Origin: Streptomonospora salina
Lineage (GTDB): Bacteria; Actinomycetota; Actinomycetes; Streptosporangiales; Streptosporangiaceae
Assembly (NCBI RefSeq): GCF_014204715.1
Contig: NZ_JACHLY010000001.1
Coordinates: 2,015,001 to 2,079,000, forward strand
Direction: 5' to 3'
DNA length: 64,000 nt
Below the pieces are notes generated by a model, which was not told the DNA's origin, made no database searches, and saw only the letters and a program-made list of their open reading frames with translations. Below are positions 1 through 64,000 of the stretch, piece after piece (positions within the stretch are counted from its first letter, which is position 1; every line of letters begins with the position of its first letter). A program made the translations under genes and the position numbers.

Positions 1-45
1 AGTCAGCGGCGTGTCCGTTCCCATCGGGCGCCTGGATCGGCGGTT

Positions 46-561
46 TCACGGGGAGCGGTAGAACTCCTCCCATCGGTCGCCCATCCACAGTTCGGCGCGC
101 ACGATCCGCGGTCCCAGGTCAAGGTGGGGGGCGCTGGCGCGGGCCAGCCGGTAGTCGAAAGGCACGCCCGGCATGGTCTGAAGCTCGAACAGTTCGGGGA
201 TGCCGTACTGGTCGAAGCTGCGCACGAGGTGGATGTGGTCGGCGTCGGCGCGGGCCACGACTGCGCCGTAGTCGTACTCATCGGTCAGGGCGGTGAGGAC
301 GGCGTCCTCGTCGAGGGGCTGGTTCTCGCGGCTGCGGCATTGGGCAATGAAGCCCTCGACCACGTCGCGTGCCTGGCGGTCGCTGGGTTGGAAGTGGGTG
401 GCTCCGCCGTTGGGATGGCCGGTGATGGTGCCGAGCCGCCGGTCCTGCTCGCACAGGGGTGCGGTCCAGGCGACGCCGGTTGGGGTTTCGAGCTGGTGGA
501 GGTCGGTGACCCGGATGCGGGTGTGGGGCACCTGCACGCCGGTGTGGACGAGGGTGATCAT
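46..561 (-). CDS. Hypothetical protein, plasmid/ICE-type cargo (171 aa)
   Basis: I do not recognise a family. The 171-residue product is acidic and soluble, with no signal peptide or membrane segment. The ATG at 561 is preceded by an excellent ribosome-binding site (GAGGAGG, 5 nt spacer), which fixes the start. It is the most downstream gene seen of a leftward series of small genes behind an ArdC-like protein and a beta-clamp paralogue, so it probably belongs to the same mobile-element module. No role can be inferred from sequence alone. Confidence 0.6.
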   Translation of the reverse strand: MITLVHTGVQVPHTRIRVTDLHQLETPTGVAWTAPLCEQDRRLGTITGHPNGGATHFQPSDRQARDVVEGFIAQCRSRENQPLDEDAVLTALTDEYDYGAVVARADADHIHLVRSFDQYGIPELFELQTMPGVPFDYRLARASAPHLDLGPRIVRAELWMGDRWEEFYRSP

Positions 562-635
562 GTGTACCTCCTCGCGTGGTTGAGCAGCTGGCGGGGCGAC
601 GCGGTGTCGGTAGCGGTGCGGCGTCGCGGCGCCGG

Positions 636-968
636 TTAGTTGTCGCTGGAGTGGATGCAGGTCTGGCCCGTATACAGCGCCCAGGTGTCGAAGAAGGCCG
701 GTTCGGCGGCCATGGCGACGCTGAGTTCGTGGGCGATGGCCTCGCTTGCGGTGCTGGCGGAGGGGGCCACGCAGAGGGCGTGGACGAGGACGCCGTCGTC
801 GTAGGGGGTGAGGGTGCAGCTCAGGACGACGAGGTCGGTGCCACAGCGCCGGCGCAGCGGCGCCATTGCGGGGGCGAGGCGTTGGCTCACGCCGTACTGC
901 TGGGGCTGGGTCAGGGGTGTGGCGTCCTCGTCGGCCAGGGCGAAGACTTCGACGGTGAGCACAGCCAT
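636..968 (-). CDS. Hypothetical protein (110 aa)
   Basis: Small protein of unknown function. The ATG at 968 (MAVLTVEVF...) follows an AGGAG site about 6 nt upstream; a longer in-frame ORF exists to 1016 but has no such signal. The product has several Cys residues (around 43, 51, 63 and 100) and no transmembrane helix. It lies between the antirestriction gene and the 171-aa gene in the same leftward array and is probably co-transcribed with them. Confidence 0.55.
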   Translation of the reverse strand: MAVLTVEVFALADEDATPLTQPQQYGVSQRLAPAMAPLRRRCGTDLVVLSCTLTPYDDGVLVHALCVAPSASTASEAIAHELSVAMAAEPAFFDTWALYTGQTCIHSSDN

Positions 969-1043
969 CGGTGGGCTCCTTTGCACGCGGGAAGAGGGGC
1001 GGGAGCCGGGTGCCACGCGCCCGGCTCCCGCGCCGGTGCGGGG

Positions 1044-1925
1044 TCAGGTCGCGGATGGGGCCGCGTGCTGCAGCGCGGCGGTGATCTCATCGGCTGCGGC
1101 CATGACGCGTTCGGCGCTGGCGTGGGCGGTGGCGGCGTCACCGGCCCAGCCGGCGACGTAGGGCACCGAGTAGGGCAGGGAGTCCAGCCCGGCGAGGTTG
1201 GCGACCAGGCAGGCCACGGATTCGGCTTCGATTTCCCTGCGTTCGCGGCTGGCCTCGGGGCGGGTGTTGTGCTCGCAGACGATGTGGGCGAGCTCGTGGG
1301 TGAGGGTTTTGACCGCTTGGGCCTCCTCCACGCCTTCACGCACGCGCACGGTGCGTGCGGTGAAGTCGACGTGGCCGTAGGCCGGGCCGCAGTCGCCGCG
1401 TTCGATCCCGTAGCCGCGGCGGGTGATCTGTGTGGCCACGTGGTCCCATAGCGCCGCGGGTGCCAGGCTGCGCAGCTCTTGGGGATCGGCCGCGGAGGCG
1501 TCGGGGAGTTCGGTGCCTTCGGTTTGGGCGACGTCGAAGGCGCCGGCGGTGGTGAATCCCCGCACTTCAAACCGCGGTTTCGTGTTTGCGTCGGCGTCGT
1601 CGGAGGCGTCGGGGTCGCCGGCCTCGCTCCGGTAGCGCAGCGGCGCCAGGATCCGGATCGCCTTTTCTCCTTTGCGGACCCGACGGCCGACCTGGTTCCA
1701 CTGCTTGAGGGGGCGCACGTCGGTGGCTTCGGGGTACTGCTCCATGATCAGCAGCAGGTTGTTGAGCGAGTAGCGGCGCAGCCACGCCCGCGCGCTCAGC
1801 ATGGCGTGCCATCCGTGGCCGCTGGTCAGGTTCTCCACGGCCGACTGCAGTTGTTCGTGGGCGTGGTTGAGACGTTCGCGGCGCTGTTCCGGGCTGAGTC
1901 CGCTCCGCTTGGGACTGGTGGGCAT
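1044..1925 (-). CDS. ArdC-like antirestriction protein with ImmA/IrrE-type zinc peptidase motif
   Basis: The 293-residue protein has the ArdC layout. Residues about 10-95 match the ssDNA-binding ArdC N-domain (LLLIMEQYP, then a W..VGR.V.KGEKAI motif). A C-terminal metallopeptidase-like domain contains HELAHIVCEH near residues 209-218 (HExxH zinc site) with a downstream EAESVACLV helix that would supply the third ligand. In the ArdC family such proteins are carried by conjugative elements and protect entering single-stranded DNA from host restriction. Its place just downstream of a beta-clamp paralogue supports a plasmid or ICE origin. Family call is solid; the protective role is inferred. Confidence 0.85.
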   Translation of the reverse strand: MPTSPKRSGLSPEQRRERLNHAHEQLQSAVENLTSGHGWHAMLSARAWLRRYSLNNLLLIMEQYPEATDVRPLKQWNQVGRRVRKGEKAIRILAPLRYRSEAGDPDASDDADANTKPRFEVRGFTTAGAFDVAQTEGTELPDASAADPQELRSLAPAALWDHVATQITRRGYGIERGDCGPAYGHVDFTARTVRVREGVEEAQAVKTLTHELAHIVCEHNTRPEASRERREIEAESVACLVANLAGLDSLPYSVPYVAGWAGDAATAHASAERVMAAADEITAALQHAAPSAT

Positions 1926-2012
1926 GGCGGATACCTCGCAGCATGCGCGGTGGGAAACGGCAGTGCGGCGGCCCGGGCCCGTGCCGGTGGGGCACGGGCC
2001 CGGGCGCGGTGG

Positions 2013-3230
2013 TCAGCTCAGGCGGACGGGCATCAGCAGGTGGCGAAACGCCGTGGGGTCGCTGATGCCTTCGGGGGTGTCGGTGAGTAGCACGGGCTTG
2101 GTGGGCGCCTGCAGGTGCAGGGTCACCGTTCGACCGGTGAAGCTCTCCAGGGCATCGACCACGAACCGCGGGGCCAGGCCCACACAGAGGGGCTCGTCGA
2201 TGCCGGTGACGTCGGCCTCGAGCGCGGGTGTGCGCACGCGGTCGGTGCCCTCCGCCAGCTGCGGCGCGGCGGTGACCGCTGCGTCGGCGACGGTGAGCAT
2301 GACGGGGTTGGCGCGATGGCCCTTGGCCTCCAGCACGGCCGCAGCCCGGGTGATCTGGGCCAGTAGCGCGGCCCGGTCGGCCACGACCGTGGCCGCGGCG
2401 CTGTGGGGCAGGAATCGGCTGTAGGCGGGGAACTCCGCGGGGATCGTGCGCATCACCACCGTCACCGCTCCCGCGGCCAGCGAGACCACCTCGGTGAGCC
2501 CTTCCGCGGCGTGGCCGATGCGCACCTGGTCCGCGTCGAGTTTGGCCAGCACCCTGCCGACCAGTCGGCCCGGCGCCAGGACTCCCTCGGCGGGGATGCG
2601 CTCCGCCTCGACGTGGGCGCCGACATGTCCCACGGCGATGCGGTAGCGGTCGGTGGTTGCCAGCGTGAGCCCGTCGGGTCCGGGGTCGAGCTTCACGCCG
2701 GCGAGCATCGGAAGGGTGTCGTCGCTGCCGCACGCGCGCAGCACGCGTTGGCACTCGCCGGCGAGGTGTGTGCGGTCGGCACGCGCCAGCAGCGGCGGTT
2801 CGGACGGCAGGTCCGGGTAGTCCTCCAACGGCAGAAGCTCCAGCGGCACCGTCGTACCGGCGACTTCGACGGTGGCGGATGCGGCATCGTCGGCGCGCAC
2901 ACGCACCCGGGCGCGGTCGGCTTCACGCTTGCTCAGCCCTTTCACCAGAGCCTTGAGCAGTTTGCTCAGCTCGGCGTGGTTCACCAGCAGCCGCCCGGGC
3001 GCAACCGCGGCACCCTCCAGGCGGACGCTGACGGCTGTCTCGAAGTCGTAGCCGCGCACCATCAGGTCGGTGCCGTCGGACTCCAGCAGCACGCCGGCCA
3101 GCACGGGAACCGCGGGACGTGGGGAAACCGCCATGCCTACGGTGGTCAGCGCAGCGGCCAGTTCTGCGCGGGAAGCGGTGAACAGCGCAGCGCCTGTTGT
3201 GGTGGGAGCAGTCTCGGCAACGGTGGTCAT
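2013..3230 (-). CDS. DNA polymerase III beta subunit (sliding clamp) paralogue
   Basis: The 405-residue protein aligns with three-domain DnaN clamps: N-domain about 15-140 (RAELAAALTTVGMAVSPRP..PVLAGVLLE), a middle domain with LPMLAGVKL and the TDRYRIAVG signature, and a C-domain ending in the PVRL-type tail (LLMPVRLS). The ATG at 3230 has GGAGGATCCC immediately upstream; the longer frame to 3443 looks like leader. A chromosomal dnaN normally sits with dnaA and recF; here the neighbours are small unknown genes and ArdC, so this is probably an accessory clamp of a mobile element. It would tether a replicative polymerase to DNA. A perfect 22-bp palindrome lies 38 bp upstream. Confidence 0.88.
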   Translation of the reverse strand: MTTVAETAPTTTGAALFTASRAELAAALTTVGMAVSPRPAVPVLAGVLLESDGTDLMVRGYDFETAVSVRLEGAAVAPGRLLVNHAELSKLLKALVKGLSKREADRARVRVRADDAASATVEVAGTTVPLELLPLEDYPDLPSEPPLLARADRTHLAGECQRVLRACGSDDTLPMLAGVKLDPGPDGLTLATTDRYRIAVGHVGAHVEAERIPAEGVLAPGRLVGRVLAKLDADQVRIGHAAEGLTEVVSLAAGAVTVVMRTIPAEFPAYSRFLPHSAAATVVADRAALLAQITRAAAVLEAKGHRANPVMLTVADAAVTAAPQLAEGTDRVRTPALEADVTGIDEPLCVGLAPRFVVDALESFTGRTVTLHLQAPTKPVLLTDTPEGISDPTAFRHLLMPVRLS

Positions 3231-3267
3231 GGGATCCTCCAACCGAAGCGTCCAATGCGGACACGAG

Positions 3268-3289
3268 CGAGACCACGGTCGTGGTCTCG
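3268..3289. repeat. 22-bp perfect palindrome upstream of the clamp gene
   Basis: CGAGACCACG and its exact reverse complement CGTGGTCTCG are separated by only 2 nt. The site sits 38 bp upstream of the clamp start codon. It could be an operator bound by a dimeric regulator. A partial second copy (GCGACCACGG) follows about 50 bp further upstream. Confidence 0.6.
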
Positions 3290-3346
3290 ATTGCGGATCA
3301 CAGGCCGACCGCCTGCGACCCACAAACGCGACCACGGGAGAAACCG

Positions 3347-3616
3347 TCACGGAATGCGCTGGGAACGCACCGATCGCTCGGAATCCAGCAAGCGCCGACG
3401 CAACGCGCACAGGTCCATGTGGTAGTACTTGCGCACCTGCCATTCGAAGACGTCGGTGGCGCCGTTCAAGTGCTTGCGGTTCTCCTCGAGCTCACGCTCA
3501 ACGTCACCAAGCCGGCGCTCTTCGTTCTCCCGCTGGATCCGATCCAGCATCCGGAAAATCTCACGTTCGCTGACGTGCGGGTTGGCCAACACGTCGTGCC
3601 GCATCAATGCGTCCAT
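3347..3616 (-). CDS. Hypothetical small helical protein (89 aa)
   Basis: Highly charged, predicted mostly helical protein (many E, R, L; REIFRMLDRIQRENEE region) with no recognisable domain. The start ATG at 3616 follows GGAGAAG. A second in-frame Met lies 4 codons later. It could be a small DNA-binding or coiled-coil accessory protein of the mobile element, but nothing in the sequence proves that. Confidence 0.5.
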   Translation of the reverse strand: MDALMRHDVLANPHVSEREIFRMLDRIQRENEERRLGDVERELEENRKHLNGATDVFEWQVRKYYHMDLCALRRRLLDSERSVRSQRIP

Positions 3617-3674
3617 TTGTCTTCTCCTTCGCTTTTCGGTGGTCCGTACTCCCGAAATCGTTGTTTAGGTTGGG

Positions 3675-3953
3675 CTACACGAGATCCCGGATCGCGCGGA
3701 ACACGTCGTCTGCGACCCCGTCGAAATCGGGGCACCACAGGATCCGGTTGTCGTAGGCTTCGATCTCGCCGATCACCTTGCCGTCGAAAGCGACTTCGTA
3801 GATGTCGCACAATCCGTCGTTGTCGACGCGCACCACCGAGCCGCGGCGCCGGTCGCCCCACGTGCGCGTTCCGCGCGCGTAGATGTGGATGACTTGGGTG
3901 ACCTCGAAGTCGTCGATCTTGGCAATGCGTCCGTACAGCGAACCGACCGCCAT
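3675..3953 (-). CDS. Hypothetical protein (92 aa)
   Basis: Small acidic protein with a likely beta-rich core (TQVIHIYARGTRTWGDRRRGSVVRV). The ATG at 3953 has AGGAG 7 nt upstream. No signal peptide, membrane segment or known motif was seen. It is part of the leftward array between 4817 and 46. Confidence 0.5.
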   Translation of the reverse strand: MAVGSLYGRIAKIDDFEVTQVIHIYARGTRTWGDRRRGSVVRVDNDGLCDIYEVAFDGKVIGEIEAYDNRILWCPDFDGVADDVFRAIRDLV

Positions 3954-4050
3954 CCCGATACTCCTATGCTGGACGTTTTCTAGCGGGCATGGCGGACGCT
4001 CCCGATGGGAGCGTCACCAAACGCGCTAGAAACCGGCTCCGCAGCGCTTC

Positions 4051-4413
4051 CTAGTGCCGATCGCAGTGGATACCGAGGCGCGTTCCCAGAGTGATCCGAT
4101 AGGCCGGATCCCCGACCATCGACCAGCCCTTGTGTGCAGCGACGGGCGCCAGCGGATAAAGGTCGAGGTAAGCGTCTTCCGTCGCTTCGAGAAAGACCCC
4201 GGTTTCGGTCGTGTACATGTGCGTAGCGACCATGCCGTCGCACCAGACCGGGTGAAGCACAGTGGACGTGACCCAGCTCGAGAATCGCGCCCGTGCACGC
4301 ATGACCCGGATGGCGTAGCGAAGCGAAAAGAACGCTTCACTGTCGCATTCAAGATCACCGATCGACGCCCGGTTGCGATCGTGGAGGACTCCGACGTATC
4401 GAACGCGGTTCAT
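4051..4413 (-). CDS. Hypothetical protein (120 aa)
   Basis: Unknown family. The ATG at 4413 (MNRVRYVGVLHDRN) is preceded by GAGAGGAG, so the longer frame to 4539 is not needed. The product is soluble and rich in aromatic residues. It shares the orientation and spacing of the neighbouring small genes. Confidence 0.45.
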   Translation of the reverse strand: MNRVRYVGVLHDRNRASIGDLECDSEAFFSLRYAIRVMRARARFSSWVTSTVLHPVWCDGMVATHMYTTETGVFLEATEDAYLDLYPLAPVAAHKGWSMVGDPAYRITLGTRLGIHCDRH

Positions 4414-4517
4414 GATGCTCCTCTCGTTATCCCCTCGTGTGTGCCTAGCCCTGCAGTGGGCACCACGCGCGCGGTAACGCGTCGCGTGATGCCGGACAAC
4501 AGAGCCGGCGAACGCGG

Positions 4518-4817
4518 CTACTCGAGCCAGGCGCGGCACAGGTTTTGATGCCGCGTTGTGGTCACCGAGTAGCCCACTTCGGGGATAACGGGGACGCCGT
4601 CACAGCGGACCCACGCAATCGGGGTCGCATAGGAGTAGACGGCATAGGAGATGCCGGGGCCTTCTCTGTCGGAACGGTAGGCTTCAGCCCATTCCGGCGG
4701 CATCCTGCCAGTCTCGGAACGGGGGAAGTCGTCAGCGTACAGTGCGCCGTGGGTTCGGAACGGTTTGCGCGCCGATATGAGCCGGCGCGCGTCACTCCTG
4801 ATGGATGCGCGTGCCAT
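4518..4817 (-). CDS. Hypothetical protein, first gene of the leftward mobile block (99 aa)
   Basis: Unknown small protein. The ATG at 4817 follows an AAAGG site. Just upstream, 4832-4848 contains a 5-bp inverted repeat (CCTAG...CTAGG) in AT-richer DNA, where the promoter of the whole leftward array is expected. Nothing in the protein identifies a function. Confidence 0.45.
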   Translation of the reverse strand: MARASIRSDARRLISARKPFRTHGALYADDFPRSETGRMPPEWAEAYRSDREGPGISYAVYSYATPIAWVRCDGVPVIPEVGYSVTTTRHQNLCRAWLE

Positions 4818-5523
4818 TTTGATACCTTTCGCCTAGCCACTTACTAGGATACCCAAAAGGCGCCGTACTATAAACGCCATCAAGGCGAATCAGCACCACT
4901 TTTTTGGTCGACGCGCAGCCATCGGAGTTCACCGAAAGGACCCACATAAAGGCACGGGATCCACAGACCCAAACTCAAGGCAGACGCCATCGAAAGAATG
5001 TAACCACGACTTCGAAAGAGAATACGAGAGGTCGCATTCAGTGCGAATTCAATTGAAGTGAAACTGACTCAGACTCCAGCGACTAACATCGAAATCCGGA
5101 ATCAACCGGTCGCCTACAGAAATTTGTATCCGCACTTGCGGCACTAGTGCGGGGAGGCGCCGGCCAGGACAGTCCTGCCTGTGGCCTGGGACTCCTATAC
5201 TTCCCGGCCCCGCCAGCCAGGAGGGCGAGGGATGCGGCTAGGGGCATGGCATTTTCAGGAGAACCAATAAAGACCACCGAAGGGCGAAATAATCGCCGGT
5301 GGACACACGAATAAATCGCGGTCTCATTCCTGAAAATGCGCTTGGCCTGGGCTTACCAGAGCATCCCACTTACCGGGCGCCACACAGGCGCACCACGAGA
5401 CCAAATCGGCACGAGACAGCCATTCCAGGGTTATTGTTTCGCCATACCAGCCTGAAAAATCAGAAACAGCTGAGATGTGGACACGCTTCGACCTTCGAGT
5501 CGAAATTAATCCGCGGCATCTCC
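4818..5523. other. 706-bp AT-richer intergenic region
   Basis: No convincing gene. Base composition is clearly lower in G+C than the flanks, especially 4850-5100. It separates the promoter side of the small-gene array (left) from the 3' end of the Tad operon (right). It holds nested inverted repeats at 5249-5339, a short CAGGAC-GTCCTG hairpin near 5162-5175, and a CTGA-AAAA-TCAG hairpin near 5452-5463. Possible roles are a promoter for the array, a terminator for the Tad operon, or an origin or recombination site of the element. Confidence 0.5.
5249..5339. repeat. Nested inverted repeats: 12-bp outer arms enclosing a bulged hairpin
   Basis: Outer arms GCATTTTCAGGA (5249-5260) and TCCTGAAAATGC (5328-5339) are exact reverse complements. 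Between them lies a second stem, CCACC-(4 nt bulge)-GGCGA / TCGCC-GGTGG (5274-5302) with loop AATAA. The structure could fold as an RNA at the end of the Tad operon transcript or act as a protein-binding or replication site. Confidence 0.6.
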
Positions 5524-7962
5524 CTATTCCACGTCGGTGATGAGGGTGCGGATCCTCGCGTCGGGTTCGGCGTCGATCTCACGCAGCGCGGATTCGTACT
5601 GGCGGTAGGTCTCGGCGGCGCCCCGGGTATCGTCCTGCTCCAGATACAGGCGAATGAGGGCGTGGTGGGCCTCCTCGCTGTAAGCATCTACGGCCACTGC
5701 CTGGGCGAGCAGGTCGCGCGCGGTGTCGCGGTCGCTTTCGGAGGCCAAGCGCAGTAGTGCGTTGAGGACGCGCCGGCGCAGGTGCAGGCGGTGGTGCTCG
5801 GCCCAGGCGTAGTCGGTCTCGGCGGCGAAGTCGGCGTAGCCGGCCACGGCATGCTGCAGGCGTCGGCGTGCCTGCGCATCGGCGGTGTCGTTGTGCTCCA
5901 CTGCGGCGAGAACGGCTTCCAGGTCCCAGAGGTCGACGGTCACGGTGGCGGTGTTGAGCCGGTATCGGCTGTTCTCGTGGACGACGAGCGGGGTGGTGTC
6001 GGTGCCGGAGCCGGTGCTGCGCTGGGCTCTGCGTAGGGCGCTGGTGGCGTCGTGGAAGCGGCGGGCGGCGCGGTGGGGGTTGTCGTGGGGCCACATGTCT
6101 TCGGTGGCGCGTTCCAGCGTCACGCCGTCGGGGTGGGCGGCGAGGTAGGCGGCCGTTTCGTAGGCGGCGTGGCGGCGCAGGGCTACCGGTTCGGTGCCGA
6201 TGGCCAGGCTCACGCGGCCGAGGACGCGCAGTTCGACGCGGTCGGGCTCGTGGGTAGTCGTGGTGGGCAGGGCGGCGATGAGGTCGGCGAGTGTGCCGGT
6301 GTCGGTGCCGGGCCAGTGGGCGCCGGTGAGGTGCTCCAGGGCGGGGTCGGTGGTGGTGAGGGCGCCGTCGTCGGCGATGGTGCAGGTGCCCTCGGGCCAG
6401 GCGCCGAGCAGGAGGGCTGCGATGCCGCTGTGGCGTCCCTGGGCGAGTAGCGCGTGGAGTTCGGCACGGTGGTCGTTGTCGGGACGTGCCACGAGTAGGA
6501 GGGGCCGTGGCGGCTGCGCGTCCGTCGTGGCGTCGTCGTCCTCGTCGTCGCCGGGGTGGGACAGGAGCTCGGTGTGCAGCAGGGTGAGGGCCTCGCTCAG
6601 GCCTGGGGCGACGGTGACGGTCGAGGTCGCGCGCTCAGCCAACAGTGTGGCCGTCTCGGCCCCGAGCACGGTTTCGGCGTCGTCGTGGGGCATCACCACC
6701 TGCGGCGGGGGTTCCTCGTGGGTGGTCACGGCTGCGGCGAGCAGGCTGCGGGTCGCGGCGGGGGCGCCGGGGCCGGTGGTGCCCAGACCGCCGGCGCCCA
6801 GGTCGAGCACCGTGGCGTTGTCGACCTTGGAAGGGGAGTCCTGAGCTGTCGTCTCGCGGTCGGTTTCCGAGGCGGGCTCCGCCGGCGTTGGGCCCCGAGG
6901 GGGTGTTTGCTCGGCTGGGGCGGGGGCTGGGTGCCGGTTGCCGTGGCGGCGGCCCAGGGCGAATCCAGCGGCGACTCCGCTGGCGGCCATCGAGGTCAGC
7001 AGGAATCCGCCGGGGAGCTTGAGCACGATCACGGCCTGGTCCTCGTCGGCGGCCGGGGCGGGCTCGGTCTCCGACCCCGCGGACCCCTCCGGCGCCGTCG
7101 GCGAGGGGGTGTTCTGTGGCTGCCCCTGCTGTGTCTGCCCGGGTTTTTCTGAGCCAGGGTTGTCCTGGGGCTGTGGGGTGACGGTGTAGGTGATCTCGAC
7201 GCGGCGCTGGGCCTCCGGACTTGCCCCGTCCAGGAGTTCGGTTTCTCCTGCTCCGCGGGTTTCGATGGGTGGTGCTGTCGCGCCGAGCTGTTCGCGCAGA
7301 TAGGTCGCGGCCGCGTCGGCGCGGCGCTGGGAGAGCTGCCGGTTGTAGGTCGCGTCGCCGGCGGCGTCGGTGTGGCCGGTGACCTGGATAGGTTGGTCCG
7401 CGTCCGTGTGGTTGTCGATCATCGTCACGACCGGTGCGAGATCGGTCTTCATGGCCGCGGTGAGGTCGGCGGAGTCGTAGCCGAAACCGTCGAGGACACG
7501 TTCGCGCTGGATCACGCCTTGCGGGCCAGCGGGCCGATCGTCACCTTCGCTGTCCCCGGGCTGCACCGATGGCTGCGGCTCCGCCGTCGGTGGCGCCTCC
7601 ACGGCGGAGTCCGTCGGGGCGGCGGCGTAGGCGGCCGCGGGGGTGGTCAGGGAGGCGCCGATGGTGGTGGCGGCCAGCACCTGCAGCGGCCCCAGCGGAC
7701 GCAGCCGCGGCCCCCGTCCGCTCGCCCACGCTCGGACTTCGGCGGCCAGCGCTAGAAGGTAGAGGCCCCAGACCGCCCACAACGCGAGGATCAACGCGGC
7801 GGCGCCGAGGCCGGGCGGGAGCGCCCCGCCGCGCAGGTGGGCAAGTACCGCCGTGATCGACAGGTCCAGCCTGGGCCAGTCCAGCAGCACCAGCGCGGCA
7901 TACGGCAGGCCCACCAGCAGCAGGGCGCTGACGGTCAGGGCGGTGATTCGGCGGAGGATCAC
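5524..7962 (-). CDS. Membrane OmpA-like / BTAD transcriptional activator fusion, Tad-locus terminal gene
   Basis: Very large protein (about 812-819 aa). Two hydrophobic segments occur near the N-terminus (ITALTVSALLLVG and AALILALWAVWGLYLLAL), followed by an Ala/Pro linker. An OmpA-type peptidoglycan-associated domain spans about 158-264 (VTGHTDAAGD and SQRRADAAATYL signatures), then a further hydrophobic segment near 300. The C-terminal third has a winged-helix DNA-binding region (about 590-670) and a BTAD helical repeat domain (about 680-800). Comparable actinobacterial Tad loci carry LysM-BTAD proteins, where LysM binds peptidoglycan; here OmpA seems to replace it. GTG at 7962 with GAGG upstream is my preferred start; GTG at 7983 is the alternative. 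A cell-wall-sensing regulator is inferred. Confidence 0.8.
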   Translation of the reverse strand: MILRRITALTVSALLLVGLPYAALVLLDWPRLDLSITAVLAHLRGGALPPGLGAAALILALWAVWGLYLLALAAEVRAWASGRGPRLRPLGPLQVLAATTIGASLTTPAAAYAAAPTDSAVEAPPTAEPQPSVQPGDSEGDDRPAGPQGVIQRERVLDGFGYDSADLTAAMKTDLAPVVTMIDNHTDADQPIQVTGHTDAAGDATYNRQLSQRRADAAATYLREQLGATAPPIETRGAGETELLDGASPEAQRRVEITYTVTPQPQDNPGSEKPGQTQQGQPQNTPSPTAPEGSAGSETEPAPAADEDQAVIVLKLPGGFLLTSMAASGVAAGFALGRRHGNRHPAPAPAEQTPPRGPTPAEPASETDRETTAQDSPSKVDNATVLDLGAGGLGTTGPGAPAATRSLLAAAVTTHEEPPPQVVMPHDDAETVLGAETATLLAERATSTVTVAPGLSEALTLLHTELLSHPGDDEDDDATTDAQPPRPLLLVARPDNDHRAELHALLAQGRHSGIAALLLGAWPEGTCTIADDGALTTTDPALEHLTGAHWPGTDTGTLADLIAALPTTTTHEPDRVELRVLGRVSLAIGTEPVALRRHAAYETAAYLAAHPDGVTLERATEDMWPHDNPHRAARRFHDATSALRRAQRSTGSGTDTTPLVVHENSRYRLNTATVTVDLWDLEAVLAAVEHNDTADAQARRRLQHAVAGYADFAAETDYAWAEHHRLHLRRRVLNALLRLASESDRDTARDLLAQAVAVDAYSEEAHHALIRLYLEQDDTRGAAETYRQYESALREIDAEPDARIRTLITDVE

Positions 7963-7986
7963 GGCGACCTCACAAGGGATCACGGG

Positions 7987-8388
7987 TCAGGCGGTCGTGT
8001 TCGGGCCGGCGGTGGCGGTGGCGGCCACGGGGCGGGTGCCCAGGGGCAGCAGCGTGAAGGTGTGGTCGAGGCGGGCGGTGACGGTGACGGTCGCGCCGTC
8101 CACGCGGGCTTGGCCGTCGGCGCCGGAACGGTGCAGGAAGGACTGGGCGGCCTGTTCTGCGGCCGGGGCGTTCAGCGTGGCGGTCTGCCCGGCGCGGTAG
8201 GCGGCCAGGTCGAGTTGTTGGGCTCCGGCGCGCGCGGCCTCCTGGGCCAGCGACAGCGCGCGGCTGCGCGTGCTCAATGCGGCGCCGCCCTCGGCCACCA
8301 GGGCGAACAGCAGGATAAGGGCGAGGGTGATGATGACGACGAAGGCCGTCACCTGTCCTCGGTCCTCACGCAGGGCCGTGGGGGTCAT
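7987..8388 (-). CDS. TadG-like pilus assembly protein (putative Flp pilus-assembly TadE/G-like)
   Basis: The 133-residue protein begins with a short basic N-tail and DRGQVTAFVVIITLALILLF, the GQxTxFVV membrane anchor typical of TadG-like proteins in actinobacterial Tad loci. About 95 extracytoplasmic residues follow, rich in Ala and small residues (AAEQAAQSFL). It overlaps the upstream TadE gene by 4 bp, consistent with translational coupling. In the family these act as minor pilins or pilus-assembly components at the membrane. Confidence 0.8.
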   Translation of the reverse strand: MTPTALREDRGQVTAFVVIITLALILLFALVAEGGAALSTRSRALSLAQEAARAGAQQLDLAAYRAGQTATLNAPAAEQAAQSFLHRSGADGQARVDGATVTVTARLDHTFTLLPLGTRPVAATATAGPNTTA

Positions 8389-8795
8389 GGTCGGCTCCGG
8401 TACACGTCGACGACCGCGCTCGCCTCACCGTGGACCTGCGAGGTGAGGGGAACGCCGAGGCCGGAGTGGCCGGCCAGGTCCACGTGGCAGGTCAGCGCCG
8501 CCTCCACCGTGGTGCCGGGCTCCAGGCTGGCGATGTCCAGTTCCAGGGTGTAGGCGGCGCAGTCGAGATCGTGCGTACGCGGTGCGTTCGCCACGCTTTG
8601 GCGGGCGGCCTGCTCGGCGGCCGCGGGGGTGCGTTGCAGGGTGGCGGCGCGGGCTGCGGCGTGGGCGAGGGTGTTGGCGGTCATCTCGGCCGAGACCATG
8701 CGGTAGGCCAGCACGGTGAGCAGCGCGAGCAGGATGAGCAGCGGCGTGAGCACAGCCAGCTCCACCGACGCGCTCCCCCGTTCGCGCCGCCTCAC
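8385..8795 (-). CDS. TadE-like pseudopilin (second copy)
   Basis: The start is a GTG at 8795 overlapping the preceding stop (GTGA) with GGGGAG upstream; the longer frame to 9086 is only an overlap shadow. The 136-residue product starts VRRRERGSASVELAVLTPLLILL, the canonical TadE motif (G-S-x-x-x-E followed by a hydrophobic helix), then has a periplasmic domain with two Cys that could pair. TadE-type pseudopilins are processed by the prepilin peptidase and needed for Flp pilus biogenesis. Confidence 0.82.
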   Translation of the reverse strand: MRRRERGSASVELAVLTPLLILLALLTVLAYRMVSAEMTANTLAHAAARAATLQRTPAAAEQAARQSVANAPRTHDLDCAAYTLELDIASLEPGTTVEAALTCHVDLAGHSGLGVPLTSQVHGEASAVVDVYRSRP

Positions 8796-9193
8796 CGCTG
8801 CTCCCCCTGTGCGGGAACGATCCGTTCGACCGGGGCCTGCTGCTCTTGGGTGATCGGCCAGGACAGCCCGGGGATGAGCGAGGGAACCTCGGCCCGGATG
8901 GCCACCCGAGCGGTGGTCGCACTGCGCTCGATGCGGACGTCGACGTCGGTGAGCAGATCGCCGCCGAGCTGGCCTGCGGCCTGGTGCGCGGCGGCGTGCC
9001 CGTCGGCCTCGCTCGCCCCGACTGCACGCGTGGCGGCCAGGCCGTGGCGGGCGATAGTTTCGGCGGTGTGGCCGGCGTGGGCCCACAGCGCGGTCTGCAC
9101 GACCAGCATCACCAGCAGCAAGAGCAGCGGGGTGGCGATCGCGAGTTCGGTGCTGCCCCGATCCCCGCGGGCGTGGCGCCGTCGCTCGCCCAC
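8792..9193 (-). CDS. TadE-like pseudopilin (first copy)
   Basis: The 133-residue protein has the TadE signature DRGSTELAIATPLLLLLVML near residues 11-30, with the conserved Glu five residues after Gly. The rest is a small Ala-rich exported domain. It lies between the pilin-like peptide and the second TadE, coupled by a 4-bp overlap to the latter. Two TadE plus one TadG is a common minor-pilin set in actinobacterial Tad clusters. Confidence 0.82.
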   Translation of the reverse strand: MGERRRHARGDRGSTELAIATPLLLLLVMLVVQTALWAHAGHTAETIARHGLAATRAVGASEADGHAAAHQAAGQLGGDLLTDVDVRIERSATTARVAIRAEVPSLIPGLSWPITQEQQAPVERIVPAQGEQR

Positions 9194-9195
9194 GG

Positions 9196-9384
9196 CTATT
9201 GCAGGGTGATGGATTCGGCCCGGTCCATCACGGCGTTGGAGATCAGCGCCAACGCCGCCAGGGCGAGGGTGGCCAGCAGGGCGATGACGATGACGGCTTC
9301 GGTGGAATAGCCGGCATCCGAGCGCGGCGGCCGCAGGCGGTTGGTGATCCGGGTGGCGAGGTGGGCGGTGAGGCGATGGAGCAT
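9196..9384 (-). CDS. Flp pilin-like short membrane peptide (62 aa)
   Basis: Only 62 residues: a basic N-terminal leader of about 25 residues, then SDAGYSTEAVIVIALLATLALAALALI, with a G-x-S-T-E step before one hydrophobic helix, as in class IVb (Flp) prepilins cleaved before a residue five positions ahead of Glu. It is the best candidate for the major pilin of this locus. Actinobacterial versions (often annotated DUF4244) look just like this. It sits immediately downstream of TadC, the usual position. Confidence 0.75.
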   Translation of the reverse strand: MLHRLTAHLATRITNRLRPPRSDAGYSTEAVIVIALLATLALAALALISNAVMDRAESITLQ

Positions 9385-9426
9385 CGAAGCCTCCTCACGA
9401 GGGGATAGGCGAACTCATCAGGGGTT

Positions 9427-10314
9427 CTACAGGCCGGAGAGGATCAGGCTCAGCGCCGGGTATCCGATGAGGATCAGGAATCCGGCGAACAGGAGCACGA
9501 CGGGCAGGCTCATGCGTTCGGTGGCGGCTTGGGCGTCGGCGTCCATGGCGGCCAGGTGCTGGGTGCGCAGGGATTTGGCTTTGGCGGCCAGGGAGGCGCG
9601 CACGCGGGCGCCGTCGGCGCCGGCCAGTTGCAGGCTGGCGGCCAGTTCGGCGAATTCGTCTAGGTCGTAGCGCCGGCCGAGGTCGCGGAGCGCGTCCCAG
9701 GGGGGTTGGCGGCGTACGGCGGCGGCGCGCAGCGCGGTGCGGATGCGGCGCATGGCCGGTGCCGTGCTCGCGTTGGCGGCCTCGTCCAGGGCGCTGGTGA
9801 CGCCGGCGCCGCCGGCCAGTGCCACGACGGCGAGGTCGGCGAAGGCGGCCACGGTGTGGCGCATCTGCCGGCGGCGCTTGGCGGCCTCGTCGCCCAGGGC
9901 GAGGTCGGGGGCCAGCCACAGCACCAGGGCGAGGATCGCCCAGATGAGCAGCCCGTAGGCGCCAGCGACGTCGATCCCGGCGGCCAGCAGGAGGGCGCCC
10001 AACAGCGGTGGGACGGCAAGGCCCAGTAGGCCGGTGGTGGTCTTCTCGGCCAGGTAGGCGGCGGTGTCGCGTTCGCAGATGGCCAGGCGGGTGCGGGTGC
10101 GCGCGGTGGGCAGCCCGAGGGCGGCCAGGACCGGGATGCCGGGGGCACCCAGCCGCATGCTCCACCCGCCCGGCCGGTCGCCCGGCGGGGTGGGTGGGGG
10201 TGGTTCGGTCAGCAGCTCGATGAGCCGGGGGCGGGCCAAGCGCACCAGGAGCATCAGCCACAGCCCGGCGGCGAAGACGGCGCCGCCGGCGATGCCGAGG
10301 ACGAGCGGGCTCAT
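9427..10314 (-). CDS. TadC-like type II/IV secretion inner-membrane protein (GspF domain)
   Basis: The ATG at 10314 overlaps the upstream TadB stop (ATGA). The 295-residue protein has an N-terminal membrane segment, a pair of central helices (LGLAVPPLLGALLLAAG and LLIWAILALVLWLA), a cytoplasmic T2SSF (GspF) helical domain at about 145-260 and a C-terminal hydrophobic helix. It would form the membrane platform with TadB that couples the TadA ATPase to pilin extrusion. The frame stays open upstream to 11340, but that extension is the shadow of TadB. Confidence 0.85.
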   Translation of the reverse strand: MSPLVLGIAGGAVFAAGLWLMLLVRLARPRLIELLTEPPPPTPPGDRPGGWSMRLGAPGIPVLAALGLPTARTRTRLAICERDTAAYLAEKTTTGLLGLAVPPLLGALLLAAGIDVAGAYGLLIWAILALVLWLAPDLALGDEAAKRRRQMRHTVAAFADLAVVALAGGAGVTSALDEAANASTAPAMRRIRTALRAAAVRRQPPWDALRDLGRRYDLDEFAELAASLQLAGADGARVRASLAAKAKSLRTQHLAAMDADAQAATERMSLPVVLLFAGFLILIGYPALSLILSGL

Positions 10315-11177
10315 GCGGCACCCGCCTGCGACCCGGTGGGGGCGAGGACGCGGGGTCCCAGGTCGTGGTGGGACAGGCGCGACAGCCACACCAGGGCCAG
10401 GGCCCACAGGCTGCCGATGAGCGCCAGCACCGCCTGGCCCAGCAGGCTGTCGTAGGGCTGGAGGTAGGAGGAGTTGTATACGAGCAGCCCGGTCGCGAGG
10501 GCGAGGGTGACGGTGATGATGATGCGCATCGCGGTGCGCACCCGGGCGCGGCTGGCGGCCACGCGCACGAGCATCGCCGCCTGTTCCCGGGCGGCCTCGG
10601 CCAAGCTGGACAGCAGGGATCCCAGGTCGGCGGCGTGGCGTCCGGCCGCGCTGGACAGGGCGGCGGCGACCAGGTCGGCGGTGGGCGTGTCCACCGCGTG
10701 GGCGAATTCCGCGAGCGCGTGCTGGGGGTCGCGGGTGCTGCGCAGCTGCTCGGCCAGGCGTTGCACCTGCGGGCGGATCGGGCTCGGGGCGATGGGGGCG
10801 GTGGCGGTGATGGCCTGCTGCAGCCCGGAGGCGCCGGCCATCAGGTCGCGTACCTGCTCGGTCCAGGAGGCCACCGCTTCGATCCGCGCCACCCTCGCCG
10901 CATGCGCCCGGTCCGGCCCGAGAAGGGTGGGCAGCCACCACAGGCCGGCCCCGGTGAGCAGGACGGCCACCGGCCAGCCGGTGAGCGTCCAGGCCAGTAG
11001 CCCTCCCCCGGCCGCGCCGGCCAGGCGCAGGAGTTGACGCCGGCTCCGGAACAGCCGATAGGTCCCAGCGCCTCGGCCGGTGCGTGGTGAGGAAGCGGCA
11101 GATGCGAGCACCAGCCAGAGGCCAGCGCCCAGCGCCAGTCCGCCAGCAACGCCGAGGATGGCCGCCGTCGTGCTCAT
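10311..11177 (-). CDS. TadB-like type II/IV secretion inner-membrane protein (GspF domain)
   Basis: The 288-residue membrane protein has its ATG at 11177 overlapping the TadA stop (ATGA). An N-terminal transmembrane helix, a further helix pair, the T2SSF helical domain (RVARIEAVASWTEQVRDLMAG, then LAEFAHAVDTPTADLVAAAL) and a C-terminal helix pair (ITVTLALATGLLVY and LLGQAVLALIGSLWALAL) give the expected topology. Partner of TadC in the Flp pilus platform. Confidence 0.85.
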   Translation of the reverse strand: MSTTAAILGVAGGLALGAGLWLVLASAASSPRTGRGAGTYRLFRSRRQLLRLAGAAGGGLLAWTLTGWPVAVLLTGAGLWWLPTLLGPDRAHAARVARIEAVASWTEQVRDLMAGASGLQQAITATAPIAPSPIRPQVQRLAEQLRSTRDPQHALAEFAHAVDTPTADLVAAALSSAAGRHAADLGSLLSSLAEAAREQAAMLVRVAASRARVRTAMRIIITVTLALATGLLVYNSSYLQPYDSLLGQAVLALIGSLWALALVWLSRLSHHDLGPRVLAPTGSQAGAA

Positions 11178-12520
11178 GCGGTCCACCCCCCGGGGCTGCT
11201 GCCGAGCAGGTGGGTGATGTCGAAGCCGTGCTCTGACAAGTCGTCGATGGTGTCGGGGCTGGGCGGGGCGGCTGGCAGCGCCTCCCCGGTGCGGCTGCGG
11301 CGATAGATCTCGTTGGAGGCGACCCGCTGGCCCTCGGCACCGACGACTTCGCGCACGCTGGTGACCATCCGCTGCCCGGTGGGGGTGGCCGAGAGGTGCA
11401 CGACCAGGTGCACGGCCGCGGTGATCAACAGCGCGGTCGCCTCCAGCGGCAGCCGCTCACTGCTTTGGGCGGCGTAGGCGCCGATCTTGGTGAAGGCGCC
11501 TTCAGAGGAGGCGGCGTGCAGGGTGGTCAGGGAGCCGTCGTTGCCTTGGCTCATGGCGTTGAGCAGCGGCACGGTCTCCGACCCGCGGGTCTCACCGACG
11601 ATCACCCGGTCCGGCGACATGCGCAGCGCCGAACGCACCAGATCGGCCACGGTGATCTCACCGGCACCCTCCACGTTGGGCGGGCGTGCATACAGCGCCA
11701 CCGCATCGGGGTGGGCGTCCCGGTCGCGGTGCAGGCCAAGTTCGGCGACGTCCTCGACGGTGACGATCCGCTCCGAGGAGGCGATCTCCGCGGCCAGGGC
11801 GCGAAGCAATGTGGTCTTGCCGGCGTTGGTGCCGCCGGAGATGACGATGTTGCGCCGGGCCCGCACCGCCGCGGACAGCAGCGCCACGAGGGGTTCATCC
11901 AGGGTGCCCAGCGACCGCAGCTCGGCAAGAGTGGTCGTGCGGTAGCGGTGGCGCCGAATCGAGACGGCCGGAGCGTGGGCGATGTCCATCACCGCGTTCA
12001 ACCGGGAGCCGTCCGGCAAGGGCATGTCCAGAATGGGCGCGGCCGGGTCGAAGCGCCGCTCACCGGCCGGTGACTCGGCGGCGATGCGGCGCACCAGCGC
12101 GACCAGTTCCTGCCCGCCGGAGACCACGGGCGGGCGGTGTTCGCGGCGCCCGTCGGCGTAGCGCACCCACACGTCGGTGCCGGTGAGGTTGATGTTTTCA
12201 ATGTCGGGCTCATCCAACAGCTCCTGCAGCGGCCCGAGCCCGCACACCTGGGCCACGGCCCGTTGGGTCACCGCCTGTTCGGAGGCCGAATCCAGGACCG
12301 GGTGTCCTTGGGAGAGCAGGCGCTGGGCGGCCTCATCCAGGATCTGGCGCACGGTCTGCTCGGCGCGGCGCCGGTACTCCTCCCCGGCCAGCGGAGCGTC
12401 TTCGGACGCCAGGGCGGTGCTAAGGCGGCGGGTGGCCTCGCCGGCGACGAAGCGCACCCACTCGGCCAGCGCGGCCTCGGCCGACGTGTTGACCGTGACG
12501 GGGTGCTGTGGTCGGCTCAT
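11174..12520 (-). CDS. TadA/CpaF family secretion ATPase
   Basis: The 448-residue protein is a complete VirB11-like ATPase. The N-terminal domain (about 1-200) is followed by Walker A GGTNAGKTT near residue 228, an Asp box (VTVEDVAELGL), Walker B with VIVGETRG, and the His box (SLTTLHAASSEGA). In Tad systems the hexamer powers pilus assembly and, in some species, retraction. It starts inside the stop of TadZ (4-bp overlap) and is followed by TadB and TadC, the canonical order. Confidence 0.93.
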   Translation of the reverse strand: MSRPQHPVTVNTSAEAALAEWVRFVAGEATRRLSTALASEDAPLAGEEYRRRAEQTVRQILDEAAQRLLSQGHPVLDSASEQAVTQRAVAQVCGLGPLQELLDEPDIENINLTGTDVWVRYADGRREHRPPVVSGGQELVALVRRIAAESPAGERRFDPAAPILDMPLPDGSRLNAVMDIAHAPAVSIRRHRYRTTTLAELRSLGTLDEPLVALLSAAVRARRNIVISGGTNAGKTTLLRALAAEIASSERIVTVEDVAELGLHRDRDAHPDAVALYARPPNVEGAGEITVADLVRSALRMSPDRVIVGETRGSETVPLLNAMSQGNDGSLTTLHAASSEGAFTKIGAYAAQSSERLPLEATALLITAAVHLVVHLSATPTGQRMVTSVREVVGAEGQRVASNEIYRRSRTGEALPAAPPSPDTIDDLSEHGFDITHLLGSSPGGWTA

Positions 12521-13260
12521 CCGCGACGCACCTCCACCGCCGAGGCCTGCGGCGCTGTGCTCGCCAGTTCGTCGGCGAGGCGGTGGGCCGAGCGCAGCAG
12601 CGGCCGACGATGGGGGCGCGCCGGGCTGCTCTCGCCCCGCAGAAAGGCCGCGGAGCGTGGGTCGGTGGGGATGCGCTGCAGGACCGGCGTCCCCAGTTCC
12701 TCCTGCACCTGTGCGTCGCTGGTGCGGGCCCCGGTCACCACTAGGCCGAGCTTCTCCACGCCGGTGCGCAGGGCGGGCAGGGCCGCCTGGGCGCGTTTGA
12801 GCTGAGCCAGATCATCGGCCACTACCAGCAGCGCCACATCAGCGGCGGCGGCCAGGTGGGCCGCGGGCGAGCGCGGCGCCAACCGGCCGGCATCGACCAC
12901 CCCCACCGCGCCGGGTGCGCGCAGGACTTCGGGATGGCGGGCCAGCAGATCGATGGCACCCGCGGCCCGATCGGCGGTGGCCGGGGCCAGACACACCCGC
13001 TGGCCGCCCGCCAGCACCTGGGCGCATCCCAGCACCGGTGCCGCGGCTGCGATCGCGCTCTCGTCGGTGCGGGCGGTGGCAGCCAGCTCCGCCACTCCGG
13101 GGGCGGTCGGCATGCGTCGCCATGCGGCCAGGTCGCCGCCGGAGGCGTCGGCCTCCACCAGCACGCTGGGGACCGGTTCGGGCCAGGCAGCGGCCAGAGC
13201 CAAAGATGCGGTGGTCACACCGGGCGCACCGCCGAGAGAGAACACGACGATCAGCGGCAT
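12517..13260 (-). CDS. TadZ/CpaE-like ParA-family localisation ATPase
   Basis: The 247-residue protein starts VVFSLGGAPGVTTASLALAAAW, a deviant Walker A in which the usual KGGxGKTT becomes LGGAPGVTT; both Lys are missing. This happens in some TadZ/CpaE members that bind nucleotide weakly. The rest keeps the ParA/MinD fold (VEADASGGDLAAWR, VVDAGRL). TadZ proteins mark the cell site where the Tad machine is built. The missing lysines suggest a structural rather than an active ATPase role (inference). Confidence 0.75.
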   Translation of the reverse strand: MPLIVVFSLGGAPGVTTASLALAAAWPEPVPSVLVEADASGGDLAAWRRMPTAPGVAELAATARTDESAIAAAAPVLGCAQVLAGGQRVCLAPATADRAAGAIDLLARHPEVLRAPGAVGVVDAGRLAPRSPAAHLAAAADVALLVVADDLAQLKRAQAALPALRTGVEKLGLVVTGARTSDAQVQEELGTPVLQRIPTDPRSAAFLRGESSPARPHRRPLLRSAHRLADELASTAPQASAVEVRRG

Positions 13261-13985
13261 CAGCTCTCACCTCCGGAAACCTCCACCACGCTCAGCGCAT
13301 CGGCCGCGGCCGCTCGGGCCACCGCCTCGGCATCGGCGGCATCGACCACCAACTCCACCCGTGTGGCCTGCCCGCCGGCGGCGTCCTCGGGCGTGGTCAC
13401 CGACTGCACCCGGCCCGAAATCGCCTCCTGGGCCGACGCCGCGGGTGAGGGCGGAGGTGAACCCTGCGTCTGCTCCCCTCCCGAAGCGGGCGAACCGTCC
13501 TCGCCGGGCGCGGAGGTGATGACCACGGCCACCCGAGCCCCGGCGCGCACGGAGGACGGCATCTGGTTGGGGGCCAGGCTGGCTCCGATGACCGCCTCCC
13601 CCTCGGCCGGGTGCGCATCGCCGCTGCCCAGCGCCTCCGGAGCGATCAGCGTGTTCTGGTTGATGGGAGCCAGCACCGTCTTCCCGACCAGACCGTCGAT
13701 CCGCGCGGCCGGCACGGCCGCCAGCTGCTCGCCGCCGGCGATCTCCACCACCTGCAGGTCGCCCTCGACCACCACGTGCCCCGCGGGAAGATCTCGGGCC
13801 GCGGCCACGACCCCGCTGCGGTCATCGACCTGGCCCAGCGCCGTGGCCACCGCTGCCGCACCCACGGCCATCAGAGCGGCGCCCGCAGCCAGCCACCGCC
13901 ACCGCCGCGGTCCACTGCCCAGCAGCCGTTGCGGGGCAGCTCCCTCGTCCGACTTGTGCTCGTTCCTTTCCGCCACTGCGGCCAT
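13260..13985 (-). CDS. CpaB/RcpC-like SAF-domain protein
   Basis: The 241-residue membrane protein has one N-terminal hydrophobic helix (about residues 30-50, WLAAGAALMAVGAAAVATAL), then an SAF domain (AARDLPAGHVVVEGDLQVVEI, then VGKTVLAPIN) and a C-terminal region rich in Ala and Val. The SAF fold with one anchor is typical of CpaB/RcpC, which in Gram-negatives stabilises the secretin; Gram-positives lack the secretin, so here it may contact the cell wall. The stop overlaps the TadZ start (TGATG). Confidence 0.78.
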   Translation of the reverse strand: MAAVAERNEHKSDEGAAPQRLLGSGPRRWRWLAAGAALMAVGAAAVATALGQVDDRSGVVAAARDLPAGHVVVEGDLQVVEIAGGEQLAAVPAARIDGLVGKTVLAPINQNTLIAPEALGSGDAHPAEGEAVIGASLAPNQMPSSVRAGARVAVVITSAPGEDGSPASGGEQTQGSPPPSPAASAQEAISGRVQSVTTPEDAAGGQATRVELVVDAADAEAVARAAAADALSVVEVSGGES

Positions 13986-14009
13986 TCGGCCTCCCGCTGC
14001 ACTCTGTGC

Positions 14010-14834
14010 TTATCCGGTCGGCTCCACCAACCCGTGGGACTCCACGACTTCCACCTCGGCCCCGGTCGTGGTCACCAGCGGATCCAGTTCGCCGCTGCCT
14101 TCGCTCGACTCCCAGGTCACCTCCCAGACGACATCCACACTCAGGTCATAGGCGCCGCCGCGCTGGGTGGTGGAGGCGCGGGTGTAGGTGTGGCCGCACT
14201 CCGGCGACGCCGCCGCGGGATCGTGGCGCCCGGCCACATACGCCACGCCCGGCCCGTCGCACGTGACCGTGGTGCCGTCGCCCATCGACCACCGCGCCCG
14301 GTCCGGAGTGGCCGTCACCGAGACCGCTCCCCCGGGCACCTCCGCCTCCGCCGAGTGGGGGTTCCAGGTCTGTTCATCGATCCACAGCCAGACCGGCACT
14401 TGCACCAGCACCGGCTGCTCCAACGCCGGCGACGTGGCGATGTCCGGCTGTGGCAGTTCCAGCGCGTCGCGGGCGGCGTCGGCCACCGCAACCGGTGACA
14501 CGATCACGTCCTCGGCGCCCAGGTCCTCCTCGGTCAGCGTGGTCTCGCACTCCTGCTGCCCGGGAGCGACTTCCTCACAGTTGGCCTCAACTTCGCCGCC
14601 ACCCTGCGAATGGTCCTCGGCTCCCCCACCCGGGGAGCCACCGGCGTCCTCGCTGCCCTGTGACACCGAGCCGGGCGCATTCCGACCGGACTCCGCGTCG
14701 GCTTCGCATCCGGAAGCGTCGCAATGGGCGTTGCCCTCGAAATAGTCGGGGTCGGCCCAGGCAGTGGAGGCCCCGACGAGCAGTGCTGTCACGGTTACGC
14801 CTCCAATGGTCAAGCGCCGTGCCGCGATCAGCAT
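14010..14834 (-). CDS. Secreted protein of the Tad locus (274 aa)
   Basis: The N-terminus MLIAARRLTIGGVTVTALLV ending in ASTAWA is a good Sec signal peptide (cleavage about residue 28). The mature part starts acidic and Gly/Ser-rich, then has a beta-rich region with four or more Cys (CEEVAPGQQEC, TVTCDGPG, ECGHTYTR) that may form disulfides, and WSMGDGTTVTC, which resembles PKD-like folds. Similar genes accompany actinobacterial Tad clusters; no enzymatic motif was seen. A surface or pilus-associated protein is likely. ATG 14834 is chosen because the longer frame lacks a signal peptide. Confidence 0.7.
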   Translation of the reverse strand: MLIAARRLTIGGVTVTALLVGASTAWADPDYFEGNAHCDASGCEADAESGRNAPGSVSQGSEDAGGSPGGGAEDHSQGGGEVEANCEEVAPGQQECETTLTEEDLGAEDVIVSPVAVADAARDALELPQPDIATSPALEQPVLVQVPVWLWIDEQTWNPHSAEAEVPGGAVSVTATPDRARWSMGDGTTVTCDGPGVAYVAGRHDPAAASPECGHTYTRASTTQRGGAYDLSVDVVWEVTWESSEGSGELDPLVTTTGAEVEVVESHGLVEPTG

Positions 14835-15373
14835 GAACCGATCTGGCCCAGCAGGAGTTCTGAGACTTTCCAGGTGAGCCCGTTCTGATGGACGGTGGCT
14901 TCGACCTGCCGGTGGATGGGGCCGTCGGGCTTCTCCTCGACCAGTTCGCCGGTTTCGGCGTCGTGCTGCAGCCATTCGGTGGAGTCCATGCAGTCACGGA
15001 TTTCGGCCGTGCCAGCCTCGGCATCGATCTCTGCCACTTCAGCAGAGTGGGAGGGCGCGCCCTTGGCGACGACACCGTCCTCGGCTCGCCCTCTCAGGTT
15101 GTCGCGGGCGTACTCCAGAGCCTGGCCGGTGGCATAGCGCTCAAGCGCCGTCAGGTCAGGGTCCGTACTACGGGACTGCTTGGTGATCGCGCCCCACAGG
15201 CCGGTATACGCACCCATCGCTTCGTCGGCGGCCGACGGTGGGGAAGACGTGTTCGCCTGTGAGGGAGACTCCGTGGGCGCGGCGGGTCCGCCGTTCGACG
15301 ATGTGCATCCCGCGGCGGCAAGCACCGCCAGCGCGATGCCGCCTATCAGCGCCCCACAGCACGCACGAGCCAT
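14828..15373 (-). CDS. Lipoprotein, first gene of the Tad operon (181 aa)
   Basis: Lipoprotein signal: basic start, hydrophobic GGIALAVLAAAGC with the lipobox LAAAGC (Cys about residue 23), then a Ser/Pro/Thr-rich linker. The mature domain of about 130 residues (MGAYTGLWGAITKQS...) resembles small extracellular helper domains of the cystatin/NTF2-like type, but I cannot assign a family. Its end overlaps the next gene by 7 bp, so the two are coupled. Confidence 0.72.
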   Translation of the reverse strand: MARACCGALIGGIALAVLAAAGCTSSNGGPAAPTESPSQANTSSPPSAADEAMGAYTGLWGAITKQSRSTDPDLTALERYATGQALEYARDNLRGRAEDGVVAKGAPSHSAEVAEIDAEAGTAEIRDCMDSTEWLQHDAETGELVEEKPDGPIHRQVEATVHQNGLTWKVSELLLGQIGSC

Positions 15374-15888
15374 CGGTCACCCCATGACTTCACCGCGTTC
15401 CCGACCGAAATCCGACTCCCGAGAGTAATACGACCGTCACTCTGATTGAAGGGAGTTCTCCGGCGAAAGCGAGGGATAACCGGATCCTCACGGAGAGGTA
15501 AGCCTGCAGGCGAAGGAAAGGGACGCCAACCTCGTGTCTAGTGATCATTTCTCTAGTGAAGAGCGATGTTCGAGACGGAAAGGTCACCTGTGATCTCCCG
15601 TCCCATGGCGGCACAGACTCCAGCGCAACGCTCGACAAACGCCGGTACCGACGGCACCCCTCATCTCGTCGTGCGGGGATCGGTGATGTTCGGTCAGCCG
15701 CTTCGGGGCACCCTTGAGCCTCTTCTTCACCAGTCGGCCGCGCGACGGCTCCAGCACCGACGAGGCATCACGACGGCCCCGTCGCAGGGGACGGACCGCA
15801 CGAACCGACGTCGACTCGCGCAGCGGATCTGCGACCTCCTCGACAGTAAGCTCGGTGACCGCCACCTGCCGCATCCCCTAAGGCACCT
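15374..15888. promoter_or_regulatory. 515-bp divergent intergenic region with 8-bp direct repeats
   Basis: Separates the leftward Tad operon from the rightward Nudix gene and must hold the Tad promoter. TCTAGTGA occurs twice in direct orientation at 15537-15544 and 15552-15559 (15-bp period, about one and a half helical turns), a candidate regulator site. Minus-strand frame 15584-15874 (MRQVAVTELTVEEVADPLRES...) has a plausible N-terminus but a low-complexity Arg-rich rest; I do not call it a gene. Confidence 0.45.
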
Positions 15889-16320
15889 ATGACCGCTGCT
15901 GCCACCGAGATCATCGTCCGCGCTGTCATCTGCCGCGACGGCCGACTCCTCTTGGCGCGTCAACGCGACAAGGCCTGGTGGTTCCTGCCGGGTGGCCACG
16001 TCGACCCCGGCGAGCGGGTGGAAGCCGCTTTGGTCCGCGAGTTGGGTGAGGAACTCGGTACCGCGACCACGATCACAGGATTTCGCGCTGCGGTCGAGCA
16101 CGGCTACATCGAAGACGGCATCACGCACCACGAGCTCAATCTCGTATTCGAAGTCGCCATCACCGGCACCGAGCCGGTCAGCCATGAAGATCATCTCGAG
16201 TTCCACTGGGTAGCCCTGGATCAGCTCGTCGATGCGGACGTTCGGCCGGGCGCTCTCAAAACCGCCCTCGTCACCGCCGGGGACGACCCCACGCAGTTCT
16301 GGCACGGGTGGAACGGCTGA
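15889..16320 (+). CDS. Nudix hydrolase
   Basis: The 143-residue protein has a full Nudix box at about 38-60: GGHVDPGERVEAALVREL followed by GEELGT (pattern G-x5-E-x7-R-E-x2-E-E-x-G). Nudix enzymes hydrolyse nucleoside diphosphates linked to another moiety using a divalent metal; substrate cannot be told here. The aromatic WWFLPGG motif before the box is typical of the MutT/ADP-ribose group. It is a single gene with about 95 bp before the next ORF. Confidence 0.88.
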   Translation: MTAAATEIIVRAVICRDGRLLLARQRDKAWWFLPGGHVDPGERVEAALVRELGEELGTATTITGFRAAVEHGYIEDGITHHELNLVFEVAITGTEPVSHEDHLEFHWVALDQLVDADVRPGALKTALVTAGDDPTQFWHGWNG

Positions 16321-16414
16321 CGGGTCAGCCGCCGACAAATACCACTCTGCGGGAACAGGCCTTTTGCGCGTGCAGTCCCTGCGGGGCATCCGCACGTCTC
16401 TACCCTGGTGGGCC

Positions 16415-16927
16415 ATGAAGAAGGTCGCGATCGTCGGCTGCGGCGGCAGCGGCAAGTCACACCTGGCCCGCGCACTGGGCCAGGTCCTCGACGCCCCGAC
16501 CACGCACCTGGACGCCGCGTTCTACGACGACGAGTGGAACGCCCGGCCCACGGACGAGTTCGCCCAGCTGCAGCGCGAGATGGTCTCCCAGCCTCTCTGG
16601 GTAGTCGACGGCAACTACAACTCGACCCTGCAGATCCGACTCGAAGCCTGCGACACGGTGGTCTTGATAGACGTCTCCACGATCGCCGCGCTCTACGGGA
16701 TCTTCTCGCGGCAACTCCGGCACGGGGCCGGGCACAAGGGCGACGGAGTGCACAACCGCCTCCACTGGGGCGTACTCACGTACGTCGCGACGTATCGCCG
16801 CACGATGCGGCCGCGCATAATGGCGAAGATCGAGGAGTTCGCCGCCGGCCGGGCCGGCGTGGTGCTTCTGGCCAACCGGCGCCAGACACGACGCTGGCTG
16901 CGGGAGGTCGCCGCCGAACAGGCCTGA
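16415..16927 (+). CDS. P-loop nucleoside/nucleotide kinase-like protein (topology-modulation/adenylate kinase-like)
   Basis: ATG 16415 gives 170 residues starting MKKVAIVGCGGSGKSHLARAL, a clean Walker A at residues 8-15. LDAAFYDDEWNARP and WVVDGNYN follow, the pattern of FlaR/adenylate-kinase-like proteins, where D and W residues contact the substrate, and an Arg-rich C-terminus acts as a lid. The acceptor is unknown. The frame is open upstream to 16232 but the conserved start is here. Confidence 0.8.
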   Translation: MKKVAIVGCGGSGKSHLARALGQVLDAPTTHLDAAFYDDEWNARPTDEFAQLQREMVSQPLWVVDGNYNSTLQIRLEACDTVVLIDVSTIAALYGIFSRQLRHGAGHKGDGVHNRLHWGVLTYVATYRRTMRPRIMAKIEEFAAGRAGVVLLANRRQTRRWLREVAAEQA

Positions 16928-17053
16928 CCGCTCCGCATCGCTCACGGGTGCGTTCGCGTGGGCGATGCTCAGCCTCTCGGGAGGTCATACCGGCAGGTGC
17001 GGCACCGCCGACACCGATCCGTCGGCGTGCCGCACCTGCCGAGGGATTGAATG

Positions 17054-17419
17054 TCAGTCCTGCGGCGCGACGCGGATCCGGTTGCCATCGGGATCGGCTG
17101 CCAAAAAGGTGCGGCCGAACCCCGCGTCACGAGGCTCCTGCAGGATCCTGACGCCCATGGACTGCCACTGCTGGAAGAGGGCATCGAGTTCCTCGGGGCC
17201 ACCGTCGATGGCCAGGCAGACCTCGCTCGTTCGGGGGACATCGGGCGAGAGACCCTCGAACTGCTCCGCCCACAGGGCCAGGTCGGCACCGGGCCCCAGG
17301 TCGAAGGCGATATAGCCCGGGGTTTCCAACGACGGGCCGATACCGAGAAGCTCACCGTAGAAGCGAGCTGCGGCCGGCGCGTCGTTCACGTAGACGATGG
17401 TCACCACGGATGCGGACAT
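17054..17419 (-). CDS. VOC (glyoxalase/bleomycin-resistance) family protein
   Basis: The 121-residue product, from ATG 17419, is one VOC domain of two beta-alpha-beta-beta-beta units: VTIVYVNDAPAAARFYGELLG at the N-terminus, DLALWAEQFEG in the middle and TFLAADPDGNRIRV at the C-terminus, where the D-P-D-G-N motif is typical. VOC proteins bind metals or drugs; ligand unknown. It is divergent from the WYL regulator starting about 100 bp away, which may control it. Confidence 0.85.
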   Translation of the reverse strand: MSASVVTIVYVNDAPAAARFYGELLGIGPSLETPGYIAFDLGPGADLALWAEQFEGLSPDVPRTSEVCLAIDGGPEELDALFQQWQSMGVRILQEPRDAGFGRTFLAADPDGNRIRVAPQD

Positions 17420-17525
17420 GGTCGGTTCCCTTTCGATCGATCGTGGGCTGCGGCTTTGGCACGCAGACACAGACTGACCTGCATATACGCCGGATGATGG
17501 CGCAATTTCTGCCACGATCGAGATC

Positions 17526-18482
17526 ATGACCCCTGACCGGTTCTTCTCCCTGATGCTGCTTCTTCAGTCGCGAGACGCCGTGACCACCACCGACCTCGCC
17601 GCGGCGCTGGGAGTATCGCTTCGAACGGTCACCCGGGACCTGAACTGGCTGCGTGAGGCCGGATTCCCCGTGGCTGCACAGCGTGGCCGGTCCGGAGGAG
17701 TCACCGTGCTCCCCGGCACAGGGCTCGACCTCACCCGACTCACCCCGGGTGAGAGGCAGACCCTGTCGCTGACGGGACTGGATGACAAGCAGCGGGACGA
17801 CCTCAACGCCTCCACCGAGACCCGGCACGCGCTCGCCAAGCTCGCCAAGACACATCCGGGCCGCTCTGAGGACCTGATTCCGCTCACCGAGGCCGTACAG
17901 GTCGACAGTCGCCCCTGGCTCCAACCACGGCCTGACGGCACACCCCCGGCAGCGCTCATCGGCCCGGTGCGGCGGGCCCGGCAACTGCGGATCGAATACA
18001 GCCGCTCTCGCGAGTCACCACCGAGCACGCTCGTCGTCGATCCCTACGGGCTCCTCGCCAAGGCCGGCATCTGGTATCTCGTCGCCGACTGCGACCGAGC
18101 ACCACGGATGTTCCGCCTCGAGCGGATCACGTCATGGACGGAAACCGGTCACCGACGACGGCTACGTCCCCGCCAGACATTGCACAGCGTCACTGCCGGC
18201 CTCACCGCGCAGTGGGAACACGACCACGTCGTCGAAGTCTCCGCGACCATCGACGAATCCCAGCTCGAACGTGCGCAACGGATCTTCGGACAGCGGCTCC
18301 TCCTGCAGAAGCACGCAGACGAAACCGCCGCGTACGAGGCCACCATCAGGTTCCTGCACCTTGAAGACGTGCGAGCGCTGCTGCCGTTCGGCAGGTCCGT
18401 TACCGTGCACGGGCCCGTCGAGGCCAAGGCGCGTCTACACGACCTCGCTACCGAGGTGGCCGACCATCACAGGCCCTCATGA
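17526..18482 (+). CDS. WYL-domain HTH transcriptional regulator (YafY type)
   Basis: The 318-residue protein has an N-terminal winged helix of the HTH_11/DeoR type (about 3-60: LLQSRDAVTTTDLAAALGVSLRTVTRDL), a linker, the WYL domain at about 140-205 (RIEYSR, then VVDPYGLLAKAGIWYLVADC) and a C-terminal WCX-type extension ending near residue 315. WYL domains bind nucleic-acid or small-molecule ligands and control the HTH. It is divergent from the VOC gene, suggesting local regulation. Confidence 0.9.
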   Translation: MTPDRFFSLMLLLQSRDAVTTTDLAAALGVSLRTVTRDLNWLREAGFPVAAQRGRSGGVTVLPGTGLDLTRLTPGERQTLSLTGLDDKQRDDLNASTETRHALAKLAKTHPGRSEDLIPLTEAVQVDSRPWLQPRPDGTPPAALIGPVRRARQLRIEYSRSRESPPSTLVVDPYGLLAKAGIWYLVADCDRAPRMFRLERITSWTETGHRRRLRPRQTLHSVTAGLTAQWEHDHVVEVSATIDESQLERAQRIFGQRLLLQKHADETAAYEATIRFLHLEDVRALLPFGRSVTVHGPVEAKARLHDLATEVADHHRPS

Positions 18483-18623
18483 ATCTCCTTGCCCCACGAT
18501 GATCGGTACGCACCTCGTGAGATCACCGGCGCGCGACCGGAGCACCACCCCGTCCCGGAAGGAGAAGTCGCCGTGAGGGCGCTGCCGGGATCGGAACTAC
18601 AAGGAGGTTCCCCGGCGGCAGGG

Positions 18624-18854
18624 TCAGGTGCGCACGGCCGGAGCCGACCAGCTACGGCGCGGCCTCGGCCGGTGGGTACGCCACCAGGCCAGCAGCGTGA
18701 GGGCGTCGATGCTGTCGCGTTCGTGCAGCCCTTCGGCGTCCATCAGGTAGAAGTGGCCGCTGCGTTCCCCGAACCAGACGATCAGGCCGGGATGGGCGGC
18801 CTGCAGGTTGGCAGCGGCGGCGTAGCGAGGGGTGCGTCCCCAGCGTGCAGTCAC
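18624..18854 (-). CDS. Hypothetical small protein linked to XRE/ATPase module (76 aa)
   Basis: Short protein of the kind often found beside actinobacterial XRE-DUF397 modules (HPGLIVWFGERSGHFYLMD, then ALTLLAWWRTHRP). GTG 18854 overlaps the upstream stop by 4 bp, giving a three-gene leftward operon starting at the RsbW-like ATPase. No function is known to me. Confidence 0.6.
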   Translation of the reverse strand: MTARWGRTPRYAAAANLQAAHPGLIVWFGERSGHFYLMDAEGLHERDSIDALTLLAWWRTHRPRPRRSWSAPAVRT

Positions 18855-19261
18855 GATTCCTCCTGGGATGTAGTGGCGACCCGGTGTGCGGCGGTGCGCA
18901 TCCCCTCGGCCAGCTCGGGATCGCCGCGCGGCACCGTCTCCACCACGTCAGCGAGCGAGCGCGCCTGGGCGGGGGTGATCCGGGCGGTGTAGGCGTCGCT
19001 GCCGGCGGTAGCGTGCATCCGCAGTTCGACGTACGGTGCTGCCGGTTGCGTGTAGGGGGCGCGGCCGTCGATGCGCTCGTGCCAGACCACGGCCACGGTC
19101 AGGGCGACGGTGCCGTGGGTCCCGCGGTAGGTGGTGCTTTGGTGGATGCACCACGCCTGCCCGCGGATGGATCGTTCGGGATGTCTGCCGCGGCACCACC
19201 AGGGGCATCCGGGCGTGTTCATGTCCTGCGGGGCGGCCGCGGGGGCGTGGGGGCGGATCAT
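18851..19261 (-). CDS. DUF6907-like protein
   Basis: The 136-residue protein (ATG 19261 overlapping the previous stop, ATGA) carries the CPWWC...H pattern near its N-terminus (residues about 19-27), then a second Cys/His pair around 37-40, and a beta-rich C-terminal half (VELRMHATAGSDAYTARITPAQARSLA). This layout matches actinobacterial DUF6907 proteins, which might bind zinc. Function unknown; co-transcribed with the ATPase gene. Confidence 0.65.
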   Translation of the reverse strand: MIRPHAPAAAPQDMNTPGCPWWCRGRHPERSIRGQAWCIHQSTTYRGTHGTVALTVAVVWHERIDGRAPYTQPAAPYVELRMHATAGSDAYTARITPAQARSLADVVETVPRGDPELAEGMRTAAHRVATTSQEES

Positions 19262-19839
19262 GGTGACCACCCGCCGGGAACCTCGGCGGTGAACCCATCG
19301 AGCGCCTCGAGGTCGTCGGTTTCCTGCCGACCGGGGTGCGCGTCGGTGGACGGGAGCGCGGCGCCCGGCTGCTGTGGGCCGGGACTCCGATGGGCCGGGA
19401 TCGCTTCATCCCGCGCCGCAGTTTCGTCCGGCGGAGCCGAATCGAAGACGAGCAGTGCCCAGACGGAGTGGCCGCCGTCGGCATGGTCGATGGTTCCCCA
19501 GGCACGGGCGGTGGACTCGATCAATAAGAGTCCGCGGCCTTCGGTCTCCGCCCCACCGGGGGTGCGCAGACGGGGCACGGTCGGTGTGACAGGGCGCGGG
19601 CCGTCGTCGGCGACTTCGACGACGCACCCGCACACGAGGGGCGCGATGGTCAGTCCGATCCTGCCGTCGGGCAATCCGCTCCTCGTGTGGCGATAGGCGT
19701 TGGTGACGAGCTCCGAGACGATGAGCTGGGCCTCGAAGAGCAAGGGATGACTCGGACCGAGGACGGTGGTGACCCGGGGCCGGGCGATGCCGGCGGCTTC
19801 GGGAGTGCCGGGGAGCCAGCACTGTTGTTCGGGGGACAT
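19258..19839 (-). CDS. RsbW-like ATP-binding protein (HATPase_c, anti-sigma/serine kinase type)
   Basis: The 193-residue protein has a GHKL ATPase domain: N-box ELVTNAYRH at about 43-52, G1 box VEVADDGPRPV and G2 box EGRGLLLIESTA. Such solitary HATPase_c proteins are abundant in actinomycetes next to XRE/DUF397 genes and resemble anti-sigma serine kinases. A Pro-rich tail of 45 residues is variable in the family. Start fixed by AGGAGG 6 nt before ATG 19839. A strong palindrome lies about 150 bp upstream, between it and the divergent XRE gene. Confidence 0.85.
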   Translation of the reverse strand: MSPEQQCWLPGTPEAAGIARPRVTTVLGPSHPLLFEAQLIVSELVTNAYRHTRSGLPDGRIGLTIAPLVCGCVVEVADDGPRPVTPTVPRLRTPGGAETEGRGLLLIESTARAWGTIDHADGGHSVWALLVFDSAPPDETAARDEAIPAHRSPGPQQPGAALPSTDAHPGRQETDDLEALDGFTAEVPGGWSP

Positions 19840-19988
19840 CAGCAGGCCTCCTGGAGGGATTCGGGGCCAGGTCAGGACACCGTCACGGTCGTCGCTGACG
19901 TGCGTGGGGCGAACCGGCGCCTCTGTGTCTGACCGGGCCGGATGAAGGGCTGTTCCGAACTCTCAGTATCACGATCAACTCACACACA

Positions 19989-20029
19989 CGCAATCCATAC
20001 TGAGGAAAATTTCCCTAGCGTGGATTGCG
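19989..20029. promoter_or_regulatory. 41-bp operator-like palindrome in divergent promoter region
   Basis: CGCAATCCA (19989-19997) and its exact complement TGGATTGCG (20021-20029) flank a central near-palindrome GGAAAATTTCC (20004-20014). It lies about 60 bp before the XRE start and 150 bp before the ATPase start. Symmetry and position suggest the binding site of the adjacent XRE regulator. Confidence 0.6.
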
Positions 20030-20089
20030 GTAAGTTGGTTCGGTGATGTCCGATGCGCCAAACTGGAGCTGCGAACTGGGAGGTGTCGA

Positions 20090-20959
20090 GTGGGCCAGAG
20101 CCCGGCAGGCGTCGCGCGGCGGACGATCGCCCGCGTCATGCGCCAGGCCCGCGTGCGGGCGGGCATCAAATCCGGAACCGCCGCGCACCACGCCGGCATC
20201 GCGCCCGGAACCCTGACCAAGTACGAAAAGGCGGAGAACCCCTGGCCCGTCTCGGTCGTGCACCTGCTGGCCGAGTACTACGGACTCTCCACCGACGACC
20301 GCGACCGCATCGTCGGCCTCGCCCGCCAGCGCGAGCCCGGCTGGTGGCAGCGCCACGGCGACAGCGTCCCCGCTTGGTTCGAGCCCTACCTCGGGCTCGA
20401 GCAGGAGGCCCACACCCTCCACAACTACGAGGACGGCACCGTCCCCGGCCTGCTGCAGACCGCCGATTACGCCAGGGCCGTCCTCACCGCCGACATCGAC
20501 GCCGGCTCACACGACCAGATCGCCGCCCAAGTCGAGATCCGCACACGCCGCCAAGACCGGCTCACCGATGAAGCGCCGCTGACGTTCAACGCGGTCATCA
20601 ACGAAGCCGCCCTCTACCGCGTCGTCGGCGGCACCGCGGTCATGCGCGAGCAGCTCCAGACGCTGCTGGATCGCGCCGACTTGCCCAACGTCGACCTCCG
20701 GATCCTGCCGTTTGAGGCCGGCGCCCACACCGGCAGCGAAGGCTCCTTCGTCATCATGGAGTTCCCCGGCATCCTCGACGACGTCGCCGCCGGCGACGTG
20801 GTGCTGGTGGAATACCGCATCGGCGCGCTCTACCTGGAAGAGGAGCCCGAAACCGCCTCCTTCTCCCAGGTCTTCCAGCGTCTACGGGAAACCGCGCTGA
20901 GCCCTGAGGAGTCCCAGCGACGTATCCAGCACCTGCTCCAGGAGAGATACGCACCATGA
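20090..20959 (+). CDS. XRE-family regulator with DUF5753 (Scr1/WhiJ-type)
   Basis: The 289-residue protein starts at GTG 20090. The N-terminal HTH (about 10-65: RARVRAGIKSGTAAHHAGIAPGTLTKYEK) is followed by the DUF5753 domain (about 100-280: WFEPYLGLEQEA, HNYEDGTVPGLLQT, YRVVGG). This architecture is the WhiJ-like regulator family of actinomycetes, which works with a small DUF397 partner, here overlapping by 4 bp. Such pairs have been likened to toxin-antitoxin systems and control development. Target genes are unknown. Confidence 0.9.
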   Translation: MGQSPAGVARRTIARVMRQARVRAGIKSGTAAHHAGIAPGTLTKYEKAENPWPVSVVHLLAEYYGLSTDDRDRIVGLARQREPGWWQRHGDSVPAWFEPYLGLEQEAHTLHNYEDGTVPGLLQTADYARAVLTADIDAGSHDQIAAQVEIRTRRQDRLTDEAPLTFNAVINEAALYRVVGGTAVMREQLQTLLDRADLPNVDLRILPFEAGAHTGSEGSFVIMEFPGILDDVAAGDVVLVEYRIGALYLEEEPETASFSQVFQRLRETALSPEESQRRIQHLLQERYAP

Positions 20960-21165
20960 GGCACGAGGCGACCAACGACAGCCCTGGACCGCGCTGGCGC
21001 AAGTCCAGCTACTCCGGCGGCGCGGGCGGCAACTGCGTCGAGGTCGCAGCTGTTACCGACCAACGTCTGATCCGCGACAGCAACCAGCCGGAGGCGGGCG
21101 TTCTGAAGTTCTCAGTTCGGGAGTGGACAGCGTTCCTCGCCTCGGCTCGGCGCGAGGATCTGTAG
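20956..21165 (+). CDS. DUF397 domain protein, partner of the XRE regulator
   Basis: The 69-residue protein has the family signature W.KSSYSGG.GGNCVEVA and the C-terminal REWTAFLAS motif. The ATG overlaps the XRE stop (ATGA), so the two are translated together. DUF397 proteins are thought to antagonise or be bound by the linked XRE/DUF5753 protein. Confidence 0.9.
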   Translation: MRHEATNDSPGPRWRKSSYSGGAGGNCVEVAAVTDQRLIRDSNQPEAGVLKFSVREWTAFLASARREDL

Positions 21166-21237
21166 GGCTGGTCGCCCTGCTTCCCCAGGCGTGTGGCGCC
21201 TTCAGCCATGCCTGTTCACGCCGCCACTATGAGGGAC

Positions 21238-21960
21238 TCACTCTCCAGCACGAACAGTGAGAACACGGCCAACAAGGTCACGGATATCGACCGACTCCAA
21301 CGTCCCCAGGACCAGGTCCGCTCCCACTCCCGTCAGATCATCGACGGAGCTGGTTCCAGAGGCGACTGCGATGACGCCCACTCCGGCCTCTCGCGCCGCT
21401 GCGATGTCCTTGGGGGTGTCTCCGATAAGGACGACCCTCTCCCTCGGCACCGACATGCCCGCTCGTTCCGCAGCTCGGGCGAGAGCGACCTCGACCAGCC
21501 GCGGCCGGTAGGAGTCGTCGTCACCGTAGGCTCCTACTGCCAGGTCCAAATGGCGATCCAAGCCGAACGCGCTCAGCTTGACCTGCGCCGCTCGTCTTGT
21601 GTTGCCCGTCAGCACACTCTGCATCACGCCGGAATCCGTCGCCAGGGCACCAAGGGCATCCTCGATGCCAGGCAGGACGCGCCCCCGCTCCCGGAGTTCG
21701 TCCGAACGGGCGCGGTACCCGTCCGCCTGTGCGGCTGCGAAACGCTCGAACAGCCCCTCCTCGCGGTCCTGAATCCCATTGAGCTCCAGGGTCTTCTCCA
21801 ACAGCACCGGTTCCGTGTGCCCGTGGGCCGTGGCCATGCCAGCGCTCATCGTGGCTCCGGTGGCCTTCTCGAACGCTTCCCGGAACACAGCGCTGCCCAC
21901 ACCGCGGGTCTCGATCAACGTGTGGTCGACGTCCCAGAGGACGAGGCAGCGGGGCAGCAT
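21238..21960 (-). CDS. HAD-superfamily hydrolase (phosphatase-like)
   Basis: The 240-residue protein (ATG 21960, GGAG upstream) has all four HAD motifs: I WDVDHTLIET (DxDxT), II VLTGNT, III Lys after the cap-1 helical region, and IV IGDTPKDIAAA. The C1-type cap (about 25-90) is like phosphoglycolate phosphatase/beta-phosphoglucomutase relatives. Substrate unknown. It converges on the DUF397 gene and is divergent from the XRE-TPR gene. Confidence 0.87.
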   Translation of the reverse strand: MLPRCLVLWDVDHTLIETRGVGSAVFREAFEKATGATMSAGMATAHGHTEPVLLEKTLELNGIQDREEGLFERFAAAQADGYRARSDELRERGRVLPGIEDALGALATDSGVMQSVLTGNTRRAAQVKLSAFGLDRHLDLAVGAYGDDDSYRPRLVEVALARAAERAGMSVPRERVVLIGDTPKDIAAAREAGVGVIAVASGTSSVDDLTGVGADLVLGTLESVDIRDLVGRVLTVRAGE

Positions 21961-22043
21961 AGGCGGCTCCAACAAGGGGAATCGGGCGCGGGCCATTTAC
22001 CATGTACCCCCACGGACGCTGTTCCAGCCGGGAGGGCGGGATC

Positions 22044-23252
22044 ATGTCGCTGGGTCAGGTCTTCGCGCAACGTGTGCGGTGGCATCGCACTCGGCAGGGT
22101 AAATCCCAGGCAGTGGTCGCAGGACTCGCGGGCCTGAACGCCGAGTACCTCGGACAGATCGAGCGTGGATACCGGGTCCCGTCATTGGATGTCGTGGAGG
22201 CTATCGCCGGAGCTCTCGGGGTTTCCGTGCCCGAACTGGTAGCCGAGAGCAGTGAGCGCCCCTCACCCGCTCCGGACGTTCTATTGGCGTCTGAACTACA
22301 CCGCGCTCTTCTCCTCCAGCAGGAAGCCTCCTCTGGCCGCAGTACCGACGAGCTACAGGAAGCGGTCGAACACGCGTGGCGCCTCTGGCAAGGGGCCGCA
22401 GACCGCTACAGCCGTCTGGCTGCTGTGGTCCCCGACCTGATCGGTGACGTCGCTACAATCAACGCCCCCGGAACAACCGATCCCCTTCTTGAGCATCGAG
22501 TGGCAGCCGACGCTTATGCTCTCTTGCGGACTGTGGCTCGGCGCATCGGGCGCCCCGACCTGGCGCTGGTCGCGGCCGATCGTGAGCGTCGGGCCGCCGA
22601 GCAGACAGAGGACGATGTCCGCCTGGCACGGGCGAATTGGAACCTCGCACACGCGTTGCTGGGGCAGCAGGAGCCCCAAACAGCCGAGGAAATCGCCTTA
22701 GCGGCCATCGCCGATATCAAAGGGCATGGAACCCGCGAAGCCGCAGCGATCAGCGGCGCGCTGTGGCTGGCCGCCGCTGTGGCCGCCGCGCGCAGTCAAC
22801 GAAGATTCGCGGCCATCGAGCGCATCAGGGACCATGCTCGCCCTCTCGCGGAAAAAACCGGGGAAACCAATGTGGGGCGGACCGCCTTCGGACCGACCAA
22901 CGTCGCCCTACACATGGTCAGTGTCGAACTCGAGGACGGCCACACCGCCGACGCCCTGGCTATCGCCGACGAAATCGATCCGGCACCGCTCCAATCACGT
23001 GAGCGCCGCACAACCCTGGCGCTCGACCTCGCCCGCAGCCACGCAATGCGGTCCGATCCAGGGGCTGCGCTGCTGCATCTGCTAGAAGCCGAACAGTGCA
23101 GCGCCGAGGAACTTCGCTACAACCCGACGGCGCACGACACCGTGCGCCGGGTATTCCAGCGCGCCCGTCCGTCGCTCCGCAAGCAGCTCACCGCTTTCGC
23201 CCAGCGTGTCGGCATCGAAGACGAACTCGCCGCCGGTCACACGCTTTCCTAG
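22044..23252 (+). CDS. XRE-family regulator with C-terminal TPR-like region
   Basis: The 402-residue protein starts at ATG 22044 (GGAGGG upstream). HTH_3 domain about 4-62 (TRQGKSQAVVAGLAGLNAEYLGQIERG), followed by about 320 residues of helical repeats (LARANWNLAHALLGQQEPQTAEEIALAAI) like TPR-containing regulators that bind peptides or partner proteins. A weak stem-loop overlaps its stop codon. Downstream lie two coupled unknown genes that may be its targets. Confidence 0.85.
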   Translation: MSLGQVFAQRVRWHRTRQGKSQAVVAGLAGLNAEYLGQIERGYRVPSLDVVEAIAGALGVSVPELVAESSERPSPAPDVLLASELHRALLLQQEASSGRSTDELQEAVEHAWRLWQGAADRYSRLAAVVPDLIGDVATINAPGTTDPLLEHRVAADAYALLRTVARRIGRPDLALVAADRERRAAEQTEDDVRLARANWNLAHALLGQQEPQTAEEIALAAIADIKGHGTREAAAISGALWLAAAVAAARSQRRFAAIERIRDHARPLAEKTGETNVGRTAFGPTNVALHMVSVELEDGHTADALAIADEIDPAPLQSRERRTTLALDLARSHAMRSDPGAALLHLLEAEQCSAEELRYNPTAHDTVRRVFQRARPSLRKQLTAFAQRVGIEDELAAGHTLS

Positions 23253-23264
23253 CTCTGTGCTAGG
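23248..23264 (+). terminator. Stem-loop overlapping the XRE stop codon
   Basis: CCTAGC-TCTGT-GCTAGG forms a 6-bp stem with a 5-nt loop, starting inside the stop codon of the XRE gene. No T-run follows, so it is only a weak or Rho-type terminator candidate. Confidence 0.35.
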
Positions 23265-23349
23265 ACCTCGCAACGCTAGTAGGCCTGGTTACGCCCTTCC
23301 GTAGGTTCGTCCTCGCTGCACGATCCATCACGCTGCGAGGAGACAAGGA

Positions 23350-23565
23350 ATGGCCGACTGCCGAACGCCTTTGGCCACATATGCGTCCGCAGTGGCGCGG
23401 GCGCAGCGATGCCACCGGCCAGTGTCCGTCGATGGACACAGCATGTTTGGGCAAAGGCCGGACTTCGCTATCCGCAGGAGCTTCGGGACAACACCGGCCG
23501 TTCGCCAATGCCTCGTGTGGGCGGGCAGCGAATGCGCACCGGCCAATCAGGCAGGTGCGTCGTGA
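23350..23565 (+). CDS. Hypothetical small protein (71 aa), coupled to the next gene
   Basis: Start ATG 23350 follows GAGGAGACAAGG. The stop overlaps the GTG start of the next gene (GTGA). The product has Cys and His residues (CHRPVSVDGHSMFGQRP) and no known domain. Good ribosome-binding site and coupling support a real gene despite overlapping ORFs. Confidence 0.5.
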   Translation: MADCRTPLATYASAVARAQRCHRPVSVDGHSMFGQRPDFAIRRSFGTTPAVRQCLVWAGSECAPANQAGAS

Positions 23566-24149
23566 GCAGAGCTGACGACACTGCCGCTGGCGCCCTGGCC
23601 CGTCTGCGCCGGCATTACCCCTACTGGGACATCCGGTATTACGCCGCCACCTCGCTGCCCGAACGCGGCGTGTTCGTGGCCAGCATCGCACCGGCTCCCA
23701 AGTTCCTCAGAGGAGTTCTCACCGCAGCGGCTGCCAGCGAGGAAGGGCTCCTTCGGCAGTTGGAGATCCATAACCCCGTGGCGAGCCGCATCGCAGAGGC
23801 CGCCGGCACGGGCACGCGGGATCTCCCTGCAGGCGAAGAAGCTGTAGCTCGGCTTCAGAGACAGCATCCCCAGTGGCGGATCCGCTATGAGATTGAGCCC
23901 GGCGGCGGCCAGTTCGTGGCCACACGGTCCCTCACCGCTGAGCAGGTCGGGTTCGGGCTGCTGGAGACCGTGTCCGCCGACGACGCCATGGAGTTGGCGC
24001 ACCGCTTGGCCTATCAGGACGCCCTGACCGCCGGCGCGGAGGCAATCGTCCGGGGCATCGATATCGATCCCGAAGACCTGATCGAAGGCGCCGGCGACCT
24101 GGTCGCCGGCTGCGAGGAGCTTCTGCGCCGCGCCGCCGGAAACCTCTGA
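23562..24149 (+). CDS. Hypothetical protein with internal repeat (195 aa)
   Basis: Start GTG 23562, overlapping the previous stop. The protein seems to contain two related halves: RLRRHYPYWDIRYYAATSLPERGVF and RLQRQHPQWRIRYEIEPGGGQFV each begin with L-R/Q-R-x-x-P-x-W-x-I-R-Y. An acidic helical C-terminus follows (DPEDLIEGAGDLVAGCEELLRR). No enzyme motif. It probably forms a unit with the 71-aa gene and the upstream XRE-TPR regulator. Confidence 0.65.
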   Translation: MSRADDTAAGALARLRRHYPYWDIRYYAATSLPERGVFVASIAPAPKFLRGVLTAAAASEEGLLRQLEIHNPVASRIAEAAGTGTRDLPAGEEAVARLQRQHPQWRIRYEIEPGGGQFVATRSLTAEQVGFGLLETVSADDAMELAHRLAYQDALTAGAEAIVRGIDIDPEDLIEGAGDLVAGCEELLRRAAGNL

Positions 24150-24211
24150 GGCCCCGCCGCCGCACACGCCCCGAACCAGGCCAGGTCCAGCTCGACCGCC
24201 CCCTCCCTCGT

Positions 24212-25442
24212 GTGAAAGCGACTCTTATGCCGCTGCCCCCCGAACCCCCACCCCCACTGCTACGGCTGGACGATCCCGCCCTGGACCTGCCCACCACCCT
24301 CGACCGCCTCGACGAGGAGCACTTCCAGCGCGGGCTGGTGCCCGTCGAGCTGGAGAAGGGCGTGCCCGCCTGGCTCATGATCAGCCTGCCCGTGCTGCAC
24401 CGCGTCCTCAAAGACGAGCACTACTTCGCCCGCGACCCCCGCGCCTGGCGCGACCTGTGGAACGGCACCATCCCGCAGGCCAGCCCGCTTAAGGCGCTGT
24501 ATCCGCCCCGCCGGAACGCCTTGTCGGTCGACGGGAACGAGCACCAGCGGCTGCGCACGGCACTGACCGGCGCCCTGCAGGAAGTCTCCCTGGCTCTGCT
24601 GCCAACCCGCATCCGCGAGATCGCCGACGTGGTCATCGACGGGTTCTGCACCCGGGGCCGGGCCGACGTGGTCTCCGAATACGCCTCCGTCCTGCCGCTG
24701 CTGGTGCTGTGCCGCCTGTTCGGCATGGACCAGCCCGCCGGGCTGCGGGTGGGCATGGCCATGCAGCGCCTGTGGGACGGCGAGGCCGACGCCGGCCACG
24801 CCCACCACCAGCTCCAAGACCTCCTGATCGGCCACGCCGCCCACCGCCGCGCCCACCCGGGCCGCGACATCACCAGCGGGATGGTCGCCCGCGGGCTGGA
24901 GGACGAGGAGATCCGCGACCAGCTCGCGCTGATCATGGCCGCCGCCCACGACCCCATCGCCCACGCACTCGCCAACACCCTGGCCGACCTGCTGGCCACG
25001 TCGCGGATGCACATGGTCGGCTCCACCTGGCTGATCAGCGAAACCCTCAACCACGGGATCTGGCGCCACCCGCCCCTGGAGACCCTGGTGGGCCGCTTCC
25101 CCACCGCCGACGGGCTCGAGGTGGGCGGCTACCGGCTGGCGCGCGGCGACTGCCTGGTCATGGGATTCGGCGCCGCCCAGCGGCACCAGCTGCGCACCGC
25201 CCCACCCGAACCCTCCAACCGGGCCTACCCGGTGTTCGGCATGGGCCCGCACGGGTGCCCGCAGCTGGGCCGCGACATCGCCCTGGCCATCGCCCAGACC
25301 GGGGTGGAACGCCTCCAGCAGCGCCTGCCCGACCTGCGCCTGAACGAGAACGACGCCCCGCGGCGCGCCTCGACGGTCATCGCCGGACGCCGCGCCCTTC
25401 CCGTCACGTTCACCCCCGCCCGCCCCTCACCCAGGAGGACCA
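24212..25442 (+). CDS. Cytochrome P450, CYP157-like (no EXXR), frame left open at 3' end
   Basis: About 408 residues of P450 sequence. Haem-ligand loop FGMGPHGCPQLG has Cys349. The usual I-helix AGxxT is AAAHDP, and the K-helix EXXR is replaced by ETLNHGIW, as in CYP157 members of Streptomyces conservons, which lack EXXR. The natural end is expected near RRALPVTF (about 25410), but no stop follows in frame: reading stays open to 26692, overlapping the whole next gene. Start GTG 24212 or ATG 24227, both without a clear ribosome-binding site. Coordinates here stop at the next gene's start. Confidence 0.75.
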
Positions 25443-26654
25443 ATGGACCCCGTCTCCCGCCCCGCAGCGCGCGTCCGCCTCGCACTCGACGACCCCGCAA
25501 CCAACACCAAGTGTCTTCGCGAGGCTGGCCCGGTGGCTGCGGTCGAGCTAGCCGGCCTGCACCTGTGGGCCGCCTGCAGCGACGAGGCCCTGCGCACCGT
25601 CCAAGGCGACACCGGCGGCACGTTCCTGCGCGGGGCCGAGAACTGGCCCGCCCTCCAGCGCGGCGAGGTGGATCCCGCGCACCCGCTGGTCGCTCTGGTG
25701 GGCGACCTGCGCAGCCTGCTCGCCCTCAACGGCACCGAACACGAACAGATCCGCCGGCTGCTGCGGCCCGCCTTCACCCCGGCCGCCGTCAAACACCGCC
25801 GGGGCCGGATCGAGGCCATCACCGACCGCCTCCTAGACGAAATGGCACAGGCCGGGCCGCGGGCGGACCTGCTGGACTTCGCCTGGCAACTGACCGTGGA
25901 GGTGTTCCTCGACCTGTTCGGCCTCGGCCCCGAGCACGCCGAACGCTTGAGCGACATCACCACCCGCGCCTTCGCCCTCTCCGACCCCGGCGTGCACGCG
26001 GAGGCCCGCACCTACATCGCCGACCTGCTCGACCACACCCCACCCGACACCGCCAGCGGCGACCTGCTCTCCCTGCTGGCCACATCCCAGCGCAACGGCG
26101 ACGTGTCACGGGCCGACGCCGTCGACACCTGCTACCTGCTGATCGTCGCCGGCTTCGACACCACCCTCGGAGCCCTACTCAACGCCGCCCAGGCCCTGGC
26201 GACCCACCCCGACCAGCGCGACCTCGTCCTCTCAGGACAGGTGGGCTGGGGGTCGGCGGTCGAGGAGTGCCTGCGCCGCTACAGCTCCGTGGCCACCCTC
26301 CCGATCTGTTTCACCACCCGCGAGGTCGAGCTGTGCGGCACCAAGCTGCCCGCCGGGGCCGGGGTGCTGCTGGGCATTTCCGCCGCCGGACTCGATCCCC
26401 ACCGGTGGCAGGACCCGGAGGTCTTCGACGTCACCCGCAACCCCAAGGGGCATCTGGCCTTCGGCCACGGCATCCACTACTGCCTGGGCGCCCACCTCGC
26501 CCGCCTCGAACTGGAAACGGCCCTGTCGCGGCTGTTCACCCGCTTCCCCCACCTGCAACCGGCCGGCCAGGTGCCGCCTCTGCCCAGCTTCATGATCCGC
26601 CGCCCCGCCAGCCTGCCCGTGAACCTGACCCCCGGCACCGCCCGAGCCGCCTGA
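25443..26654 (+). CDS. Cytochrome P450, CYP154-like
   Basis: The 403-residue P450 has all hallmarks: I-helix VAGFDTT (about 236), K-helix EECLRR (EXXR), and haem loop FGHGIHYCLGAHLAR with Cys347. It is preceded by a perfect AGGAGG 4 nt before ATG 25443, so it is independently translated despite overlapping the open frame of the first P450. CYP157/CYP154 pairs usually accompany conservon G-protein genes in Streptomyces; no conservon genes are in this window. It is a candidate oxidase for the local pathway. Confidence 0.92.
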   Translation: MDPVSRPAARVRLALDDPATNTKCLREAGPVAAVELAGLHLWAACSDEALRTVQGDTGGTFLRGAENWPALQRGEVDPAHPLVALVGDLRSLLALNGTEHEQIRRLLRPAFTPAAVKHRRGRIEAITDRLLDEMAQAGPRADLLDFAWQLTVEVFLDLFGLGPEHAERLSDITTRAFALSDPGVHAEARTYIADLLDHTPPDTASGDLLSLLATSQRNGDVSRADAVDTCYLLIVAGFDTTLGALLNAAQALATHPDQRDLVLSGQVGWGSAVEECLRRYSSVATLPICFTTREVELCGTKLPAGAGVLLGISAAGLDPHRWQDPEVFDVTRNPKGHLAFGHGIHYCLGAHLARLELETALSRLFTRFPHLQPAGQVPPLPSFMIRRPASLPVNLTPGTARAA

Positions 26655-26722
26655 TTCGGCGCCCCGTTCGGGCCCGAACTCCGCCCGCATAGACCGCTTC
26701 CGCGTTCGACAGGTGCATCATC

Positions 26723-27553
26723 ATGCCCGACCACACACCCGCTCCCCCGGCCGGCGTCGACCCCTACACCCCCAGCGCCGCCCGCCTCTACGATTTTTAT
26801 TTGGGCGGCAAGGACAACTACGCCGCCGACCGTGAGGCCGGCACCGAGCTCCTGGAACGTATCCCCGAGCTGCACAGCACCGCCCACGCCAACCGGTACT
26901 TCCTGCGCCGCGTCGTGCGCCACCTGGCCGCCGAAGCCGGCATCGACCAGTTCTTGGACATCGGCTCCGGGCTGCCCACCCAGGACAACGTCCACCAGGT
27001 CGCCCAGCGCCACGCCCCCGGCGCCCGCGTCGTCTACGTCGACAACGACCCCATCGTGCTCGCCCACGCCCACGCGCTCCTAGCCGAGGACCCCGCCACC
27101 ACCGCGGTCGCCGAGGCCGACCTGCGCGACCCGGCCGGCATCCTCGCCCACCCCCAGATCCGGGGCATGATCGACTTCAGTCGGCCGGTCGCCGTGCTGA
27201 TGATCGCCGTCCTGCACTTCCTCACCGACGAGGACCGCCCCTACGAGGTGGTGGCCGCGCTGCGCGACCGGCTGTGCCCGGGCTCCTACATCGCCGTCTC
27301 CCACCTGGAGAACGAGACCAGCCCCCAGCGGGCGGCGTTCATGGAGCAGGTCTATGCCCGCAGCTCCGCCACCTTGAAAGGGCGCAGCCACGCCGAGATC
27401 CGCCGGTTCTTCACCGGGATGGAACTCGTGGAGCCCGGTGTGATGCCCATCTCCCAGTGGCGCCGCGACCCCACCGAGCCCTACTGGCCACCCGAGCAGG
27501 CCTGGGGCGACGGCGGCCTCGGCCGCCTCACCCAACGGCCGCCCGCGGGCTGA
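26723..27553 (+). CDS. SAM-dependent methyltransferase, DUF574 (PF04672) family
   Basis: The 276-residue protein has the family start YTPSAARLYDFYLGGKDNY, a SAM-binding loop FLDIGSGLPT, acidic strand-2 end VVYVDNDPIV, and RPVAVLMIAVLHFL. The DUF574 family is greatly expanded in actinomycetes; substrates are unknown. It follows the P450 by 68 bp on the same strand and may modify the same product. Confidence 0.9.
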   Translation: MPDHTPAPPAGVDPYTPSAARLYDFYLGGKDNYAADREAGTELLERIPELHSTAHANRYFLRRVVRHLAAEAGIDQFLDIGSGLPTQDNVHQVAQRHAPGARVVYVDNDPIVLAHAHALLAEDPATTAVAEADLRDPAGILAHPQIRGMIDFSRPVAVLMIAVLHFLTDEDRPYEVVAALRDRLCPGSYIAVSHLENETSPQRAAFMEQVYARSSATLKGRSHAEIRRFFTGMELVEPGVMPISQWRRDPTEPYWPPEQAWGDGGLGRLTQRPPAG

Positions 27554-27825
27554 GGGGACACGGGCTCGAAGCCGCACCGGGCGAGAGATGACCTTCTTCG
27601 ATGTCGCCTCGGGCTTACCGAGGCGTCCGGCTCCCTGGCCGAACAGGCACACAACACCAACCTCTACGGGCCCCACAACCCGGGGCAGGGATCGGGTGGA
27701 CCAGGCGCCACCCCGCCCACCCTGCACCGGAGCACCCCGCGCCGGCGCACCGGACCGCCGCCGCAGCCCAGCCCACAGTCGCCTGTGTGTCCGCTGCTTC
27801 CCGCACCGACGTGTTACGGAGTTGT

Positions 27826-29757
27826 ATGAACCGGCGCCGCCCACGCCGCCCCGCCCCGGCCGCACCCGCAGGCCTGCCCGAACTGGCCACCAGCCGCTTC
27901 CACCCCTGGTTCGGCGACCTGCAGCGCCTGTCGCTGTGGCACATGCTCACCCGCCTGCCCGCCCTCATCGCCACCGCCCTGCGCTGGAGCTGGAAAGCCA
28001 GCCCCCGCGACACCCTGCTCACCGTCGGGCTCAACATCGCCGCCGGCGCCTTCTCCGCCGTCGTACTCACCGCCGTGGTCGGCATCCTGCAGGGTCTGTT
28101 CGCCCAGAGCCCCACCCCCGAGCGGCTGCAGGCCGCCCTGCCCTCCCTGCTGCTGGCCGGAGCCGCCACCCTCACCCGCGCCGCACTGCGCTCCGCAGCG
28201 ATCTGGGCCCAAGGCCGGCTCACCCCGATGGTCGAGCGGGCCGTGGAGGTCGAACTCGTCTCACTGACCACCGCCACCCGCCTGGAGGCCTTCGACGACT
28301 CCGACTGGTGCGACCAGATCCACCGCGCCCGCACCCTGGGCGTCTACGAAGCCGGACGCATCACCGGCTACGCCGCCGACATCGCCACCGAGCTGGTCAG
28401 CCTGCTGGCCGTGGCCACCGTCCTCACCGTGTTGCACCCCGTGCTGCTGCCGCTGCTGGCGCTGACCGTGGCCCCGGTCGGCTGGGCCGCGATCCGCTCC
28501 GCGCGAATGCGGTATGCGCGGATGCGGGCGCTGAGCACCTCCAACCGGCTGCTGTACATGTACACCCACGCCATGACCGAGCGCGAGGCCGCCGCCGAGC
28601 TGCGCGCCTACGCGATGCGCCCCATGCTGCTGGCCGAATTCGCCCGCATCTCCGACCACGTCCGCGACGCCCTCCTGGCCGTGGTGGGGCGCCAGACCAC
28701 CACCCGCGCTGTGGGCGACGTGCTGGGCGGCATCGCCACCCTGGCCACCTACGCCGCCCTGGTCGCGCTGCTGCTGGCCGGGCTGATGCCGCTGGCGGTG
28801 GCCGGGGCCGCCTACCTCGCCCTGGGCCAGGGCAAAGCCGCCCTGGATCGGCTCATGAGCGCCGTCAACTCCTGCTACGAATCCGGCCTCTACCTGTCGG
28901 ACCTGCTGGAGGCCTTCGACCAAGCCCGCCGCCGCACCCCGCCCGCCACCGGCACCACATCCCCCGGCCCGCTGGAAGAGCTGCGGGTGCAGGGCGTGGA
29001 CTTCGCCTACCCCGCCGCCGAGGCCAACGCGCTCACCGGAGTCAGCATCACCGTCGAACGCGGCCGGGTGGTGGCCCTGGTCGGGGAGAACGGGTCCGGC
29101 AAATCCACCCTGGCCACCCTCATCTCCGGGCTGTATGTGCCCGATGCCGGTGCCATCACCTGGAACGGCACCGACATCGCCGACCTGGCCCCCGACGAGC
29201 TGCACGCCCGGATCGGGCTGATCCGCCAGCAGTACCACCAGTGGCCCTTCTCCGCCGAGCGCAACATCACCATGGCCGCCCCCGGGGACGCCGACCCCGA
29301 CCGGCTGGGCCGGGCGCTGCGTCTCAGCGGCGCCGACCAGGTGGTCGAGGACCTCGCCCACGGGCTGGACACGCCGCTGGATACCCGGTTCAAAGACGGC
29401 GAGGATCTCTCCGGCGGGCAGCGCCAGCGCATCGCCGCCGCCCGCGGCCTCTACCCCCAGGCCGATCTGGTCATCGCCGACGAGCCCACCGCCGCCTTGG
29501 ACGCCCGCGCCGAGGAGCGGCTGTTCGCCACGTTCCAGGCCGCCGCCGAGGGGGCCGCGGTGTTGCTGATCACCCACCGGCTGGCCAGCACCCGCAGCGC
29601 CGACTGGATCTACGTCCTCGACCACGGCCACGTCGTCGAACAGGGCACCCACACCGACCTGATCACCCACGGCGGGCTCTACGCCGAGCTGTACGGGATC
29701 CAAGCCGCCGCCTACAACGGAGTCACCCCGCACCGGCACACCGAAGAAGTGCCGTAG
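27826..29757 (+). CDS. ABC transporter, fused permease and ATPase (exporter type)
   Basis: The 643-residue half-transporter starts at ATG 27826 (GGAG 5 nt upstream); the longer frame to 27601 is low-complexity. Residues about 40-330 form a six-helix ABC membrane domain; the ATPase domain follows with Walker A GENGSGKST (about 420), signature LSGGQRQR (about 527), Walker B LVIADEPTAALD and H-loop THRLAS. Type I exporters of this form often export peptides or drugs. It ends 60 bp before an 18-bp peptide gene, on the same strand. Confidence 0.92.
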   Translation: MNRRRPRRPAPAAPAGLPELATSRFHPWFGDLQRLSLWHMLTRLPALIATALRWSWKASPRDTLLTVGLNIAAGAFSAVVLTAVVGILQGLFAQSPTPERLQAALPSLLLAGAATLTRAALRSAAIWAQGRLTPMVERAVEVELVSLTTATRLEAFDDSDWCDQIHRARTLGVYEAGRITGYAADIATELVSLLAVATVLTVLHPVLLPLLALTVAPVGWAAIRSARMRYARMRALSTSNRLLYMYTHAMTEREAAAELRAYAMRPMLLAEFARISDHVRDALLAVVGRQTTTRAVGDVLGGIATLATYAALVALLLAGLMPLAVAGAAYLALGQGKAALDRLMSAVNSCYESGLYLSDLLEAFDQARRRTPPATGTTSPGPLEELRVQGVDFAYPAAEANALTGVSITVERGRVVALVGENGSGKSTLATLISGLYVPDAGAITWNGTDIADLAPDELHARIGLIRQQYHQWPFSAERNITMAAPGDADPDRLGRALRLSGADQVVEDLAHGLDTPLDTRFKDGEDLSGGQRQRIAAARGLYPQADLVIADEPTAALDARAEERLFATFQAAAEGAAVLLITHRLASTRSADWIYVLDHGHVVEQGTHTDLITHGGLYAELYGIQAAAYNGVTPHRHTEEVP

Positions 29758-29817
29758 CCGCACCCCGGTGAGTCTTCCGATCCGTCCGCCCACACTCAGT
29801 CCACGGAAGGGGCAGCC

Positions 29818-29835
29818 ATGCGCTACGTCCACTAA
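29818..29835 (+). CDS. Minimal pentapeptide gene MRYVH, biarylitide-like RiPP precursor candidate
   Basis: ATG CGC TAC GTC CAC TAA encodes MRYVH, preceded by GGAAGGGG with a 5-nt spacer. Biarylitides come from 18-bp genes such as bytA (MRYYH); a P450 links Tyr3 to His5, and family precursors follow M-x-Y-x-H. This peptide fits exactly. It differs from known loci in that the P450 does not follow it directly: the P450s, methyltransferase and ABC exporter all lie upstream on the same strand. The match and the ribosome-binding site are seen; the function is inferred. Confidence 0.5.
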   Translation: MRYVH

Positions 29836-29882
29836 TGCCCACCCGGCGGCTACGGCAGAACCGCTGGCACACGTCTGAATGA
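29835..29882 (+). CDS. Possible 15-codon ORF coupled by TAATG to the pentapeptide gene
   Basis: The last A of the MRYVH stop codon begins an ATG (TAATG), opening MPTRRLRQNRWHTSE and then a stop. It is Arg-rich and not recognised. It may be meaningless, but stop-start overlaps of this type allow re-initiation. No independent evidence of translation. Confidence 0.2.
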   Translation: MPTRRLRQNRWHTSE

Positions 29883-30067
29883 TCACAGATGGAGCGTCGG
29901 CTCCGCTCACTCGACAGCGAATCTGAAAAGACCGAGGCACACTCGCGCCATCCACGACCTGGAATATTCTACGTTCTGCGCAGCACATACGACACTTGTG
30001 CACAAGACAGACGTTCGAATATGTTCAGGGCTCACGAAAGTGGTCGTCTGGCGAGACGGGGAATCTG

Positions 30068-30751
30068 GTGGACGACAAGATACCGCAGCGCATGCTCTTG
30101 CTGGACGCCTGCGGTGTTCTCGTGGGCGAGCCGATGGGCCCGCTGTTTTCAGCAGTCGCGGCCTCCTGCGGTTCCCGTGTCGACCAAGTCCAGCTTCTTT
30201 TCCGTGATCATCTTCGGGATGATCTGTGGAGCGGCCGGATCTCCACGAGAGATTTCTGGGACCGCTTCGCTGCAGCGGTAGGACACGACTGCGCACCGCG
30301 TCAGTGGCATACGACGATCGTCGATTCCATGGCCCCACTGCCTGCAGGGGATTCCGTCTCCGGCTGGGCCCAGCGTGCGCGCTTGACGCTTGTCTCCAAC
30401 CACCGACACGAATGGCTGCTCCCCGTGCTGCACAAGCTCGGGATTGAGCGGCACTTCCACGCGGTTGAGATCTCCAGCGTCACCGGTCTCATCAAGCCCG
30501 ATTCCGCAGCGTTTCTGCACGCCCTCGACGGGCGCTGCCCGCGTTCGGCCTTGTATGTCGATGACAAGGCCGCAAACGTGCGGGCGGCACGCGATGTGGG
30601 CATCAGCAGTCTCCAAGCCGACCCGGCGGGAGACTGGATCGACGAAGTAGAAAGGTGGCTCGGCTCTGCATCCGACAGCGCGCACCTTCGATCGGACGTT
30701 CGTCGAGCAGATCCCTCAGATCACCGCGAGTCTCTCCAAAGAAGTCGATGA
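30068..30751 (+). CDS. HAD-superfamily hydrolase-like protein lacking the second motif-I Asp
   Basis: Start GTG 30068 (GGGGA upstream) gives 227 residues. Motif I is LLLDACGVL, so the usual DxD is D-A-C and the general acid Asp is lost. Motif II LTLVSNHRH, Lys in GLIKPDSAAF and motif IV ALYVDDKAANVRAA are present. Family members with this change may be phosphatases with altered activity or non-catalytic. The last 35 residues are Arg/Ser-rich and overlap what looks like the N-terminus of the next gene, so a frameshift near 30670 is possible. Confidence 0.75.
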   Translation: MDDKIPQRMLLLDACGVLVGEPMGPLFSAVAASCGSRVDQVQLLFRDHLRDDLWSGRISTRDFWDRFAAAVGHDCAPRQWHTTIVDSMAPLPAGDSVSGWAQRARLTLVSNHRHEWLLPVLHKLGIERHFHAVEISSVTGLIKPDSAAFLHALDGRCPRSALYVDDKAANVRAARDVGISSLQADPAGDWIDEVERWLGSASDSAHLRSDVRRADPSDHRESLQRSR

Positions 30752-30776
30752 CCTCCCCGCGGTTGGCCGGCAATGG

Positions 30777-31502
30777 GTGTTCTACGGCAGCCGCCCCTTG
30801 GGCACGCAGAAGCCCGGCAGCGATCTGGACGCGCTCCTGGTCCTCGACGAGACGAACCAACTACCGCACCGGCGCAGCGCTACGTGGCGCCAGATCCCCG
30901 TCACCGTCTACGTCCTGGCCCGTGCCGACCTGTACTCGGACGGAAGCGACCGCGGATACGGCGGCTATTTCGCGCTGAAGCTGTTCGGCCCTTTCGTCAC
31001 CGACTCCCCGTCCGAGGAACCGGCACTGAGGACGCTGGTCGCCGATTTCCTGGCCCCGCTCGGCCACGCGGTGGCGAAGAGATGGGGGCAGTCGGTGTGG
31101 ACTGCCGACCAGCTTCTTGCCCACGGCCACCTGGCGTTCCTGGAGCTCTATCCCGATGCGGCCTCGTATCTGGCCCGCCATCACCGCCACCGCAACCTGT
31201 TCCTGGGTGTGTGGGCCCATCAGCGCGCCGCATACCTCGCCGCCCTGGAGGCCGGCGGCCACATCCACCGGGCGGGCGAGGGCCTCTGGCGCTATGACGC
31301 CGGATCCTCTATCGACGGATTCGCCCGGCAGCGTTCGCGGTGCGCAGCGCGGTTCTGGGCGTGGGGCGCGGTGTTTCACGACGCGGATCCCGGCTTCCCG
31401 GATCACTACTTCCACAAGGCCGACGCGGCGGCGACGCGGGGGCAGCAAGACGATGCGTATCGCTTCCTGGAGCGGGTCGTGGCGGAGGGAGTGCTGGCGT
31501 GA
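30777..31502 (+). CDS. Nucleotidyltransferase-fold protein (ANT/pol-beta type)
   Basis: Contains YGSRPLGTQKPGSDLDALLVLD, the GS-x(n)-SDxD motif of pol-beta nucleotidyltransferases, close to the N-terminus, then about 220 residues including a helical C-terminal half (HRNLFLGVWAHQRAAYLAAL). GTG 30777 is the first start in frame. Upstream the same frame reads TFVEQIPQITASLSKEVDD, a typical N-terminal helix with no start codon, which suggests a frameshift or a non-standard start near 30670. It would transfer NMP to an unknown acceptor. Confidence 0.75.
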   Translation: MFYGSRPLGTQKPGSDLDALLVLDETNQLPHRRSATWRQIPVTVYVLARADLYSDGSDRGYGGYFALKLFGPFVTDSPSEEPALRTLVADFLAPLGHAVAKRWGQSVWTADQLLAHGHLAFLELYPDAASYLARHHRHRNLFLGVWAHQRAAYLAALEAGGHIHRAGEGLWRYDAGSSIDGFARQRSRCAARFWAWGAVFHDADPGFPDHYFHKADAAATRGQQDDAYRFLERVVAEGVLA

Positions 31503-33475
31503 CGCCGGAGATCGAGTGGTGGCACCGGCGGTGCAACCAGGTTACGGAGCGGCGCGAACAGCAGCGTGTCGGCCAGTTCGGGCTGCATCCGGTGGCCTCG
31601 CATCCTCCCGGCGATGCGGCCTTACCCGGCGAAGTATGGGCCTGGCAGGCTCATGCTCGAACGGAGCTCGGCGCCGAGGCCACGTCGCCGGTCCGGGTCG
31701 GGTTCGCGGGCGACCGCCCCCATGCCGGCCATCTCGGATTGGCGCGGGCGGCCGGTGAACTCGCCGGCCATGCGGGCACGGTTCTGGCGTTCGACGCCTC
31801 CGGTGACGGCGACCGGCGGATGGTCGAGGCCTTCCGGGCCGCTGTGGACCACTTCACCGACCGAGCGCCCCACGTCCATGTCGTGGACGAGGCTCCCGAA
31901 CTGCGCAGCTTCCAACGGCGGGCCGCCCGCGCGCTGCCGTTGGAGCGCCTGCGGCGAATCTACGGGTTCGACGCGAAGACGCCCCTGACGGTGCCGCTCG
32001 ATGTCGCCGACATGCTCGGCTTCTTCCTCTTCAACCCGGCCGGGAGTGATGCGCCCGGAGTCGCGCTGGTGGATGCGCTCCAAGCGCCGCACTCGGCGGC
32101 GCTCCGGCACTGCGCCCGGGCCATCGGTGCGACGCCTCCGGTGCTGCTGTACCGGCGCCTGTTTCCCCACCTGCGCCGCGCCGGCCAGCGCGGGAGCGTG
32201 CGCGAACCGTCCTCGGTGATCTTCGTCGACGACAGTGAGGAGACTGTGCGCTCCAAGTTCGCTACGGCGATCACCGGTGGTGGAGCCAGTGTCGCCGAAC
32301 ACCGCGCCTTTGGCGGGGATCCGGTGCGCTGCTCGGCGTTTGCCACCGTGGAACTACTGTGCTCCCCGCAGCGGGCCCGCACCGTCCTGGCGCAGTGCCG
32401 GGCCGGCCACGTCACGTGCGCGCAATGCAAGGACCACAACGCCGACGCGGTCGTGGCGGGCCTGAAATCGATCACCGACCGGCTCCCCACGGCCCGCGCA
32501 GGGGTCTCTTCCGGAGTAGGGCCCGCGGTGCAGCGCGCCGTCCCGACGCTTTATCGGCCTCCCCCGCGCACGTGCGGCGACCTGGAGGCGGAGATCGCCA
32601 CGCGCACCCAGGTGACCGCTGAACAGGTCGTGGCGGCCAACGGCTCGACCGAGGTCATGGACTGGCTGTTTCGCCTGCAGGCCCGGCCCGGGGCCCAGGT
32701 GGTGGCGACCGAACCGGCGTTCGAGCTCTACCGCGATCTCGCCCAGCGCCACGGGTTCGAGTATGTCCCGGTGTCTTGGGACCCGGCGACGTTCGCCCCC
32801 GACCTCGACGCGGTGGAGCAGGCGATCGATGAACGCACCCGGCTGGTGGTCATCGAGCTACCGCATTCGGTGTCCGGGGCCGCCGTTTCCCTCGATGCCG
32901 TCATCGAACGGCTGCTCCCCACGCTGCCCGCCGGCGCGCGCCTGCTCCTCGATCTCGCCTACGCCGACTTCACCGTTCCACCGCCCCGCATCGACACCGG
33001 CCTCCTCGAGACCCATCCCGAGATCGTCGCCTTCGGCACCCTGTCGAAGGCGCACTGCCTGCTGGGCGCACGCGTGGGCTACGGCCTCACTGCGGCACCG
33101 CTGGCCACCCGCCTGCGCGAACAACGTCTGCCTTATGGCCTCGATGCGCTCGCCACGGCCGCGGCACACGCCGCACTCGCCGACGAGCAACAGGTGCAGC
33201 GCACCCTCCAGGCCAACCGCACCGCACGGGCGCGCCTGTGCCGGGTTCTCGACGAACACGGCATCGCCTATATCCCCGGCCAGGCGAATTTCCTCCTGAT
33301 CAATCTCGCGGACCGCTATCGGCCGGTGGTCGATAGACTTCGAGCGCGGAACGCCCGGTATCGGGATGGTCACCGGTGGGATCTTTCCGGGTGGATTCAG
33401 GTCCATCTGATCGATATCCCTACCGTCGCCCCGGTCATCGACGCGATCGAATCTGCTGGGCCGGGCCGACCGTGA
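31499..33475 (+). CDS. Degenerate TrpRS-like domain fused to HisC-like PLP aminotransferase
   Basis: GTG 31499 overlaps the previous stop (GTGA), GGAGGGA upstream; 658 residues. Residues about 60-330 resemble archaeal/eukaryal TrpRS: HIGH-like HAGHLG, then IFVDDSEETVRSKF, TGGGASVAEHRAFGGDP and a final CAQCK. KMSAS is replaced by REPSS, so ATP-dependent activation is doubtful. Residues about 345-655 are a class I/II aminotransferase like HisC: NGSTEVMDWLF, and GTLSKAHCLLGARVGY with PLP Lys517. The usual NPTG is SVSG, and the C-terminal substrate Arg (R.S.G) is IQVHLI. Substrate is probably not histidinol phosphate. Confidence 0.8.
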   Translation: MTPEIEWWHRRCNQVTERREQQRVGQFGLHPVASHPPGDAALPGEVWAWQAHARTELGAEATSPVRVGFAGDRPHAGHLGLARAAGELAGHAGTVLAFDASGDGDRRMVEAFRAAVDHFTDRAPHVHVVDEAPELRSFQRRAARALPLERLRRIYGFDAKTPLTVPLDVADMLGFFLFNPAGSDAPGVALVDALQAPHSAALRHCARAIGATPPVLLYRRLFPHLRRAGQRGSVREPSSVIFVDDSEETVRSKFATAITGGGASVAEHRAFGGDPVRCSAFATVELLCSPQRARTVLAQCRAGHVTCAQCKDHNADAVVAGLKSITDRLPTARAGVSSGVGPAVQRAVPTLYRPPPRTCGDLEAEIATRTQVTAEQVVAANGSTEVMDWLFRLQARPGAQVVATEPAFELYRDLAQRHGFEYVPVSWDPATFAPDLDAVEQAIDERTRLVVIELPHSVSGAAVSLDAVIERLLPTLPAGARLLLDLAYADFTVPPPRIDTGLLETHPEIVAFGTLSKAHCLLGARVGYGLTAAPLATRLREQRLPYGLDALATAAAHAALADEQQVQRTLQANRTARARLCRVLDEHGIAYIPGQANFLLINLADRYRPVVDRLRARNARYRDGHRWDLSGWIQVHLIDIPTVAPVIDAIESAGPGRP

Positions 33476-33528
33476 CGCCTGTGTGGACACCACGACCGAC
33501 CGACACCTGTGCGAAGGACCCCACCGCC

Positions 33529-34587
33529 ATGACAGATCAGCGGATGCTCACCGGCGACCGCCCCACCGGGAAACTGCACCTGGGCCACTACGTCGGCAGC
33601 ATCGCCAACCGGGTCAAACTGCAGCACCAGTACGAGACCTGGCTCATCCTCGCTGATCTGCACATGCTCACCACCAAGAACGCCCGCAGCGACATCGACG
33701 AGATCTCGGGCAACGCCCGCCAGATGGTGCTGGACTCCCTGGCCGCCGGCATCGAACCCGAACGCGCGACGTTCTACCTGCAGTCGGCCATCCCGGAGAT
33801 CGGCGAACTCAACACGCTCTTCCAGAACCTGATCACCGTCCCGCGGCTGGAGCGCATCCCCAGCCTGAAAGACATGGCCAGCGACGCCTCCAAGGAGGAA
33901 ATGCCCTACGGGCTGCTCGGCTATCCCGTCCTGCAGGCCGCCGACATCCTCTGCGTCAAGGCCAACGTCGTTCCGGTCGGCAAGGACAACCACGCCCACG
34001 TGGAGGTGACCCGGGAGATCGCGCGGCGCTTCAACCACCTCTACGGCGAGACGTTCCCCGTGCCCGAACTCGTCACCAGCGAGGTCTCGACCCTGGTGGG
34101 CACCGACGGCCACGCCAAGGCCAGCAAGTCGCTGGGCAACGTCATCTACCTCGCCGACAGCGCCGAGGACGTCCGCAAGAAGGTCGCGGCCATGTACACC
34201 GACCCCAACCGGGTCCGGGCCGACGTCCCGGGCACCGTCGAGGGCAACCCGGTGTTCATCTACCACGACACATTCAACGACGACCCGGACCAGGTCGCCG
34301 ACCTGAAGGAGCGCTACCAGGCGGGCACGGTCGGCGACGTCGAGGTCAAGGACAAGCTCGCCGCAGCCATCAACCGGTTCCTCGACCCGATCCGCGAGCG
34401 CCGCGCCGCCTTCGAGGCCCAGCCCGGCCTCGTGGACCAGATCATCGTCGAAGGCACCGAGCGCACCCGCCGCGAAGTCCAACAGGTGGTGTTCGAGGTG
34501 CGCAAGGCCATGGGGCTGGCCGGGGCCTACAACCAGCTGCGCCGCAAGGCCGAGCGGGCCCAGAAGAAGGCGGCTGCCGAGTCCTGA
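33529..34587 (+). CDS. trpS: Tryptophanyl-tRNA synthetase (bacterial type)
   Basis: The 352-residue enzyme from ATG 33529 has HIGH-type GDRPTGKLHLGHY (about 7-19), ADLHMLTT, PVGKDNHAHVEVTREIA and a KMSKS-type KASKS (about 198-202). It appears intact. The gene follows the aaRS/aminotransferase fusion by 53 bp on the same strand. Actinomycetes often have two TrpRS; auxiliary copies can give resistance to indolmycin-type inhibitors and can sit in inhibitor biosynthetic clusters. The active-site His of ADLH is kept, so the classic H43N-type resistance change is absent. Confidence 0.93.
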   Translation: MTDQRMLTGDRPTGKLHLGHYVGSIANRVKLQHQYETWLILADLHMLTTKNARSDIDEISGNARQMVLDSLAAGIEPERATFYLQSAIPEIGELNTLFQNLITVPRLERIPSLKDMASDASKEEMPYGLLGYPVLQAADILCVKANVVPVGKDNHAHVEVTREIARRFNHLYGETFPVPELVTSEVSTLVGTDGHAKASKSLGNVIYLADSAEDVRKKVAAMYTDPNRVRADVPGTVEGNPVFIYHDTFNDDPDQVADLKERYQAGTVGDVEVKDKLAAAINRFLDPIRERRAAFEAQPGLVDQIIVEGTERTRREVQQVVFEVRKAMGLAGAYNQLRRKAERAQKKAAAES

Positions 34588-34601
34588 CGCGACCCTGCCC
34601 C

Positions 34602-35669
34602 ATGATCCCCCCGCTTCTCGCCTCTACGGTTGCCATGAGCACGGGGGGTGCGGATCGTGCGCGCAGCGGATCCTCGGGGGCCGCAGTGCACATCCTCGAA
34701 TGCGCCGACGGCTCGCGGGTGGCGGTGAAGGTCGCCGCGTCCCCGCGGGTCTCGGCCACGGGCCAGGCGGCGGCCCGGGCACAGATCGCCCCGTTCTTCG
34801 GCCAGCGCCTGCCCCGCGTCCTGTATGCGGGACGCCACCAGGACACGGACGTGCTGGTCACCGAGTGCCCCTCCCCGCGCACGTTCGCCGACGCGGCGCG
34901 CGGCCACGGCCCCGCACCCGACCTGCTGGCGACGTGGGCTCAGATCGTCGACCACCTGGTGGGCGTGTGGCAGCAGTCAGCTCAGCCCGGGTACAAGCCG
35001 GACCGCGCGACCCGCAACCATCAGCGCCGGCTCGAGCGCGCGATCGACGGCCTCACCTACGCCTTCGGCGTACTCGAAACCGAGCTGAGCCGCCGCCACC
35101 GGTTCATCGTCAACGGCTCAGACCTGGGCACGTGGGAACAGCTGCAACGGCGGCTGGCCGCAATGGCTCCTCCGGACTTTCGTGTCGCCTGCCTGGGCGA
35201 TCCCCAGCCAGCCAACGTCCTGCTCACACCACAGCTCGACTGGTACCTCATCGACTGGGAATGGTCCGGGCGCCACCACGATTGGCGCATGATGGCCAGC
35301 CACCTGCTCGGATGGTGGTTCGTTGAGGATCTCCTCGCCCACGCCCGCGGCACGATCGCCGTCGGAAGCGGCCGCGTCATCCTGGACTATCCGCCACCGG
35401 AGTCGGCCGCCATACGGCCGTGGCTCGCCCGTCCCACACGCGCCTTCCACACGATGACCACCTGCCGGACCTTCGACCGCGACCATGCCGCTCTGTTCCT
35501 GCATACGGCCATGCTGCTGCTGCGCGAAATCCCCCGTACCGCGGCCAAGAACAGGCAGCTCTTCGCCCCGCTCCTCGGCGAGGCCCTGCACCTGGTCGAT
35601 GCGGCCGACCACGGAGCACCCCACCCGCTCCTACCCGCCGTCCCCCCGTCCTCTAGGTCCACGTGGTGA
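34602..35669 (+). CDS. Aminoglycoside phosphotransferase-fold protein with altered catalytic loop
   Basis: About 345-355 residues, start at ATG 34602 or 34635 (no clear ribosome-binding site at either). Kinase-like N-lobe (SRVAVKVAASPRV with a possible Lys), then VACLGDPQPANVLLTPQLDWYLIDWEW. This corresponds to the APH HGDxxxxN and IDWE motifs, but the catalytic-loop His is Leu. Asp and Asn are retained, so it may still phosphorylate a small molecule. It lies 14 bp after trpS and overlaps the next gene, so it probably belongs to the same operon. Confidence 0.75.
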   Translation: MIPPLLASTVAMSTGGADRARSGSSGAAVHILECADGSRVAVKVAASPRVSATGQAAARAQIAPFFGQRLPRVLYAGRHQDTDVLVTECPSPRTFADAARGHGPAPDLLATWAQIVDHLVGVWQQSAQPGYKPDRATRNHQRRLERAIDGLTYAFGVLETELSRRHRFIVNGSDLGTWEQLQRRLAAMAPPDFRVACLGDPQPANVLLTPQLDWYLIDWEWSGRHHDWRMMASHLLGWWFVEDLLAHARGTIAVGSGRVILDYPPPESAAIRPWLARPTRAFHTMTTCRTFDRDHAALFLHTAMLLLREIPRTAAKNRQLFAPLLGEALHLVDAADHGAPHPLLPAVPPSSRSTW

Positions 35670-36577
35670 CCACCTTCGGACTCGCCCTGCCGCACTACGA
35701 CGCCCTTTTCCCCGACCGCACCATCACCGGTGCCCGGCGCACCCAAGCAGCGCTCGACTACGCCCGCCACACCGAAGAGCGCGGATTCGACCAGATCTGG
35801 GTCTCCGACCACCTCGGCCTTGAACTCGATACAGGTCCGCGGCGGCTCTCGCCCGACTGCTGGAGCCTGCTCGCCGCCCTCGCGACAGCCACCGACCGCA
35901 TCCGCCTGGGCTCACTCGTCACCAACGCGGCCTTGCGACCGAGCGCCCTGCTGGCCCGTCAGGTCGCCACCGTCACCGACATCGCCGGCCCTCGCGTCGA
36001 CCTGGGCCTCGGGGCCGGATGGAACACCCGTGAGTTCGTCGAAGTGATGCGCTCGATGCCCCCTGTCAATGAACGGCTCCAAGCGGTCGAAGACAGCGCC
36101 GACACGGTCCGTCGCCATCTCGGCGCTAACGCTCCTCCGATCTGGGTCGGAGGCAAGCGCCGCGGGATCCTGACGGTCGCCGGGCGCAAAGCCGACGGAT
36201 GGAACCTCGCCTGGGACCCCACACCGGAGACCTACCACCAGAGATCGTGCATGCTCGCCGACACAGCCAGAGAAGCGGGACGCACCCCTTCCGGGATCCA
36301 GCACTCGATCGGACTCACCACGTTCCTCGGAACCGACGAACGCGATCTCCGCCGCCGCTGGAAGCACCTGCAGCGATGGGTCCCGGGCGGCCACCTGGAC
36401 GATGCCGACTTCGACGTCTGGCGCCAGCGCGGTCTCGTCGGTACTCCAGCCGAAGTCCGCAACCGGATCTCCCGCTGGACTGAACGCGGAGTCAGCCACA
36501 TCGTCTGCGCCTTCGGTATCCCCTTCGGCATCTGCGGTGACGAGCAATTAGACCTCTTCGCCGAGACCATCAGGTAG
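35666..36577 (+). CDS. LLM-class F420-dependent oxidoreductase
   Basis: The 303-residue protein is a luciferase-like monooxygenase fold: FGLALPHYDALFP at the start, ERGFDQIWVSDHLGLE, RIRLGSLVTNAALRPSALLARQVATVTDI, and RVDLGLGAGWNTREF, the nonprolyl-cis/F420-binding signature. GTG 35666 overlaps the previous stop by 4 bp; GTG 35663 is also possible. F420-dependent members reduce or oxidise C=N or C=C bonds in secondary metabolism. It is the last gene of the rightward run; a 6-bp stem (CTGTTG/CAACAG) at 36589-36614 may help termination. Confidence 0.88.
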   Translation: MTTFGLALPHYDALFPDRTITGARRTQAALDYARHTEERGFDQIWVSDHLGLELDTGPRRLSPDCWSLLAALATATDRIRLGSLVTNAALRPSALLARQVATVTDIAGPRVDLGLGAGWNTREFVEVMRSMPPVNERLQAVEDSADTVRRHLGANAPPIWVGGKRRGILTVAGRKADGWNLAWDPTPETYHQRSCMLADTAREAGRTPSGIQHSIGLTTFLGTDERDLRRRWKHLQRWVPGGHLDDADFDVWRQRGLVGTPAEVRNRISRWTERGVSHIVCAFGIPFGICGDEQLDLFAETIR

Positions 36578-36766
36578 ATCCGCCGAGCCTGTTGCGACTG
36601 CGACCCGACAACAGCGGGAATCCGCGGTCCGCAGGTTTAAGCACTCACCCACCGATCCGGGCTTTGGTCTCGGCGACGCACGAATGCTGGCTCTGACACA
36701 GGTCCAGCAAATTTCGCACCGAAGCCCAGGCTCCCGAACAGGCACGTGCACGCGATTTCGGGCATC

Positions 36767-37402
36767 ATGACCCGTATGATCCCTGAGTTTGACGTAGAGA
36801 TCTTCCACGAGTACGTGCTGACCGACCTCCGCACCTCCCTGACGGCCGAGGATCTCGCCGAAGGCTTCACCGAACATCAAGGCTATGAGTGCACCGCTCT
36901 GGCTACCTGGGAAGACGTCAAGATTTGCCTCCATGAGGAGGCACAGGTCCTGGACCAAGCACGTGGGTCGCAGGCCGTGGATGGGCTGGAAGAGGCCATA
37001 GACGCGCTCTCTGAGAGCGATGATCTGCAGTATGCCGAGCACTTGCAGGCACTTTGGGGTAACGACGCCGGAGCCGCAAGCCTTGCCTTGGCCCTCAGCG
37101 CAGCCCGGACTGCCACTTTCTACTCTTGTTCCGGCAGCCTCGACACGAACCACCACGCCGACCATCCGCAGGTCGGGGTCGTTCCAGACGTGGGTCGAGC
37201 CAAGTTGATCGCGGAACTTGCCGAGGGGACGAACTGCGGCATTTGGCAACACGACGGGCGCTGGTACATCTACGCGAAATCGGTTACCGACCTCCACGCC
37301 TTGTCGCGGTTGCTCCTGAAAGAACGCGAAGCTTTCGACGCCCTCCCGTCTCCTCCATGGCTCAATGGCCTTCCAGAGCTCCTCGATGCCTCAGTCTGGT
37401 AA
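36767..37402 (+). CDS. Hypothetical protein at the left edge of the defence island (211 aa)
   Basis: Unknown soluble protein, acidic, with no membrane segment. Start ATG 36767 or 36776; no strong ribosome-binding site. It has Cys/His and aromatic residues near the C-terminus (NCGIWQHDGRWYIYAKS). Codon use is less G+C-biased than in the biosynthetic genes to the left, marking a change of DNA segment. It might be an immunity-type or regulatory protein, but nothing shows this. Confidence 0.6.
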   Translation: MTRMIPEFDVEIFHEYVLTDLRTSLTAEDLAEGFTEHQGYECTALATWEDVKICLHEEAQVLDQARGSQAVDGLEEAIDALSESDDLQYAEHLQALWGNDAGAASLALALSAARTATFYSCSGSLDTNHHADHPQVGVVPDVGRAKLIAELAEGTNCGIWQHDGRWYIYAKSVTDLHALSRLLLKEREAFDALPSPPWLNGLPELLDASVW

Positions 37403-37697
37403 CGCCTTCGCTCGGGACTGTTGCACTCACCTCGCAAGGCACACAGTGTCGTCACGACTCGAACATGTCTTCCGTCACCTCAGCGCCATGACGCAGAGCC
37501 CCCGGCCGACGCAGTCACCAGCATCCTCTATCCTTGTGTGCTGTAACGCACCAGAACGCGGGTTCGAACCAGTTCGCGACTTCTACGCCCACAGCCAGCC
37601 TTCGGAAAACCGGAGGTTATCAAGGCGTCCTTGCCCTTGCCGGGGTCTTCGTGATCTCCTGGTGCTCGTCGTTCTCACTGGTCTGGAGGTGCGTACT
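37403..37697. promoter_or_regulatory. 295-bp leader before the C5 methyltransferase
   Basis: The methyltransferase frame is open through this region, but the translation is low-complexity and Cys/Arg-rich. The first good start signal is GGAGG at 37685-37689 before GTG 37698. The stretch therefore is best read as promoter and leader DNA. GGTTCGAACC near 37561-37571 looks like a tRNA T-arm but has no surrounding tRNA. Confidence 0.4.
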
Positions 37698-39695
37698 GTG
37701 CAGGAGTCGCACTACGGCGTACCCCTTGAACGCAGCGACCAACTGAAGCTCAAGCGCCACCGGAACAGTTGCAGGCCCGAACGCTTCGCTCAGTGGCTTG
37801 AGGGGTTCGGCAAGGATCGCCGTTTGGCCATTGATCTCTTTTCCGGAGCAGGCGGACTGAGTCACGGGCTCCGGCAAGCTGGGTGGACCACCGCCGCTGC
37901 AGTCGACTGCGACAAGCGGGCCCTGGAGACCCATGCGGCGAACTTCCCTGGCATGAGCCTCCACATGGACCTTGGAGACCCAGAGGAGCGGGACCGTCTC
38001 GAAGAGATCCTGGAGCCCGCGCAAGGCAGGATCGACCTTGTGGCCGGCGGTCCTCCCTGCCAACCGTTCAGCCGGGCCGGGCGCAGTAAGATCCGCAGCC
38101 TGGTGGATCACCACGGACGTGATCCTCACGACAGGCGCAAGGAACTGTGGGGCGCGTACCTCGACATCGTGAAGCGGATCAAGCCCCGAGCCGTCCTCAT
38201 GGAGAATGTCCCGGACATGGGTTTGGGCGACGACTTCTTCGTGGTACGCACGATCGAGCAGCAGCTGGAAGAGCTCGGATACGCAACGCAGGTGCGGCTG
38301 GTGGACGCTTGGCGCTATGGAGTCCCACAGCATCGGAAGCGGCTGATACTGCTGGCTCGGAACGACGTTGAGCAGTTCAAGTGGCAAGACGAAGCATCCG
38401 AGGAGAACCGGACTACGCTGCAGGACGCGATCGGTGACCTGCCGCATCTGAACGTGGTGCCGACCGAACGTGTCGGCGAACGCAGGATGGACTACGACAC
38501 CCCCTCAGAGGAGCTCTCCGGCTTCGCGAAGGACATGCGCAAGAGGGCCGAGGCCAGCGTCGTCTGGGACCACATGACCCGGCGAGTCCGTGAGGACGAC
38601 TGGGCCATCTTCGACGACATGGACTCGAAGACCCTGTATTCGGACGTCGATCCGAACCTCCAGCGCTACAGCACCAAGCACTTCACAGACAAGTACAAGA
38701 AGCTGGATTGGGGCGACCTCAGCAGGTCGATCACGGCCCACATCGCCAAGGACGGCTACTGGTACATCCACCCGTCCCAGAACCGTACGCTGACCGTGCG
38801 CGAGGCCGCGCGCGTGCAGACTTTTCCTGACAGGTTCCGATTCGCGGGAACGCGTAGTGACGCCTTCCGACAGATCGGCAACGCCGTACCGCCTCTCCTC
38901 GGTAAGGCTGCAGCCTCCGCGCTGCTTCCCTCTGGAGAGGCAGAGAACGACGGCAACCCAGTGGGGCTTCGGCCACGCTGGAGGAAAGTCCGGCAAGCCT
39001 TGACTTCCTGGGCCAAAGAACGCCGACAGGGCGAAGACTGGTATCAACTACCGCACCTGTCTCCTGTGCATGCGGCTGTCGTCGCCGTGCTGGCCGGAAC
39101 CCGGTTGCGCCGTCACCAGCTCCGGAGGATGGTCGAGGCCGTTCAGGGGAACGCATCCCTGACGAAGCATGCTCTGCAGACTCTTCTCGACGCCGCTCCC
39201 ACCGCCGCAGCTCGGGCCCGCATCGACCGATTGACCCCGGTCGTGGACAAGCCAAGTGTGTGGCACGACGAGAATCGGGACGAGGTGCCGACGAGGGTCG
39301 GTATGAAGCCAGCCGAGGCACGACTCTACCGGCTACTGCTCAACGAAGACCTCCTGTGGGTCGGCCAAGGGGCCATCCGAGTCGCAGCCCGCCTCAACGG
39401 CACTGACTCGGATCGCACGAACAGGCTAAGTGACGGCCGTGTGGACTTGGTGAAGCTCGTCGGTGCCGGAGAAGACGCACCTCTCCGTATGGCCGCGCTC
39501 CGTTTGGTCGGAAACACCGTGTGTCGGGCGGCTAGGCCGCTCTGCGATGAGTGTCCGCTGAATCAGTACTGCGCTGACAGGCATAGCGTCTCGGAGAAAG
39601 ACCTGTTCAGCGATGCGGCGGGGGAGTCGAGCGGTCACGACACAATTTCCGCTCAAACTCGGGTTACGGGATCTCACACTGCTCAGCAACGCTGA
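37698..39695 (+). CDS. DNA cytosine-C5 methyltransferase with C-terminal EndoIII-like Fe-S motif
   Basis: GTG 37698 with GGAGG 8 nt upstream gives 665 residues. C5-MTase motifs: I AIDLFSGAGG (about 44), IV GGPPCQPFS (about 117, catalytic Cys), VI ENVPDMG, VIII QHRKRLILLA, X RQIGNAVPPLLG (about 390). About 230 extra residues follow, ending in C609-X6-C616-X2-C619-X5-C625, exactly the [4Fe-4S] spacing of EndoIII/MutY-type HhH glycosylases. The enzyme probably protects self DNA for the convergent defence operon. The glycosylase-like tail lacks an obvious HhH catalytic Asp and may serve DNA binding. Confidence 0.9.
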   Translation: MQESHYGVPLERSDQLKLKRHRNSCRPERFAQWLEGFGKDRRLAIDLFSGAGGLSHGLRQAGWTTAAAVDCDKRALETHAANFPGMSLHMDLGDPEERDRLEEILEPAQGRIDLVAGGPPCQPFSRAGRSKIRSLVDHHGRDPHDRRKELWGAYLDIVKRIKPRAVLMENVPDMGLGDDFFVVRTIEQQLEELGYATQVRLVDAWRYGVPQHRKRLILLARNDVEQFKWQDEASEENRTTLQDAIGDLPHLNVVPTERVGERRMDYDTPSEELSGFAKDMRKRAEASVVWDHMTRRVREDDWAIFDDMDSKTLYSDVDPNLQRYSTKHFTDKYKKLDWGDLSRSITAHIAKDGYWYIHPSQNRTLTVREAARVQTFPDRFRFAGTRSDAFRQIGNAVPPLLGKAAASALLPSGEAENDGNPVGLRPRWRKVRQALTSWAKERRQGEDWYQLPHLSPVHAAVVAVLAGTRLRRHQLRRMVEAVQGNASLTKHALQTLLDAAPTAAARARIDRLTPVVDKPSVWHDENRDEVPTRVGMKPAEARLYRLLLNEDLLWVGQGAIRVAARLNGTDSDRTNRLSDGRVDLVKLVGAGEDAPLRMAALRLVGNTVCRAARPLCDECPLNQYCADRHSVSEKDLFSDAAGESSGHDTISAQTRVTGSHTAQQR

Positions 39696-39769
39696 GTGTC
39701 ACCCGTTCGACATTGCACTCCCACACACGGAGCGCAATCACCTTCCGGCTTCAGCCGCGTCAGCCGACA

Positions 39770-41779
39770 CTACTGTTCCGGGGTGAACCCCATCGTCAGG
39801 GCCTCGCGCCGGATATGGATCGCCTGCGCCGCCTGCTGCTGCGGGATCCCTTGGCCTAGCTCCACACGCCTCCCGACGTGCTGCGCCAACTGTCGCTGCG
39901 AAGGCTCCAGATTGTGCGTCTCCTTCGCCCACCGCTCGAGTGCGTACCACTCCTGCGCCGAGATCTGTGCCGCCGCGTCTGCCACTCCCTCGTCCTCCCC
40001 CGCCTCGCCTGCAAGCGCTTGCTCGTCCAACGGGTGCTTGCGCAGTTCCTCCTCCAGCTCCCTGGACACGGTCCAGGGGAGTCGGGCGACCGCGTCCCAA
40101 CATGCAGGCTTCTTCGCCCACTCTCCTACGTGGTTACCCTCACGTGGCGTGACCACCACGTTCATGACGTGCGGGCACAAGTCGTCGATCGCGGCTTCGA
40201 GTGCCGGCGAGATCCGCTGCTCACGCCAGATCCTATCCAGATCGATCCGCCTGTCCGTCGCGAGTGAAAGGCGGGCTGTCGTGTAGGTAGTGATCATGCT
40301 CTTATAGCTGCCTGCCAGATGCGCTGCAGCTATGCGATCGACGGACTTAAACAGGATGGCCATGGCGATCACCCGTTGGCAATACCGGACGTCCACAAGC
40401 GGAGGCGTCAACTCGATCCTGCTCATGAACACGGCGAAGTTCTTCTGTGCCCCCCGGCTGACGTGGAACGGCAACTGGTGCCAGGACTGGACGAACTTCG
40501 CGAGGTCAGCCTTCGTGAACTTCTGCCTTGTGGGGTTGACCTTCTTGAAGGCGCGCTGTCTCGCTGGGGTGCGTGCTTTGGCCACCTCGTCCGTGTACTG
40601 ACCGCGTGCCCGCTCGTAGAACCAGTGCGTTTCCTGGCCGCTGCCGTCCGTCACCGGAGTCCACAGGGAACGTGTGATCCGTTGGACAGCCACGTGGTAC
40701 TCGTGGTTTGAGCTGAAGTCGACCAGGGTCACGCGGTTCTGGGTGTTGGAGTACTCGGAGATCCTCGGCACGATGTCCGCAAGCCGTTCGGGCGATACCT
40801 CCGTGAGCTTCATCTGTACGGTGACCTGCGACAGGTCCACCTTGTCACGGGTCGATGCATAATGCAGCGACGCCGTCGTCTGGCCGCCGTTCACGATCTG
40901 GATCCCGTGGACGCGAGAGATACCGGTGCGCTCACCACCCGGCCCGTACACGAAGTCGACCTTGGAGGCGGTGGTCGTGAGGCCGTTGTTGTATGCCAGA
41001 AACCGTCCGGGCGCGTTCAATAGTGTTTCCCTGATCCCCCTATTCACCGCGCCACGGGCTTGGAGGAACGAACGGACGTTGAGCTCTAGGAGACGAGGGC
41101 CGTACTCGCCATACAGCTGGGCCAGTCTTTGGCCGGGGATAGCAGCGAGAGCGACCGAATGATCAGGCTCGTCGCTGGGAACCGAGACGCAGGGCAGCGG
41201 AGGGTCGAAGGAAACCACGATGGGTTCACTGATGCTGCCGGACGTAGCGTGACGGTGCAGGCGTGCAAGATCCCAAACCTCATGGGTCACCGGGAGACCG
41301 TCGAACTCGGTGGCGGGTATGAGAGCGCCGGTGCTGACGCGGTTGCTGAGGAGGAAGAGCCGGATTCGCTGGACCTCGGTGAGTGTCTTCTCCACTGCCG
41401 CGCACATGTCGTACACGTCGAATGCCTGGTCGATGTTGTGGCGCAGGCCATCACGGCAACGCCGTACGAACGTCAGTAGCCGACGGAAAGCTTTCTCGGT
41501 ATCCGCCTTCGTGAGCTTCGAGTCCATCGGGTCCAGGACGAACTCAGTAACGAACAGATCGAGGCACTCACCGGACTCTCCGAGACCGTACCCGTGAACG
41601 AGGTGCCCGTGTGCCATGTGATAGGCGCTGAAGGTGTTTGAGGCAACTCCTGCCTCCTCCAAGTCCTCGAAGACGCGGCGAGTGAACGCCTCAGCCGTCG
41701 TGGTGCCCTCGGCGTCGGCTGTGGCCTCCGCTTCTGCCGCGACGTCGCGGGCGTAGGCAGACAGACCGAGTTCAGTCAC
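39770..41779 (-). CDS. AIPR (abortive-infection phage-resistance) family protein
   Basis: The 669-residue protein contains the AIPR family signature around SRVHGIQIVNGGQTTASLHYA and NVRSFLQARGAVNRGIRETL. The N-terminal 200 residues are helical with no enzyme motif. It starts at GTG 41779, overlapping the DUF4420 stop by 8 bp, so it is the last gene of the operon. AIPR proteins are found with MORC/Z1 restriction-type systems; the biochemical role is not settled. Confidence 0.85.
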   Translation of the reverse strand: MTELGLSAYARDVAAEAEATADAEGTTTAEAFTRRVFEDLEEAGVASNTFSAYHMAHGHLVHGYGLGESGECLDLFVTEFVLDPMDSKLTKADTEKAFRRLLTFVRRCRDGLRHNIDQAFDVYDMCAAVEKTLTEVQRIRLFLLSNRVSTGALIPATEFDGLPVTHEVWDLARLHRHATSGSISEPIVVSFDPPLPCVSVPSDEPDHSVALAAIPGQRLAQLYGEYGPRLLELNVRSFLQARGAVNRGIRETLLNAPGRFLAYNNGLTTTASKVDFVYGPGGERTGISRVHGIQIVNGGQTTASLHYASTRDKVDLSQVTVQMKLTEVSPERLADIVPRISEYSNTQNRVTLVDFSSNHEYHVAVQRITRSLWTPVTDGSGQETHWFYERARGQYTDEVAKARTPARQRAFKKVNPTRQKFTKADLAKFVQSWHQLPFHVSRGAQKNFAVFMSRIELTPPLVDVRYCQRVIAMAILFKSVDRIAAAHLAGSYKSMITTYTTARLSLATDRRIDLDRIWREQRISPALEAAIDDLCPHVMNVVVTPREGNHVGEWAKKPACWDAVARLPWTVSRELEEELRKHPLDEQALAGEAGEDEGVADAAAQISAQEWYALERWAKETHNLEPSQRQLAQHVGRRVELGQGIPQQQAAQAIHIRREALTMGFTPEQ

Positions 41780-42782
41780 GGGAGCCTCCGATCAGTTCGG
41801 TCACCTCGTCTGTCGAGGCCTGGTAGCCGTCAAGACCCGAGGTGCTCACGTGGTACGCGCAGTCGCCGACGCCCTTGCGGAGGTCCGCTTCAACGATCCG
41901 CGGAAAGTCCCCCCGTACGTGCCAGAACTTCAAGTCCCGGAGGGTGTATCTGGGCTCTTGGTAAAGGTCACGCCGGCTGGGCAGATATCCGGCCTGTATA
42001 AGACGCCCTTCAAGCCAGGCACGGACGGCTGGGCTGGTGATGGCGTCTCGGACACCGTCCACGATCCGGTTCAGGCTCTCCCCGGATCCGCCGCGCCGCT
42101 CGTCGACAAGCGCCAACGCCAGCATGAGTGCAGGCGTACCTGTGTCGTCCAATTGCCGTTCGCCGGCAATGCGGACACTTTGGGGACGCTTCGCCGTGCT
42201 CGTCTTCACCTCGACCGCCCCTCCGCGCGTCTGGAAGTCCTGGTGTGCGCCGCTCGGCCCCGTCCACGCCTCGACGGCGTCGGCTTCGGCAAGGACAGGC
42301 AGAAAGTGCGTCCGGAGCACGAGAAGCTCACCCACCAGCCCTCGGCGGCTGTCCGGACTCAGACCCTCACGGCTGACGGCGCGCAGGAGTTCCTGCCAGC
42401 GCTCGAACCTGTCCACAGCTGCGGTCAGGGCTTCCGCAGCACCCGACGACTCGCGAACTGTCTCAGCCACATCGGTCACGAGCGGATTGAACACCTCACG
42501 CAGGTCGTTCGCGGTGAGTACCACTTGCAGTTCGTACTCGAGCCGACTCACAGCACTCAGGTTCATCTCCAGACCAGCAGCACGGGGCAGCTTCCCCACG
42601 GCGCGGACGATGTGGTCCGCGGAGCGGGCGTCGGACCTGAGGACGAGCATGCGCTGGTGTCCGGGATGGGAGACAGTGAGAAAGACATCCAGAGGCGCGT
42701 CCGGGTGCAGGCGCAACCGCGACCACCCGCCGGTTGTCTGAGGCGCCTCCAACTCGGTCCAGTCTCCCTCCGTGACGGTCAC
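41772..42782 (-). CDS. PD-(D/E)XK motif protein (DUF4420)
   Basis: The 336-residue protein has the nuclease core GAHQDFQTRGGAVEVKTS (about 200-218), a D...EVK motif of the PD-(D/E)XK fold. The N-terminal half is beta-rich. It starts at a GTG overlapping the Z1 stop (GTGA). As the likely DNA-cleaving subunit it would act with the Z1 and GHKL ATPases upstream. Confidence 0.85.
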   Translation of the reverse strand: MTVTEGDWTELEAPQTTGGWSRLRLHPDAPLDVFLTVSHPGHQRMLVLRSDARSADHIVRAVGKLPRAAGLEMNLSAVSRLEYELQVVLTANDLREVFNPLVTDVAETVRESSGAAEALTAAVDRFERWQELLRAVSREGLSPDSRRGLVGELLVLRTHFLPVLAEADAVEAWTGPSGAHQDFQTRGGAVEVKTSTAKRPQSVRIAGERQLDDTGTPALMLALALVDERRGGSGESLNRIVDGVRDAITSPAVRAWLEGRLIQAGYLPSRRDLYQEPRYTLRDLKFWHVRGDFPRIVEADLRKGVGDCAYHVSTSGLDGYQASTDEVTELIGGSRD

Positions 42783-45547
42783 TCCGCATCCTCTCCGTCG
42801 TCAAAGCCCTCCTGTTTCCAGATGCTGTTGACCACATATTCCGTATCGGACTGGTGCTCAGAACAAGGGAAGCTCACCTTGAAGCCCACAAGCGGATGAT
42901 CTTGCGAGCCATCAGCAGCCGACTTCCGCTCCACGAGGTAAATCAGCAGCAACGCCTGATCCGGCCGGCGTTCCATCCGCAGAAGCGGTCCGGAGGGTGA
43001 CTGGGGTACCTTCTCCTTCTTATTCCGTTCCGCGGCCAAACGCGTCTTCTCGAGCGCTGACTTAACCTGGCCCTTCTCAAGATCGAGATATTCGTCTGGC
43101 GGGCTCAAGAGGCGCCGGATGGTGTAGCGACCCTCAGTCTCGAAACCCGGATTAATAGGCGCACGCGTTACGGGCCCGACCAAATGGCCGCCCACATCCT
43201 GAAGCTCCGTCGCAGCGGCCTTGCCGACTACGCAGACAGTCCACTGTGGAAGCTCGCCCACGGCGACACATTGTTCGATGTACTTCGCGATGAACTTGGG
43301 ATGGACCGTCTGCGCCTGGGGGTCGGTACCGTAGTCGGACAGGAATTCCACAATGGTGCCTGAGGGCACGCCCTTCCACAGCAGGTTCGTACCCGGCTGC
43401 TTCTGCTCGGCCACCGCCAACCCGTCCATCCTTCTGGCGAAGTCCCCGAGGGTCTTGAGGTTGCGCCCGACTGTCCTCTGCGCGCTGTCGAAAAGCACGG
43501 TCTCCGGCCCCTCACCGGAGTAGCTGAGCATGACCTTCGTGCCCTGCCGCATCTTGTTTGCGGCGGTGATCGCCAGACCCAGGGAAGAGGCGCGCACTTT
43601 CAGGCCGAAGTCCCTCGGTGAGAGGTTCAGGGCGGCCATCTCCTCCACCTCTCGGCGGAGTTCGTCCGTGGCGGCAGTTACCTCGACGTACTTGGCCTGA
43701 AGGTCAGGTGTTGTGTAGAGACGGCACAGGTCCTCATAGCCAGCGCGGTAGCCGAACCACCGGCCCATCTGTAGCAGCGTGTCGTACGTGGTGGACGTAC
43801 GCAGGTAGTAGCTGACCGTCAGCCCTTCCAGCGTGAGCCCACGTGAAAGCTTCTGCCCACCGATGGCGATGACAGATAGACCCGTACGGCGGTGCTCGTA
43901 GTAGTCGAGGGCGTCGCGCGACGCACCGTTCACCGTCTTGACCACGATCCGCCGCAATGCTGGCAAGAGATGCTCAGACACCTCATCCCATGTGACTGCC
44001 TGGGTCTCGTCCACGGGAAAGTGACTGGACGTGGACACGAAGTCCCGCTCCCACAGTGTCCGGAACTCCGTCATCCGCCGTGGCCCCTCCCCATACCGGT
44101 CACGCAGGGAGTCGATGAGGAGACGTACATAGCCGTCGACTTGGTCGCTAACTACCCCTTGCACTGACGTATAGCGGGTGACGTGCACCAGCATGGAGTT
44201 GTGTACCTTCATCTCCCCCCGAGCCCGTCGGGCAGCGCTAGCGAGAGCGAATGAGGCTATCGCCTCGCGGAGTGACGCCGGGATTTCGTCCGAGGGCATG
44301 TATGAGGACTTGTGCTTGTTCGGAATCCAGCTCTCCGCATCCTCCACCGAACGTACGAGAGGAAGCGGGGGGATGTCGTCCTCGTCTTCGTTTTCGGACG
44401 TAAGTCCGAAAACCCGCTCTGGGCCGAGGTAATTGGAGGGTGGCGAAAGCGTGCGGATGAAGCTGTCGGGAAAGAGGTCGGCACCGAAATCGGCGTGGTC
44501 AGTGTCGGGATCAATGTATATGTTGGCGAACGGAGTCGCCGTGTATCCGACGTACGCCGACTTTTCGAAGCTCATCATGAGGTCTCGGATCGCGCCGTTG
44601 GTCCGAGTCGGGTCAGCGTCTGGCTCTCGCTTGGTGTTGATGGAGGCGTTGTCGGCCTCGTCGTCGATAACAAACAGAGGGATGTCGCGTACGACTTGTC
44701 GGCCAGCCTCATCCTCCGTACCTTGAACCTCCGTTACCCACGTGCGGAGATACTGCAAGATTTTCCAGTGCTTCTTCACAACAAGAACGACCGGGAAGCG
44801 GCCGAGTGGGAAGTTGACGGCGTTGGCTGCCTGTCGGCCGAAGTCACCCTTTTCGGAACTGTTGGTTGGGGACGCGATGTCCAGCCACTTGGCTCCGGGC
44901 ATCCGGCCCGCGCCCATTCGCCGCGAATTTCCGTCCTGTTTGGACCGCTGCTGGTGCTGAGTGTCGAAGCCCAGAAGCCCCTCGTCCACACGTAGCTGTG
45001 TTTGGCTGCGTAGGTCGTTGTGGATGCCGGCGAGAACGACCACCAACTGGTAGCCGGCGTCTACGGCCTTGGCAGCCAACCCTATGTAGTGGCCGGTCTT
45101 ACCTGACTGGACCTGCCCGACCACGAGGCCCGTCCTACGCCACGCTCCCCCGCGGCGGGGATCCTCAAGCTGTTCCAGGACCTCGTCAGTACTCTGGTCA
45201 AGTCGGCGCACGACGACCGGCGGAAGACCGCGCAGGTCCTCCAGGTACCTCCGATAGCGCTCCCAGAAGTCCCAGTCCCGGTCGTTCTTGGCCTCGGGAA
45301 GCCATGGCCAGTGGTCAGCTTCCTTGTCCACCAGACCAGAAGAACCCTCCTGGAACACGGCGGTGAGGGCCTCGATCTCTTTAACAAGCCTCTCGCGATC
45401 GAGAACCTCGCCCTGGCCGGCAAGCATGCCGAAGATGGCGTTGACCGCGTTCTGTACATCGTCCGGGGACGGCTGCTGGTCCGGAGGGAACATGGCAAGG
45501 ACGAGACGCTTAGCACGGGCGAGTGTCTCTTCGGGGTGAGAACTCAA
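42779..45547 (-). CDS. Z1-domain ATPase/helicase-like protein
   Basis: The 922-residue protein has Walker A VVGQVQSGKTGHYIGLAAKA (about 143-160), Walker B-type FVIDDEADNASIN (about 290), and the Z1 domain core (SFALASAARRARGEMKVHNSMLVH, then VIAIGGQKLSRGLTLEGLTVSYYLRT). This is the superfamily II-like ATPase family named Z1 in restriction-type systems with MORC/GHKL ATPases. It is the central motor of the operon. An acidic C-terminal 200-residue region is probably a partner-binding domain. Confidence 0.9.
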   Translation of the reverse strand: MSSHPEETLARAKRLVLAMFPPDQQPSPDDVQNAVNAIFGMLAGQGEVLDRERLVKEIEALTAVFQEGSSGLVDKEADHWPWLPEAKNDRDWDFWERYRRYLEDLRGLPPVVVRRLDQSTDEVLEQLEDPRRGGAWRRTGLVVGQVQSGKTGHYIGLAAKAVDAGYQLVVVLAGIHNDLRSQTQLRVDEGLLGFDTQHQQRSKQDGNSRRMGAGRMPGAKWLDIASPTNSSEKGDFGRQAANAVNFPLGRFPVVLVVKKHWKILQYLRTWVTEVQGTEDEAGRQVVRDIPLFVIDDEADNASINTKREPDADPTRTNGAIRDLMMSFEKSAYVGYTATPFANIYIDPDTDHADFGADLFPDSFIRTLSPPSNYLGPERVFGLTSENEDEDDIPPLPLVRSVEDAESWIPNKHKSSYMPSDEIPASLREAIASFALASAARRARGEMKVHNSMLVHVTRYTSVQGVVSDQVDGYVRLLIDSLRDRYGEGPRRMTEFRTLWERDFVSTSSHFPVDETQAVTWDEVSEHLLPALRRIVVKTVNGASRDALDYYEHRRTGLSVIAIGGQKLSRGLTLEGLTVSYYLRTSTTYDTLLQMGRWFGYRAGYEDLCRLYTTPDLQAKYVEVTAATDELRREVEEMAALNLSPRDFGLKVRASSLGLAITAANKMRQGTKVMLSYSGEGPETVLFDSAQRTVGRNLKTLGDFARRMDGLAVAEQKQPGTNLLWKGVPSGTIVEFLSDYGTDPQAQTVHPKFIAKYIEQCVAVGELPQWTVCVVGKAAATELQDVGGHLVGPVTRAPINPGFETEGRYTIRRLLSPPDEYLDLEKGQVKSALEKTRLAAERNKKEKVPQSPSGPLLRMERRPDQALLLIYLVERKSAADGSQDHPLVGFKVSFPCSEHQSDTEYVVNSIWKQEGFDDGEDAE

Positions 45548-45607
45548 TGCGGTCTCCGGGGGTGGGAGCGGTACCGAGCAGAGTAGGGGCGAGCACTGAC
45601 AACAAGC

Positions 45608-47080
45608 CTATTTGCTCCAGAACCCCTGCAGTTGGTCGAAAGGATGCATCGTGCGAAGCCGCTCCCGGGCAGCATCAGGTGACCGGCCTCCCATAATCAT
45701 CGCCTCATAGATCCGCTGAGCGACCTCCGTCACTTCAGAATCTGCAGGTCCAGCGCCTCCAAAGGGCTCGGGGTCGTCGCTGGTGTCCGTCTCGTGCATC
45801 ACCCGCAGGGCAGTCACCGGGACGGTCTCCTCGAGCAATCGGAGCAGAGCCCGCACGTCTCCAGGACTTCCGCCATCGGAGCGGAGCATGGCACTCACCA
45901 ACGGATGTTCGCGGTTGATGCGGCAGGTGACCTGTTCGTTGTCCCGACGGACGTGCCATGCGTACCGCAGCGGCTCACCGTGTGTGCGTGCAGCGACCTG
46001 CCCGCGGTGTCGCAATACATCGGAAGCCAGACTGCGGGCTTGTCTGGCGATCCGTTGGAGAGGGGTGCGCAGGCCAACGGGCGGCACCACACTGGACTTT
46101 CGCACGTCGACGCCCCAGTCCGCGTCCGTCTCTGCGGGGATGTCCACGGCGATGCGGGCGAGATTGAACTTCTCCTCCCGACGGAGGCCCCGTTGCCCGA
46201 GCCAGCTTCCCGCGAGGATGAGGCGGTCACGCCGATACACGTAGAAGCCTTGCTGATCCAGCCAACCGCGCGGCCCTCCAGCCTTCCCGTACTCGGCAGG
46301 GGAGAGCCGTTGGGAGCTGGGAAGGATGAATGCTTCCGCCCGCACGGTCCCCGTGCCGAGTCGAAGCTGTTCCACAGGTAGTCGCTGGACGGACGGATGC
46401 CTTGACAGGAACGGGTCCCAGGGCTCGACGGGGGTACCCGACACCCGCATGCTGCAACGGCGCCCCGTGAGGAACCGAGCGAACACCATACCGAGGTGCG
46501 ACTCCGTCCGGTTAGCCTCCGCGTAGAACTGTTGCTGGGTTCGTTCGTCCTCTTCCGTCACCGCCGCGCCATGGTAGCCAGTGAGCCGACGCCACAAAAC
46601 CACAGTGCCGTGGTCAGCCTCCCCGCGAAGCACATCGAGTATCCGCGATGTCGCGTCGTCGACGTCACGTAGCAGCCTCCATTCACCGGCCTGCTCGATT
46701 ACGTCGAGGTCCCACGTTCTCACGCACCAGTCGCCGGACCTCGCCGTGGCAACGGTGAGCTGCCGAGCCTGGGAAAACGACGCTGACTTGAGGCCAACAC
46801 CAAAGCGTCCCAGGTCTGTCGAACTACGGACCGTGTCAGGTCCACGTGCAGCCACAGTCATGGCTGTTACAAGCTCTTCGGGGGTCATGCCGCTGCCGTC
46901 GTCGACGACAGCTACCCAAGAGTGCCGACCAGCCCATGTGAACTCAATGTCGATGGTGGAAGCGTCCGCAGAGATGCTGTTGTCGACGAGATCCGCGATG
47001 GCCTCGGGCAGCGAATAGCCGAGGGAACTAAGTGAAGCCACCATTCCCGAAGGTTCCGGGGCCGCAATGTCGTAAGTCAT
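45608..47080 (-). CDS. MORC/MutL-like GHKL ATPase
   Basis: The 490-residue protein has an N-terminal GHKL domain: N-box EAIADLVDNSISA (about 24-38), G1 VVDDGSGMTPEE (about 58-70) and the G2 loop GRFGVGLKSAS (about 91-101), then an S5-like transducer domain (VYRRDRLILAGSWLG) that supplies a Lys/Arg. This corresponds to the bacterial MORC-like ATPases described in restriction-modification operons (Iyer, Abhiman and Aravind). It is the first gene of the defence operon, 60 bp before Z1. Confidence 0.9.
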   Translation of the reverse strand: MTYDIAAPEPSGMVASLSSLGYSLPEAIADLVDNSISADASTIDIEFTWAGRHSWVAVVDDGSGMTPEELVTAMTVAARGPDTVRSSTDLGRFGVGLKSASFSQARQLTVATARSGDWCVRTWDLDVIEQAGEWRLLRDVDDATSRILDVLRGEADHGTVVLWRRLTGYHGAAVTEEDERTQQQFYAEANRTESHLGMVFARFLTGRRCSMRVSGTPVEPWDPFLSRHPSVQRLPVEQLRLGTGTVRAEAFILPSSQRLSPAEYGKAGGPRGWLDQQGFYVYRRDRLILAGSWLGQRGLRREEKFNLARIAVDIPAETDADWGVDVRKSSVVPPVGLRTPLQRIARQARSLASDVLRHRGQVAARTHGEPLRYAWHVRRDNEQVTCRINREHPLVSAMLRSDGGSPGDVRALLRLLEETVPVTALRVMHETDTSDDPEPFGGAGPADSEVTEVAQRIYEAMIMGGRSPDAARERLRTMHPFDQLQGFWSK

Positions 47081-47373
47081 GCCAAGTCAGCCCTATCCCA
47101 GTTCCAGAATCTGTCCTCACGGCTACCTCGCTCCACGAGAGCCGCCGCCTCTCTCGGCCCACGCGCTACCAGTGCAATTTGCTGTCGCCACGTGTGTCAA
47201 GCCGCATCCAGATTCAGAGCCCCCAAGCCGGGTTACTGACGACGCTGATCCGGTCCAAGGCGATGGGCGGACGAGGAACCGAAGGAGACGCTGCTGCACT
47301 TGGCGTTCTACGGGCTGGCCGAGCGGCATGGGCGTGACGAGCGTCCTAAGTGCATCACCGAGGAGGACTGAGC
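47081..47373. other. Promoter region of defence operon and a 3' gene remnant
   Basis: The left part must contain the promoter of the leftward GHKL/Z1 operon. From about 47270 to the TGA at 47371, rightward, a frame reads EEPKETLLHLAFYGLAERHG and ends in ITEED, which looks like the C-terminal end of a lost gene, directly before the alcohol dehydrogenase pseudogene. Confidence 0.4.
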
Positions 47374-48298
47374 ATGCAAGGAGCCGTCATCCACGCCCCG
47401 GACAACGTCCGGTACCAGCGGCGCGAGCATCCACGGGTACAGCAGCCGATGGACGCGGTAATCTGCTTGGCCGCGACCTGAGTATGCGGGTCGGAAGTGT
47501 GGGACTACCGAGGCATCAATGCCGTCGACCAGCCCACGCCGATGGGCCACAAGTACGTCGGTGTCGTCGAGGAGGTCGGCGAGGTCGTCGTTCGGCTCGT
47601 CCTCCCCCCACAACACCTGCGCAACCTGCCGCACGGGCTACCAGTCCCACTGCGAGCACGTCGAACTCGCCGGAGCCGGCAGCGCGCACAGGCCGAGCTG
47701 CTCCGCGGACCGCTCGTCGACGGCACCCTTGTGGCCACCCCGGACGTGCCTGACGAGGACCTGATCCCGTCGCTGCTCACCGCCTCCGAAGTGCTCGGCA
47801 CCGGATAGTTCGGAGCCGTTGCCGCCGTGGCCGGGCCCGGCAAGACGATCGCGGTGGTCGGCGAGGGCGCGGTAGGACGCTCGCAGTCCTCGCCGCCAAG
47901 CAGTTCGGCACAGAACGGATCATCGCTATATCCCGCCATGAATCTCGCCAGCGGCTGGCGCTCGAGTACGGCGCGACCGACGTCCTCACTGAGCGCGGCG
48001 ACGAAGGGGGCCAGGGTCAAGGAGCCAGCTCCGGCCTTGGAGCGCACTCCTTGTCGAGGCCCGTCGGCACCCAGGAGGTAATCACGCAGGCCATCCCCTG
48101 CACGCGTCCCGGCGGACACGTCGGCTTCGTGGGCGTGTCCCACGGCGTCTCCCCAGACGGCGAGGAGCTGTTAACGGGCCCGCACCGGTCCGCCGGTTCC
48201 TGCCTGGATTTATCGATCGAATCTGGAAGCGAGCGATCGCCGAGCGCTACAAGGCTATGGACGAGCGCCGCGCTCTCAAGGCCCTCCCGCGGCCCTGA
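47374..48298 (+). pseudogene. Decayed zinc-dependent alcohol dehydrogenase
   Basis: ATG 47374 begins MQGAVIHAPDNVRYQRREHP, the usual ADH N-terminus, but it meets a stop after about 35 codons (CLAAT then TGA). Pieces in several frames continue the homology: PTPMGHKYVGVVEEVG, a TCRTGYQSHCEHVE stretch with structural-zinc-type Cys, and the C-terminal RAIAERYKAMDERRALKAL ending at TGA 48298. Many frameshifts and an internal deletion make it non-functional. Confidence 0.75.
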
Positions 48299-48299
48299 C

Positions 48300-48425
48300 C
48301 GGCCACCCGACGCGCCGCACTTCCGTGGCCCGGCAGCACGTCGCCGACGAGGACCAAGTCGCCGCCGCCGTCCGCACCACCGTCGAGGCTTTCGGACAGA
48401 TCGGTGCGGTAGGGGCGCCGGGAGG
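48300..48425 (+). pseudogene. Short-chain dehydrogenase fragment
   Basis: A frame reads VADEDQVAAAVRTTVEAFG followed by QIGAV, the typical SDR segment before the NAG motif. Only about 40 codons remain. It follows the ADH remnant directly and is further evidence that this stretch was once a metabolic locus. Confidence 0.45.
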
Positions 48426-48780
48426 TCATGCCGGCTGGACTACCAGGAATCACTGCTGACGGGGGTTCGTGGAGATCTCAATCTCTTCCAACCGGACAAT
48501 CCGGGACTACTACGAACCAGACTCCCTCTCAGCCGTTCACCTCTCTGAGCCGTCTCGCGACGTTCCGAGAAGCCGTCGTGAGGCTGGCCAACGTGGCATC
48601 GGTTTCAGCAAGCATCGGTTGGTGCACTGGACGAGCCACCGCATGCATCGTCGAGACCGTCAGTCTCTGAGCCCCTCAAGTACGAGCTGCAACCCGTCCA
48701 GGGAACTTAGGAAACTTCAAGGCGTTCAGTATCACTTGGATACGGTAGGATGGAGAGGCCAGCGATGAGAGGAGTGAGCG
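48426..48780. other. 355-bp region without a confident gene
   Basis: A frame from 48469 (MEISISSNRTIRDYYEPDSLS...) has no family resemblance and loses coding character after about 40 codons. The last 60 bp, with lower G+C and an AGGAG just before 48781, act as leader of the next gene. Confidence 0.35.
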
Positions 48781-49197
48781 ATGCCGTTCGAGGTATTCGA
48801 CAAGCGCATGGCCCCCCTAGCCAAGGCACCCAGCGTGACGGTCCAGAAGCGCGGGATCTTCTCGATCAACAAAACTGCACACAAGCTCATCGGTGAAGCC
48901 GAGACCGTGGAGCTACTGTTCGACAAGGACGAGCAGATCATCGCCATGCGACCTTCAAGCGAACCGCATGCATACACGCTTCGCCCGCAGTCGGAGCGCA
49001 ACACCGGGCAGGCGATCCTGTCCGCCACTGCGTTCACTCAGTACTTCGACATCGACACGAAGATGAGCCGTCGATACACGCCATATGAGCAGGACGGCAT
49101 GCTCTGCATCGACTTGAAGGGGCCGAGCGTCGAGGTACGAGGTAACCGCGCCAAGCGCGAGGAGTCCGACGACTCGGATGATCCCGATGGGATGTAG
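48781..49197 (+). CDS. Hypothetical protein (138 aa)
   Basis: ATG 48781 has a good AGGAG site. The product reads VTVQKRGIFSINKTAHKLIG then VELLFDKDEQIIAMRP, a small beta-rich N-terminal fold resembling nothing I can name, and has an acidic C-terminal tail. It is followed at 164 bp by another unknown gene; the two may form an accessory pair next to the defence island. Confidence 0.65.
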   Translation: MPFEVFDKRMAPLAKAPSVTVQKRGIFSINKTAHKLIGEAETVELLFDKDEQIIAMRPSSEPHAYTLRPQSERNTGQAILSATAFTQYFDIDTKMSRRYTPYEQDGMLCIDLKGPSVEVRGNRAKREESDDSDDPDGM

Positions 49198-49360
49198 CCA
49201 CAAAGAACTCTGGCCTGACCCCGTTGCCGCGGGGCCAGGCCAGTACCGGCCCGAGGGCGCGGTGGTGACTTCGCCAGTCACCTCCAGCGTAGCGAAGTTT
49301 CCTGAGACAGAGTGTCTCGCTTCCTCTTCGGGCCGCAACTCGAAGAGAAGGAGGGGCAAG

Positions 49361-50278
49361 ATGCCCACCATCACTACTCACTACGGGATCCCTGATCCCG
49401 TTCCGTTTGTCGATGTCGAGGCCATGGCTGACAACCGGCTCTACGTCGACCCCCATGCGATTCGGCTGCGCAAGACGCCTCAGCCGTTCGCGGACCAAGC
49501 GCTGGAGTGCATCGACACGTTCTTCCACGAGGTGACGAACAGCGTCATCGAAGGAACCCCGTCGACGCGTCGGCGGGGTGAGAACCTGTTGCAGCACTTC
49601 GTCGAGCCGTGGGAAACGCGTCTCGGGATGGCCGCGGCGGGCTTCCACGGCCACGGTGGTGCCGAGGTCGTTGGCACCTGGATCTGGGAGGTCCTCAACG
49701 ACGACGTGGAAGCACTAGTCCGTGTTGGAGTACTCAGGCAGCTCGAGGATCTCCCGCTGTTCGTCGACGGTGTGGATCGCGACATCACCTCGGACATCAC
49801 AACGCGTATCATCTTCGAACCGCTCACTCAATTCACCGAAGCCATGATTGACATGTACCCGCAGTTCACCAGTGCCGGGCACGAAGTCAAGACCTACCGC
49901 AAGCAGGTCTGGGATCCGGTCGCCCGTGAGTGGGCCGAAGCGAACGTCACCCTCCCTGTTGTGGGCGGCAAGCCGCTTCTACTCGTTCCCAAGGCCTGGT
50001 CCCGACGGACGCTCCTGATGTCAGCGGGGCGGTACTACGAGACGAGTGTGCTGTCGTTCGCTCAGCTGGAGCAGGCCGTAAGGACGTCCGATGACAAGGT
50101 ACGGACGACTCCCAAGAAGCAGCTCAAGACTCAGCCGGGTCTTGGGCGCGGGCGCGGCACCAACCTGCGTGTCACGATGAGGGCCTTTGAGGACGAACAG
50201 GATCTACTCGCCCACTTCAAGGCGTTCGTGACTTCGCGCTTCGACAAGAAAAAGACCGACGAAGAGCCGGCTGCATAA
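49361..50278 (+). CDS. Hypothetical protein (305 aa), possible defence-island gene
   Basis: ATG 49361 follows AAGGAGGGG. The product begins with a hydrophilic N-terminus (DNRLYVDPHAIRLRK), then a helical core and a Lys-rich C-terminus (KTPGLGRGRGTN-like, KKKTDEEP). No catalytic motif is evident to me. Proteins with an early L-x-V-D-P-x-x-I motif occur in accessory regions of actinomycetes, but function is unknown. Confidence 0.65.
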   Translation: MPTITTHYGIPDPVPFVDVEAMADNRLYVDPHAIRLRKTPQPFADQALECIDTFFHEVTNSVIEGTPSTRRRGENLLQHFVEPWETRLGMAAAGFHGHGGAEVVGTWIWEVLNDDVEALVRVGVLRQLEDLPLFVDGVDRDITSDITTRIIFEPLTQFTEAMIDMYPQFTSAGHEVKTYRKQVWDPVAREWAEANVTLPVVGGKPLLLVPKAWSRRTLLMSAGRYYETSVLSFAQLEQAVRTSDDKVRTTPKKQLKTQPGLGRGRGTNLRVTMRAFEDEQDLLAHFKAFVTSRFDKKKTDEEPAA

Positions 50279-50472
50279 CAGAGGGTGAGGGGTCGCTGCG
50301 GTGAGCGGCGGCCCCGCACCGTTGGCACCTTGACTATGCTCCGCCGAGCTTGCTGTTCAACCTGCGGGGTTCTGGTGCTGCACCAGCGTGACGACGAGTT
50401 TCACGGTCTTGCCCACCTCATGCGAGGGCTTGTGGGGCTGGACCTGACACGGTAGGGACAACAAGGGCGTCC

Positions 50473-51231
50473 TCACACCACTGCCTGACCGAATCGTCCC
50501 TGCTGTCCCCATTGCTTGATCAGCCTGCCCCAACGGTCCTTGTGGTCGAAGCGGGCCGCGATCTCACGACCGGTGGGCAGCGAGCCATCCTCGCCGCGGT
50601 TGTCTAACGCCCAGTGCCAGGCCTCGATCTGAATCCGAGGTACCGACTCCGACGGGACGGCGGTTCCCGTGGCGACCGCTGACACGGCATTGTCGCCAGC
50701 CGCGACCACGTGCAGCCTCGGGCGGCCGTCCCCGGTCGCCTCGGGCGTATCCACCTCCTCAAACGGAGCGGGCATCTCCGGATCGGCTCGTTCGCCCTCG
50801 GCTGTGCGTGCCGCTTGTTCATCGTCGGCGTTCGCCGTGCGTACGCCACGGGCGTCGATGCGGAACTCGCGCATGAGCAACTCATAGGCACCCATCAGGG
50901 CGAAGCTCGGCCAGGCGTGGATCACCCGCGACCACAGCGTCGGATCGGCCACAGCGATGTTCGCGGCGAGGCTGGCGACGCTGCCGAGGATGAGCAGGGT
51001 CCACGGCAGCAGGCCGCCGCGCCGGCCGTGCCGGGCGTCGGCCAGCAGCGCCATCGACGACGCGACTATCATCCCGTCAACCGATAGGGGGAACAGGGCC
51101 GCGCGCCAGGCGGGCTCGCCGTGGCGCTGGGCCAGCTCGTACATGTGGCTGTAGCTGACCACCGCGGCGATCACGGCCAGCATGAACACGGCGAGAACGG
51201 TGGTCCAGCGCGACCAGCGGGAAGAATCCAT
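50473..51231 (-). CDS. DUF2637 SpdB-like plasmid spread protein
   Basis: The 252-residue protein has four membrane helices in the first 120 residues (VLAVFMLAVIAAVVSYSH, AALFPLSVDGMIVASSMALL, LLPWTLLILGSVASLAANIAV, WPSFALMGAYELLM), the DUF2637 domain, then a soluble C-terminus with a winged-helix-like end (LPTGREIAARFDHKDRWGRLIK). DUF2637 proteins are typical of actinomycete conjugative plasmids and AICEs, where spd genes help intramycelial spread. Here it appears as an isolated relic beside tRNA-like sequence. Confidence 0.8.
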   Translation of the reverse strand: MDSSRWSRWTTVLAVFMLAVIAAVVSYSHMYELAQRHGEPAWRAALFPLSVDGMIVASSMALLADARHGRRGGLLPWTLLILGSVASLAANIAVADPTLWSRVIHAWPSFALMGAYELLMREFRIDARGVRTANADDEQAARTAEGERADPEMPAPFEEVDTPEATGDGRPRLHVVAAGDNAVSAVATGTAVPSESVPRIQIEAWHWALDNRGEDGSLPTGREIAARFDHKDRWGRLIKQWGQQGRFGQAVV

Positions 51232-51666
51232 ACCAGGTCACCGCCCCGCCAGATCGAACTCGGCGGTCAGGCGGACCCGCGCGGTGGAGAAAGCCGAGCG
51301 AGCCGAGGGGCCATAGGAATTTGGTTCAACTCCCCCCTCGGACACAAGATGATCATGAAACCCCTGCGATGAACAGGGGTTTTCTTATCGTTGTAGAACG
51401 GACTTCACACGGATCTGCAGGGCACAGCCATGGGGGTTCGACTCCCTCCCGGACACTCCCGGTTACCCCATACCGCGGCGGTGCCGGAATCTTCTCGATC
51501 ACCCCACCCTTGCTCGGTCGACATACGCCAGAGCTCTGTGTGGTCGCAGCGGACGAGATCGCTACCGGGGCAGAGAATCGTTCTCACAGCAGTCGACCAG
51601 CGCCCAGTGGCGGTCTCTGGTGCCACCAGGGCACCACATCCGACTCTGCGGTGCCGGGATATACCC
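51232..51666. other. 435-bp non-coding region with tRNA-3'-end-like sequences
   Basis: Two similar stretches, GGTTCAACTCCC...CGGACAC at 51323-51345 and GGTTCGACTCCC...CGGACAC at 51435-51456, look like the T-arm and acceptor end of a tRNA. No matching 5' half was found, so no functional tRNA is called. The first is followed after 12 bp by a strong terminator. They could be attachment-site copies or decayed tRNA ends. Confidence 0.4.
51358..51383 (+). terminator. Strong intrinsic terminator
   Basis: AAACCCCTG (51358-51366) pairs with CAGGGGTTT (51374-51382) around a 7-nt loop and runs into TTTT. It is a textbook intrinsic terminator, on the + strand, directly after the tRNA-3'-end-like sequence. 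Confidence 0.8.
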
Positions 51667-52494
51667 TCATATCTCCGCTGGCCCCCAGGCGGTAACCGTG
51701 ACCTCGTCACCGACGGACACTTTGCCGGGCACAGTCACCGCGAACTTCGCGCCGAAGGCCACGCCTCCGCGCTCGGCGCGGCGGTAGCCGGCGAGGGTGG
51801 CCAGCGGCTCGGGTCCTGTTTTGACTCCTGTTGCCTGGTCTACGGTGGTCACCGCGCAGCGGATCGCCGGTTTGGCGTAGCCGAGTTCGGCTTCGCCAAC
51901 CGCCAGTGCGCGCATACGGTCCTCGGCATAGGGCTCCCTATCGTCAGCGAGGACGATGTTGGGCCGGAACCGGCTTATGGGCACCGGTGTGCGGCCTCTC
52001 TCAGCCATACGCCGAGCGAGGTCGATCAGCGAAGCGCGGGAAGCAACCAACACCGCCGAGCTGTCGGCGTAACCGGTGGTCCCTTGAGTGTGGCCGTCGG
52101 TGCGACGGGCATGGTCGGGCGGCACACGCACCAGCCGACTTGGGGCACCGACGACCGCGCTGAGCCACCGTGCCACCTCGTCACCCTGGTCGAGCCCGGT
52201 ATAGGCGGTGCCAAGCAATTCGACACGGCACCGCTCACCAACGGTGCGAACGACGATCTCCGCAGAACCGCCTCCGGGTGTCCACAGCCGTAGTCTCCGC
52301 CCTGCGGCGGTGATCTCGGGACGGATCACCGCCAACTGCGGTGTGTCGCGCTGGCTGCGGAAGACGCCGTCGGCGTCGACGACCATAAAACTGCGGTCAT
52401 GGTGAAGACCCGCCGGGCCGATTCCGGACTCGGCAAGCACGACCGGCCCGCATCCCTTCACAGGGAAGCACAGGAGTTCATCGATTCGCGGCAT
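51667..52494 (-). CDS. MOSC domain protein (YcbX-like)
   Basis: ATG 52494 gives 275 residues. The N-terminal MOSC beta-barrel domain (IDELLCFPVKGCGPVVLAE, about 2-80) is followed by the MOSC domain with SRFRPNIVL, conserved GYAKPAIRCAVTTVDQATG including the molybdenum-cofactor-ligand Cys, and LATLAGYRR. MOSC proteins bind molybdenum cofactor and reduce N-hydroxylated compounds. It is a complete stand-alone gene. Confidence 0.88.
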   Translation of the reverse strand: MPRIDELLCFPVKGCGPVVLAESGIGPAGLHHDRSFMVVDADGVFRSQRDTPQLAVIRPEITAAGRRLRLWTPGGGSAEIVVRTVGERCRVELLGTAYTGLDQGDEVARWLSAVVGAPSRLVRVPPDHARRTDGHTQGTTGYADSSAVLVASRASLIDLARRMAERGRTPVPISRFRPNIVLADDREPYAEDRMRALAVGEAELGYAKPAIRCAVTTVDQATGVKTGPEPLATLAGYRRAERGGVAFGAKFAVTVPGKVSVGDEVTVTAWGPAEI

Positions 52495-52776
52495 GGCGGG
52501 GGCTACCGTCCGGCTCGACGGTTTCCGACCACAGACAGCCGGCACAGGACGCCGATGAGCCGACTCGGCTCGGTCCCTCGCCTCCGGCTGCCTCCTGTTC
52601 GGGGCCGAACCGACCCCCGACCGACCCGCCGTCGTCCCGACAAACGGTGACCCGGGTATCTGCTAGCGTCCCTGCTCGTGGACGAAACCGTGTACGTAGG
52701 CAATGAGCTGATTTCATCCTGAGTGTCCAGGTCACAGCCCCGTACCGGCCCGGCGAAACCGCCCCTGACACAAAGA

Positions 52777-52824
52777 AGTCCCTGGTAAGTGAGTTAACGA
52801 CCAAGAAAACCGTCACCAGGGACT
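52777..52824. repeat. 10-bp inverted repeat just before the transposase start
   Basis: AGTCCCTGGT (52777-52786) and ACCAGGGACT (52815-52824) enclose 28 nt; the right arm ends 3 nt before the ATG. A hairpin here would mask the ribosome-binding region. The other IS copy has an equivalent, longer hairpin at the same place. Confidence 0.7.
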
Positions 52825-52827
52825 CCG

Positions 52828-53592
52828 ATGCTGTTCTACCGCGCCTGCCTGCCGTTGTCACGCCGGACGCTGAACCTCGCCGCCCGCACCATCCGCAACC
52901 ACCGCCGGGAGGCCCGTTCTCGGTGGCGCCGCTCGGATGCGGCCCAGCAGGCCCTGCTCGTGCTGGTCCACCTGCGCAAAGGCGAGACCTTCGCCGAGAT
53001 CGGGGCCGGATTCGGCGTCGGGACCACCACCGCCTTGCGCTACGTCCGCGAGACCACCCGTCTGCTCGCCGACCAGGCCCCGGGCCTGGAGCACGGACTG
53101 CGCCGCATCCGCAAACAGGGCTGGGATCACGTGATCCTCGACGGAACGCTCATCGCCTGCGACCGCCTGGCCGCCGATCGGCCCTTCTACTCCGGCAAGC
53201 ACCGCCACCACGGGATAAACACCCGGGTCGTCGCCGATCCCACCGGCGATCCGGTGTGGGTCTCCGGCGCGCTGCCGGGCGCCGTGCACGACACCCGCGC
53301 CGCCCGCGTGTGGCGCATCGGCGACCGCATCGCCGCCGCCGGCCTGTTCGGGCTGGGGGACCAGGGGTATGCGGGCTGTTCGCCGGCGGTGCTCACTCCG
53401 TTCGAAGGACGTGACAAGCCGGAGTGGAAGAAGGAGGCCAACCGCACCCACGCCCGCCTTCGCAGCCCGGGCGAGCGGGCCATGGCCCAGCTCAAGAACT
53501 GGCGGATCCTGCGCCGCCTGCGGTGCTGTCCGCACCGCGCCACCGACATCGCCCGCGCTGTGCTGGTCCTTCAACTACACGAAGCACGATGA
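52828..53592 (+). CDS. IS5-family transposase
   Basis: The 254-residue transposase has an N-terminal HTH (LLVLVHLRKGETFAEIGAGFGVGTTTALRYV) and a DDE-type domain: first D in ILDGTLIACDR, FYSGKHRHHGINTRVVADP, second D at GDQGYAG, and C-terminal GERAMAQLKNWRILRRLR with the Glu. Length and motifs are complete, so it may be active. The stop codon lies inside the right terminal repeat. Confidence 0.88.
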   Translation: MLFYRACLPLSRRTLNLAARTIRNHRREARSRWRRSDAAQQALLVLVHLRKGETFAEIGAGFGVGTTTALRYVRETTRLLADQAPGLEHGLRRIRKQGWDHVILDGTLIACDRLAADRPFYSGKHRHHGINTRVVADPTGDPVWVSGALPGAVHDTRAARVWRIGDRIAAAGLFGLGDQGYAGCSPAVLTPFEGRDKPEWKKEANRTHARLRSPGERAMAQLKNWRILRRLRCCPHRATDIARAVLVLQLHEAR

Positions 53593-53602
53593 AAAGGGCT
53601 CC

Positions 53603-53908
53603 TTGACTCGACAGGACCGGAAAGGCGCCCGCATCAATGATGCGTTCCTCAACATCGTCTCGGGCGTTGAAGATCTTGCCGATGCCGACAACGACACAGC
53701 GTTCGAATTCATCCGGAAGCGGTTCACGGGAACGGACGGCGGGTCACCGGTCCCACTCTCCCACCACAACACCTACCTGGACCAACCCCCGGCCGGTCCC
53801 GAAGAAGCAGTCTTCGGGATATACATGACACGCTCCCCGGAACTTGGTCTACGATACTCTGTGCGGGCTTCCTCCTTTCCGGGTCCGCGCCACACCACCG
53901 AGACATGA
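53603..53908 (+). pseudogene. Possible gene fragment right of IS copy 1
   Basis: After the IS, a frame without a start reads GARINDAFLNIVSGVEDLAD and then a soluble C-terminal region ending at TGA 53908. A possible 5' part (leaderless GTG 52679, MDETVYVGN) lies left of the IS. The two could be one gene split by the insertion, but the join is not proven. Confidence 0.3.
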
Positions 53909-53915
53909 GGGAAAA

Positions 53916-54626
53916 ATGCCAGGACACACTTCTGAAGTACGCAGCACCGACTTGTCCGCACACACACACGAGGACATGCGCAGTCTTATCCGGGGCCTGG
54001 ATGTCCTTAAAGGGCCGTTTCCCGAATTCGATCCCGAGACGACGCCCGATCACCCAGGCGACCTGTTCGCCACTTGGTTCATGCACGCGGTAGACGCGAA
54101 GGTCGCCGAACCGCACGCGATGACCCTCTCGACTGTTACCCCCGAAGGTCGGCCCGAGGCACGAGTCCTGATTCTGAAATCCGTCGACGCGGTCGGATGG
54201 CGGTTCGCCGTCAGCAAAGCCAGCAGCAAAGGCCGGGAACTGGCCCAGAACGCGCATGTTGCACTCACCTTCCACTGGCGCGAGATCGGACGCCAGGTGC
54301 GGGTGTCTGGTGTCGCCCACGAAGAGAGCTCAAAGGACGGTTCCGCGGACTTCCGGGCGCGTTCCTCCGGATCGCGCGAGATGGCCCTCTTGCTCCGCCA
54401 GAGTCAGGTCCTCGAGGAACCGCGGCAGATCGACCGGGAACTGGAATCGGTCCGCCGCAGGCTCGCCGAGGAGCCCGACCTCGTTCCGCCCGAATGGACG
54501 TCCTACGTCGTCAAGGCGGACAAGGTCGAGTTCTGGCAGGCAGACAGCGAACGCCGCCACACCAGGGTGCTCTACAGGCGCGCCGGCGAGGCAGGCACGT
54601 GGTCGCAATGCCGACTGTGGCCGTGA
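53916..54626 (+). CDS. Pyridoxamine 5'-phosphate oxidase family protein (PdxH/PhzG-like)
   Basis: The 236-residue protein from ATG 53916 (GAGGG upstream) has FMN-binding features: HAMTLSTVTPEGRPEARVLILK, WRFAVSKASSKGRELAQN and VALTFHWREIGRQVRVSG, then a C-terminal dimerisation region (VEFWQADSERRHTRVLY) ending in W.QCRLWP, similar to the PNPOx RL.P end. It could oxidise PNP/PMP or, like PhzG, a secondary metabolite. No phenazine genes are nearby. Confidence 0.85.
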   Translation: MPGHTSEVRSTDLSAHTHEDMRSLIRGLDVLKGPFPEFDPETTPDHPGDLFATWFMHAVDAKVAEPHAMTLSTVTPEGRPEARVLILKSVDAVGWRFAVSKASSKGRELAQNAHVALTFHWREIGRQVRVSGVAHEESSKDGSADFRARSSGSREMALLLRQSQVLEEPRQIDRELESVRRRLAEEPDLVPPEWTSYVVKADKVEFWQADSERRHTRVLYRRAGEAGTWSQCRLWP

Positions 54627-54788
54627 GAGAGGCGCCGTGGAAAGGTTTTCACCTGGGAGGGCGGAGATGGGAGCGCGTTATCGCGAAGGCCAGGTCGTCA
54701 CCCATTGGGAGATGGTGGACAGTGAGCTTTTGCCAACCTGGTGTTCGGGCTGCTCGGAGGGTGTACGGCGCGGCGTGGCCACGAACGA

Positions 54789-54847
54789 GTGAAGCTCCTG
54801 GTAGACGGGCGATTGCCTAGATCAAACCGTCCAACCAGGAGCTTCAC
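54789..54847. repeat. 14-bp inverted repeat abutting the transposase start
   Basis: GTGAAGCTCCTGGT (54789-54802) and its exact complement (54834-54847) enclose 31 nt; the right arm ends at the base before the GTG start codon. The hairpin would bury the initiation region and may limit transposase expression. Confidence 0.75.
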
Positions 54848-55645
54848 GTGCTGTCCTACCCCTCCGGGATGAATGTGTCCAGCCGCGCGCTCGGCGTGCT
54901 CGCCGACGCGCTGCGGGCCCACCGCAAACAGGTCGGAACCCGGTGGCGCCGGCTCTCGGCCGGCCGCCAGGCCCTTCTCGCCATCGCCTACCTGCGCAAA
55001 GGCGAGACCTACGCCGATCTGGCCTGCGGATTCATGATCGGCACCTCCACCGTCTACCGCTACCTGCGCGAGGCGATCGGGCTGCTCGCCACGATGGCGC
55101 CGACCCTCGCTCAGGCGGTCGAGATCGCTGCGGGCAAGGCCTTCGTGATCCTCGACGGGACGCTGCTGCGCATCGACCGCGTCGCCATGTCCCGCGGGGA
55201 CGACCGCGCGTTCTACAGCGGCAAGCACAAATGCCACGGAGTGAACGTGCAGGTCGTGGCCGATCCTGCCGGTCGTCCGGTGTGGATCTCACCGGCGCTG
55301 CCCGGGGCCCGCCACGATATGGGCGCCGCCCGCGAGCACGGCATCATCGACGCCTTCACCACGGCCGGGGTGCGCGCGATCGCCGACACCGCCTACCAGG
55401 GCGGCGGCCCGGCGATCCGGGTCCCGCAGCGTCGCCGCCGCATCGACCCCGACACCGGCCGCTACCGGCGGCTGTCGCGGGCGCAGAAAGAGGTCAACAC
55501 CGCCCACGCCCGGCAACGAGGGCCCGGCGAGCGGGTCAACGCCGAACTGAAGAACCGGCGTGTCCTACGGAAGGTCCGTTCTTGCCCCAGCCGGGCTTCC
55601 GACCTCGTCGCCGCAGTTCAGACCCTCATGATCGCCACCCGGTGA
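54848..55645 (+). CDS. IS5-family transposase (copy 2)
   Basis: The 265-residue transposase starts at GTG 54848 or ATG 54869. HTH LLAIAYLRKGETYADLACGFMIGTSTVYRYL, first D in ILDGTLLRIDRV, FYSGKHKCHGVNVQVVADP, second D in ADTAYQGGGPAIRVP, and GERVNAELKNRRVLRKVR. It is clearly related to copy 1 but diverged, so the two are different ISs of one subgroup. Confidence 0.88.
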   Translation: MLSYPSGMNVSSRALGVLADALRAHRKQVGTRWRRLSAGRQALLAIAYLRKGETYADLACGFMIGTSTVYRYLREAIGLLATMAPTLAQAVEIAAGKAFVILDGTLLRIDRVAMSRGDDRAFYSGKHKCHGVNVQVVADPAGRPVWISPALPGARHDMGAAREHGIIDAFTTAGVRAIADTAYQGGGPAIRVPQRRRRIDPDTGRYRRLSRAQKEVNTAHARQRGPGERVNAELKNRRVLRKVRSCPSRASDLVAAVQTLMIATR

Positions 55646-56304
55646 ACAGGTTGGCAAAGGCTCAGTCGTCCGTGGCTGAGCTATCCGGTCCGGGTGATCG
55701 CGGATCGAGCGGACCTGTTCGCCGTCTATCTCGCCGCGGGAACTCCCATGACGTTCGGGCAGGGCACGTTCAGGCTTGGGCCACACCCCTGGCGCTCATT
55801 CGGTCCCTGGTGGAGGTCGGCAGGCGTAGTGCAATTGCACCGCCCAGGCGACTGGTACGCCGTGTGGGCAGTGACCAGCGGCCAGGACGGGTTCCGCGGT
55901 TGGTACGTCAATTTCCAGGAACCCTTTCGGCGCGTTCCCGGTGGGTTCGAGACACTCGACCACGATCTGGATCTCAAGGTGCCGGCCGACGATCTCACCG
56001 GCTATCGCTGGAAGGATACCGAGGAATTCGAGGCGCGGGCGGCGAGAGAAGAGTTGAGCGCTTCGGCAGTACGGGCCGTTCGCGTCGAGGCCGGACGAGT
56101 GGCCGCGATGCTCGATGCAGGGACCACGTGGTGGGACCAGTCGTGGCTGGATTGGCGCGCCCCCGAATCGTGGGAGCACCGCGAGTCCACGCGCCGTTGA
56201 TCAGTCACTCAAGACGACACCGACTGCTCTGCATGAGAGAAAAGGGACCTGTGTAGCGCGCTCCCACACGATCCCGCCACCCAACATTCGTCTCCGGGCT
56301 GACG

Positions 56305-56332
56305 CGGGGCCATCCCACTCGGGATGGCCCCG
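56305..56332. terminator. 12-bp GC-rich hairpin, terminator-like
   Basis: CGGGGCCATCCC pairs perfectly with GGGATGGCCCCG around the loop ACTC. No T-run follows on either strand, but such strong hairpins terminate in actinomycetes. It lies between the DUF402 gene and the recombinase remnant. Confidence 0.6.
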
Positions 56333-56382
56333 GCAAAAAAGGCGGTCGAAACGTTCTGATGGGAGCGTTCTCATTTCCGATA

Positions 56383-57240
56383 AGAGCTCATCTCAAAAGC
56401 CTGCGAGGTGGCGATGACCCTGGCATGATCACGTTCTGTGAGCGATGTGCTGCCCGACGGGCTCTGGGAGATCGTCCAACCCCTGCTGCCGCCGGCCCCG
56501 AAGACCGGCCGACCCCGAGTCGATCAAAGAGCGGTGCTGACCACCGTGCTGTTCGTCCAGGTCTCGGGCTGCTCCTGGGAGAAGGCCGACGGCCTGTTCG
56601 GCGTCACCCGCGCCACCGCCCACCGGTGGTTCCAAACCTGGACCGAGACGGGCCTGTGGCCCACGATCCACCGCGCCGTCTTGGACGAACTGGGCAGAAG
56701 GGCCCTGCTGGACTGGTCTCGCGCCACCGTCGACTCCCAGTCGATCCGCGCCAAGAGAGGGGGAGAACACGGGGCCAAACCCCACTGACCGCGGCAAACC
56801 CGGCTCCAAGCTCCACCTGCTGTGCGACAACCAAGGACTGCCGCTTACCTGCGCGATCTCTGCGGCCAACGTCAACGACGGCGAAGCACTCGAACCCCTG
56901 GTACGGAGCATTCCGGCGGTGCGCTCACGCCGAGGACCCCGCAGGAGGCGTCCCGCCAAGCTGCACGGCGACAAGGCCTACCACTCCCGCGACCGCCGCC
57001 GGCTGCGTGAGCGCCGGATCGGAGTGCGCATCGCCCGCCCCGGTGTCGAGTCGTCCCAGCGGCTGGGCAGGCATCGGTACAAGGTCGAGCGCTCCATCGC
57101 CTGGCTGGGCTCCTACCGCAGACTGAACGTGCGCTGGGAGCGCAAGGCCTCCAACGTCCTGGCCATGCTCGGCATCGCCTGCATCCTCATCTGCTACAAG
57201 CACCTGACCAAGCACGCTGATGGCTTTTGAGATGAGCTCT
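56383..57240. mobile_element. IS5-family (IS427-like) insertion sequence (copy 3), TA duplication
   Basis: Perfect inverted ends: AGAGCTCATCTCAAAAGCC at the left and its exact complement at the right, flanked by TA on both sides (56381-56382 and 57241-57242). TA targets are typical of the IS427 subgroup. The right flank is a serine-recombinase coding fragment. Confidence 0.9.
56438..57230 (+). pseudogene. IS5-family transposase with frameshift (copy 3)
   Basis: The first frame, GTG 56438 to TGA 56788, encodes WEIVQPLLPPAPKTGRP and the HTH region up to RAKRGGEHG. The second frame continues TGPNPTDRGKPGSKLHLLCD and the DDE end (KVERSIAWLGSYRRLNVRWE) to 57230. Joining them needs a +1 (or -2) shift at about 56765. 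Many IS427 elements use a programmed -1 shift, so this direction suggests a 2-nt deletion mutation. It is probably inactive unless shifting occurs. Confidence 0.75.
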
Positions 57241-57242
57241 TA

Positions 57243-57535
57243 TAGACCTCGGTCTTGTCCTCGGGATCTGCGTCATGGAGCACGTCGGCGATGTTGCCGA
57301 GCGCGTCAACGATGCTCATGATGTCGTCCTCGCTCATCCGGCGGTCGGGTCGGTCGCTGCGGTCGAGCTTGACCTGGGCGGCCGAGCGCTGGTCCTGGGT
57401 CTCCTTCCTCCACTCGGTCACTAAAGCGGGGGCGGCGCCGGCTTCCCCAGCTTGCGGTCGCACTCGGCGATCGTGTCCTTGAGCCGCGCCACCTCGCGGC
57501 TATGGCCGGTGTCCTGGTCCCCTTGAGCTCTGACC
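57243..57535 (-). pseudogene. Serine recombinase C-terminal fragment
   Basis: Leftward frames encode REVARLKDTIAECDRKLG and then, after a frameshift near 57435, VTEWRKETQDQRSAAQVKL and DALGNIADVLHDADPEDKTE, the coiled C-terminal region of large serine recombinases of actinomycete phages and ICEs. IS copy 3 cuts it just after VY. The catalytic domain is absent. Confidence 0.65.
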
Positions 57536-57589
57536 AGTTCGTCCGAGGTCGCCGCGGTCTTTCCGGGAGCGAACTCCGCGGCGACGCCG

Positions 57590-57770
57590 CCGATGCGCGC
57601 CAGCACACCCGCATCATCGGCGGCACCGGCACCGGCAAGACCACCCTGCTGCTGAACATGGCCCTGGACGACATCGGCAGGGGCCGCGGGCCGGTGATGA
57701 TCGAGCCCAAGGGCGAGTCCGACCTCCTGCTGCCCCGCATCCCCGACGAGGCGATGGACCGGGTGGTGCG
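57590..57770 (+). pseudogene. Conjugative/type IV secretion ATPase fragment
   Basis: A frame reads RQHTRIIGGTGTGKTTLLLN, a Walker A, then ALDDIGRGRGPVMIEPKGE and RIPDEAMDRVV, the beginning of the nucleotide-binding core of TraD/VirB4-type ATPases found in actinomycete ICEs. It is about 60 codons long and lacks the rest. Confidence 0.65.
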
Positions 57771-57814
57771 TCGGCGGGATGACGGCCGGGGCCGTCAAGG
57801 GGTGAGTGCGACGC

Positions 57815-58393
57815 TCATGCAGGTCGAGGCCCCCATGCCGCGTAACCGATCACCCCCACGGCGGCGAACACGAGTGCGGTGGTCATCGCCGCGGCGCTGT
57901 CCGCGGGCTGCACCAGCCAGGTCAGTACCCGCAGCGCATCCGAGTCCGCCTCGATCGGCACGTTCGCCAGTACGGTTGCCCCGAAGGGAAAGCACCAGCC
58001 GAACGAACCGCCGGCCAGAACCGCGCCGACCCCGGCCAGACCGACCAGACCAACGGCGTCTCTGACGATCACCTCGGTCTGCAGATGGGAATCGGCCAAT
58101 ACATCCACCACAAGGGGGCCGGCCGCTGCCATCGCGGCGAGGGCGACCAGGTGCGCGGCACGCCGGGGCGGCCAGGTGAACGAAGCCGTACGCTCACGTG
58201 CGGCATCGGACCCGCACAGCCCGGCCGAAGCCGCGGCCACCCCCAGTACCATCGTCACGCTCATCAGTCGGCTACCGGTATGGTCGGCTCCCCACCAGAG
58301 GGTGAGTCCCCACAGAAGGACGGCCCCGGTCAGGAACCCGAGCAGTGCGATCGGTAGCTGCCGGGACCGCGTATAGAGGGTCAACCATCTCAT
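57815..58393 (-). CDS. Membrane protein, ABC-transporter accessory subunit (192 aa)
   Basis: Five to six hydrophobic segments (LPIALLGFLTGAVLLWGLTLW, LMSVTMVLGVAAASAGL, AAHLVALAAMAAAGPLVV, AVGLVGLAGVGAVLAGG, AAMTTALVFAAVGVIGYAAW) and no soluble domain. It starts 4 bp inside the end of the 468-aa membrane protein gene and is the last gene of the sigma-controlled operon. Likely a second permease subunit of the adjacent ATPase. Confidence 0.75.
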   Translation of the reverse strand: MRWLTLYTRSRQLPIALLGFLTGAVLLWGLTLWWGADHTGSRLMSVTMVLGVAAASAGLCGSDAARERTASFTWPPRRAAHLVALAAMAAAGPLVVDVLADSHLQTEVIVRDAVGLVGLAGVGAVLAGGSFGWCFPFGATVLANVPIEADSDALRVLTWLVQPADSAAAMTTALVFAAVGVIGYAAWGPRPA

Positions 58394-59796
58394 TGAGGGT
58401 TCCCCCCTTGGGTGAGGAGATCGAGCTGGTCGCCCTCGCAGGTGAGTCCGGCCTCGCGCACGGCGGCGACCCGGCGTATCTGCTCCTCGCGCGGTAGGGA
58501 TCGCAGCGTTTCCCAGGCCGGGCGCACCGTTTCCTGATAGGCGGAGCTATCCTCGGAGATCCACGGGTACAGGTCCGGTATCGGCTGCAGTTCCGCACCC
58601 AGCAGCCAGTTGGCCGTGACGATGCGCGCGGAGATCTCCGCCTCCTCAACGCCGCAGGCCGGGGTTCCGGCGCCGGCGAGGAGCGCCATAAGAAGCCCGT
58701 CCGCACCATCGGACTCCCCTTCTCCGCTCTGCTCGAACTGCACAAGTATGTCGGAGCTCACCGAGACCGTGTCCGCGGTCCGTGACAGTGAAGCCCGCTC
58801 CTCATTACCGAAAGCGGGTACTTCCTCCACCGAGGTCGGCGCTTCCGGCAGGACTGCGAGCTCGGCGAGCGCCTGCCTGGCGGTGCCGGCGAAATCGTCC
58901 AGCAGGTGCTCGTGCAGCCGGGTTACGCACACCCGCGGCCCGTCCTCGTCGCACACCAGCGCCGCCGCTTGGGTGTCATGGGGGTAGGCCGCGCTCGCCT
59001 GGCCCGGTAGCAGGACCATGGCCAGCACACCGCCGAGGAGACCGGGCACCGCTGCGGCGATCCTCGTCCAAGAACCCCGCGCTGCCAGCAGGAGGAACCC
59101 GGTCGCGGCGATACCGAGGAACCACAGCGCCTGGGCAAGGCTCACCTGGTGGGCCACCAGCCGGTAGGCGCTCTCGGCACCGTCGAGTCCCGGTGAAAGC
59201 AGCGCCGCTTTCATGCGCCACGGGTCGGAATCGGGCCCTACGGAGATCCCGACGTTCAGCAGCAGCATGACCAGCGCGTAACCGCCGACCGCCACGAGTG
59301 GCGGCGTCACCGTATACGGCAAGAGGTGGCCGAGCCCCATCCCCAGCAGGCTCCCCGCGACCAGCGCGAGAACACCGACGACGAACACGGCCGGCCAGGA
59401 GAGCGAGAAATAGCTGGTGGCCGGGGCCACCTGCGCCGCCCCTACCGCGAAGACCACCACGTAGGCGAGGGTCACGCCGATCGCCACCGCTGCCACGGGC
59501 ATCGCCGAGTGCTGCCACGAGGGTCGCGGCGTGCTGGAAAGTACCTCGTTCATCCGCGAACGGTGCTGCCGAGTGCCCTGCCAGGCACCGAGGCCGACCA
59601 CCACCGGCCAGGTGAACGTGAGCATGAACCGCTGCCATTGCGCGAGTCCCCCCCACTGCAGGTCCCACGCGCCGGTCCCCTTGGCCCAGGGGCCGGGAAG
59701 CAGGTACAGCAGGGCCAGTGTGAGCACGGCCAAGGCCAAGCAGATCCACGGTGCGGTTGAGCGGCGCAGCTCGGTGCGCAGAATCCTCGTGCTCAT
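58390..59796 (-). CDS. ABC-2-like membrane protein with extracytoplasmic domain (468 aa)
   Basis: About seven N-terminal helices (APWICLALAVLTLALLYLL to AAVPGLLGGVLAMVLLPG) are followed from about residue 270 by a 200-residue soluble domain with Cys pairs (CDEDGPRVCVTR, PACGVEEAE, LTCEGDQ). Operon overlap with the ATPase (ATGA) indicates a permease. The large C-terminal domain is unusual and may sense or bind something outside the membrane. Confidence 0.75.
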   Translation of the reverse strand: MSTRILRTELRRSTAPWICLALAVLTLALLYLLPGPWAKGTGAWDLQWGGLAQWQRFMLTFTWPVVVGLGAWQGTRQHRSRMNEVLSSTPRPSWQHSAMPVAAVAIGVTLAYVVVFAVGAAQVAPATSYFSLSWPAVFVVGVLALVAGSLLGMGLGHLLPYTVTPPLVAVGGYALVMLLLNVGISVGPDSDPWRMKAALLSPGLDGAESAYRLVAHQVSLAQALWFLGIAATGFLLLAARGSWTRIAAAVPGLLGGVLAMVLLPGQASAAYPHDTQAAALVCDEDGPRVCVTRLHEHLLDDFAGTARQALAELAVLPEAPTSVEEVPAFGNEERASLSRTADTVSVSSDILVQFEQSGEGESDGADGLLMALLAGAGTPACGVEEAEISARIVTANWLLGAELQPIPDLYPWISEDSSAYQETVRPAWETLRSLPREEQIRRVAAVREAGLTCEGDQLDLLTQGGNPQ

Positions 59797-60602
59797 CGTG
59801 CCCCCTTCCCGGTGGCGTGGTGGCGGGCCAGCAGGGCCGAATATCCCCGCTCGCTCGGGCTGTCACCGGAATCGGTACCGCTGCCCGCAGCGGCGAGATC
59901 GGCCGCTCGCCCTTGGAACGCCAGGCGCCCCTCATCGACGAGTGCCACATCGGTGCACACGGTGGCGACGTCCTCCACCAGGTGCGTCGACACCACCGTG
60001 CAGGTGTCCTCGCTCAGCCCGCGCAGCAACTGCCTGAACTGCATGCGCTGCGACGGGTCCAGGCCCGCGGTCGGCTCATCGAGCAGCAGGATCCGCGGGC
60101 CGTTCACGATGGCCTGGGCGATTCCGGCCCGGCGCGCCATGCCGCCGGAGAGCGTTTTCATCCGGTCATCGGCCCGGTCCGCCAGACCGACTTTTTCGAT
60201 GGCATGCTGCACCGCATCGGCTATACCGCTCTTGGGCACCTCCTTGAGCCATGCCATGTACTCGACGAACTCGCGGACGGTGAACCTGCGGTAGAAGCCG
60301 AAGTCTTGCGGCAGGTACCCGATCTGGCGCCGTACGCGGCGCATATCGGCGCGCCCTCTGACGGACTCGCCGAGCAGCTCCAGTGCACCGCCCGACGGGC
60401 GCAGTACCGTGGCCAGCGCCCGAATCAAAGTGGTCTTGCCTGCCCCGTTGGGACCCAGCAGGCCGTGCACTCCCGTGCCGAACGCCAGATCGATCCCGTC
60501 CACGGCCATCCGCCGCCCGGCGGCGACCCGCAGCCCTTCGGCGCGGATCTCCCAGGCATGGATCGTCGGGGCGGTCTCGGCCGCCCCCACCACGCGTGCC
60601 AT
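59793..60602 (-). CDS. ABC transporter ATP-binding protein
   Basis: ATG 60602 gives 269 residues. Walker A LLGPNGAGKTTLIRAL, Q-loop IGYLPQDFGFYRRFTV, signature TLSGGMARRAGIAQAI, Walker B ILLLDEPTAGLDP, H-loop VVSTHLVEDVA. It is similar to ATPases of ABC-2 exporters such as bacitracin/lantibiotic-type systems. Upstream lies the zf-HC2 anti-sigma gene, downstream the membrane proteins. Confidence 0.92.
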   Translation of the reverse strand: MARVVGAAETAPTIHAWEIRAEGLRVAAGRRMAVDGIDLAFGTGVHGLLGPNGAGKTTLIRALATVLRPSGGALELLGESVRGRADMRRVRRQIGYLPQDFGFYRRFTVREFVEYMAWLKEVPKSGIADAVQHAIEKVGLADRADDRMKTLSGGMARRAGIAQAIVNGPRILLLDEPTAGLDPSQRMQFRQLLRGLSEDTCTVVSTHLVEDVATVCTDVALVDEGRLAFQGRAADLAAAGSGTDSGDSPSERGYSALLARHHATGKGAR

Positions 60603-60670
60603 CACATCTCTCCTGTCTTCTCCACCTGCCGGGTTTCCGGCTTGAATGCCGGCTTGAGTTCCGACTGCTC

Positions 60671-61480
60671 TCACATCCGGACGAACGACCTGGCGCGCAG
60701 TATCAGCACCGCGGCTGCGACCGCGAGGACCGCGCCCCACACCGGAACGGCCACCGGGGCGACCGCTACCGGCGGTTGCGACGTCAGCAGGCCGGGGGCG
60801 AGCACACCCAGCGACCACAGCGTCACGACCACAGCGGCAGCGCGCTCCAACCTGATGACGCTGCCCAGCGCGAGGGTTACGGCCGTGCAGGCCAGACACG
60901 GCAGTAACCAGACCACCGATGACGTGCCTGTGGTGAGGCCCGCGACGACCAGCACCGGCATCACCACCGCCAGCACGGCCACCGTGCGCCGCAGCAGCAG
61001 ATAAAGCCCTGCTCGCGGGGTCGCGGCCACCAGCTCATACGCCGGATCGAGACTTCTCGTCCATACCGCGGCGATGCCGAGCACCGGAATGACCGGGGCC
61101 AGCAGCAGCACCAGCGGACGGCCTCCGGGGACGGCGAAGAACGAATCGACGGCCACAGCCAGCACTGCCACCAGTGCCGCACCGACGACCCACGGAAGCA
61201 TCACCGGCGAGGTCCAGCCCGCCAACCGTGCCGGCCGCACCCGGCGGGGTACGGGCGGGCCGGTGGTCAGGGACGGTGCCAGTGCGTCCCAGGTTCGATC
61301 GACGAGCGCCGCCGTCCGGGGCGCCTGGCCGGGCACTTCCTCGGCGAGGCGGGCGCGACAGGACGGGCAGGATTCCAGGTGCGATTCCAGCGACCACAGC
61401 ACCTCGCCGGCGATCGCGTCAGCGCGCGCGTAGCGGCGGATCAGCTCGATGGAAGCATGCGCCTTGTGCTGGTCGTTCAT
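60671..61480 (-). CDS. zf-HC2 anti-sigma factor-like membrane protein
   Basis: ATG 61480 overlaps the sigma stop (ATGA). The N-terminus carries HLESCPSCRARL (His-x3-Cys-x2-Cys), the zinc anti-sigma motif, at about 33-44; then five or six membrane helices (about 95-265). It would hold the ECF sigma at the membrane until a signal arrives. Larger membrane part than usual anti-sigmas, so it may also be a transport subunit. Confidence 0.85.
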   Translation of the reverse strand: MNDQHKAHASIELIRRYARADAIAGEVLWSLESHLESCPSCRARLAEEVPGQAPRTAALVDRTWDALAPSLTTGPPVPRRVRPARLAGWTSPVMLPWVVGAALVAVLAVAVDSFFAVPGGRPLVLLLAPVIPVLGIAAVWTRSLDPAYELVAATPRAGLYLLLRRTVAVLAVVMPVLVVAGLTTGTSSVVWLLPCLACTAVTLALGSVIRLERAAAVVVTLWSLGVLAPGLLTSQPPVAVAPVAVPVWGAVLAVAAAVLILRARSFVRM

Positions 61481-62046
61481 GACAGTGCCTCCCGCATGAT
61501 GATCCGCGCCCGGCGCGCCCGAGTCTTCACGGTTCCCTCCGGCAGTCCCAGCAGCACGGAGGTCTCCCGCACCGACAGCCCGTCGAGCACCATGGCCTGC
61601 AGTACCTGCCGCAGTTCGGGTGCCAGCGTGTTCAACGCGCTTCCCAATTCGCCGCTGACCGCTCCGGCCAGCGCTTCGTCCTCCGCGGCTGGGGCGGCCA
61701 CCGGTTCGGCGGCTTCCGGAGGCGGATGCACATACCGCGCACGGCGCCGGAACGCGTCCACGAGCCGGCGCGCGGCGATGGTCCACAGCCACCCCGCGGC
61801 GCTGCCGTCCACCGCTGTCCCGGCAAAACTTCCCGCCGCCCGCCATACGGCGAGGTAGGACTCCTGCAGCACCTCGGCCACGATCTGCTCATCGCTGCAT
61901 CGGCGCCGCAAACGCAGCGCCAGCCATGGCGAGGTCCGGCGGTACAGCTCCTCGAAAGCCGCCCGGTCCCCCTTGGCAACCAAGCGGACGAGGCCGGCCT
62001 CGTCGGCCGCCTCGATCGCTCCCCGAGTTCTTCTCACACTTGGCAA
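61477..62046 (-). CDS. ECF-type RNA polymerase sigma factor
   Basis: The 189-residue protein has region 2 (FEELYRRTSPWLALRL, QIVAEVLQESYLAVWR, GWLWTIAARRLVDAFRRR) and region 4 (LAPELRQVLQAMVLDGLSV, then LLGLPEGTVKTRARRAR). No extra domain. It is the first gene of a five-gene leftward operon with its anti-sigma and an ABC transporter, likely autoregulated. Confidence 0.92.
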   Translation of the reverse strand: MPSVRRTRGAIEAADEAGLVRLVAKGDRAAFEELYRRTSPWLALRLRRRCSDEQIVAEVLQESYLAVWRAAGSFAGTAVDGSAAGWLWTIAARRLVDAFRRRARYVHPPPEAAEPVAAPAAEDEALAGAVSGELGSALNTLAPELRQVLQAMVLDGLSVRETSVLLGLPEGTVKTRARRARIIMREALS

Positions 62047-62147
62047 GACGCGGCGGATCCGCGATCGGTTCTCACGAAAAAGTAATGTGGGTCACATTGC
62101 TAGTGCTTGTGCCGCATCGGTCACGGTTCTCCCCGCCGCGGCGTAGC

Positions 62148-62223
62148 TCATCGAGCTGGGGAAAATTGGGGTCACGACCGGGGCAGATCTGACGCGGATA
62201 CCCCACTTTCCCCAGCTCGATGA
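62148..62223. repeat. 76-bp MITE-like inverted repeat
   Basis: TCATCGAGCTGGGGAAA begins the left arm (62148-62172) and its complement ends the right arm (62200-62223); the arms of 24-25 bp differ at one position and one indel. Only 27 nt separate them. It has the form of a miniature inverted-repeat element, or it is a very strong bidirectional hairpin between the sigma operon and the TauE pseudogene. Confidence 0.7.
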
Positions 62224-62279
62224 AAACCGGTCAGGATAGGGCAGCCCCTGAGGGAGTGAAAGTCCCGTGGCACCGGATC

Positions 62280-62706
62280 TTCTGACGAGCCCGGCCAGAA
62301 CCGTGTACAGCACGGGGCCGACCCCAGCATCGAGGCCGAAGGCGAGGAGGAAGGTGCGTGCGTCGGTGACCACGATGAGCCCGCCGACAAGCGTGCCCAT
62401 GACCCGGGCGGGCAGCAGGCGCACCACGTAGGCGGCCAGCGGCGCGGCGAGCACCCCCACCGACGAGTAGCGCGCCGGCGACACGCCATGGGACCTGCGC
62501 GGCGTCCAGCCCCAGCAGGAACCCGGCGCTCGCACCGAGGGTGACCAGGAATTCTCCGGCGGCCATGGTGCCGACCACCGTGCGGGGCCCCATACGCCGC
62601 GACGCCAGCAGGATGGAAGAGCCCACCGGCCCCAGCCGCCACCGCCGACGGCGTCCATGAACCCGGCAACGGCGCCCAAGGGCGCGAGGAACCAGCGCGG
62701 CACGGC
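62280..62706 (-). pseudogene. TauE/SafE-type membrane transporter fragment
   Basis: Leftward frames give RWFLAPLGAVAGFMDAVGGG, then after a frameshift GSSILLASRRMGPRTVVGTM and AAGEFLVTLGASAGFLLGLD, then another shift to APLAAYVVRLLPARVMGTLV and VDART-like end. These fit the C-terminal half of TauE/SafE permeases. At least two frameshifts and a missing N-terminal half make it inactive. Confidence 0.7.
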
Positions 62707-62708
62707 AC

Positions 62709-63141
62709 CTACCCGGAGGAGCGCACCCGAGCGGTCGAAGGCGCGGGCGGGAACCACAGGTCGCACTGGGCCAGTTCGCCCGGCCGGTAGGTCGTGCGCG
62801 AGGCCGGGTCCACGGGTTGGTAGAGCGGGCGGAGTTGGCGGACGCGGTCTTTGAGTACGGTGAGCGAGCGCTGCCAGCCGATCCGCTCGGCGATGACGGT
62901 GGCCGGCATGGCCGGCCACTGCGCCAGTAGCTCGCGGATGCGGGGTTCGGCCTCGTCGACGATCGATCCTTGGGGCGCCCGCTCGTACTTGGGCGGGTCC
63001 TCGCTGGCCAGCGCGCGTTTGACGGTGTTGCGGGCGATGCCCGGGGTGCCGGGCGATAGCCTGGATCGGCATTCCCTCTGACCTGCACAGACGGCGGATC
63101 TCGGCCCAGTCCTCCACAGTGACCACCCCTCCGATGATCAA
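62709..63141 (-). pseudogene. IS21-family IstA transposase fragment
   Basis: Reads VEDWAEIRRLCRSEGMPIQA at the N-terminus (HTH), then after a frameshift near 63060 NTVKRALASEDPPKYER-like and ATVIAERIGWQRSLTVLKDR plus PGELAQCDLWFP, the start of the IstA rve domain. Truncated after about 140 codons at the TauE fragment. Confidence 0.7.
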
Positions 63142-63388
63142 TCGGGGTGGCCAGATTTCAACGCGACGTCACCTGGCCAGTATTCGCGCGTCGCCGACAC
63201 CCTGCCCGCCCTTCGCGGAACGTGCGCCAGGTACCCGATTGACGACGTCGTCGCCGCAGCGATGAGGTGCGGCGACCTGCACAAGGAAATCGCCCGTTTC
63301 TCCGGGGCTCCGGGACCACCGGGCGACGGGGAGCCGTACCGCATACACTCGTATACTTTTGTTCGACAGGGGATATGGAGGAGGACAA
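63142..63388. promoter_or_regulatory. Promoter/operator region of the GntR regulator
   Basis: No gene on either strand beyond overlaps. CATACACTCGTATACTTTTG around 63342-63361 contains the palindrome GTATAC close to the start codon, a plausible autoregulatory operator and -10 region. GGAGGAGG precedes ATG 63389. Confidence 0.45.
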
Positions 63389-64000
63389 ATGGCCGATGGA
63401 GTCTATGAGCGGCTCCGCAACGCGATCATCTCCGGGGAATGGGAAAGCGACTCCCAGCTCCCCGAACTGACGCTCGCGGAGCACTACGGGGTCAGCCGGA
63501 CCCCCATCCGCGAGGCCCTGCGGCGGCTGGAGCAGGACGGCCTCGTCGAACGCGCCGATCGGGGCATGCGGGTGCGCGGCCGGAGCCCTGAGGAGATCCT
63601 GGAGATCTACGAGGCGCGCATCGTCCTGGAGGGCGCGGTCGCCAGCGCTGCGGCCAAGCGGCGCACCGAGATCGACCTCATCCGGCTGCGCCGGGCGGCC
63701 GACGCGATGGCCGAGGTCGAGGCGACGGACGCCTACGCCGCGGCGACGGCCAACCGGGCCTTCCACGAGACGATGTGGCAGGCGAGCCACAACCGCACGC
63801 TGATCGACCTCCTCACCCGGCTCAACGACCACCTGGTGCGCTATCCCGCGACCACCCTGACCCGTCGGGGACGCTGGGAGAACGCATTGGCCGAACATGA
63901 GGCGATTCTGGCGGCCATCGAGAACCAGCGCCCCGACGAGGCGGCGGAGCGCGCGGAACACCACATGGTGGCGGCGCGCGACATCCGACTGGAGATGTAC
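63389..64000 (+). CDS. GntR-family regulator, FCD (FadR) subfamily, partial
   Basis: ATG 63389 follows GGAGGAGG. 204 codons are visible to the window end with no stop. N-terminal winged helix YERLRNAIISGEWESDSQLP, LTLAEHYGVSRTPIREALRR, LEQDGLVERADRGMRV; then the all-helical FCD domain (EILEIYEARIVLEGAVASAA, NRAFHETMWQAS, EHEAILAAIENQRPDEA) with Asp/His-type metal ligands. It should control a nearby catabolic or transport locus to the right. Confidence 0.92.
   Translation, partial: MADGVYERLRNAIISGEWESDSQLPELTLAEHYGVSRTPIREALRRLEQDGLVERADRGMRVRGRSPEEILEIYEARIVLEGAVASAAAKRRTEIDLIRLRRAADAMAEVEATDAYAAATANRAFHETMWQASHNRTLIDLLTRLNDHLVRYPATTLTRRGRWENALAEHEAILAAIENQRPDEAAERAEHHMVAARDIRLEMY

What the first reader, a model, noticed from the sequence alone, without database searches (positions are those of the whole stretch)
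31499..33475. Degenerate archaeal/eukaryal-type TrpRS domain fused to a HisC-like aminotransferase
One 658-aa ORF joins a TrpRS-like domain (TGGG..EHR..GGDP and a HIGH-like HAGHLG, but KMSAS reduced to REPSS) to a PLP enzyme with Lys517. The aminotransferase has lost the NPTG Asn and the substrate-binding C-terminal Arg. I know no described enzyme with this fusion. The pair may bind an amino acid or aminoacyl moiety and transaminate it.
Basis: partly seen in the sequence, partly recalled or inferred. Interest (0 to 1): 0.85.

Follow-up and report, generated by a model that had tools for sequence, protein, structure and literature searches.

The report
TrpRS-like enzyme fused to aminotransferase
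A rare actinomycete protein joins a remodelled tryptophan-tRNA-charging domain to a vitamin B6 (PLP) enzyme inside a conserved six-gene cassette that also carries a second TrpRS, which suggests an unstudied tRNA-dependent pathway for a small bioactive molecule.

Summary
Window 31499-33475 encodes one 658-aa protein: an archaeal-type TrpRS domain followed by a HisC-like PLP domain. It is not a misfusion: the same fusion is a single open frame in two other actinomycete genera (70% and 51% identity), and both halves evolve under purifying selection. It lies in the same six-gene order in the three genomes: HAD hydrolase, nucleotidyltransferase-like protein, fusion, bacterial TrpRS, APH-like kinase, luciferase-like oxidoreductase. 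My searches found no unfused version. The cassette is rare: 3 genomes among at most about 1,400 searched.

The TrpRS half is remodelled rather than decayed. The PLP half keeps Lys, Asp, Tyr and phosphate-binding residues but has lost the NPTG Asn, the C-terminal Arg and the N-terminal NENP arm.

Best reading (inferred): it works like the AcmF/AcmD pair of ascamycin biosynthesis. The cassette TrpRS makes Trp-tRNA and protects the host; the TrpRS-like half transfers or holds the tryptophanyl group; the PLP half makes or modifies the acceptor. The three copies lie within 5 kb of phage-defence genes, so an anti-phage role remains open.

The parts
31499..33475 (+). Fusion gene, 658 aa: TrpRS-like domain (about residues 1-330) plus HisC-like PLP domain (about 336-658)
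   Evidence: one open frame in three genomes
31499..32503 (+). TrpRS-like half: N-terminal QFG arm, HxGH (residues 75-78), Gln195, RGSVR in place of KMSKS (231-235), GGD (272-274), C..CK (307-311)
32504..33472 (+). HisC-like PLP half: GST (382-384), PHSVSG in place of PNNPTG (455-460), Asp485, Tyr488, Lys517, Arg525, Gln634 in place of the C-terminal Arg
33529..34587 (+). Complete bacterial-type TrpRS (352 aa), second TrpRS of the genome; 34% identical to the housekeeping copy
   Evidence: (TIGR00233 over cut-off)
34602..35669 (+). Kinase-like protein of the APH/choline-kinase type (GDPQPxN..LxDWEW)
   Evidence: APH_3p E 6e-5, far below cut-off; choline kinase E 0.009; no Pfam match; motif by eye
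35663..36577 (+). Luciferase-like (probably F420-dependent) oxidoreductase, last gene of the conserved cassette
   Evidence: PF00296; below cut-offs
30666..31502 (+). Nucleotidyltransferase-like protein (FYGSxPLG..SDLD); start not certain, CTG at 30666, conserved from about 30684
   Evidence: (PF01909 below cut-off)
29996..30751 (+). HAD-family hydrolase (motif I DACGV), first gene of the conserved cassette; start may be GTG 30068

Best explanation
The protein is a working specialised-metabolism enzyme in a sporadically distributed six-gene cassette. Shown: the fusion, its conservation in three genera, the fixed gene order, the retained HxGH and PLP-binding residues, and the replaced KMSKS, NPTG Asn and C-terminal Arg. 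Inferred: the cassette TrpRS charges tRNA-Trp and is an inhibitor-tolerant copy. The TrpRS-like half can no longer activate tryptophan well with ATP; it binds the tryptophanyl group of Trp-tRNA (or a tryptophanyl nucleotide) and passes it to a small acceptor. The fused PLP half makes that acceptor's amine or modifies the bound amino group, on a substrate whose carboxylate is masked, which is why the carboxylate-binding Arg is gone. The nucleotidyltransferase, kinase, HAD hydrolase and luciferase-like enzyme build, hold inactive and tailor the rest. The product would mimic Trp-AMP and inhibit TrpRS. It works like AcmF/AcmD and SbzA, with the transferase fused to a PLP enzyme.
For: Same gene order in three genomes of three genera: HAD, NTase-like, fusion, TrpRS, kinase, luciferase-like. 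dN/dS is 0.26 (N half) and 0.31 (C half) window to G417, and 0.43 and 0.33 window to G1063. The active-site blocks of the TrpRS half are the most conserved part of that half. A TrpRS gene sits in each cassette: intact in the window and G1063, in two frames in the G417 assembly. In the window genome it stands beside a housekeeping TrpRS that is only 34% identical. Precedent: AcmF lacks ATP- and alanine-activation residues, uses Ala-tRNA made by AcmD, and AcmD is the more resistant AlaRS (PMC12945691, section 4). SbzA keeps HYGH, has AMSKA for KMSKS, and transfers Ile from Ile-tRNA (PMC12945691 passages; PMC9437257 section 14). An auxiliary TrpRS gives indolmycin resistance in S. griseus (PMC6804068 passages).
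Against: No activity, product or tRNA binding was tested. No PKS, NRPS or RiPP precursor is among the six conserved genes, and no transporter is. The Glu that contacts the amino group of Trp in canonical TrpRS (recalled) is Gly or Ser here, so tryptophan need not be the ligand. Tolerance of the cassette TrpRS to any inhibitor is not shown. The three copies lie near phage-defence genes, which a plain antibiotic cassette does not predict. The one structure model (single sequence, mean pLDDT 37.9) gives no support. SbzA still charges tRNA weakly, so an altered KMSKS does not by itself exclude activation.
Confidence: 0.42

Rival explanations
1. The TrpRS-like half is only a sensor: it binds tryptophan, Trp-AMP or uncharged tRNA-Trp and switches the PLP half on or off, as HisZ (a HisRS paralogue) regulates HisG.
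For: HisZ has no adenylation activity and regulates an amino-acid pathway enzyme (PMC9437257 passages). The fusion has lost canonical KMSKS. Both parent families are homodimers (recalled), so a regulatory fusion is easy to picture.
Against: The HxGH and Gln/RGSVR blocks are more conserved than the rest of the domain, more than a loose sensor needs. A paired TrpRS in the same operon fits a tRNA-using enzyme better.
Confidence: 0.18
2. The TrpRS-like half still activates an acid with ATP, but a different one (a modified tryptophan or another aromatic acid), and hands the adenylate to a nucleophile, as MshC (CysRS-like) does with Cys. The PLP half makes the amine or the unusual acid.
For: HxGH and the Gln of the archaeal QDPH motif are kept, and KMSKS becomes RGSVR with a positive charge at its first place. 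MshC precedent (PMC9437257 section 14).
Against: No Lys is left in the KMSKS loop, which normally stabilises the ATP phosphates (family knowledge).
Confidence: 0.2
3. The cassette is an anti-phage system or makes an anti-phage metabolite: it lies near defence genes in the three genomes.
For: Window: a C5 methylase 0.8 kb downstream, then MzaE, D, C, B up to 47080. G417: type I restriction genes 4.7 kb away and a pPIWI-RE module 17-25 kb away. G1063: a pPIWI-RE gene 1.4 kb from the last shared cassette gene. Searched with PF13032, G417 has one such locus in its genome and G1063 two.
Against: None of the 4 of 6 cassette proteins tested (fusion, HAD, NTase-like, kinase) matches PADLOC at E 0.01. 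The control is weak and not reassuring: among 127 proteins from nine 20-kb stretches of G000, 19 PADLOC families were hit at E 1e-25. One stretch, L041, surely holds a type I restriction gene; other hits (PD-Lambda-1, mad3, DolB, PDC-M37B, DinG, UvrD/GajB, Cas12-like) were not resolved to stretches or checked. So the base rate is at least 1 of 9 and may be much higher. Metabolic enzymes dominate the cassette.
Confidence: 0.12
4. Misfused or decaying gene: a chance joining of two ordinary genes with no function.
For: Replaced catalytic motifs in both halves. The neighbouring TrpRS is frameshifted in the G417 assembly.
Against: The fusion frame is open in three genomes, 51-70% identical, dN/dS well below 1, with invariant RGSVR, PHSVSG and Gln634. 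No separate versions found.
Confidence: 0.02

Closest known systems
AcmF/AcmD, ascamycin biosynthesis (AlaRS-like transferase with paired AlaRS)
   Same: A noncanonical aaRS-like protein with lost activation residues beside a genuine, auxiliary aaRS of the same amino acid in one cluster (PMC12945691, section 4)
   Different: AlaRS, not TrpRS; described there as a truncated AlaRS-like protein, with no PLP domain; activity shown there, not here
SbzA, SB-203207 biosynthesis (IleRS-like transferase)
   Same: Class I aaRS-like enzyme keeping the HIGH motif with an altered KMSKS (AMSKA) that uses aa-tRNA
   Different: IleRS family; uses Ile-tRNA made by the host IleRS; no PLP domain mentioned in the passages seen; keeps weak charging activity
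Archaeal/eukaryal TrpRS (PRK12285; solved 3a04, 3jxe)
   Same: N-terminal QFG arm, HxGH, QxPH, TGG..E..GGD, C..CK
   Different: KMSKS replaced, Glu of the SDDE motif lost, C-terminal end shortened and fused to a PLP enzyme
Histidinol-phosphate aminotransferase HisC (TIGR01141)
   Same: Fold-type-I PLP domain with Lys, Asp, Tyr, the phosphate loop and the Arg after the Lys kept
   Different: NENP arm, NPTG Asn and C-terminal Arg lost; scores 164.8 against a cut-off of 276.55
FrbH, FR-900098 biosynthesis
   Same: A nucleotidyl-transfer enzyme in antibiotic biosynthesis; that it is joined to a PLP decarboxylase is recalled, not read
   Different: MobA-like domain acting on a phosphonate (PMC6697681 passages), not an aaRS
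HisZ
   Same: aaRS paralogue without adenylation serving an amino-acid enzyme (PMC9437257 passages)
   Different: Class II (recalled), separate subunit, regulatory
Cyclodipeptide synthases
   Same: TyrRS/TrpRS-like fold using aa-tRNA (PMC9437257 section 14)
   Different: No CDPS family match here; HxGH is kept here

Membership tests
Class I TrpRS (archaeal/eukaryal type) | Sequence match over the catalytic domain | tested here: met
   PF00579 23.5 bits (cut-off 21.1) in the window copy but 16.1 bits, below cut-off, in the G417 copy; not run on G1063; PRK12285 E 7e-21, below its cut-off; 3a04 E 4e-17 with the three-row profile, residues 150-313 only
Class I TrpRS (archaeal/eukaryal type) | HIGH motif | tested here: met
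   HAGH, HTGH, HLGH in the three copies
Class I TrpRS (archaeal/eukaryal type) | KMSKS/KMSAS motif | tested here: not met
   RGSVR in the three copies
Class I TrpRS (archaeal/eukaryal type) | Class I aaRS fold | tested here: inconclusive
   single-sequence model with mean pLDDT 37.9; fold inferred from sequence only
Class I TrpRS (archaeal/eukaryal type) | Aminoacylation of tRNA-Trp | not testable with these tools
   needs enzymology
HisC / class I-II aminotransferase | PLP Lys, Asp and Tyr of the active site | tested here: met
   Lys517, Asp485, Tyr488, invariant in three
HisC / class I-II aminotransferase | NPTG Asn | tested here: not met
   PHSVSG in the three; 11 of 11 HisC-type proteins aligned have NPTG (11 of the 13 HisC-type loci in hand, L003 and L010 left out)
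HisC / class I-II aminotransferase | C-terminal substrate-binding Arg | tested here: not met
   Gln in the three; 11 of 11 HisC-type proteins aligned have Arg
HisC (TIGR01141) | Score over the equivalog cut-off | tested here: not met
   164.8 against 276.55
AcmF/SbzA-type aa-tRNA-dependent transferase | aaRS paralogue with altered activation motif in a cassette together with an aaRS of the same amino acid | tested here: met
   the G417 aaRS is frameshifted in the assembly
AcmF/SbzA-type aa-tRNA-dependent transferase | Transfer of the aminoacyl group from aa-tRNA to a metabolite | not testable with these tools
   needs the acceptor and enzymology
Cyclodipeptide synthase | CDPS family match | tested here: not met
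   not among the 5 Pfam families listed at E 0.1
Known anti-phage system | Match of cassette proteins to defence models | tested here: not met
   0 hits for the 4 of 6 cassette proteins given; the TrpRS and luciferase-like proteins were not given

The most novel reading that the evidence does not exclude
The PLP half acts directly on tryptophanyl-tRNA held by the TrpRS-like half, as SelA or SepCysS act on their aminoacyl-tRNAs (recalled). It would convert Trp-tRNA into an altered aminoacyl-tRNA that is either the building block of a TrpRS inhibitor or a translation poison in an anti-phage island, with the cassette TrpRS as supply and immunity. To my knowledge that would be the first PLP enzyme fused to its own aaRS-derived tRNA-binding domain.
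Probability: 0.12. Interest if true: 0.92.

Novelty: new variant of a known kind. Interest (0 to 1): 0.72.

Why it matters
aaRS paralogues repurposed for metabolism are a small, mechanistically rich group. This one is fused to a PLP enzyme, which gives the substrate hand-over a built-in partner. The cassette is small (6.6 kb), conserved and has a built-in candidate resistance gene (TrpRS), so product, target and mechanism can be tested in one expression experiment. If the product inhibits TrpRS it would be a lead against a target with few natural inhibitors (recalled); if it acts on phages it would link aaRS-derived metabolism to defence islands.

Tried and rejected
Misfusion or pseudogene: rejected, since three genomes have one open frame with purifying selection.

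Cyclodipeptide synthase: no family match.

Known defence gene: no PADLOC match for the four cassette proteins given. Defence-island enrichment: the control does not settle it. It scanned 127 of 132 genes picked by a GC3 rule from nine 20-kb stretches of G000 (five over 1200 aa were dropped), E limit 1e-25; 19 families were hit, and only the type I restriction hit was traced to a stretch (L041).

Dedicated tRNA or riboswitch: no tRNA in the window, L019, L020, L031 or L033; one tRNA-Ser in L032, about 11 kb from the G1063 cassette. No Rfam match at gathering score in the window, L019 or L031.

Genome-contig scan: its exact 8-residue patterns would miss the 69% identical G417 copy, so its lack of fusion hits means little. 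Of its two loci, L017 is a TyrRS; L018 looks the same by eye. Viral scans found no relatives. Plasmid protein searches: the whole fusion matched 386 records, none over 80% of its length, the 20 listed being annotated mostly as HisC or other aminotransferases; the N half matched only 4 haloarchaeal TrpRS; the kinase and NTase-like proteins matched nothing.

Structure: the single-sequence model had mean pLDDT 37.9 and was not used. L009 looked like a fusion by open-frame length but is hisC overlapping hisD (named by eye). L010 has a 556-aa open frame that I did not examine; its match covers only the PLP half. L021 and L022 were first taken for TrpRS and are TyrRS. The HAD rows were computed out of frame and are dropped. 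The window row of the NTase alignment was out of frame; one search replaces it.
Full report
What is there. The ORF at 31499-33475 reads 658 aa without a stop. Its N-terminal half matches TrpRS of the archaeal/eukaryal type: Pfam PF00579 just over cut-off, NCBIfam PRK12285 at E 7e-21 but under cut-off, solved TrpRS 3a04, 3jxe and 3tze by sequence, and TrpRS of 4 haloarchaea as its only matches in the plasmid collection. Its C-terminal half matches HisC-like PLP enzymes: PF00155 E 2e-35, TIGR01141 E 2e-48 but under cut-off, and solved HisC 3cq5. A longer frame opens at 31340, but homologues start at 31499 and the gene overlaps its upstream neighbour by GTGA.

The fusion is real and conserved. 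In G417 (same family, another genus) the same fusion is 70% identical over 660 residues, in a 720-aa open frame. In G1063 (another family; that it is Streptomycetaceae is my inference) it is 51% identical, in a 719-aa open frame. Genomes with the fusion: 1 of 394 in the class sample (the other 11 matching genomes matched the PLP half only), 2 of 341 in the family, 2 of 345 in the order (largely the same genomes), 1 of 396 in the phylum sample, 1 of 394 in the family of G089, 1 of 21 relatives of G1063, itself included. Handles end at G1418, so at most about 1,400 distinct genomes were searched and three carry it. No unfused TrpRS-like half was seen at these thresholds.

It is in the same cassette in the three. 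Order and strand: HAD hydrolase, NTase-like protein, fusion, TrpRS, APH-like kinase, luciferase-like oxidoreductase. Identities window to G1063 are 51% (HAD), 55% (NTase-like), 51% (fusion), 85% (TrpRS), 49% (kinase), 57% (luciferase-like). In a sample of 100 genomes of the family the NTase-like protein occurs in 2, the two with the fusion. The flanking genes compared differ, so the six genes are the conserved unit. In G1063 a TylF-type methyltransferase overlaps the last gene. G417's cassette TrpRS is frameshifted in the assembly, but so is its other TrpRS (two pieces in different frames at C29), so I read this as assembly error; this is an inference.

Selection. Nei-Gojobori dN/dS for the N and C halves is 0.26 and 0.31 (window-G417) and 0.43 and 0.33 (window-G1063). 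In the TrpRS half 55 of 77 positions in the HxGH and Gln/RGSVR blocks are invariant against 90 of 258 elsewhere (Fisher p 2e-8). The blocks were chosen after seeing the alignment, so the p-value is a guide only.

Anatomy of the TrpRS half. Aligned with three haloarchaeal TrpRS (three of the four hits) it keeps the N-terminal QFG arm, HxGH, QxPH and TGG..E..GGD. It also keeps the C..CK seen in 3a04 and 3jxe. KMSSS becomes RGSVR, identical in the three copies, inside an Arg-rich stretch YRRLFP.LRR.G.RGSVRE. The Glu of the SDDE motif, which contacts the amino group of Trp in canonical TrpRS (recalled), is Gly or Ser. The C-terminal end is shortened where the PLP half begins.

Anatomy of the PLP half. 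Against 11 HisC-type proteins (L003 and L010 were left out of the 13 in hand) it keeps the glycine of the phosphate loop, Asp485, Tyr488, Lys517 and Arg525, so PLP binding is expected. It lacks the NENP arm, has PHSVSG for PNNPTG, RPPPR for RYPx, and Gln634 for the C-terminal Arg. Loss of the Arg that holds the carboxylate or phosphate (recalled role) suggests a substrate with a masked or missing acid group; this is an inference.

Second TrpRS. The genome has four PF00579 loci: this fusion, the cassette TrpRS, L025, which is a TrpRS over its NCBIfam cut-off, and L022, which is a TyrRS. L025, the presumed housekeeping TrpRS, is 34% identical to the cassette copy. The cassette TrpRS is over the TIGR00233 cut-off; its best solved relatives are 6ncr and TrpRS II 2a4m.

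How it most likely works. Two characterised systems have the same logic. In ascamycin biosynthesis AcmF, an AlaRS-like protein that lacks activation residues, takes alanine from Ala-tRNA made by AcmD, and AcmD is the more resistant AlaRS (PMC12945691, section 4 read). SbzA, IleRS-like with HYGH kept and AMSKA for KMSKS, moves Ile from Ile-tRNA to altemicidin, and still charges tRNA weakly (PMC12945691 passages; PMC9437257 section 14 read). Here a TrpRS-like half with HxGH kept and KMSKS replaced sits beside a TrpRS gene. I therefore think it most likely (0.42) that the fusion is a Trp-tRNA-dependent or tryptophanyl-nucleotide-dependent enzyme whose PLP half prepares or changes the partner, and that the product inhibits TrpRS. 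Auxiliary TrpRS as self-resistance is known for indolmycin (PMC6804068 passages). The steps from substrate to product are inferred.

Defence neighbourhood. Window: a C5 methylase and MzaE, D, C, B downstream. G417: type I restriction genes 4.7 kb away and a pPIWI-RE module further on. G1063: a pPIWI-RE gene 1.4 kb away. The control is weak: 127 proteins from nine 20-kb stretches of G000 hit 19 PADLOC families at E 1e-25; one stretch surely has a type I restriction gene and the other hits (among them PD-Lambda-1, mad3, DolB, DinG, UvrD/GajB and Cas12-like) were not resolved. So three of three is suggestive at best.

Literature. Of ten searches of the open library, seven looked for this fusion, cassette or setting and three for precedents. 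No listed title or abstract start described a TrpRS-aminotransferase fusion or this cassette; some searches listed only 15 of 65, 10 of 16 and 10 of 25 papers. The library holds only open-licence papers. I read passages of PMC6697681 and PMC6804068, and passages plus one section each of PMC9437257 and PMC12945691.

Verdict. Real, conserved, rare and, as far as these searches show, uncharacterised: a new variant of the known kind 'repurposed aaRS paralogue in a metabolic cassette', made unusual by the PLP fusion.

Noticed in passing
window 37365-47080: MZA-type phage-defence genes (MzaB, C, D, E by PADLOC) with a C5 cytosine methylase beside the cassette.
   Followed up: partly
L019:16767-19840, L020:1030-2673 and L020:9173-16951: G417 has type I restriction genes and an apparently split pPIWI-RE module (REase, DinG-like helicase, PIWI) near its cassette copy.
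   Followed up: partly
L031:1438-4161: A pPIWI-RE PIWI protein lies 1.4 kb from the cassette in G1063; that genome has a second pPIWI-RE locus elsewhere.
   Followed up: partly
window 30666-30684: The NTase-like gene has no ATG, GTG or TTG before its conserved region; CTG at 30666 is a possible start.
   Followed up: no
L019 about 9660; G417:C29:52621-53477: Both TrpRS genes of G417, the cassette one and the other one, look frameshifted, which points to assembly errors.
   Followed up: partly
L031:4765-5517: A TylF-type methyltransferase overlaps the last cassette gene in G1063; no such gene was seen there in the other two.
   Followed up: no
window 25443-26654 and 26723-27553: A frame with a partial cytochrome P450 match and a DUF574-type SAM methyltransferase lie upstream; G417 has relatives of the latter by blastp and a PKS acyltransferase domain upstream.
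   Followed up: no
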